Shown: piece by piece, positions 1 to 26,383 of the stretch
Numbering within the stretch: the first letter of the stretch is position 1
Layout: each line of letters starts with the position of its first letter
IMG/VR virus record: IMGVR_UViG_3300032323_002532
Coordinates: 1 to 26,383 of that record
Length of the DNA stretch: 26,383 bases
Strand: one strand, 5' to 3'
Source: a virus
Made by a program: the position numbers and the translations under genes
Notes under the pieces: model-generated
What the model was told of the DNA's origin: nothing
Databases searched by the model: none
The model's input: the letters and a program-made list of their open reading frames with translations, nothing else

Positions 1-621
1 CAAGGCATACAAGGATCTCAGGGTACTCAAGGTATTCAGGGACCTCAAGGTATACAGGGCCAACAGGGTATTCAGGGATCTCAAGGAACGCAAGGTATTC
101 AGGGACAACAAGGTGTCCAAGGTTTAACTGGGCAAGGTATACAGGGTATCCAGGGTCATCAAGGTATTCAAGGTATTCAAGGACCTCAAGGTATCCAAGG
201 TAGACAGGGTGTTCAAGGTGTCCAAGGTATTACCGGTCAGGGTGTTCAAGGTCTACAAGGTATTCAAGGAACTCAGGGTCCGCAGGGTACACAAGGTATC
301 CAAGGCCAGCAAGGTGTCCAAGGTCTTACAGGTCAAGGTGTCCAGGGCTTACAAGGTATCCAGGGGCAACAAGGAACCCAAGGTACACAGGGCATTCAAG
401 GTCCTCAAGGTATTCAGGGTATACAAGGTCAACAGGGACTGCAAGGAACTCAGGGCTTACAAGGTACACAAGGTACACAAGGTATACAAGGGCATCAAGG
501 TATCCAAGGTATTCAAGGTCCGCAGGGGACACAAGGTATCCAAGGGCAACAGGGTATTCAAGGTCCGCAGGGTCTTCAAGGGACTCAAGGTATCCAAGGT
601 AGACAGTGTATCCAAGGTACC
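1..621 (+). repeat. Collagen-like Gly-X-Gln repeat tract 1 (continues left)
   Basis: The tract is made of CAA/CAG-GGN-NNN codon triplets encoding Gly-X-Gln, with X mostly Ile, Val, Leu, Pro, Thr or Gln. It has three G(L/I)TGQ interruptions, near 121, 229 and 325, and a Gly-to-Cys replacement at 607-609. It is part of the fibre gene, not a non-coding repeat. Confidence 0.9.
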
Positions 622-3600
622 GACGGTGGTATGCTTACGGCTGGCAGTTATGTAGTTCGTGCAGTTAAAGATGTAGCGCAAACTATTACAAGTGGCAGCG
701 ATCAAGTTGTTACATTTTCGGATGATTTTGATCCACAGAATTGGTTTGCTTCAAATAAGTTTCAACCGACTATTGCTGGTTATTATAATATTACTGCTCA
801 GGTTTGGTGGGATGTAGGTGTAGTAACTAATAATCAAAGCAATATACAACTTAGAAAAAATGGAACCACGCAGTTAGCAATTAGTCAAGATCAAATCATG
901 ACTGGTTCTGGTTATGCAATGACATTTTCAACTATTGTATACTTTAACGGTACAACGGATTATGTCGAAGTTACTGCATTTACTGGAAATACAACTTCTC
1001 AGAGCATTAACAGCAGTGCAAATGGAACATATTTTACCGCTGCGCTGTATGCTTATGGTGCCCAAGGTACAACAGGTTCACAGGGTGTTCAAGGTATTCA
1101 GGGACGACAAGGTGTTCAAGGTCTAACTGGGCAAGGTTTACAGGGTCTACAAGGCATACAAGGACAGCAGGGTACTCAAGGTATCCAAGGACCACAAGGA
1201 ATCCAAGGTCCACAAGGTATTCAGGGTCGTCAAGGTGTTCAAGGTGTCCAGGGTATACAAGGTCAACAAGGTATCCAAGGATCTCAAGGTACTCAGGGTC
1301 TACAGGGTATGCAAGGTATCCAAGGACCACAAGGTACTCAGGGCGTTCAAGGTATCCAAGGCCGTGACGGGAACTTTGGTGGCGCAACATTTGATTATAC
1401 ATTCGAAACAACTATAACCAATAGTGATCCAGGTATTGGTAAATTAAGATTCAATGCATTTGATATATCAACTGCTACACAACTATATATTGATGACCAA
1501 AACGATGCTGGCACTGATATACAACCGTTCTTAAGAACAATTGACGATTCTACTTCTACAATTAAAGGTCACTTTAGAATTTCAAATAAGTTTGATCCAA
1601 GTGATTTTGCTATCTTTACTATATCATCTATCACAGAACAAACTGGTTATTTTGAAGTAAATTGCGCTTATGTATCTGGTTCTGCCACGGCATTTTCAAA
1701 TTCTGAAGATGTTATTATTACATTTGCAAGAACTGGTGATATGGGCGCCACTGGTGCTCAAGGTCTACAAGGTATCCAAGGCCGCCAAGGTGTTCAGGGA
1801 CTTACTGGGCAAGGTGTTCAGGGCTTACAAGGTATTCAAGGCCCACAAGGGACTCAAGGTGTTCAGGGTATTCAGGGATCTCAAGGGCCACAAGGAACGC
1901 AAGGTATTCAAGGTCCGCAAGGTACTCAAGGCATACAAGGTGTCCAAGGTATTCAAGGTCAGCAAGGGGTTCAAGGTCTTACAGGTCAAGGTATCCAGGG
2001 TATCCAAGGTCAGCAAGGGGTTCAAGGTCTTACAGGTCAAGGTATCCAGGGTATCCAAGGTCAGCAAGGTGTCCAAGGTCTTACTGGACAAGGACTTCAA
2101 GGTCTACAAGGTATCCAGGGACGCCAAGGTGTTCAGGGTATCCAAGGTGTTCAGGGTATCCAAGGCCAACAAGGTGTTCAAGGTCTTACCGGCCAAGGTA
2201 TTCAGGGACTTCAAGGCATTCAAGGAACTCAGGGTCCGCAGGGTATCCAGGGTCAACAGGGTGTTCAGGGTCAACAAGGAACACAGGGTATTCAGGGACC
2301 TCAAGGTATTCAAGGATCCCAAGGTACTCAAGGTATCCAGGGTCAGCAAGGTGTTCAAGGTCTTACCGGACAGGGTGTCCAAGGTATTCAAGGTCAGCAA
2401 GGTGTTCAAGGTCTTACAGGTCAAGGACTGCAGGGACTTCAAGGCATTCAGGGTCGTCAAGGTATCCAAGGCTTGCAAGGCTTGCAGGGTATTCAGGGAT
2501 CACAAGGTGTCCAGGGTCTAACCGGTCAAGGAATACAGGGTATTCAGGGCCCACAAGGTATTCAAGGACAACAAGGTGTCCAAGGTCTTACAGGGCAAGG
2601 TGTTCAGGGACTTCAAGGTATCCAAGGAACTCAAGGTACCCAAGGTCTGCAAGGTGTTCAGGGTATTCAGGGATCTCAAGGTGTCCAGGGTCTTACAGGA
2701 CAGGGTATTCAAGGCCTACAAGGTATTCAAGGGCAGCAAGGTGTCCAAGGTCTTACAGGTCAAGGTATTCAGGGACTTCAGGGTATTCAGGGGCGCCAAG
2801 GTGTTCAAGGTCTACAAGGTGTTCAGGGTATTCAAGGACAACAGGGTGTCCAAGGTCTAACTGGACAGGGTATTCAGGGTATTCAAGGCATCACGGGTCA
2901 GCAGGGTGTTCAAGGTATAACTGGACAAGGTCTCCAGGGACTTCAGGGTATTCAGGGACGCCAAGGTGTTCAAGGTCTACAAGGTGTTCAAGGTATCCAG
3001 GGATCGCAAGGTGTTCAAGGTCTTACAGGACAGGGTGTTCAAGGACTACAAGGTATTCAAGGGCAGCAAGGTGTCCAAGGTCTTACAGGCCAAGGTATTC
3101 AGGGTCTACAAGGTCTTACAGGTCAAGGTATTCAGGGTCTACAAGGTATTCAAGGACGCCAAGGTGTTCAAGGTATCCAAGGTTTAACTGGTGGATTTAC
3201 AAATTGGATTGTAAGAACTAGTAACTACACTGCCGTTTCTGGAGATAGAATACTTGCAAACACTGCAGGTGGCACATTTACTATTACACTTCCAGCCACA
3301 CCAGCTACAGGTGCATTTGTAGTAATTGCGGATGCTAATGATTGGTCAGCTATAAATCTAACTGTTGCAAGAAACGGTAGTACTATCGAAGGTATAGCAG
3401 ATGATGTTATAATGGATATTAAAGGTTTCGCTGTAGAGTTTGCCTATGACGGCACAACATGGGAAATCTATACCGCGGTTGGTGTTCAAGGTACACAAGG
3501 TACCCAAGGAACACAAGGTATCCAGGGTCGTCAAGGTCTTACAGGGCAAGGTGTTCAAGGCTTGCAAGGTATCCAGGGATCTCAAGGTGTTCAGGGTATT

Positions 3601-4200
3601 CAAGGTCTTACGGGTCAAGGTATCCAAGGTACCCAGGGACTACAAGGTGTTCAGGGTATTCAAGGTGTTCAGGGTATTCAAGGTCGTCAAGGTGTCCAAG
3701 GCTTGCAAGGTCTTACTGGGCAAGGTATCCAAGGTATCACAGGTGCTCAAGGTATTACTGGTGCCAGTGTATCTGTAACAATCGCGGATGACACTACAAC
3801 AAACGCTACTAGATATGTAGGATTTGTTAGCGCTACAAGTGGAACAACAACTACGTTTAATGTTTCATCAACTAAACTTTATTTTAATCCTTCTACCGGT
3901 GATTTATCAGCAACTAATTTTAACTCACTTTCGGATGCAACATTTAAAGAAAACTTTAAGCCTATCGAAAATAGCTTTGATATTTTAGATCAAATAAATA
4001 CATATAGTTTTGATTGGAAAGATAATAAAACAAAGAGTTATGGTGTAATTGCACAAGAACTTGAAGAGATTATGCCAGAACTTGTAAAAACAAACAATGA
4101 TGGGTGGAAAACAGTTACATATACACCTCTTATCGCAATCTTGATAGAAGCAGTTAAGAAGTTAAAAACTGAAGTTGAAACTATAAAGAAAGATAACTAA
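1..4200 (+). CDS. Collagen-like tail fibre with C1q-like and S74 chaperone domains (5' partial)
   Basis: This frame is open from base 1 with no stop before the TAA at 4198-4200, so the gene starts outside the window. The ATG at 631 is internal: the same frame encodes collagen-like Gly-X-Gln triplets upstream of it. At least 1399 residues are present. Order by residue from base 1: collagen 1-207; C1q/TNF-like beta domain about 211-353 (NKFQPTIAGYY); collagen 354-456; a beta domain about 457-580; collagen 581-1064; a small beta domain about 1065-1160; collagen 1161-1255; a beta lead-in; then a Peptidase_S74 intramolecular chaperone from Ser1311 (SDATFKENF, GVIAQELEE). Ser1311 and Lys1316 match the family's Ser-Lys self-cleavage pair, so the last 89 residues are probably removed after trimer folding. 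The role, a trimeric host-recognition fibre, is inferred from domains. The next gene overlaps by one base (TAATG). Confidence 0.9.
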   Translation, partial: QGIQGSQGTQGIQGPQGIQGQQGIQGSQGTQGIQGQQGVQGLTGQGIQGIQGHQGIQGIQGPQGIQGRQGVQGVQGITGQGVQGLQGIQGTQGPQGTQGIQGQQGVQGLTGQGVQGLQGIQGQQGTQGTQGIQGPQGIQGIQGQQGLQGTQGLQGTQGTQGIQGHQGIQGIQGPQGTQGIQGQQGIQGPQGLQGTQGIQGRQCIQGTDGGMLTAGSYVVRAVKDVAQTITSGSDQVVTFSDDFDPQNWFASNKFQPTIAGYYNITAQVWWDVGVVTNNQSNIQLRKNGTTQLAISQDQIMTGSGYAMTFSTIVYFNGTTDYVEVTAFTGNTTSQSINSSANGTYFTAALYAYGAQGTTGSQGVQGIQGRQGVQGLTGQGLQGLQGIQGQQGTQGIQGPQGIQGPQGIQGRQGVQGVQGIQGQQGIQGSQGTQGLQGMQGIQGPQGTQGVQGIQGRDGNFGGATFDYTFETTITNSDPGIGKLRFNAFDISTATQLYIDDQNDAGTDIQPFLRTIDDSTSTIKGHFRISNKFDPSDFAIFTISSITEQTGYFEVNCAYVSGSATAFSNSEDVIITFARTGDMGATGAQGLQGIQGRQGVQGLTGQGVQGLQGIQGPQGTQGVQGIQGSQGPQGTQGIQGPQGTQGIQGVQGIQGQQGVQGLTGQGIQGIQGQQGVQGLTGQGIQGIQGQQGVQGLTGQGLQGLQGIQGRQGVQGIQGVQGIQGQQGVQGLTGQGIQGLQGIQGTQGPQGIQGQQGVQGQQGTQGIQGPQGIQGSQGTQGIQGQQGVQGLTGQGVQGIQGQQGVQGLTGQGLQGLQGIQGRQGIQGLQGLQGIQGSQGVQGLTGQGIQGIQGPQGIQGQQGVQGLTGQGVQGLQGIQGTQGTQGLQGVQGIQGSQGVQGLTGQGIQGLQGIQGQQGVQGLTGQGIQGLQGIQGRQGVQGLQGVQGIQGQQGVQGLTGQGIQGIQGITGQQGVQGITGQGLQGLQGIQGRQGVQGLQGVQGIQGSQGVQGLTGQGVQGLQGIQGQQGVQGLTGQGIQGLQGLTGQGIQGLQGIQGRQGVQGIQGLTGGFTNWIVRTSNYTAVSGDRILANTAGGTFTITLPATPATGAFVVIADANDWSAINLTVARNGSTIEGIADDVIMDIKGFAVEFAYDGTTWEIYTAVGVQGTQGTQGTQGIQGRQGLTGQGVQGLQGIQGSQGVQGIQGLTGQGIQGTQGLQGVQGIQGVQGIQGRQGVQGLQGLTGQGIQGITGAQGITGASVSVTIADDTTTNATRYVGFVSATSGTTTTFNVSSTKLYFNPSTGDLSATNFNSLSDATFKENFKPIENSFDILDQINTYSFDWKDNKTKSYGVIAQELEEIMPELVKTNNDGWKTVTYTPLIAILIEAVKKLKTEVETIKKDN
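1060..1365 (+). repeat. Collagen-like repeat tract 2
   Basis: About 100 residues of Gly-X-Gln triplets link the C1q-like domain to the next globular domain. One GLTGQ interruption lies near the start (about 1120-1134). The tract ends at a GRDGN turn. Confidence 0.9.
1741..3192 (+). repeat. Collagen-like repeat tract 3 (longest)
   Basis: About 480 residues of Gly-X-Gln triplets carry most of the recurrent G(L/I)TGQ interruptions, roughly one per 20-40 residues. Gly and Gln codons vary freely (CAA/CAG, GGT/GGA/GGC/GGG) while the protein pattern stays fixed. An exact tandem duplication lies at 1954-2055. Confidence 0.9.
1954..2055 (+). repeat. Exact 51-bp tandem duplication inside the collagen tract
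   Basis: Bases 1954-2004 and 2005-2055 are identical. The unit encodes 17 residues and carries exactly one GLTGQ interruption. The following unit (from 2056) encodes the same pattern for its first 12 residues but with different synonymous codons, so the identical pair looks recent. Confidence 0.9.
3481..3765 (+). repeat. Collagen-like repeat tract 4
   Basis: The last collagen segment, about 95 residues, lies before the C-terminal beta lead-in and S74 domain. It contains three GLTGQ interruptions and ends in GIT-GAQ-GIT-GA. Confidence 0.88.
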
Positions 4201-4586
4201 TGCCAATACTACTAAGTACTGCTATTTCTCCTAATGTGGGTATTATTAAATCTTACGTAAGAATAACAAGCAATTACACGGCTTTAAATGGTGATAGACT
4301 TATTGCTGATACAACAGCTGGTTCATTTACCGTAACTATGCCAGCATCTCCTTCTACGGGTCATTCTGTGCAGATTACTGACGGTGGAAGTTGGAGAACA
4401 AATAATTTACTAGTTAACTTCAATGGAGCGACAATTGAAGGCATAAATGACACGCTATCTGTTAACATACCTCAAACAACTATAGAGCTTGTTTATGATG
4501 GTACTACATGGCAATTAATTTCAACAACCGGTGCTAGAGGTTCTAGCGATGAAGCTGCAGCTTTTGCTATAGCATTAGGATTCTAA
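4200..4586 (+). CDS. Small tail-fibre-type protein sharing a domain with the collagen fibre
   Basis: A 128-residue protein whose ATG overlaps the stop of the collagen fibre gene (TAATG), which implies translational coupling. Residues about 20-105 match the globular domain at 3193-3480 of the fibre gene, with shared landmarks SNYTA, GDR, FT(I/V)T(L/M)PA, STIEG/ATIEG and YDGTTW. This is therefore one copy of a small beta domain used both alone and inside a long fibre. The C-terminus is a short Ala-rich helix-like tail (DEAAAFAIALGF). There is no signal peptide or membrane segment. Position and domain suggest a virion structural part or fibre-associated protein. The exact role is unknown. Confidence 0.8.
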   Translation: MPILLSTAISPNVGIIKSYVRITSNYTALNGDRLIADTTAGSFTVTMPASPSTGHSVQITDGGSWRTNNLLVNFNGATIEGINDTLSVNIPQTTIELVYDGTTWQLISTTGARGSSDEAAAFAIALGF

Positions 4587-4596
4587 AGGAAAAATT

Positions 4597-7518
4597 ATGG
4601 GTAAAAAGATTATAAGAGATTACGTTTTTGCTCCTGGCGGCGCTGGGGCAGGTACAATAAAAATACCTGGAAAATACACTTTAGATCAACTTCTACTGAT
4701 TACCAATGTCACCGATAATATTATCCTGTACACTTTTGGTAATGTTACATATTCCAATACAACTGCAACTTTTACTGCCGCGAACGACGCAACTAACTTT
4801 CCTACTATCACACAGGCCGAAGATGGTTATACTACAATAACATTGGGTGTAAGCACAACAGGGCAAAGTTCTAGTGATTCACTTCAAATTTTTGTTCATG
4901 CAGATGAAAGCAAAGGATCAGTAATAAGACCTTGGAATTTTGGAACTGACGCAATCGAAAGAATGCGTGTATCGAACCCAGAGTCGTTGATTGACGCTGA
5001 CTTTGAATATGGACTTCAGCCTACAAAATGGGCAGGTTATGGAACTGTTCGAGGATATCCAAGCGCATATGAAATTCCTGGTGTTGACTTTACTGTCACA
5101 GCAATCACGACAGACTTTCAGACAACGAGTACAACAAACAGTTTAATTACAGTGACAACATCTGTTGCTCACGGGCTAGCGGCCGGGGCCGCAGTTAATA
5201 TTTCTGCTCTCAGTTCCGCAATCACTGGATTCTCGAGAGCTGACGGCACATTTATTATTAACACAGTGGGTGTACCTAACAGCAGCACACTAACATATTT
5301 TGCACGGGGTGTCGTAGGAACTTCAAGCGGACAAAGTTTACTTACCGATGCAACTCTTATGAAGCGTGGAGCTCTTTACAGTGGATCATCAATACCCGTA
5401 GCATCAGCGGCAAGTAACGGCGGCAATCCGTCGGTGATTACATTAACATTTACCAACCCGCATGGGTTGATTCCCGGTACTCCTATACACGCTATCGTAG
5501 CATCTGGTACGAACGCGGCACTAGCAAGTGGACCATTTGTAATTACAAGCGTACCGAGTTTAACGACATTAACGTATACTGCTCGAGGTGGTGGAATTGT
5601 TGCGAATCCAGCAACGGTTACTCTGTATGCATTCAGTAATGCTACGATTGTGCACCGCCCACAAGACGGCGGTGTTATTCTTTCTACAAAAACACCATCA
5701 TACGGTGCAACTGTTGCTCGACAAAGTAAAAGATATTTCCGTTATCAATCTGGTAAAGGTTTCCTTTGGTCGACTGGTACACTATTTAGACCAAACTACG
5801 ACATTCAAAGTATCACGGCATCTGGTACTACAATTGGTTCAACAATCACTGTAACTACCGATGATATTGATCACGGTTTGCAAGTAGGGGCAACCATTGA
5901 ATTGGCTGGAGTAACAACTTCTGGCTACAATGGTCAATATACAGTTGCATCAATCACGAGTGACTATCAATTCACTGTGACAGCAACGAGTGTCCTTGGA
6001 GCAACTACGGCTGTACTAGGTATTACTCCAAAACTATATGTAATAGGCTGGCACGGAGCTGAAGTCCGAGCAGGTCTATTTGATGAACAGAATGGTCTTT
6101 TCTGGGAGTATGACGGATCAATACTTTCTGTTGTAAGAAGAAATGCTACTGCACAAATAAGTGGAACGCTTAGCGTCACACAAAACTCAAACGCAGTTAC
6201 TGGAACAAATACAAGATTTACACAACAGTTGAAAGCTGGAGATAGAATTGTTATACGAGGTATGACTCACCACGTCATACAAGTAGCAAGTAATACATCA
6301 TTATTCGTTTCACCTGAGTATAGGGGTGTAACCGCGGCCGGTGTAAAGGGTAATATAGTTCAAGAATTAAGAGTTAGACAAAGTCAGTTTAATATAGATA
6401 CCATAGATGGAAATGGGCCAAGTGGATTTAATATCAATCCAAGTAAGATGCAAATGGTTGGTATGCAATATACATGGTATGGTGCTGGATTTGTTGATTT
6501 CATGGTCCGTGGTAGTGATGGAAATTGGGTATATGTGCATCGCATGAAAAATAACAACGTGAATGATGAAGCATACATGAGATCTGGTAACTTACCAGTT
6601 CGTTACTCAATTGAAAACGATAGTCCAGTAACTTCACTGACTAGCACAATTGATAGCTCTGTTACATCAATTCCTATTGCTGCGTTGGATTATTTTCCAA
6701 GCGCCGGTACAGTTTATATAGATAACGAACTAATCAGTTATACTGGAAAGTCCGCTTCAACTGGAGCTGGAAACCTTACTGGTGCTACACGTGCTGCGAC
6801 GTTGACTCAATGGCAAGTAGGCACTTCTTCTAGCTTTACGGCTGCAGCAGCGGCAAGCCACACATCAGGCACAGGCATAATGTTGGTCAGTAACACATGT
6901 TCACCAACACTAAGTCATTGGGGTTCTGCTCTTATCATGGACGGCGGATTTACGAGAGATCGCGGTTACATCTTTAATTATCAGAGAGTCGGTCTATCTC
7001 TTACAACGGCGAACCAGACAGCATTCCTTATTCGCCTTGCACCGTCTGTTTCAAACAGTCAGATTGGTGCGCTTGGTGTAAGAGATCTATTGAATCGTTC
7101 TCAGCTTCTTCTAAATGCAGTTGGTGTTTCCGTTTCAGGTGGTACTACTCCAGGAGCTTGTATTGTTGAAGGTGTGTTGAATCCAAAGAACTTCTCTACA
7201 GCAACGTGGCTACCACTTAATACAGAAGCAGCTGGTGGACAACCTAGTCTTGCACAGGTTGCAACGGTAGTCACTTGGTCTTCTGGAACAGTCGGTATAC
7301 CCGGAGAACAAGTATTTGCGTTCGCAGCACCTTCTACAACAACCGGCGCGGTAAACGATAGACTTGATCTTTCAGAATTGAAAGAATTAACCGGTGCTCC
7401 ACTTGGTGGCGATTTCCAGTATCCAGACGGTTCGGATATCTTAGCGATTAACATTCGTTTGACTGCAGGAACTGGTTCTGGTCACGTTCTTCTTCGTTGG
7501 TCCGAAGCACAAGCATAA
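4597..7518 (+). CDS. Large virion structural protein, T4-like marine myovirus type
   Basis: The 973-residue protein starts at ATG 4597 behind an AAAGGA ribosome site six bases upstream. The N-terminus (MGKKIIRDYVFAPGGAG) and the block at residues 111-162 (RPWNFGTDAIERMRVSNPES, then DADFEYGLQPTKW and YPSAYEIPG) are, to my recollection, characteristic of a large structural protein conserved in T4-like cyanophages. Three related beta repeats follow at about residues 183, 280 and 415. Each has a hydrophobic strand, an HGL...G turn and a later strand ending near TYTARG or TVTATS. The C-terminal third (VYIDNELISYTG, SHWGSALIMDGGF) is also typical of the family. A virion location is likely. The precise place, baseplate or fibre, is not shown by the sequence. 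Confidence 0.8.
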   Translation: MGKKIIRDYVFAPGGAGAGTIKIPGKYTLDQLLLITNVTDNIILYTFGNVTYSNTTATFTAANDATNFPTITQAEDGYTTITLGVSTTGQSSSDSLQIFVHADESKGSVIRPWNFGTDAIERMRVSNPESLIDADFEYGLQPTKWAGYGTVRGYPSAYEIPGVDFTVTAITTDFQTTSTTNSLITVTTSVAHGLAAGAAVNISALSSAITGFSRADGTFIINTVGVPNSSTLTYFARGVVGTSSGQSLLTDATLMKRGALYSGSSIPVASAASNGGNPSVITLTFTNPHGLIPGTPIHAIVASGTNAALASGPFVITSVPSLTTLTYTARGGGIVANPATVTLYAFSNATIVHRPQDGGVILSTKTPSYGATVARQSKRYFRYQSGKGFLWSTGTLFRPNYDIQSITASGTTIGSTITVTTDDIDHGLQVGATIELAGVTTSGYNGQYTVASITSDYQFTVTATSVLGATTAVLGITPKLYVIGWHGAEVRAGLFDEQNGLFWEYDGSILSVVRRNATAQISGTLSVTQNSNAVTGTNTRFTQQLKAGDRIVIRGMTHHVIQVASNTSLFVSPEYRGVTAAGVKGNIVQELRVRQSQFNIDTIDGNGPSGFNINPSKMQMVGMQYTWYGAGFVDFMVRGSDGNWVYVHRMKNNNVNDEAYMRSGNLPVRYSIENDSPVTSLTSTIDSSVTSIPIAALDYFPSAGTVYIDNELISYTGKSASTGAGNLTGATRAATLTQWQVGTSSSFTAAAAASHTSGTGIMLVSNTCSPTLSHWGSALIMDGGFTRDRGYIFNYQRVGLSLTTANQTAFLIRLAPSVSNSQIGALGVRDLLNRSQLLLNAVGVSVSGGTTPGACIVEGVLNPKNFSTATWLPLNTEAAGGQPSLAQVATVVTWSSGTVGIPGEQVFAFAAPSTTTGAVNDRLDLSELKELTGAPLGGDFQYPDGSDILAINIRLTAGTGSGHVLLRWSEAQA

Positions 7519-7529
7519 AGGATTTAAAT

Positions 7530-8390
7530 ATGGTAGTCTTAGCAACAGATTTACTTTCAGCTTATTTACCACCAGGTCCACCTGGGCCGAAGGCAGATCC
7601 TGTAACTTTCTCAAGTTTCACAGCATCTGGTACTTGGACAAAGCCCGCGGGCGCAAAACTAGTATTAGTTCGTGTCTGGGGTGCTGGAAGTGGAGGACAG
7701 TCAGGCATGGTCGATGCTATATCTACAACAAAATTTGCTTCAGGTGGTGGTGGAGGCGGCGCCTTTTATGAAAAATACTTCAGCGCGGATTTGTTAGGTT
7801 CTACTGTTTCCGTAACTGTTGGGGCAGGTGGTCCCGGTGGAGTAGGAAACCTGACCGTTGGTACTTCAGGGGGTCAGTCCAGTTTTGGAACTCTCATTAT
7901 CTGTGGCGGAGGAATACCTAGTAATGGCGGCGGTGCTCAAGGTGCTACAACTGGAACTGGTTCTGTTACTGTTCCAAGTTTGCTAGGTGGTGCCGGAACG
8001 AGCGGTTATTATGGCGGCGGCGGTGTAGGCTTTAGTTCAGCTTTTGGTGGTGGTGGAGGTGGTGCTGGCGGCGCAGAAACGAACCTCAATGCACTTACAC
8101 CGACTCCTACTGCTGGAGGTATCACTAATGCAACATCTTCAACAGCGACGGGTGGTGGAGGAACAGCCGGAACAAATAACGCGTCTGCACCAACCGCGGG
8201 AGGAAATGGAACCGCATTTGGAATGGGCGGCGGAGGGGGTGGATCGTCACAGACTGCGGCTAAAGCTGGAAACGGCGGTAATGGCGGAATTGCAGCAGGC
8301 GGCGGCGGGGGTGGATCAAACCGCACAGGTCTCTTATCTGGTGATGGTGGCGCAGGTGGTAACGGATATGTGGAGGTCTTTACATGGTAA
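7530..8390 (+). CDS. Poly-glycine-rich tail fibre/adhesin protein
   Basis: ATG 7530 is chosen over an in-frame TTG at 7497. It follows an AAAGGA site with normal spacing, whereas TTG 7497 would overlap the previous gene. The 286-residue protein begins with a short hydrophobic stretch and a proline-collagen turn (PPGPPGPK, residues 14-21). A Gly_rich-type domain follows (FTASGTWTKPAGAKLVLVRVWGAG, in two parts: residues 30-41 and 42-53). At least four runs of six glycines and a C-terminal YVEVFTW strand come after. The family occurs at the tips of phage fibres. In some T4 relatives, poly-glycine helices form the gp38-type receptor-binding adhesin, and a similar role here is an inference. The gene overlaps the next one by seven bases. 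Confidence 0.75.
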   Translation: MVVLATDLLSAYLPPGPPGPKADPVTFSSFTASGTWTKPAGAKLVLVRVWGAGSGGQSGMVDAISTTKFASGGGGGGAFYEKYFSADLLGSTVSVTVGAGGPGGVGNLTVGTSGGQSSFGTLIICGGGIPSNGGGAQGATTGTGSVTVPSLLGGAGTSGYYGGGGVGFSSAFGGGGGGAGGAETNLNALTPTPTAGGITNATSSTATGGGGTAGTNNASAPTAGGNGTAFGMGGGGGGSSQTAAKAGNGGNGGIAAGGGGGGSNRTGLLSGDGGAGGNGYVEVFTW

Positions 8391-8686
8391 ATAGATATGC
8401 AATCATAGAGAACGGTGTAGTCATTAATGCGGCGGTAGCAGAAGCCCCTCTTGCTGATAATTGGATTATCACTACCACAGCCGGTCCTGGTTGGCTTTAT
8501 CAAGGTGGAGAGTTCCTCCCTCCTCCTCCAATTGTTCCATCAAAAGAAGAACAGGAGGTCAAACGCAAGGCCGCATACCAAGAGGAAGCAGATCCAATCT
8601 TCTTTATGTCTCAGCGAGGTGAAGCTACTGTCGAAGAATGGCAAGCAAAAGTCGCCGAGATCAAATTAAGATATCCGTATCCTTAA
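8384..8686 (+). CDS. Small hypothetical protein, possible fibre-associated or assembly factor
   Basis: The 100-residue protein starts at ATG 8384 inside the end of the poly-glycine gene, so the two are probably made together. The N-terminus (YAIIENGVVINAAVAE, with GWLY later) resembles the short N-terminal domain of phage tail-fibre assembly and small tail proteins. A proline run (PPPP) leads into a charged helix, and the end (DPIFFMSQRGEA, EEWQAKVAEIKLRYPYP) follows a pattern I recall from small T4-like marine phage proteins. No catalytic motif, signal peptide or membrane segment is visible. A role as partner or chaperone of the adjacent adhesin is inferred from position only. Confidence 0.65.
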   Translation: MVNRYAIIENGVVINAAVAEAPLADNWIITTTAGPGWLYQGGEFLPPPPIVPSKEEQEVKRKAAYQEEADPIFFMSQRGEATVEEWQAKVAEIKLRYPYP

Positions 8687-8714
8687 GAGACTTAAGCATT
8701 AGATTAACTCTAAT
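8682..8714 (+). terminator. Weak inverted repeats after the fibre block
   Basis: Two short inverted repeats follow the last fibre gene: CTTAAG-AGA-CTTAAG at 8682-8696 and ATTAGA-TTAAC-TCTAAT at 8698-8714. Both are AT-rich with six-base stems, and no strong U-run follows. They could slow or end transcription ahead of the late promoter, but the evidence is thin. Confidence 0.25.
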
Positions 8715-8720
8715 AAATCA

Positions 8721-8728
8721 TATAAATA
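8721..8728 (+). promoter_or_regulatory. T4-type late promoter for the glycan island
   Basis: TATAAATA, an exact match to the T4 late core read by the gp55 sigma factor with the gp45 clamp, sits in the only gap between the fibre block and the sugar genes, 38 bases before ATG 8766. Late promoters need no -35 box. No further intergenic TATAAATA occurs before 17183, so this site could drive all eight island genes. Confidence 0.75.
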
Positions 8729-8765
8729 TTACTGAATGAACTTGATATTATGAAAGGTTTGAATA

Positions 8766-9809
8766 ATGGGCGAAGTGAAAAAAGGATTTTCTGAAGTAGA
8801 ATCCAAATATAAGTTTGGCAATGATAATTCATTTATGAAATTTATATTAGAACAAGGAGGTGACATAAAGCCTCTTATAATTCCTTCCGAATTTACAAAT
8901 GGTACTGGAATTATGAATCCATCAATCTATAAGTTAGATGATGGGACATTATTAGTTAATATTAGACACGTTAACTATACATTTTATCACTCAGAGAAAA
9001 AACTATTACAACATCAATGGGGTCCACTGACATATCTGCACCCTGAAAATGATATGCACTTAAGAACAAATAATTTCTTCTGTGTATTAAATGAAGATCT
9101 TAGTATTAGATCTGTTGTCAAAATTGATACTTCTAAATTTGATACATACGAGCCAATGTGGGATTTTGTTGGGCTTGAAGATGTCAGATTGGTAATATGG
9201 GATGATAAACTTTATGCCACAGGTGTTCGCAGAGATACAACTACAAATGGTCAAGGTAGAATGGAACTATCTGAATTAGATATAATTGATGATAAAGTAG
9301 TAGAAATTTCCAGAAAACGAATACCACCACCAAATGATCCTAATTCATATTGTGAAAAAAATTGGATGCCAGTAATAGATCAAGAATATACATATGTCAA
9401 ATGGTGTAATCCTACTGAAGTCGTGCAAGTTGATCCTGAATCAGTTACATCTAAAACCATACATCTTGGAAATCAATATCAAGCACCAAATGACTTTAGA
9501 GGTGGTACTCAAGTAATTCCTTTTGTTGATGGATATAGATTTGCATTAATCCATGAAGTAGATCTTTTCAGAAGTGAACACGGGCGAAAAGATGCAGTAT
9601 ACAGACATAGATTTATTGTCTGGGATGAAAATTGGAATGTAGTAAAATTCACTAAAGATTTTTCTCTCATGAATGGTCATGTTGAATTTGCTGTTGGTAT
9701 GTGTAAAATGAATGATGATATCCTAATTACATTCGGTTTCCAGGATAATGCTGCATACATAATCAAAGCAAAATTTGATCACATTGTAGAGTTTATTAAC
9801 TCAAACTAA
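8766..9809 (+). CDS. GH130/GH43-like five-bladed beta-propeller protein, glycan-active
   Basis: The 347-residue protein starts at ATG 8766, behind AAAGG at 8753-8757 and the late promoter. Landmarks of the five-bladed propeller enzymes are visible: NPSIYKLDDGTLLVNIRHVNY (in two parts, residues 51-60 and 61-71), GLEDVRLV with LYATG (136-153), EKNWMP (197-202), RGGTQVIPF (245-253), YRHRFIVWD (279-287), and HVEFAVGM with ITFGFQDNAAYI (305-332). GH130 members cleave or phosphorolyse mannosides, and related propellers of unknown activity accompany glycosyltransferases in viral gene clusters. Catalytic residues cannot be assigned by eye, so the substrate is unknown. It is the first gene of the island, three bases ahead of a glycosyltransferase. 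It could trim a glycan or be a non-catalytic sugar-binding propeller. Confidence 0.55.
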   Translation: MGEVKKGFSEVESKYKFGNDNSFMKFILEQGGDIKPLIIPSEFTNGTGIMNPSIYKLDDGTLLVNIRHVNYTFYHSEKKLLQHQWGPLTYLHPENDMHLRTNNFFCVLNEDLSIRSVVKIDTSKFDTYEPMWDFVGLEDVRLVIWDDKLYATGVRRDTTTNGQGRMELSELDIIDDKVVEISRKRIPPPNDPNSYCEKNWMPVIDQEYTYVKWCNPTEVVQVDPESVTSKTIHLGNQYQAPNDFRGGTQVIPFVDGYRFALIHEVDLFRSEHGRKDAVYRHRFIVWDENWNVVKFTKDFSLMNGHVEFAVGMCKMNDDILITFGFQDNAAYIIKAKFDHIVEFINSN

Positions 9810-9811
9810 TA

Positions 9812-10783
9812 ATGACTAAAATACTATTTCATGAAAATCAATTAGGTGAAAGAGGCACTACTGTAGCTATGTATGATTATGCATACTATCTACGGTTAAT
9901 TTATGGTGCTGATCCTATCATTGCATATAATACATCAAATAAAAATGATGAAGATACCGTAGCAAAATTCAAAAAAGAATTTAATGTACTTTCATATGAA
10001 AATTTTAATGAATTAGATAAGTTTATTGAGAAAAATGCAATACCGTATTTTTATGCAATAAAATATGGCTATAATGATGGTATTATTTCTAAATCATCAA
10101 AAAATTTAATACATTCAGTTTTTTCAAAAAGCTTAGATGATGTTCATGGTGATAGATATGCGGTTGTCTCTGAATGGCAGTCTCTATATTCAAGTAAACA
10201 AATACCTTCAGTTCCTCATATGTTAAATTTAGTAGATACGGATGAAGATTTAAGAGCAGAATATTCAATACCTTCTGACGCAATAGTGATAGGAAGACAT
10301 GGTGGATATGATACTTTTAATATTGATTTTACAGTTGAAAGTATCTATACAGTTTTAAATACACGATCTAATGTATGGTTTCTTTTTGTAAACACCGAAC
10401 GAAAGATTTTACATGAAAGATGTATATACATAGAAAAGATAATAGATCTAAAACAAAAAACTAAATTCATCAACTCGTGCGATGCTATGATACATGCAAG
10501 AGATTACGGAGAAACATTTGGTCTATCTGTTTTGGAATTTGCAGCAAAAAATAAAGCTATAATAACATATGATAATGAAGATTATCAGACCAATCATCCG
10601 CTGGGTGGAAGAAATCATTTTCTATTTTTACAAGATCAGTGTTATAAATATACCAACAAAGAACAATTAGATGATATTTTCTTACACATAGAAAAAGAAA
10701 ATAAATTTAATACTCTGTTTCTTGCTGATAAATTTTCACCTGCGAATGTCACAAAAATTTTTAAAGAAATTTTTCTGAATTGA
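9812..10783 (+). CDS. GT4-type (GT-B fold) glycosyltransferase
   Basis: The 323-residue protein starts at ATG 9812, two bases after the previous stop. No ribosome site is obvious, so it is probably translated by coupling. The C-terminal half carries the GT4 nucleotide-sugar motif DYGETFGLSVLEFAAKNKAI (residues 231-250) with an E-x7-E pair at Glu234 and Glu242. A linker strand (IVIGRHGGYDTFNI, 158-171) sits where the GT-B phosphate-binding loop starts. The N-terminus (ERGTTVAMYDYAYY, 13-26) would form the acceptor domain. These enzymes transfer a sugar from a nucleotide donor with retention of configuration. Donor and acceptor cannot be told from sequence. It is cytoplasmic, with no signal or membrane segment. 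Confidence 0.8.
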   Translation: MTKILFHENQLGERGTTVAMYDYAYYLRLIYGADPIIAYNTSNKNDEDTVAKFKKEFNVLSYENFNELDKFIEKNAIPYFYAIKYGYNDGIISKSSKNLIHSVFSKSLDDVHGDRYAVVSEWQSLYSSKQIPSVPHMLNLVDTDEDLRAEYSIPSDAIVIGRHGGYDTFNIDFTVESIYTVLNTRSNVWFLFVNTERKILHERCIYIEKIIDLKQKTKFINSCDAMIHARDYGETFGLSVLEFAAKNKAIITYDNEDYQTNHPLGGRNHFLFLQDQCYKYTNKEQLDDIFLHIEKENKFNTLFLADKFSPANVTKIFKEIFLN

Positions 10784-10805
10784 GTATATTTATGGAGACT
10801 ATATA

Positions 10806-12239
10806 ATGATAATAGATTGCTTTCCTTATTTTAATGAAAAAGAATTATTAGAATTAAGAATAAAACTTTTACAAGATAAGGTTGATAAATTTATCATAAC
10901 AGAGGCTGATAGAACACACAGCGGTCAACCAAAACATATGACATTCCTTGAAACACTAAGAGGAATGAAAGACATTCCGCTGGAAAAAATCTTTTATCTT
11001 CAAGTAGCACTACCCTCAAGAGAAGAAGAGCCCAATGATTGGGTACGAGAAAGAATGCAGAGAGATGCTGCAGGGAAACACATAAAAGAAGATGATTATG
11101 CGCTAGTAAGTGATCTAGACGAAATAATGAATCCAGATTTTATTGAATATTATGTGAGTATAGCAAAAAATCACAAGAACAATGTATTACGTTTACCTCT
11201 TGTATTCCTTTGCAGTAGAGCAGATATGCGCGTGTATAATGAACAGGGAAATCCTGTAAGCTGGTCCACACCTTTTATTGCTAGTAAGCATCATCTTAAT
11301 AAGTATAGTCTTTCAGATATTCGTGAATCACATTCACTGTCAAAGAATAACCTAGAATATGGTGATATTTTTGTAACCGAAAATGGTGTTATGAAAGAAG
11401 CAGGTTGGCATTTTACTTGGATGGGAAATGAAACAAGAAGACAAACTAAAAAGAATGCATTTGCCCATTGGCATGAAGTTCAACTTGTGCCCAACTATAA
11501 AGCACAAAATGGTTCAGTAGATCCATTAGGAAGAACAGATCATATACTAAAAAAATATGATACAAGTGAATTGCCAAAGCTAGTATATGATTTGAAAAAT
11601 GTAAAAAACTTCCTATTACCAGATACTGATGGGAGAAGTATTTTAGAAACTCTAAATGAAAATCCATTCTTAAGTACAGATAAAAATTCTGTATTTTATA
11701 AAAGATATCCAGCAGAATGGCCATTTTTACAACATCACAGTTATATAGAAAATTTTTATGAAGACTATTTTAAAGAATATTGTGATAAACAAAACAAGAT
11801 ATTAGAAATAGGTATTGATACTGGTGGTTCAATTGCTCTTTGGCATGAATATTTTAAAAATTCTACAGTTGTTGCTCTAGACATTCGAAAAGAAAGATTA
11901 AAACCTGAATATGATGAAGATAAATTTGAAAGAGCAGTTTATGCATATGTCAAAGATGCATATGATCCTATCTTTATAGATTCACTAGGAATGTTTGACA
12001 TTATCATAGATGATGGACCTCATACATACGAGACTCAGCGTGTAACGGTAGAGCAATATTTGAAAAAATTAAATAAAGGTGGTATATTAGTGATAGAAGA
12101 TATCTCTACAATTGAATATGCAAATGATCTGTATAATAGAGTTCCTAATAGCGATGAATATACAAAGTTTCTAATTGATCTAAGAGAAAAAGATAATAGA
12201 TATGATAGTATCATTTTAGCGGTTAAAAGATCTGCATAA
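10806..12239 (+). CDS. GT17-family glycosyltransferase fused to a class I methyltransferase
   Basis: The 477-residue protein starts at ATG 10806, with GGAG at 10794-10797. Residues 1-240 match Glyco_transf_17, the family of the eukaryotic bisecting N-acetylglucosaminyltransferase MGAT3: DCFPYFNEKELLELRI (4-19), VDKFIITEADRTHSGQPK (26-43), NDWVRERMQRD (77-87), SDLDEI (102-107, holding the DxD metal site) and AGWHFTWMG (199-207). Residues about 315-477 are a Rossmann SAM methyltransferase of the macrocin/CmcI type: ILEIGIDTGGSIALW (332-346), a VVALDI strand, FDIIIDDGPH (397-406) and GGILVIEDI (425-433). One chain could add a sugar and methylate the product, or a neighbouring sugar. Specificity is unknown. 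Its end overlaps the next start (TAATG). Confidence 0.85.
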   Translation: MIIDCFPYFNEKELLELRIKLLQDKVDKFIITEADRTHSGQPKHMTFLETLRGMKDIPLEKIFYLQVALPSREEEPNDWVRERMQRDAAGKHIKEDDYALVSDLDEIMNPDFIEYYVSIAKNHKNNVLRLPLVFLCSRADMRVYNEQGNPVSWSTPFIASKHHLNKYSLSDIRESHSLSKNNLEYGDIFVTENGVMKEAGWHFTWMGNETRRQTKKNAFAHWHEVQLVPNYKAQNGSVDPLGRTDHILKKYDTSELPKLVYDLKNVKNFLLPDTDGRSILETLNENPFLSTDKNSVFYKRYPAEWPFLQHHSYIENFYEDYFKEYCDKQNKILEIGIDTGGSIALWHEYFKNSTVVALDIRKERLKPEYDEDKFERAVYAYVKDAYDPIFIDSLGMFDIIIDDGPHTYETQRVTVEQYLKKLNKGGILVIEDISTIEYANDLYNRVPNSDEYTKFLIDLREKDNRYDSIILAVKRSA

Positions 12240-12982
12240 TGCACTATAGTGAAGTTGACTTTTACTCTTTTTGCTTTGTAAATCAACCTGCAAAAATGAG
12301 AATGCCAAAGCAGACGGATCTGATGTTAGGTGCGGCAGTTCATCGAATGTATAATGCAAATTATGAACACGATGATACGGGTAATAATATATCAGATTTA
12401 AATTATTGGCTTGGTCAGACTACAGGTATCTATTGGGTTTGGAAAAATTCAAATAAAGATTATGTCGGAACTTGTACTTATAGAATTTTCTGGAACGAAG
12501 AAGAACTTAATTCTATAAATATTGATGAAAATACGTTAATAGTTCCAAAAGCAATAAATGTAAACACAGCTGCACCTCCATTAACTAACGATAGATATAA
12601 TCTTGTGACTCAATATATTACATGTCACGGTGATCTCGCTATTTCTATGTTATATGCTACTGTCAATTTAGAAAATACAAAAATAAAACAACATATGCTA
12701 GATGATTTAAAGAACAGTGAATTTTTCCATCCGTATAGTATGTATATAACAAGTAAAAAAGTAAATGATGTTATCTGCAGTGTATTATTTGATACTTTAT
12801 TAAAAATATACTTTAAATATCAACACATTTTTTATTTGGCCGATAAAGATAAAAATGGAACTTACAAAAGACTGTTAGATTACTTAGCAGAAAGAATACT
12901 ACATTTAATATATACTAATATTAACTACTATATAGCGGGTGTTAAAATACACGAGGTTAGTATTATAGATTTACCACATTGA
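12239..12982 (+). CDS. DUF4422 family protein, probable glycosyltransferase
   Basis: The 247-residue protein starts at ATG 12239, overlapping the preceding stop. The family core is clear: DDTGNNISDLNYW (residues 45-57), TGIYWVWKN (62-70), DYVGTCTYRIFW (74-85) and later QYITCHGDLAI. DUF4422 proteins occur in capsule and O-antigen clusters and are regarded as GT-A-like glycosyltransferases. The usual HYRR stretch at the end of the core reads TYRI here, so a residue common in the family is replaced. That may change activity or mark a divergent lineage. The C-terminal helix (KRLLDYLAERILHLIYTN) is typical. It would act in the cytoplasm on the same glycan as its neighbours. Confidence 0.75.
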   Translation: MHYSEVDFYSFCFVNQPAKMRMPKQTDLMLGAAVHRMYNANYEHDDTGNNISDLNYWLGQTTGIYWVWKNSNKDYVGTCTYRIFWNEEELNSINIDENTLIVPKAINVNTAAPPLTNDRYNLVTQYITCHGDLAISMLYATVNLENTKIKQHMLDDLKNSEFFHPYSMYITSKKVNDVICSVLFDTLLKIYFKYQHIFYLADKDKNGTYKRLLDYLAERILHLIYTNINYYIAGVKIHEVSIIDLPH

Positions 12983-12993
12983 GAGGTTATAGA

Positions 12994-14253
12994 ATGCAAG
13001 ATCTTATTAAACAATTTGTCATATCGCCAAATGATCCAGAAACTAACTTTACATTAGCAAGACATTACCATGAAATAGGCCAAACTGCATCTGCTGTTTC
13101 ATACTATATTAGAACAGCAGAAAGAACAGAGGATCTATTTTTAAGATACGAGTCTCTTCTTCATGCTGCAAATTGCTTTGAACGACAGGGTACTAGAAGG
13201 TTTACAGTAAAAGGTATCCTTCAACAGGCAATAACAATAATGCCGAAGCGACCTGAAGCATATTACCTTTTGAGTAAATTGTACGAATACAACGAAAGTA
13301 ATGAAGGTCGCCACTTAGATTCATATATGATGTGTTCGATAGCTTTGGATGTATGTAATTTTGAAGATACAAAGAATTTAAGATATCCAGTAGAATACCC
13401 TGGCAAATATGCTATCATGTTCCAGAAAGCAATTATGGGCTGGTGGAATGGTCTGAATGAAGAAACTAAAAATATATTGCTGGATCTCTACACAAATTAT
13501 GAAATGTCAGAAAATTTCTACACGACTGTCAAAAATAATCTGATTAATATAGGTGCTTTTGCTTCAAAGCAATTGACGCATTATACTAAAGACAAATTTG
13601 ACAAGATGAAAGTAAAATTCAACAATCTAGATAAGATTGAACAAAATTACTCAGAGTCATATCAAGATATGTTTGTTCTTTCAATTATGGATGGAAAAAG
13701 AGATGGATCATACTTAGAAATTGGTTCGGGGCATCCAACATATGGTAACAATACATACCTATTGGAAAAGCAATTTGGATGGAATGGTATATCAATTGAT
13801 TTAAGTGAAGAATTTATTGGACTTCACAAAAATGAGAGAAGTCACCATGCCCTATTGAAAGATGCAACTCTTATTAATTATGATGCACTTTTAAGTACAA
13901 TGGATATGCCACCAGTAATAGATTATCTTCAGGTAGACGTAGATCCTGCTGATGTTTCATTGAATGTTCTATATTCTATACCATTCGAAAAGTATAAATT
14001 TAGAGTTATCACATTCGAGCATGATTACTATACCGATCCAAAAAGTACCGTAAGAGAAAAGGCAAGAAAATTTTTAACTAGCCATGGATATATACTAGTA
14101 GTACCAAATATATCTCCGGATGATAATAGACCATATGAAGACTGGTTTGTAAATCCCAATGAGACTGATATGAACATGGTTTCGAGATTTATTTCAAACA
14201 ATCAAGAAACTAAAAACGCTGAAAAATTTATGATGGGAGTATATGATGAATAA
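12994..14253 (+). CDS. TPR-like protein fused to an FkbM-like methyltransferase
   Basis: ATG 12994 is chosen over TTG 12979 because GAGAGG at 12981-12986 is well placed for it. The 419-residue protein has an N-terminal helical-repeat region, about residues 1-200, with TPR-style alternation (NFTLARHYHEIGQTASAVSY, PEAYYLLSKLYEY). It ends in an FkbM/Methyltransf_21-like SAM domain from about 222: GSYLEIGSGHPTYGNNTYLLE in two parts (238-247 and 248-258), NGISIDL (264-270) and a DYLQVDVD strand. FkbM-type enzymes usually methylate sugar or macrolide hydroxyls. The TPR-like half may bind a protein or hold the complex together, and similar helical regions accompany protein-glycosylation enzymes. The target is unknown. 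It overlaps the next gene by eight bases. Confidence 0.78.
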   Translation: MQDLIKQFVISPNDPETNFTLARHYHEIGQTASAVSYYIRTAERTEDLFLRYESLLHAANCFERQGTRRFTVKGILQQAITIMPKRPEAYYLLSKLYEYNESNEGRHLDSYMMCSIALDVCNFEDTKNLRYPVEYPGKYAIMFQKAIMGWWNGLNEETKNILLDLYTNYEMSENFYTTVKNNLINIGAFASKQLTHYTKDKFDKMKVKFNNLDKIEQNYSESYQDMFVLSIMDGKRDGSYLEIGSGHPTYGNNTYLLEKQFGWNGISIDLSEEFIGLHKNERSHHALLKDATLINYDALLSTMDMPPVIDYLQVDVDPADVSLNVLYSIPFEKYKFRVITFEHDYYTDPKSTVREKARKFLTSHGYILVVPNISPDDNRPYEDWFVNPNETDMNMVSRFISNNQETKNAEKFMMGVYDE

Positions 14254-15031
14254 GATACCTGTTGTAGGAGCTGCTGTTGTAAATAGCAGTTTCTGGGTAT
14301 CAAGACTTTTGATGAGTGTTGATTACCCAGTTGAGAATTTTATCATAATAAACAACAATGGTCGAGGTTTATTGGAAGAAGAACTAAATAATCTGGTTAA
14401 GATAAAACACCGATATATAGAAAATATAAAGGTTGTGCATATGCCAGCTAATATTGGATGTGCAGGTGCATGGAACTTGATTATAAAGTGCTACATGAAT
14501 GCTAAATACTGGGTGATTGTAAATGATGATGTTGCATTCAAACCAGGTTTATTAGAAGAAATAAACAACATTATAGAAACAAATGATGAAGTAGGTACCG
14601 TTCATCCAAATGCTGGTGATTTTAATATTGGTGCATGGGATCTTTTTGCTATACACGAAAGAGCAGTTAAGCAATTAGGTCTATTTGATGAAAATACATA
14701 CCCCGCATATTGTGAAGATGCAGATTACATCATGCGTATGACTAATAAAGGTGTGAAGAAAGTTGTAGGTCTTCAAAATGGTTATCTTCACGGAACAGGA
14801 GATGCAAAAGACTATTATGTTCATGGAAGACAGACTGAAAAATCAGATGATAATCTTCGACATATTTTACAGACCGCAAATGAAATGAATATAGATTATC
14901 TCACTAGAAAATGGGGACCAGGCTGGAGAAATGTCTGCCCTCAAGAAACTCCATTTGCAGGAGAAGAGAGAGATATTAGTTATTCACTTTATGACCTAGA
15001 ATTTGTTCGCAAAAAATATACAGGATTTTAA
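14246..15031 (+). CDS. GT2-type (GT-A fold) glycosyltransferase
   Basis: Two adjacent ATGs are possible, 14243 and 14246. The second is six bases from GGAG at 14236-14239 and is preferred. The 261-residue protein has a GT-A pattern: an N-terminal strand (VVGAAVVNS), then FIIINNNGRG (residues 32-41), HMPANIGCAGAWN (65-77), and WVIVNDDVAFKPG (89-101) with NDD as the metal-binding DxD equivalent. CEDADYIMRM (156-165) holds the likely acidic catalytic region. The last third (RQTEKSDDNLRH, YLTRKWGPGWRN) is typical of rhamnosyl- and galactosyl-type GT2 enzymes, though no sugar can be assigned. It is soluble, with no membrane segment. Confidence 0.8.
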   Translation: MNKIPVVGAAVVNSSFWVSRLLMSVDYPVENFIIINNNGRGLLEEELNNLVKIKHRYIENIKVVHMPANIGCAGAWNLIIKCYMNAKYWVIVNDDVAFKPGLLEEINNIIETNDEVGTVHPNAGDFNIGAWDLFAIHERAVKQLGLFDENTYPAYCEDADYIMRMTNKGVKKVVGLQNGYLHGTGDAKDYYVHGRQTEKSDDNLRHILQTANEMNIDYLTRKWGPGWRNVCPQETPFAGEERDISYSLYDLEFVRKKYTGF

Positions 15032-15032
15032 T

Positions 15033-15782
15033 ATGACATTACCAATCTCAGCAGGAATTCTTTCTTGGAAAGCACCTAATACACTCGAAAAAACACTGGA
15101 AACTTATGTCAAAAATGATCTATTTGATTTAATCAAAGATGTTGTCATTTTATTCCAGGAAGTTACAGATGATGATAAAAGACTAGCAAATAAATTTAAT
15201 TTGCCATTTATTGGTCTTGATAGTAATATTGGCATAGGTAATGGTATGCTTATGTTAGCTGAGCAAGCACGCAATGAAAAATTCATATTTTTAGAACATG
15301 ATTGGCAGTTAGTAGAAAATTATTTTAATACCAAACGAAGGCTTGTCGGTGCTCTAGAATTAATTGATGATGGTTATGATGCAGTTAGATTACGCTCCAG
15401 AAGAAATTTTGGTTATCCTTTATATTCTGAAATATATAAAGGAAATGAATTGAATCATTATGATCCAGTTACAGATTTAATATCCCCGCATCTATTTGAT
15501 TGTATACATTGGATTGATGAACCAGATAAAGTATTCCCAGATAAGATCCAGAAATATAAATATCATTATGTTACAACTTCAAGATGGTCAAGTTGGACAA
15601 ACAATCCTTGCTTATTTGAAACTAAATTTTTAATTAATTCCATAAAAAATTATGTTTCACACGAAGAAAAACATCTCGAGCCTTCAATATCAAAATGGTG
15701 GACAAGTCAAAACTATAAAGTCGCCTGGGGTGAAGGTCTTTTCAAACACGTAGATCATGATAAATGGGGTCCTAGAGAATGA
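15033..15782 (+). CDS. GT-A-fold glycosyltransferase (GT2-like)
   Basis: ATG 15033 is used rather than TTG 15003. It follows AGGA at 15022-15025 by seven bases and starts right after the previous stop. The 249-residue protein shows a GT2-like N-terminus: SAGILSWKAPNTLEKTLETY (residues 6-25), DVVILFQEV (36-44), LDSNIGIGNGM (62-72) and FIFLEHDWQL (84-93), where EHDW sits at the usual DxD place. After that comes RLRSRRNFGYPLY and a Trp-rich tail (SRWSSWTNN, SKWWTSQNYK). The GT-A pattern is clear, but sequence alone does not give donor or acceptor. Its stop overlaps the next start (ATGA), so it is translationally coupled to the fusion gene. Confidence 0.72.
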   Translation: MTLPISAGILSWKAPNTLEKTLETYVKNDLFDLIKDVVILFQEVTDDDKRLANKFNLPFIGLDSNIGIGNGMLMLAEQARNEKFIFLEHDWQLVENYFNTKRRLVGALELIDDGYDAVRLRSRRNFGYPLYSEIYKGNELNHYDPVTDLISPHLFDCIHWIDEPDKVFPDKIQKYKYHYVTTSRWSSWTNNPCLFETKFLINSIKNYVSHEEKHLEPSISKWWTSQNYKVAWGEGLFKHVDHDKWGPRE

Positions 15783-17119
15783 GAAATAAAATTGTATTGG
15801 TAACTGGAGGATTTGATCCTATCCATAGTGGGCATATTGCATATTTTAAAGAAGCAAAAAGATTAGGTGATACATTAGTCGTAGGTGTCAATAGCAATGA
15901 ATGGTTAACTCGTAAAAAAGGACAACCATTTATGGACATAAACGAAAGAGTGGAAATTATAAAAAATCTTTCAATGGTCGATTCAGTAATTGTCTATGAT
16001 GACTCTGATGGAAGTTCAAGCGCAGCAATACGTCATTGTCTTGATGCTTATAAGGATTCAAAAATCATTTTTGCTAATGGTGGTGATCGCACAAAAACAA
16101 ATATTCCAGAAATGAATATGTCTTGCACAAATGAAGAATCAAATAGACTTGAATTTATATTTGGTGTTGGTGGCGAGCATAAGATGAATTCATCATCAAA
16201 AATACTAACCGAATGGAAGACACCAAAGACAGAACGAAAGTGGGGTTATTATAGAGTTTTACATTCTGATGGTCCATCACTTAAGGTGAAAGAATTAGTT
16301 GTAGAACCTGGTAAATCTCTCAGTCTACAAAAACATAATTTAAGAAGTGAATATTGGATTGTATCACACGGTGTTGCCACTGTAAACCATGGAACTGATC
16401 TTGATACCTTAAATTGTTCTGTATTAGAAAAGAATGATGAGATATACATTCTAAAAAATGAATGGCATCAACTAATGAATAAAACAGATGATGAATTGAG
16501 AATTGTTGAAATACAATATGGGATAAATTGCATAGAAGAGGATATAATCAGAATGGAAGCATCCAATGATCTGATAGATAAGGAATATGAATATGCTGTT
16601 AATGTTTACTCAGATATACATGAACACGTGCCTGTACTATATGAATTAGCAAAAGAGTGCAATACCGTTACTGAAATGGGCGTATTCCGTGGAAATAGCA
16701 CGAGAGCATTTCTAAAATCAAACGCTAAGATAACTTCTTATGATATTGCGCTATTACCAGAGGCCGTAAATTTGGTACAAAAGGCAAAAAATATTGGAAA
16801 GAATATAAATCTATTTCAGGCTGACGTATTAAAAATAGAAATAGAAGAAACTGATCTATTGTTTATAGATACTAAACATACATATAATCAATTGAAAGAT
16901 GAACTTAAACTTCATGGAAATAAAGCAAGAAAATATATAGTACTACATGATACTATTGCATATGGTCTTGTGAATGAGCCAGATAATAGCAGAGTTGCCG
17001 ATGATCATGGTCTTTTGCCAGCTTTGATGCAATTTCTTATAGAAAATAAAAACTGGAGAATTAAAAAGTTCTTAACTAACAACCATGGACTAACAGTATT
17101 AGAAAGAATTTATTTTTAA
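15779..17119 (+). CDS. Three-domain fusion: nucleotidyltransferase, PMI-type cupin, SAM methyltransferase
   Basis: The 446-residue protein starts at ATG 15779 in an ATGA overlap. Residues 1-145 are a cytidylyltransferase-like nucleotidyltransferase: VTGGFDPIHSGHIAYF (8-23) has the HxGH motif, followed by RKKGQPFMDINERVEII (45-61) and NSSSKIL (137-143) in place of the ISS-x motif. Residues 153-265 are a type II mannose-6-phosphate isomerase cupin: KWGYYRVL, then PGKSLSLQKHNLRSEYWIV (177-195), EWH (228-230) and VEIQYGI; Gln184, His186, Glu191 and His230 fit the metal site. Residues about 275-446 are a class I SAM methyltransferase (VTEMGVFRGNST, 297-308; LLFIDTKHTYNQL, 360-372). The protein could activate, isomerise and methylate a sugar. 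It may equally be a regulatory cupin between two enzymes. It is the last island gene. Confidence 0.85.
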   Translation: MRNKIVLVTGGFDPIHSGHIAYFKEAKRLGDTLVVGVNSNEWLTRKKGQPFMDINERVEIIKNLSMVDSVIVYDDSDGSSSAAIRHCLDAYKDSKIIFANGGDRTKTNIPEMNMSCTNEESNRLEFIFGVGGEHKMNSSSKILTEWKTPKTERKWGYYRVLHSDGPSLKVKELVVEPGKSLSLQKHNLRSEYWIVSHGVATVNHGTDLDTLNCSVLEKNDEIYILKNEWHQLMNKTDDELRIVEIQYGINCIEEDIIRMEASNDLIDKEYEYAVNVYSDIHEHVPVLYELAKECNTVTEMGVFRGNSTRAFLKSNAKITSYDIALLPEAVNLVQKAKNIGKNINLFQADVLKIEIEETDLLFIDTKHTYNQLKDELKLHGNKARKYIVLHDTIAYGLVNEPDNSRVADDHGLLPALMQFLIENKNWRIKKFLTNNHGLTVLERIYF

Positions 17120-17182
17120 TTAGATAAATCTATTATACCATACCCGTAGAATGTGTCAACCAAAAAGCAATGTCTTTAATAG

Positions 17183-17190
17183 TATAAATA
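17183..17190 (+). promoter_or_regulatory. T4-type late promoter for the neck and tail block
   Basis: TATAAATA lies 32 bases before the gp13 ATG, in the 102-base gap 17120-17221. The sequence and placement match the late promoter at 8721. Nothing else was recognised in this gap apart from the AAGG ribosome site at 17211-17214. Confidence 0.75.
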
Positions 17191-17221
17191 GAAAAAACTT
17201 CCACTTCTTTAAGGTGACAGA

Positions 17222-17974
17222 ATGGCATTACCAAGAACTAGAAAAGAATTTAAAGAATACTGCTTAAGAAAATTAGGGCACCCTGTTATTCAGATTAACG
17301 TTTCTGATGAACAAATTGATGACCGTGTAGATGAGGCATTGACATTTTGGAATGATTATCACTATAACGGTTCTGATCTTGTGTATTTGAGACATATGTT
17401 AACGCAAGAGGAAATAGATCAAGGTTATGTAGATTTAAACAACACTGAGTATGCTAATTTACTTGGTGTTGTTCGCATTTTTGACTTGTATTCATCTATT
17501 TCAACTGGTACTGGTATGTTTAACGTGCAATACCAATTTGTTCTAAATAACTTGCAAGATCTTACTGGTTATTCTATTCAGAACTACTATATGACTATGC
17601 AGCACATTCGTTTTATTCAAGAATGGCTTGTCGGTTTACCTTTAATTAGATATAATAAACATACTAATAAACTTTATATTGATCAGAGTAAAGCAAAATT
17701 AACTCCAAACTATTATGTCATTATTGAAGCATATGCACCTGTAGATGATACAAATCCAGATATTTGGGGCGACCGTTTTCTTCAAAATTATACAACAGCA
17801 CTTATTAAAGAACAGTGGGGTTCAAATCTTACCAAGTTCGTGAATATGCAACTTGTTGGTGGCGTTCAATTTAATGGTGAACAAATACTTTCCGATGCCC
17901 GAGAAGAGCGCAAAGGTATGGAAGACGAAGCAAAAAGATTATTACAACCGCTTACTTACAATTTCTCTGGATAA
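17222..17974 (+). CDS. gp13: Neck protein gp13 (T4-like)
   Basis: A 250-residue protein with AAGG at 17211-17214 before ATG 17222. The N-terminus (RTRKEFKEYCLRKLGHPVIQ, then INVSDEQIDDRVDEAL and YHYNGSD) matches T4 gp13 homologues, in which a helix opens the protein and LG-P-I is conserved. T4 gp13 is about 309 residues, and marine relatives are shorter, as here. In T4, gp13 and gp14 form the neck that seals the filled head and receives the tail. The gp14 homologue follows three bases downstream, which supports the call. The C-terminal helix is charged (DAREERKGMEDEAKRLLQ). It is probably transcribed from the late promoter at 17183. Confidence 0.88.
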   Translation: MALPRTRKEFKEYCLRKLGHPVIQINVSDEQIDDRVDEALTFWNDYHYNGSDLVYLRHMLTQEEIDQGYVDLNNTEYANLLGVVRIFDLYSSISTGTGMFNVQYQFVLNNLQDLTGYSIQNYYMTMQHIRFIQEWLVGLPLIRYNKHTNKLYIDQSKAKLTPNYYVIIEAYAPVDDTNPDIWGDRFLQNYTTALIKEQWGSNLTKFVNMQLVGGVQFNGEQILSDAREERKGMEDEAKRLLQPLTYNFSG

Positions 17975-17977
17975 TCA

Positions 17978-18718
17978 ATGGCAACTAATGTCTTCTTTTC
18001 AAATTACAATTTCTTTAATGAGCAGCAACTCATTGATGATTTAGTTATAGAGTCAATCCAAATATATGGAGTCGACACATTTTACGTGACTAGAACTTCT
18101 AGTGCTTTTGATCACATCATGAATGAAGATAGATTAACAGTATTTGATGCTGTATATCAGATGGATATGTATGTCAAGTCTGTGGATGGTTTTAGTGGTC
18201 AAGGTGACTTCCTTTCAAAATTCGGATTGGAAATTCGAGATCAAGCAACATTTACTGTTGCGTATAGAACTTTTGAACGTTTTGCAACACGTCATGATCC
18301 TTCTTTACTACGTCCAAAAGAAGGCGATTTGATTTATATGCCAATGAATAAGAAATTCTTTAAGGTCATGTTTGTAGAACATGAATCAGTATTCTATCAG
18401 ACCGGTGCTCTTCAAGTGTATGATCTAAAATGTGAATTATTTGAATATTCAAATGAGAGATTTGAAACAGGTGTTGATGATATTGATACACATTATGCAG
18501 ATCACAAAACTGATGATATTGAAAATCTTGAAGATATGTTTATTGCAGATCCAATAGCTAAAAATATATTCTATGAAGAAAAAGGTAATGATATTATAGA
18601 CTTCAGCGAGTTGGATCCATTCAGTGAAACTATATTCCCACCATCAAATTATGGAACTACTGCAGATTCAATTAAAGTAACTGCCGACGATGGCAATATT
18701 ACTTCAGACACGATATAA
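17978..18718 (+). CDS. gp14: Neck protein gp14 (T4-like)
   Basis: The 246-residue protein is close to the 256 of T4 gp14. The start (MATNVFFSNYNFFNEQQLID) is followed by DLVIESIQIYG and FYVTRTS. The GFSGQGDFLSKFGLEIRDQ stretch (about residues 71-89) corresponds to the conserved G-GQGD-FSKFG region of the family, and the later LRPKEGDLIYMP matches as well. In T4, gp14 joins gp13 at the head-tail interface. The Asp/Glu-rich tail (DFSELDPFSE) continues into a short spacer before the next structural gene. The adjacent order gp13-gp14 is conserved across T4-like phages. Here gp15 does not follow directly. Confidence 0.9.
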   Translation: MATNVFFSNYNFFNEQQLIDDLVIESIQIYGVDTFYVTRTSSAFDHIMNEDRLTVFDAVYQMDMYVKSVDGFSGQGDFLSKFGLEIRDQATFTVAYRTFERFATRHDPSLLRPKEGDLIYMPMNKKFFKVMFVEHESVFYQTGALQVYDLKCELFEYSNERFETGVDDIDTHYADHKTDDIENLEDMFIADPIAKNIFYEEKGNDIIDFSELDPFSETIFPPSNYGTTADSIKVTADDGNITSDTI

Positions 18719-18727
18719 GAGGAACAA

Positions 18728-19639
18728 ATGGCTAAGCAAACCATAAATGTAGGAACGATTGCTAATGATCGCACAGGTGACCCATTAAGAATTGCTTTTA
18801 CTAAAACAAACGCTAACTTTACTGAAGTATATGATAATATAGAAACTACTAATATAACAGTAGCTAATAATTTTATTACAGTCAATGATAGAATTGATAA
18901 TCTTGATATATCCGATCTTGTAGATTCTCAAGGAATAATTTCAGGTATTCCTACCGATGTATCTGATCTTACAGATACTAACAATCTTCTTGAAGCTGCT
19001 AATACTGGCGATATTGGGTTTTTAAATAATTTTATTTTCAATAGTTCAAGTTTTAATCAATCTATTTGGATAACTCCAGGTAGTGATAATGCTCAAAGTA
19101 CGAGTTGGATTCACATTCCAGGTAATTCTGAATCCGACGACGAACCTTTGACTATTAGTAATAGTTCTGAAACCGGCGGGGTTCAAATTATTTCAAATGA
19201 TAATGAAGTACATTTTGATCCAAATGGAAGAATTAGACAAAACTCCAGCCTTAGACATGCTAAACGTGGTATGTTTGATAAATCAACACCAACGGTAATA
19301 TGGTCAAGTAGTTTTGATTACATTAGTAGTGCTAAACTTTTAATACAAATTGAAGCACATGAATTTATGGATTCTACAGGGATACATAGTCAAGCATGTG
19401 AAGCAATAATTGCAAGTAGAGGAAGTGCAGATAATATTAATAATGAATTTGGATATGGTGATCCAGCAATGACTGTTTATGGTATTGTGCATACCAGTGC
19501 AGCACCACTGGTAACATTTACAATTCGACGAAATTCAACAACAAGATTAATAGAAGTAGTAGCAACTGCTGCTGTAACAGTAGAAAATCCAGATATTTAC
19601 TATAGTGTAAGTTCCGTAGAAATGATGACATGGAATTAA
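18728..19639 (+). CDS. Virion structural protein with conserved N-terminal attachment-type domain
   Basis: The 303-residue protein starts behind AGAGGA at 18718-18723. Residues 1-38 (MAKQTINVGTIANDRTGDPL, then RIAFTKTNANFTEVYDNI) are a recurring N-terminal module of structural proteins in T4-like marine phages. A short heptad-like stretch follows (NITVANNFITVNDRIDNL), which may help trimerise. Residues about 100-303 are beta-rich, with an Asn/Ser-rich middle (FNSSSFNQSIWITPGSDN, then EVHFDPNGRIRQNSSLRHAK), and close with YYSVSSVEMMTWN. No enzyme motif was seen. It is inferred to be a fibre, collar or baseplate decoration protein. It is the first of three non-core genes between gp14 and gp15. 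Confidence 0.72.
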   Translation: MAKQTINVGTIANDRTGDPLRIAFTKTNANFTEVYDNIETTNITVANNFITVNDRIDNLDISDLVDSQGIISGIPTDVSDLTDTNNLLEAANTGDIGFLNNFIFNSSSFNQSIWITPGSDNAQSTSWIHIPGNSESDDEPLTISNSSETGGVQIISNDNEVHFDPNGRIRQNSSLRHAKRGMFDKSTPTVIWSSSFDYISSAKLLIQIEAHEFMDSTGIHSQACEAIIASRGSADNINNEFGYGDPAMTVYGIVHTSAAPLVTFTIRRNSTTRLIEVVATAAVTVENPDIYYSVSSVEMMTWN

Positions 19640-19650
19640 TGGAGTAATAA

Positions 19651-21702
19651 ATGACAAACAAAGAATTTAAAATTCAAAGCGATACCGTAAGTTTGAACGG
19701 TATTTCATTAAGCTCATCCGCCGACGGAAAATTTGTTATTCCTGGTATCACGCGTGCTACTAACTATCAAGTAGATGAGGTTGATAGTACTGGTGAAATT
19801 GAAGGTGAAAGTTTAAATCCTTCTACTGTAATGGTTTTAGATAATGCGCAGTTTTTATTTTATTCTGGTGCTGAAACATCATCGCCGGAATTTGTTGCTG
19901 CACAATATACAGTTGAATTAGATGATGGACTTCCAGATGAAATTACTGTAGATGAACCAGGTATTTACTCTTTAGAAGATCGAGCACTAGCACTTTCTGA
20001 TAATATGTGGTTTACTGATGTAGAAAATGCAACTGATAATTTTAGTGCAAATAACTGGATTCAATTTTCATTTAAACCTAAATTTAAAGCCATTAGTATC
20101 GAAAGTGAAATAGGTGGCGGAACTTCAACAGAGTTAGAATATCTTGAATTAACAAACACACCACTTATAGTATTACCTGGAGTTCTAGGTCAATCAGTTT
20201 CATTTGCAAGACTCGCAAATGACTCTAATACTGACTTTATAGACACGGGTTTGACTCTTGCGAGAGGTGTTAATGGAGCTCTATATAATGCAGAATCAGA
20301 ACAATCATATAATAGCAGTCTTCATCTATCACCCGTCGGAACAAGATGGAATGCTGATGGTTGGGCCGATTTATCAGACATAACAACTAGAAGTTATGGT
20401 GGTCTAAGATCTGTCTTAAATAATGCTATAGGCAACAATATACTTGCCGCCGAACTTGTTATGCATGATACTATTAATGACAAGTATTACAAATTCGACT
20501 TTACAAATTGGGGTCAGAATAACGGTGGTAGTTTTGCATACACGCGAACACTGATTGAAAATCCTAATTTCTTTAAGAAAGATGACTATGCAACCGGCAA
20601 TAACGCGATTGATGTATTTGTTGCAGACGATGGTAATGGGTCTGGGATTGCTATTACTCGCGATGTGAACCAAGGTATCTACAATCCTTTCAGAGAAGAA
20701 GATTGGAACAGCAGCACAAGTCCTGCCGGCACTCTTTGGAATATAGACGGCTGGGATGATCTTAGTAACGTCGAAACAAGAACCTATGATAACTTCGACG
20801 ATGCATATAACGGAAACCTTGGGAATAACGTACCCGGTACAAAGGCAATAATGTACATCCCAGATACTGATGAATATTATGCAATACATTGGCTATCATG
20901 GACACAGAATGCCGAAGGTGGTGGCTTTAGTTATCTACGCTATAAGATAGATCTAGATCTACTCAGCGAAGGCATAGCATTTGCTGACGGTAGCATATTA
21001 AAATCAGCTGAAGGTGTTGGTCGTATAAAACTTAGTTCTCCGGGTAGTCGTAAAATTGAAGAAGTTTATGGATATAACGAAGTTGCGGTGACTGCGGTCA
21101 ATACGATCAATTTAACTACTCTTGCATCAAGAAACGGTGTTGACGAAAACATGTTTTGGATAGATAGCAGTAACACTACTATTGATGATATAATAGACGA
21201 TACTGATGCTGCTGAAATTGTAGATGAGACTTCCATACAATTCAGTTTAGATAACTCAACTTGGTATACATTCAGCGGAAGTATATCGACAGTAAATAAT
21301 GAAAAAGGATACGGCGTAACTCTTCCAGAAGGACAACTTTTGAACTATGATGCTGGAGATACTATCTATTTTAGATATGATTCTGGCGGAGTTCCTGTAG
21401 AATGGTGGAGTAAAGATGATTTACCGGGTGGGAGCACCAATTTCCGCGGCGCTGTCATTGACTATCATGCTTTTACTGGAGACAGTACTATTATAGGAAC
21501 TATACACATAGCAGACGACGATGGCGAAGAACACATTGCTCACACTGAAGTGCAGAGTGGATCTGACGACGGTGAAAATGACGACTTATGGTATGTGATT
21601 AGTGAAGGTAGAATACATTACCGTCGTATAGATGGTGCTGCTAGATTATTAAAAGTGCAGTGGGGTGCTAAAGTGTTTTACGGTTCGGAAACCTGGGATT
21701 AA
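19651..21702 (+). CDS. Virion structural protein with an internal domain duplication
   Basis: The 683-residue protein has GGAG at 19640-19643 before ATG 19651. Two copies of a Trp-rich domain lie at about residues 214-303 and 341-435. Both share a W-x-DGW-DLS core (GTRWNADGWADLS and GTLWNIDGWDDLS), an (R/T)-Y turn, an N-x-GNN loop, and an F-x-W-x-Q-N-GG-F-Y ending. The last part (LPGGSTNFRGAVIDYHAFTG, IGTIHIADDDGEEH, then DDLWYVISEG and KVFYGSETWD) resembles C-termini I recall from structural proteins of pelagiphage-type T4 relatives. No catalytic site or transmembrane segment is visible. It is probably a fibre or whisker-type virion protein. Confidence 0.72.
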   Translation: MTNKEFKIQSDTVSLNGISLSSSADGKFVIPGITRATNYQVDEVDSTGEIEGESLNPSTVMVLDNAQFLFYSGAETSSPEFVAAQYTVELDDGLPDEITVDEPGIYSLEDRALALSDNMWFTDVENATDNFSANNWIQFSFKPKFKAISIESEIGGGTSTELEYLELTNTPLIVLPGVLGQSVSFARLANDSNTDFIDTGLTLARGVNGALYNAESEQSYNSSLHLSPVGTRWNADGWADLSDITTRSYGGLRSVLNNAIGNNILAAELVMHDTINDKYYKFDFTNWGQNNGGSFAYTRTLIENPNFFKKDDYATGNNAIDVFVADDGNGSGIAITRDVNQGIYNPFREEDWNSSTSPAGTLWNIDGWDDLSNVETRTYDNFDDAYNGNLGNNVPGTKAIMYIPDTDEYYAIHWLSWTQNAEGGGFSYLRYKIDLDLLSEGIAFADGSILKSAEGVGRIKLSSPGSRKIEEVYGYNEVAVTAVNTINLTTLASRNGVDENMFWIDSSNTTIDDIIDDTDAAEIVDETSIQFSLDNSTWYTFSGSISTVNNEKGYGVTLPEGQLLNYDAGDTIYFRYDSGGVPVEWWSKDDLPGGSTNFRGAVIDYHAFTGDSTIIGTIHIADDDGEEHIAHTEVQSGSDDGENDDLWYVISEGRIHYRRIDGAARLLKVQWGAKVFYGSETWD

Positions 21703-21718
21703 TTAGGGGCAAAAACAA

Positions 21719-24700
21719 ATGACAACTATAAGAAGAATAGTAACTAGTAAGATAGACGGCAATCAAGCAAATGAAAATGATACAAATGAAATAAGACCAT
21801 TTGGTGAAACTGCATTTTATCTGGATACGGATCAAAACCCGGATGCATTAACTCTTATGATGTTTGATGGTACCAGAACTCATGTCAGAAGTAAAATTTT
21901 GCGCCCTGGTGTATTTTATGGAAGTAATGAAAATAGCAGTGACGGTAATGGTTTTGATACAATTAAACTCATACCAGATTCTTTCTTAGATTGGGACAGT
22001 GAATATCAAAATGACCAGTATATTGTAATCGAACCAACTGGCGGCGAACCCGGACACATACACGTTAGAGCAGGCGGCCCGATAGATCTAAGCACTGCTG
22101 ATCTATTTCTCGGCGGCGAAATAAATCATGTAAAAGTAAGTGACACAAATAGCGCGGTTAATATTAATAGTTCAACTAATGCATTTATATCAATAGGAAA
22201 TCCACTAGTAAGTGGTGTCGATGTAGACACTGTAGATGAACTCATTCCTCCTGGCGACGTTTGGCGTTTGTTTATTGACTCTAATATATACCCTGCCTTG
22301 GGTGTATCTGTTCAAATAGGTGGTACTGTAACTACTGGATGGGGAAACACTGCCATAACCGCTACAATTACAGATATCCAACAAGATAATAACACCGACA
22401 GGTGGGTAATTCACGTTGATCAAGATATTACTGAAGGATTTGATGCTGGACCAAAAACAGTTTCATTCGATTCATCTTATAAGACTTGGGCCTTCGGTCA
22501 GAATGGTAATCTACAGTTTCCCGGAAGCAGCAATGGTAGAATAGGCGAAGACGAACCTGGTCTAGTTGTTTACAGTGATCTTAGTTTTGGTATTATTACA
22601 AATGTTGCAAATACTGAAAACAGTAAAGCTTGGATATTTACCAACGATAATAGATTAATACTACCATCAAATAGCGCGATTACTTCTCCTGGAGAAATGA
22701 GATTAAGAACTACTCGAGCTGGTTTTGATATTGATACCGACTTTGACGTTGAAGCTGCTGATGATGTGTGGATTGATGCACTTGGAAATGATGCTCGCCT
22801 TGCAGCTGCAAACGTTGTGAGAATTCGCAGCGGTACTTCAGTTATGTATCCAACAATATGGGAAGGAGAAGAAGAAGATTTTATTGGTACATGGGATGGT
22901 AATACTTTAACTGTCGTTACATCAAATGGGCTTGGAACACTAGTGACATTATTGGATCATTATACTACTAGTGATGCTCCAATTTGGATTAAAACTGCGT
23001 CCGGTTATATAGAGACAGAAAACAGCGAATCGGCAACAAAGACTGTCGGAGAAACCATAACAACATTTGAAATACCAACATTGGCAACTAGCCCAGCCGA
23101 AAACGCTTCTGTACTAAAGCTTAAGTTATATGACTCGATCAATTCTCTTGGTGAAGGCGGTCATACTTGGACATTTGAAAAGAATGGTAAACTATCTTTC
23201 CCAAATGGCGGTGCCATAGAACCGGTTGGCATGGGTTGGATGGGTGTCACTAACGGAACATCTGGAAATCCAGTTTCAGTTATGAATAAGAACATGGATG
23301 GCGATCAAAGATCAAGTGTATCTCTATATAATAGCGATACATATGGTACTGCTGAAATTATTACAATAAATGCGCCCGGAATAGCAAATGGTTTATCCAA
23401 TTGGGATGGCGCTGCCGGTGGATGGAATGAAAACCTATACACAAATCATCCTACAACAGGTGGTACAGGTACAGGCTTGACAGTAGATGTTGCTGCAAAT
23501 GGTGCTGGGTATATTAATATCGGTGCTATTACTATAAATAACCCCGGCACAGGATATACCGCCGGCGATGTTATAACTATTGAAAATGAAAATAATCTTT
23601 CTGGCACATTCACTATCAGTGTTCCAGAGCAAATTAATGTGTGGACATTTGAAGAAGATGGTAACTTCACATTCACCGGTGGCGCTTCCATTTCTGGCAA
23701 CATAGAAGGGACTAGTCACTTTGGATTAACAACCCCGGCCAACACTAACTTTACTGTTATAACTAATGCTGGCGATCATCGATGGGTATTTGGTGCTGAT
23801 GGTAACTTAATACTACCAGAGGGTGGCACTATTTCAGAGGGCATTGTTACAAATAATCCTACTATTGAACTTGTGCCACCTCGCCCAGACGCTGTCAGCC
23901 AGAAGTTGGTAGTCAAAGGTGGCGGTGTTTATAATGTTAACAACAATGGAATAAACTTAAATTATTATCAAAACACTGCTATAGTCGGCGATACTCTTAC
24001 TTTTTACGTAAATTCAGAAACTTATGCTAATCAAACACTCTACTGGTGGATACACCCATCAGTCGCTGGTATATCAGATCCAGGTTTTGGCACAGTAACA
24101 TTAGATGGCGGTCCAGCTGGCACTTTTACTTTTACAGTGGACAGCGATGACTATGAATTTACCGTACGCGTGTCTCCTACGAACAATTACGACCCTGCAA
24201 CTGTAGGTGTTGAATCGATGTTGATTAACGCAGCCGCTCCTACTTTTTCAGAATATCACCTACACTTGACTACGGGCGACTTGACAGAGACTAGTATCTT
24301 CTTGGGTACTGACGATCATAATGCTCGCACTACAATTGATGGTAAGATACAAATAACTACACCTAACGAAATCAATAACGTTTGGGAGTTTGATACTGAT
24401 GCAACATTAACTCTTCCTTCAGTAGTTTGGAATTATGAACCAGTAACCTACACGTCAATACCAGTAACATACGGTGCAACTGAATTAACATTTACTGTTC
24501 TACCAGATAACACCATTACAAATATGATCGTGGCAGTTGGTGCAGGTGGATACGGTCCGAATACTTTCAACTTAACTGTACCTGGAACTACATTCCCAGG
24601 TGGAGCAAGCCCAGCCAACGATATAGTTTTCAACGTCCAAACCTTTGAATCAGCTGGACCAGTATATTCAACAGACCCTGCTAGCGAAGTTATATATGTA

Positions 24701-25186
24701 AGTGGAACACCACCTCAAAGATATGACAACATTAGTAGCATAGGTGGCATAAGTGTTGGCACAGGTGCCGGTGCAAATACTCATCACTGGACTTTTGGAG
24801 ACACCGGGATAACAACCCTTCCAGGTTCTATCATTGGTCGGGCAAAAACAAATACATATGTTGACACGATTATCGAATTAGATGTTACTGCTACAATTAA
24901 CAAAATTGTTCCTACAACTAGTACGGGTGGCGATAAGTACAATCTAGCCGATGGTGTTGAGGGGCAGATTATGTATCTTGTTCCTGCTACTGGTGGCGAA
25001 CAATCTGTTGAATATACCGAGATGTCTTTTGACCATGCAAGATATACAAATGGTGCTGGCGTAATTAATGAAGGTTCTAGTGTTGGAGGGTGGTTGCCAT
25101 TTCAGAATCTTAATACATCGTCGGTTATATTAACACTTATCTTTACGGACGGTCACTGGAATCTTCCGCATAATATTTTCGATTAA
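21719..25186 (+). CDS. Very large virion structural protein with seven W-x-F-xx-(D/N)-G repeats
   Basis: The 1155-residue protein has a weak GGGG site at 21706-21709. It begins with a conserved phage structural start (TTIRRIVTSKIDGNQANEND, then LDTDQNPDALTLMMFDGTR). A short motif recurs seven times, near 22488, 22630, 23165, 23640, 23780, 24380 and 24785: an aromatic-x-Phe strand, an Asp/Asn-Gly turn and a Leu-x-hydrophobic-Pro strand (WAFGQNGNLQFP, WTFEKNGKLSFP, WVFGADGNLILP, WTFGDTGITTLP and similar). Between repeats lie Gly/Thr-rich beta segments, including NPGTGYTAGD. The end (GGWLPFQNLNTSSVI) is beta-rich too. It is probably an elongated fibre or decoration protein with repeated anchoring strands. 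No enzyme motif was recognised. Confidence 0.72.
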   Translation: MTTIRRIVTSKIDGNQANENDTNEIRPFGETAFYLDTDQNPDALTLMMFDGTRTHVRSKILRPGVFYGSNENSSDGNGFDTIKLIPDSFLDWDSEYQNDQYIVIEPTGGEPGHIHVRAGGPIDLSTADLFLGGEINHVKVSDTNSAVNINSSTNAFISIGNPLVSGVDVDTVDELIPPGDVWRLFIDSNIYPALGVSVQIGGTVTTGWGNTAITATITDIQQDNNTDRWVIHVDQDITEGFDAGPKTVSFDSSYKTWAFGQNGNLQFPGSSNGRIGEDEPGLVVYSDLSFGIITNVANTENSKAWIFTNDNRLILPSNSAITSPGEMRLRTTRAGFDIDTDFDVEAADDVWIDALGNDARLAAANVVRIRSGTSVMYPTIWEGEEEDFIGTWDGNTLTVVTSNGLGTLVTLLDHYTTSDAPIWIKTASGYIETENSESATKTVGETITTFEIPTLATSPAENASVLKLKLYDSINSLGEGGHTWTFEKNGKLSFPNGGAIEPVGMGWMGVTNGTSGNPVSVMNKNMDGDQRSSVSLYNSDTYGTAEIITINAPGIANGLSNWDGAAGGWNENLYTNHPTTGGTGTGLTVDVAANGAGYINIGAITINNPGTGYTAGDVITIENENNLSGTFTISVPEQINVWTFEEDGNFTFTGGASISGNIEGTSHFGLTTPANTNFTVITNAGDHRWVFGADGNLILPEGGTISEGIVTNNPTIELVPPRPDAVSQKLVVKGGGVYNVNNNGINLNYYQNTAIVGDTLTFYVNSETYANQTLYWWIHPSVAGISDPGFGTVTLDGGPAGTFTFTVDSDDYEFTVRVSPTNNYDPATVGVESMLINAAAPTFSEYHLHLTTGDLTETSIFLGTDDHNARTTIDGKIQITTPNEINNVWEFDTDATLTLPSVVWNYEPVTYTSIPVTYGATELTFTVLPDNTITNMIVAVGAGGYGPNTFNLTVPGTTFPGGASPANDIVFNVQTFESAGPVYSTDPASEVIYVSGTPPQRYDNISSIGGISVGTGAGANTHHWTFGDTGITTLPGSIIGRAKTNTYVDTIIELDVTATINKIVPTTSTGGDKYNLADGVEGQIMYLVPATGGEQSVEYTEMSFDHARYTNGAGVINEGSSVGGWLPFQNLNTSSVILTLIFTDGHWNLPHNIFD

Positions 25187-25200
25187 TAAAAGGTTTTTAA

Positions 25201-26016
25201 ATGGCATTCGTAAATTACTTCTATAATGCTACTACTAAGAAATACATAGCTCTCTTTGGAACTACGTTTAATAAAATTTCAATCGTCCGTGATGATCCGA
25301 ATACGGGTGATTCTGTTCAAAGGATGGTTGTTCCTATTTCATACGGTCCGTATCAAAAGTTTCTTGCAAGAGTAAATCAAGATCCAGAATTAAACAGAAA
25401 AACTGCTATTACTCTTCCTAGAATGTCATTTGAAATAACAAATATGGAATATGATGGTTCGAGAAAGATTAATTCGACTAGACGAATTTCAGGTCAATCT
25501 CACAGTGATGATAAAAAGTCATTCCAGTATGTCGGTGTTCCTTATAATTTAAACTTTACTTTAAGTATTATGACTAAATATGCAGAAGATGGTACACAAA
25601 TACTAGAACAAATTATTCCATTTTTTAAACCAGAATGGACTTACACAGTCAAACTTATAGATAATATTGATCCAATAGATATTCCAATAATTTTAAATTC
25701 GGTAAGCATGGACGATCTTTACGAAGCGGATTTTGAAACAAGAAGAAGTCTTTTGTGGACTTTGACATTTACTATGAAGGCTTGGTATTTTGGGCCTCAA
25801 AGAGAATCAAGTGTCATTAAATTTATTGATGTTAGAACACATACTAAAGTGACTGCTGATGCTGAACCAGAAATGCAGTTTACAATACAACCAGGCTTGA
25901 CTGCTAATGGTCAACCAACTACATCAATTGATGAAACCATTGATTATGAACTTATCAATGTAGATGATGATTGGGGACTTATAACTATATTTAGAGATGA
26001 AATAGAGGAACCATAA
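25201..26016 (+). CDS. gp15: Tail terminator / sheath-stabiliser gp15 (T4-like)
   Basis: The 271-residue protein, versus 272 in T4, starts behind AAAGG. Motifs match T4 gp15 along the whole length: FYNATTKKYIALFGTTFNKI near the start, VPISYGPYQKFLARV, TLPRMSFEI (T4 has LPRINLHL), LSIMTKYAEDGTQILEQIIP then FFKPEW (T4 has LSIFTRYEDDMFQIVEQILPYFQP), and RRSLLWTLTFTMKAWYFGP (T4 has RRIEWSLTFEVNGWMYPP). In T4 a gp15 hexamer caps the tail tube and sheath and presents the surface that joins the neck. The stop overlaps the gp16 start (TAATG), a conserved gene pair. Confidence 0.93.
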   Translation: MAFVNYFYNATTKKYIALFGTTFNKISIVRDDPNTGDSVQRMVVPISYGPYQKFLARVNQDPELNRKTAITLPRMSFEITNMEYDGSRKINSTRRISGQSHSDDKKSFQYVGVPYNLNFTLSIMTKYAEDGTQILEQIIPFFKPEWTYTVKLIDNIDPIDIPIILNSVSMDDLYEADFETRRSLLWTLTFTMKAWYFGPQRESSVIKFIDVRTHTKVTADAEPEMQFTIQPGLTANGQPTTSIDETIDYELINVDDDWGLITIFRDEIEEP

Positions 26017-26383
26017 TGAGTGATGATAAAATTGCTAGTGCTCTCGGATTAAAACCATTATCCGAGGCTCTAGATAAAAGTGAAGAAACTTCAACTGAAC
26101 TTGTGATTCAGGAGTCTAATGATATAGTTCCTGCATCAGTTGAAAATAGTGAAACAATTCGTGATATAGAACAAGCTCGAGGTAATATTAAAAATATCAT
26201 TGAGCAAGGTGATGATGCTCTGAAAGAAATGATGTCTCTTGCAAAACAATCTGAAAGCCCAAGAGCATTTGAAGTTGCTTCAACTCTCATGAAAACACTA
26301 TTAGATGCAAACAAAGACTTTGTTGAAATGTCCATGAAGAAAAAGTATGCAGTGGATGAAGTCAATGCACCAAAAGAAGCTGC
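26016..26383 (+). CDS. gp16: Small terminase subunit gp16 (T4-like), 3' partial
   Basis: The ATG at 26016 overlaps the gp15 stop by one base. 122 complete codons are present before the right edge cuts the gene, and T4 gp16 is 164 residues. The N-terminal 45 residues are acidic and low in order (SALGLKPLSEALDKSEETS). The helical core then carries QSESPRAFEVASTLMKTLLD and ANKDFVEM, matching the T4 core around SPRHMEVFATLM. The small subunit forms a ring that recognises phage DNA and controls the large ATPase-nuclease gp17 during packaging. gp17 would be expected just beyond the window. Confidence 0.9.
   Translation, partial: MSDDKIASALGLKPLSEALDKSEETSTELVIQESNDIVPASVENSETIRDIEQARGNIKNIIEQGDDALKEMMSLAKQSESPRAFEVASTLMKTLLDANKDFVEMSMKKKYAVDEVNAPKEA

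Follow-up and report, generated by a model that had tools for sequence, protein, structure and literature searches.

Which molecule is modified by the products of a gene island, rich in glycosyltransferase and methyltransferase domains, that lies among the virion genes of a T4-like phage? The window, the whole of a 26,383-base IMG/VR contig with T4-like flanks, carries this island as eight co-directional genes (g1 to g8) on the + strand at 8766-17119; the original prediction placed it in a virion gene block, and it does lie between fibre genes on the left and the T4-like neck genes gp13 and gp14 on the right. On balance, the island is considered to be a late cassette for glycan assembly in the cytoplasm, with a virion protein as its target, most likely a fibre encoded just upstream; we infer this target as well as the enzymatic activities and the sequence in which they act. 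Very few phages are established cases of virion glycosylation, and no description of the cassette built around g1 and g5 was found in the open-access literature.

Layout and enzyme content of the island

The features of the window are as follows.

1..8686, + strand: upstream fibre block, containing the next five features
1-4200, + strand: collagen-like Gly-X-Gln fibre with S74 chaperone, 5' end cut
4200-4586, + strand: ORF
4597-7518, + strand: virion structural protein
7497-8390, + strand: Gly-rich tail protein
8384-8686, + strand: ORF, last of the fibre block
8721..8728, + strand: TATAAATA, T4-type late promoter core, 45 bases before g1
8766..9809, + strand: g1, core gene, GH130/GT108-fold five-bladed propeller (predicted structure)
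9812..10783, + strand: g2, accessory, GT4-like (GT-B) glycosyltransferase (Glycos_transf_1 at 20 bits, below the cut-off of 26.4)
10806..12239, + strand: g3, accessory, GT17 glycosyltransferase fused to a SAM methyltransferase (Pfam)
12239..12982, + strand: g4, accessory, DUF4422, GT111-type and galactofuranosyltransferase-like (Pfam, 82 bits)
12979..14253, + strand: g5, core gene, TPR domain (profile match) and FkbM-like methyltransferase
14243..15031, + strand: g6, common partner of the core, GT2-family glycosyltransferase (Pfam GT2, 31.2 bits)
15003..15782, + strand: g7, accessory, probable GT-A glycosyltransferase (low-confidence model)
15779..17119, + strand: g8, HldE/TagD-type nucleotidyltransferase, mannose-6-P isomerase-type cupin and C-terminal methyltransferase
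17183..17190, + strand: TATAAATA, late core at -39 from gp13
17222..18718, + strand: gp13 and gp14, T4-like neck genes, downstream border of the island

The eight genes are adjacent and mostly coupled from stop to start, as predicted: five of the seven junctions overlap by 1-29 bases, and the remaining two are gaps of 2 and 22 bases. Translation of g5 may start at TTG 12979 or ATG 12994, and g7 has an alternative ATG at 15033. To the right of the island stand gp13, gp14, gp15 and the small terminase; three fibre-like ORFs (303, 683 and 1155 aa; 18728-25186) separate gp14 from gp15, where most relatives have gp15 adjoining gp14 or a single ORF in between. Recent horizontal acquisition of the island was rejected for lack of a compositional sign of transfer, GC3 being equal in the island (0.15-0.25) and in gp13-gp15 (0.21-0.25). 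Annotated phages gave no megablast match to the island. Hydropathy stays below TM-like values in every island protein, the highest 19-residue mean being 1.38.

The enzyme content expected for a methylated oligosaccharide is borne out by the domain families, with unequal firmness from gene to gene. Among the predicted glycosyltransferases (GT4, GT17, two GT-A and DUF4422), the GT17 domain of g3 (51.7 bits, cut-off 26), the DUF4422 of g4 and the GT2 of g6 score above their cut-offs; the GT4 call for g2 is sub-threshold, and the second GT-A enzyme, g7, comes from a low-confidence model (pLDDT 60.5) in which GT-A enzymes match the N-terminal half. DUF4422 has been linked to GT111 (PMC12269835). 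The three SAM methyltransferase domains of the prediction are similarly graded: that of g3 is above the cut-off (Methyltransf_24 31.0, cut-off 26.3), that of g8 is sub-threshold (Methyltransf_24 24.6), and that at the C-terminus of g5 is recognised as FkbM only through relatives. The predicted nucleotidyltransferase and PMI-type cupin are both present in g8 (CTP_transf_like 56.9 bits, MannoseP_isomer 79.8 bits); together they form its first ~260 aa, are core in the T4-like clade, and are carried by relatives as a stand-alone protein of ~258 aa. In L201-L214 the methyltransferase domain of g8 forms a fusion with a g5-like protein, and the nearest relatives of g3 keep the GT17 part (56% identical) and have no methyltransferase.

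For g1 the predicted GH130-like propeller is supported by the structural model and by no sequence library. With the AF2 model (pLDDT 83.6, pTM 0.86), GH130 mannoside phosphorylases and GT108 mannosyltransferases top both structure searches of the PDB, identifying a GH130-type five-bladed propeller; the model aligns with RaMP1 at a VIA-align Z of 24.2 (rmsd 2.9, 274 aligned) and with MPT-2 at 18.2. There is no family match for g1 in Pfam, PHROGs or NCBIfam, the GH130 family model PF04041 does not match it at E<=10, and its profile has no match among PDB sequences at E<=1 and a weak one to a bacterial GH130 profile. Across 26 homologues residues N51-P52, R67, E138-D139, E307, G311 and D327 are invariant and R141 is nearly so, and the motifs NP..R, ED.R and E..G..FG.QD are invariant or nearly so; aligned by eye, these correspond to GH130 FNP, EDPR and EG..YG.AD, with E138-D139 at the position of the ED(P)R catalytic-Asp motif. 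From its modelled fold, g1 is probably a mannosyl- (or other glycosyl-) transferase or a phosphorylase.

A conserved core with exchangeable accessories

The island was predicted to be an eight-gene unit; comparison with relatives indicates that the eight genes are not one unit and that a conserved core is combined with exchangeable accessories, which is the new finding here. Locus counts refer to assembled fragments, with the best 80 loci kept per scan; g1 and g8 loci were selected by those genes, phylogenetic non-independence was handled by clustering alone, and a gene missing from a contig counts as weak evidence of its absence. The gene g5 is present in 80 of 83 g1 loci and directly follows g1 in 71 of 82, and the same 83 loci contain g6 (47), g8 (17), g3 (17), g2 (6) and g7 (4). 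Both g1 and g5 occur in all 45 dereplicated representatives with enough flanking DNA. When gp13 is taken as the anchor and dereplicated loci with 7 kb or more upstream are considered, 10 of 11 have the combination of g1, g5 and g8 before gp13, and the eleventh contig carries g1 elsewhere; in shorter contigs such as L101 and L158 this slot lacks the cassette. A phage-specific core, consisting of the g1-g5 pair plus g8 and often g6, is thus conserved in order in uncultured T4-like phages and is close to fixed in the T4-like clade, the other genes being exchanged; g2, g3, g4 and g7 are interchangeable accessories, found in few relatives. The eight genes are therefore not inherited together as a whole, although g1 and g5 travel together; the original prediction had itself named independent presence of the genes in relatives as refuting it, and this part of it fails.

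The core proteins are 31-50% identical in marine members, and the pN/pS of the island genes (0.12-0.34) is similar to that of the neck genes (0.07-0.21), consistent with similar purifying selection. An ordered, phage-specific enzyme core that lacks family names, occupies a fixed slot beside fibre genes and has at least 600 viral stretches matching g1 is of general interest; the g1-g5 pair is also found in two cultured cyanophages, which makes the question of its target testable now, and the Synechococcus phages DSL-LC02 and S-SCSM2R are the cassette-bearing isolates.

The g1 family is almost restricted to phages. In cellular genomes it is found at nine loci among 84,980 species, and a bacterial origin of g1 was rejected on this small number and on the presence of gp13-gp16 at four of the nine (L168 and L170-L172), because of which these four look like misbinned phage DNA; the only clearly chromosomal locus is L174 (25% identity). 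Contigs L168-L172 are phage contigs with gp13-gp16 and/or the cassette inside bacterial MAG bins (Rhodobacteraceae, Pirellulales and Bacteroidetes), a placement that is probably misbinning or else a hint at hosts.

Use of g8 as a marker of the cassette was rejected, since relatives of g8 occur in other phages without g1, for example beside GT8; relatives of its nucleotidyltransferase-cupin part (57-63%) lie without g1 or g5 near GT8 and replication-type genes in L215-L246. A scan with the single g5 sequence returned one locus and was too strict for prevalence. A further group of cassettes also encodes a radical SAM/SPASM protein, either as a separate gene placed between g5 and g6 or joined to the end of g5 (L007, at 8168-9085; L008-L011, L021, L027, L029, L032, L078 and L082). 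The parts of the cassette are also linked by fusions, among them those of g1 to a TPR domain in L027 and to DUF6445 in L041.

Late promoter motif and timing of expression

One late promoter was predicted to serve all eight genes. The motif TATAAATA is found exactly where it was described, before g1 (8721) and before gp13 (17183), and none of the intergenic stretches between these two sites has a copy; at both sites it lies a short distance before the first gene, as in a T4-type late operon. The window contains six copies, all on the + strand, against 3.8 expected; this number was rejected as significant, as 21 of 100 shuffles reach six. In 43 dereplicated gp13-bearing relatives the density of the motif is 0.237/kb on the coding strand and 0.012/kb on the opposite strand, a bias of about 20-fold; it precedes gp13 in 17 of 42 dereplicated relatives, mostly about 31-39 bases ahead, and g1 in 6 of 20, and is never found before g5, gp14, gp15 or gp16 in dereplicated gp13-bearing relatives. 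This strand bias and the position before gp13 make late transcription credible, and from the motif late expression of the island is predicted to be likely. A gp55-type late sigma factor (40-45% identity) is encoded by five of nine long relatives, all five on contigs of more than 180 kb.

The conserved position of a late-promoter-like motif thus stands; that it is the single promoter for all eight genes is doubted, because copies lie within genes at 10643, 12514 and 15555 and because five of ten relatives have the motif 83-86 bases before g6. The copy inside g2 stands equally far from the end of that gene in three phages (window 10643; L002 12661; L085 9140), with a different gene following, and is either an internal promoter or a run of conserved codons.

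Candidate targets of the glycan

For the favoured reading, modification of a virion protein in the cytoplasm, the steps may be proposed from the domain families. The nucleotidyltransferase and isomerase-type cupin of g8 would make or activate a sugar phosphate; a short chain would be built by g1, with its mannosyltransferase/phosphorylase fold, and by the GT-A, GT-B and GT111-type enzymes; and the TPR-FkbM protein g5 and the other, fused methyltransferase domains would cap it by O-methylation, the TPR of g5 possibly holding the acceptor protein. The genes g1-g5(-g6)-g8 would be the conserved engine, with g2, g3, g4 and g7 setting a lineage-specific sugar structure. Cytoplasmic modification of a virion protein is favoured because the enzymes are soluble, the genes lie in a late virion block under purifying selection like that of the neck genes, and the 11 long relatives carry neither a flippase nor GtrA. 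If virion fibres are glycosylated, this would bear on how particles bind receptors, evade host defences and grazers, and vary in a serotype-like manner.

Placement and neighbours also support this reading, as divergent phages share the place of the cassette, with fibre genes on one side and gp13 on the other, and collagen-like ORFs are enriched upstream of g1. Among ORFs of at least 200 aa in dereplicated g1 loci, 16 of 52 at positions -2/-1 from g1 are collagen-like, compared to 26 of 594 elsewhere (odds ratio 9.7, uncorrected for phylogeny); the isolate DSL-LC02 has the same arrangement, with a collagen-like gene, g1, FkbM methyltransferases and a fibre in order. A tight pairing of fibre and cassette is opposed by the marine relatives, most of which have no collagen-like gene adjoining the cassette. 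Collagen is common in tail fibres generally. The virion protein at 4597-7518 is 84-87% identical in L052-L056, where gp13 is 66% and g1 56% identical to those of the window and the cassette is very different, suggesting from sequence that lineages have recently exchanged the fibre block; since this protein is conserved beside so different a cassette, fibre and cassette recombine separately.

The main rival, possible at perhaps half the weight of the favoured reading, is that the enzymes act on the surface of the infected cell, changing its LPS or capsule so that superinfection, or readsorption of progeny, is blocked. Domains of the GT2, GT4, GT17, DUF4422 and HldE/PMI types are characteristic of loci for LPS and capsule, such glycosyltransferases are explained equally well as modifiers of host O-antigen, and soluble enzymes could still act on lipid-linked precursors of the host; glycosyltransferase clusters in the host-recognition region of pelagimyophages have been read this way, LPS modification being proposed by the authors (PMC7029224). 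Those phages are likewise T4-like and aquatic with glycosyltransferase genes, including rfaE-type, in the fibre region; their cluster is variable and GT8-dominated, whereas here an ordered, conserved core includes methyltransferases. Against modification of the host surface, the island encodes no flippase, GtrA-type or membrane protein, and its late virion-block position and fixed core are ill-suited to fast-changing receptor biology. A serotype-conversion cassette for LPS or O-antigen would be recognised by a flippase or GtrA-type protein; besides being absent from the island genes, the Wzx flippase (PF01943) was found in 0 of 11 long relatives and GtrA (PF04138) in none of the same 11 above the cut-off.

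A metabolic or small-molecule role, in which g1 as a phosphorylase frees sugar phosphate from host polysaccharide and g8 recycles it, is improbable: true mannoside phosphorylases are among the closest folds to g1, but the linkage to methyltransferases, several glycosyltransferases and fibre genes would be left unexplained, and the placement is late rather than early. Least probable, and already called less likely in the original prediction, is glycosylation of modified DNA bases, for although phage glycosyltransferases acting on DNA exist (T4 a-gt), the island has a late-type placement, the window contains no base-modifying genes, and the T4 beta-glucosyltransferase family is absent from the 11 long relatives in a search run without a positive control.

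Modification of virion proteins has a precedent in the mycobacteriophages Che8 and Rita (Freeman 2023, as cited in PMC11256854 and PMC12619734). According to these citing papers, those phages encode glycosyltransferases and have glycans on capsid and tail-tube proteins; the window likewise encodes glycosyltransferases, but the phages are unrelated, their genes are different, and the cited accounts describe no GH130-fold/TPR-FkbM/NTase-cupin core. Mimivirus, with L230 and R699, is a virus that has collagen-like proteins together with its own hydroxylase and glycosyltransferase (PMC9546862), a set resembling the GT25 and 2OG-like genes that freshwater relatives carry; it is a eukaryotic virus, and the window has no 2OG, GT25 or radical SAM gene. 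The collagen repeats of the window contain almost no lysine. A further likeness, by filament and glycan type and as a lead, is BclA of the Bacillus exosporium, a bacterial spore protein whose collagen-like filament bears a methylated oligosaccharide.

In freshwater relatives the cassette is extended by genes of the GT25 and 2OG-oxygenase-like kinds, which in some cases are fused, and a GT25-type domain is joined to g6. GT25 is the family of collagen galactosyltransferases and also serves LPS synthesis. Of the 45 representatives, 22 have a DUF6445 gene (2OG-oxygenase-like) along with the cassette, comprising 17 of 26 with collagen and 5 of 19 without, a co-occurrence above expectation (p 0.016, uncorrected for phylogeny). 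It is tentatively proposed, as a rather unlikely extension of the virion-protein reading, that the cassette family is the phage counterpart of collagen modification in animals and mimiviruses: DUF6445 would hydroxylate collagen-like tail fibres, GT25-type and other transferases would glycosylate them, O-methylation would be added, and lineages like that of the window would have swapped transferases. If true, this would be a bacterial-virus system making glycosylated collagen-like fibres, and the freshwater relatives would supply bacterial-virus enzymes for modified collagen. The DUF6445 protein has an HxD...H...R-like conservation resembling that of 2OG-Fe(II) oxygenases; it is encoded within the g1-g5(-g6) cassette or after it in L012, L013, L015, L022, L028, L045, L067, L083 and others, and in some relatives is fused to g1, g5, GT17 or GT25 domains, the fusion in L045 being to a GT25-family domain.

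What the first reader, a model, noticed from the sequence alone, without database searches (positions are those of the whole stretch)
15779..17119. Single protein joining nucleotidyltransferase, mannose-6-phosphate isomerase-type cupin and methyltransferase
Seen: HxGH nucleotidyltransferase motifs at residues 8-61, a type II PMI cupin with the metal-site pattern Gln184/His186/Glu191/His230, and a Rossmann methyltransferase from about 275, in one uninterrupted frame. Type II PMI cupins are usually paired with a GMP-type pyrophosphorylase. Here the partner resembles the small cytidylyltransferase class and a methyltransferase is added. This may be a compact activated-sugar factory of a kind I do not recognise.
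Basis: partly seen in the sequence, partly recalled or inferred. Interest (0 to 1): 0.75.

Follow-up and report, generated by a model that had tools for sequence, protein, structure and literature searches.

The report
Phage mannose-activating enzyme with added methyltransferase
A virus gene joins an isomerase, a sugar-activating enzyme and a methyltransferase in one protein; the first two form a widespread pair that looks like an unrecognised way of making activated mannose, and the third was added in this virus.

Summary
ORF 15779-17119 is one 446-aa frame: HxGH nucleotidyltransferase (NT, about 1-140), type II phosphomannose-isomerase (PMI) cupin (151-258; Q184/H186/E191/H230) and class I O-methyltransferase fold (259-446), in a T4-like phage contig. 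NT-PMI alone is common: it is a stand-alone protein of about 255 aa in all 143 cupin-bearing viral relatives and in many bacteria, motifs kept. Only this contig carries the methyltransferase, inserted between the last NT-PMI codons and the conserved spacer before gene 13. The new point is likely function. Elsewhere the NT is fused to a HAD hexosephosphate mutase/PMM beside a GH130 phosphorylase, and NT-PMI is fused to GDP-mannose dehydratase next to GDP-fucose synthase. Canonical ManC was found in 0 of 57 NT-positive genomes of one phylum; in 117 genomes of the SAR11 order ManC-PMI and NT-PMI never co-occur. On trees this is one switch in SAR11 and about five changes in the other phylum, so it is not statistically secure. 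At about 0.6 I conclude that NT-PMI is a non-homologous counterpart of ManC/AlgA making NDP-mannose (probably GDP-mannose), here joined to a probable sugar O-methyltransferase. No biochemistry was done.

The parts
15779..16198 (+). HxGH nucleotidyltransferase domain (residues 1-140), proposed mannose-1-phosphate nucleotidyltransferase
   Evidence: PF01467 56.9 bits; best NT match in NCBIfam TIGR02199 (72.2 bits, cut-off 181.5); GGFDPIHSGH, FANGGDR, NSSSKIL conserved; pLDDT mostly above 85
16229..16552 (+). Type II PMI cupin (residues 151-258), metal site Q184/H186/E191/H230
   Evidence: PF01050 79.8 bits; TIGR01479 profile 358-463; residues invariant in 23 sequences; Foldseek to Thermococcus PMI 7zvm TMt 0.83 and 7zvy_B 0.81
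16553..17119 (+). Class I SAM methyltransferase (residues 259-446), lineage-specific addition starting at its own Met
   Evidence: Methyltransf_24 24.6 bits; model pLDDT 93; VIA Z 18.7 to 8c9v, 18.2 to MeT1 6g80_A; relatives up to about 50% identical are mostly stand-alone genes
17120..17221 (+). Spacer before gp13, with TATAAATA at 17183-17190 (T4-type late promoter motif, recalled); the same spacer follows the NT-PMI stop in relative L003
   Evidence: alignment with L003-L006
17222..17974 (+). gp13-like head-tail adaptor
   Evidence: phrog_211 4.2e-37; directly downstream of NT-PMI in near relatives
17978..18718 (+). gp14-like neck protein
   Evidence: PF11649 1.1e-33; phrog_460
9812..10783 (+). 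GT-B glycosyltransferase-like gene of the cassette
   Evidence: PF00534 5.2e-4, below its cut-off
10806..12239 (+). GT17 glycosyltransferase fused to a Methyltransf_24 domain
   Evidence: PF04724 8.9e-14; PF13578 4.9e-7
12239..12982 (+). DUF4422 protein, probable glycosyltransferase (recalled)
   Evidence: PF14393 7.5e-23
14243..15031 (+). GT2 glycosyltransferase
   Evidence: PF00535 2.5e-7; phrog_29879

Best explanation
The protein is a phage sugar-activating enzyme. The PMI cupin interconverts fructose-6-phosphate and mannose-6-phosphate; a hexosephosphate mutase (the host's in this phage; fused or adjacent in some bacteria) makes mannose-1-phosphate; and the HxGH domain couples it to an NTP, most likely GTP, giving NDP-mannose for the glycosyltransferases of the same cassette. 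NT-PMI thus does the job of bifunctional ManC/AlgA with a non-homologous nucleotidyltransferase. In this phage a sugar O-methyltransferase gene was inserted in frame at the 3' end, probably to methylate the sugar made or the glycan built from it. Shown: architecture, conserved active sites, insertion point, gene and domain associations. Inferred: substrates, nucleotide, methyl acceptor.
For: PMI domain match and fold. Fusions and neighbours: NT + phosphomannomutase PF03332 (55.6 bits, cut-off 22.4) directly after a GH130 phosphorylase (L304; the mutase part matches 4bnd alpha-phosphoglucomutase at 5e-40 and PMMs from 5e-18); NT-PMI-GMD fusion with GDP-fucose synthase next (L217); GMD, GDP-fucose synthase, NT-PMI in a row (L192); NT-PMI and GMD about 1.2 kb apart (G050); a HAD mutase of the 4bnd/PMM family overlapping NT-PMI (L207, 2.6e-42); NT and a separate PMI cupin close together in G389, G188, G330, G157, G128, G074; NT-GT2 fusion (L223). 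ManC distribution: full-length match in 0 of 57 NT-positive genomes against 63 of 104 others in the 116-genome sample; in 117 genomes of the SAR11 order 58 have ManC-PMI, 48 NT-PMI, none both. MeT1, second by VIA for the methyltransferase, methylates mannosides (passages of PMC9883506).
Against: No biochemistry. The exclusion of ManC is one change on the SAR11 tree and about five in the other phylum, with a non-significant sign test (p 0.25-1). 3 of 25 genomes reached through family members do hold a ManC domain (G008, G021, G025). 8 of 37 GMD-positive genomes have neither ManC nor NT. The NT scores best, though far below cut-off, to heptose-1-P adenylyltransferase, and its closest solved chains are ethanolamine-phosphate and glycerol-3-phosphate cytidylyltransferases. 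The nearest solved mutase is a phosphoglucomutase. Of 8 viral SDR neighbours examined only L272 is GMD-like, itself below cut-off. In SAR11 NT-PMI sits between polA and an MFS gene, not in a sugar locus. No mutase gene was recognised in the window.
Confidence: 0.6

Rival explanations
1. The NT activates a different compound (heptose-1-phosphate, glucose-1-phosphate or a polyol phosphate) and the cupin is another isomerase or epimerase on its precursor.
For: Best NT match in NCBIfam is TIGR02199 heptose-1-P adenylyltransferase (72.2 bits) and PHROG 7878 carries that label; nearest solved NTs are cytidylyltransferases of alcohol phosphates; the fused mutase is nearest to an alpha-phosphoglucomutase.
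Against: All equivalog scores are far below cut-off (72.2 of 181.5; 48.3 of 165.4); the cupin is PMI-type and the fusions and neighbours point to mannose: PMM, GMD, GDP-fucose synthase, GH130.
Confidence: 0.25
2. The three-domain fusion is an assembly or sequencing artefact: NT-PMI and methyltransferase are separate overlapping genes whose stop was lost through an error.
For: All 143 cupin-bearing viral relatives stop within about 12 residues after the cupin; no second fused contig was found; the methyltransferase piece begins with a Met, as a free gene would.
Against: The frame is open through the junction; the sequence before the junction and the spacer after the methyltransferase both match L003, so the insert sits in one phage context; composition does not change (G+C 0.33/0.32/0.31 for NT/cupin/methyltransferase).
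Confidence: 0.2
3. The cupin binds a sugar or metal without catalysis and steers the NT or the methyltransferase.
For: The phage cupins stop right after EDIxR and lack the D-x-Y-x-R tail of most cellular forms.
Against: The Q/H/E/H ligands are invariant in A1, and the QxH..R.E.W motif is kept in all two-domain proteins examined, though it was also used to pick them.
Confidence: 0.1

Closest known systems
Bifunctional mannose-1-P guanylyltransferase/PMI (ManC/AlgA/XanB, TIGR01479)
   Same: Fused PMI cupin; matches the profile's C-terminal part 358-463; ManC-PMI and NT-PMI replace each other in the SAR11 order
   Different: The GT-A NTP_transferase half is absent; an HxGH domain of another fold takes its place
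HldE C-terminal domain, heptose-1-P adenylyltransferase (TIGR02199)
   Same: HxGH NT acting on a sugar 1-phosphate; best NT score in NCBIfam
   Different: 72.2 bits against a cut-off of 181.5; a GGDR/NIPE and SSS pattern of its own; partnered with PMI, not a heptose kinase
MeT1, mycobacterial mannoside 1-O-methyltransferase (6g80)
   Same: Closest characterised fold to the methyltransferase part (VIA Z 18.2, 164 aligned, 18% id)
   Different: Low identity; many sugar and catechol O-methyltransferases score within about 2 Z
Stand-alone cyanophage NT annotated as heptose-1-P adenyltransferase (P-TIM68, S-SSM7)
   Same: 55-58% identical NT domain
   Different: No cupin; lies by DNA polymerase and uvsX

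Membership tests
TIGR01479 GMP_PMI (ManC/AlgA) | N-terminal GT-A NTP_transferase domain | tested here: not met
   no PF00483 match in P0001; TIGR01479 matches only profile 358-463
TIGR01479 GMP_PMI (ManC/AlgA) | whole-protein score over cut-off | tested here: not met
   77.8 of 372.95 bits
PF01050 MannoseP_isomer | Pfam gathering score and QxH..R.E.W plus distal His | tested here: met
   79.8 of 23.6 bits; Q184, H186, E191, H230 invariant
PF01050 MannoseP_isomer | PMI activity | not testable with these tools
   needs an assay
PF01467 HxGH nucleotidyltransferases | gathering score and HxGH | tested here: met
   56.9 of 21 bits; H16, H19 invariant
TIGR02199 heptose-1-P adenylyltransferase | equivalog cut-off | tested here: not met
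   72.2 of 181.5 bits
TIGR01518 glycerol-3-P cytidylyltransferase | equivalog cut-off | tested here: not met
   48.3 of 165.4 bits
Methyltransf_24 | Pfam gathering score | tested here: not met
   24.6 of 26.3 bits
Class I SAM O-methyltransferase fold | class I SAM methyltransferase fold | tested here: met
   model pLDDT 93; Z 18.7 to 8c9v over 163 residues, rmsd 2.4

The most novel reading that the evidence does not exclude
NT-PMI is an unrecognised second route to GDP-mannose: an HxGH mannose-1-phosphate guanylyltransferase that has displaced ManC in a SAR11 clade, in candidate-phylum bacteria and in many phages. In this phage it is joined to an O-methyltransferase, giving one protein that makes, and helps methylate, the sugar of the phage's glycan.
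Probability: 0.45. Interest if true: 0.8.

Novelty: new variant of a known kind. Interest (0 to 1): 0.62.

Why it matters
GDP-mannose feeds surface polysaccharides, fucose synthesis and glycoproteins, and its pyrophosphorylase is, as far as I recall, always the GT-A ManC/GMPP type. If an HxGH enzyme does this job in SAR11 and its relatives, in candidate-phylum bacteria and in phages, the annotation 'heptose adenyltransferase/cytidyltransferase' is wrong for many genes, apparent gaps in the mannose pathway of those genomes close, and phages are seen to carry their own mannose activation. The claim needs one enzyme assay or one complementation.

Tried and rejected
Considered and rejected: (a) the NT acts with the CDP-alcohol phosphotransferase next to it in SAR86-type loci: that gene follows UvrC in L189, the usual uvrC-pgsA pair (recalled), so it is probably a housekeeping neighbour. 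(b) The Fisher p of 1.8e-22 for the SAR11 order: the rpoB tree shows a single change, so I do not use it. The p of 3.9e-5 for the other phylum is likewise not corrected for kinship. (c) Replacement at the same locus in SAR11: in 6 ManC-PMI loci no polA or MFS match within the stretch fetched. (d) L200, an apparent long fusion, runs through a masked stretch. (e) L337 and L338, which match the junction pattern, are unrelated genes. (f) The whole-protein model did not fold the methyltransferase (pLDDT under 50 there); it was folded alone. Foldseek's first ranks for the whole model, CapF chains, align at TMq 0.27 and were set aside.

Literature: searches gave no paper on an HxGH mannose-1-phosphate guanylyltransferase or an NT-cupin fusion among the titles and abstract starts listed; most subscription journals are not held. 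I read passages of PMC9883506 only.

Full report
What is there. The window is itself a 26,383-base virus record. It holds T4-like gp13, gp14 and gp15 genes, a collagen-like fibre with a Peptidase_S74 end, and a run of glycosyltransferase genes. ORF 15779-17119 lies at the end of that run, directly before gp13. It is a single 446-aa frame with an HxGH nucleotidyltransferase (NT), a type II PMI cupin and a methyltransferase.

The first two domains are a standard unit. A scan of viral contigs gave 76 relatives and a second, profile-based scan at least 600, of which 80 were kept. Of the 152 loci examined, 9 hold the NT alone and 143 hold the cupin (a few are overlapping pieces of one contig); every one of the 143 stops within about 12 residues after the cupin, and none of the 127 in which both domain motifs were seen exceeds 281 aa. 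The genome scan found at least 518 cellular relatives, 80 kept, from SAR11, SAR86, Patescibacteria and others by record title; 68 of the 80 show both domains and 12 do not. All motifs searched for (five in the viral, four in the cellular set) are present in 82 of 82 distinct viral and 68 of 68 cellular two-domain proteins; two of them were used to choose the rows. This is a maintained enzyme, not a chance joining.

The methyltransferase is an addition. Its 66 relatives in viral contigs (48% identity at best in that scan) are mostly stand-alone genes of about 190 aa; a few (L095, L097, L112, L116) have long other N-terminal parts; none is attached to NT-PMI. Phage records in GenBank gave no match. 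The sequence before the junction, and the spacer after the methyltransferase with its TATAAATA motif, align with relative L003 (NT-PMI 90% identical), where the spacer follows the NT-PMI stop directly. So the methyltransferase was inserted there. A read error at the junction cannot be excluded. A pattern search for the same junction found only two unrelated genes. The fold is a class I O-methyltransferase: Z 18.7 to 8c9v and 18.2 to the mannoside methyltransferase MeT1, with COMT and several sugar O-methyltransferases at 15 to 17; the model does not decide the acceptor.

What NT-PMI does. Four kinds of association point to mannose. (1) The cupin itself: PMI by Pfam and by fold. (2) Fusions: in L304 the NT is fused to a HAD hexosephosphate mutase (Pfam PMM; nearest solved chain an alpha-phosphoglucomutase, then phosphomannomutases) just downstream of a GH130 phosphorylase, an enzyme class that releases mannose-1-phosphate (recalled; Pfam title); in L217 NT-PMI is fused to GDP-mannose 4,6-dehydratase with GDP-fucose synthase next; in L223 the NT is fused to a GT2. 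(3) Neighbours: GMD and GDP-fucose synthase before NT-PMI in L192, GMD about 1.2 kb from NT-PMI in G050, a HAD mutase overlapping NT-PMI in L207, and separate NT and PMI genes close together in six genomes. (4) Distribution: see next paragraph.

Distribution, told both ways. Of 25 genomes reached through loci of the family, 3 have a canonical ManC domain; 8 of the 25 have GMD over its cut-off, and G008 is the only one of those 8 with ManC. In the phylum of the L217 genome (Patescibacteria by its title), ManC is present in 63 of 116 genomes and the NT in 12, none with both; a larger set gives ManC in 0 of 57 NT-positive genomes. Of 37 GMD-positive genomes, 24 have ManC, 5 the NT and 8 neither. 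In the order of the L149 genome (Pelagibacteraceae by its title), 58 of 117 have ManC-PMI, 48 full-length NT-PMI, none both, 11 neither or only fragments. But rpoB trees show one change in that order and five changes of the NT label in the phylum, with only 5 independent pairs and no significance. The pattern is consistent with repeated replacement, but it is not a statistical proof.

Against the reading: the NT resembles heptose-1-P adenylyl- and alcohol-phosphate cytidylyltransferases in the databases; the nearest solved mutase is a glucose one; in SAR11 the gene lies between polA and an MFS transporter; only 1 of 8 viral SDR neighbours looked at is GMD-like; and no mutase was recognised in the window. 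The nucleotide is not settled; GTP is favoured because GMD uses GDP-mannose.

Verdict. The three-part protein is real in the assembly. Its NT-PMI part is a widespread enzyme for which I propose, at about 0.6, mannose activation by a nucleotidyltransferase not homologous to ManC. The methyltransferase is a lineage-specific extension, likely a sugar O-methyltransferase. I found no description in print within the searches named.

Noticed in passing
10806-12239: A second glycan-enzyme fusion in the same cassette: GT17 glycosyltransferase joined to a Methyltransf_24 domain.
   Followed up: partly
631-4200: Long fibre with nine collagen-repeat stretches and a C-terminal Peptidase_S74 chaperone domain.
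   Followed up: no
8766-9809 and 15003-15782: Two cassette proteins (347 and 259 aa) with no credible Pfam match.
   Followed up: no
L304 1468-2715: NT fused to a HAD hexosephosphate mutase, directly after a GH130 phosphorylase, in a small-genome bacterium.
   Followed up: yes
L097, ORF ending near 2439: The methyltransferase relative in L097 appears by eye to carry a second methyltransferase-like domain in front of it.
   Followed up: no
L230-L300 viral loci: NT-PMI lies near a UvsX-like gene (by eye) and a conserved 151-aa protein of unknown function in about 50 phage contigs.
   Followed up: no
G395, G141, G264 and others: Some candidate-phylum NT matches run through one stop codon near the end of the domain; not examined.
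   Followed up: no
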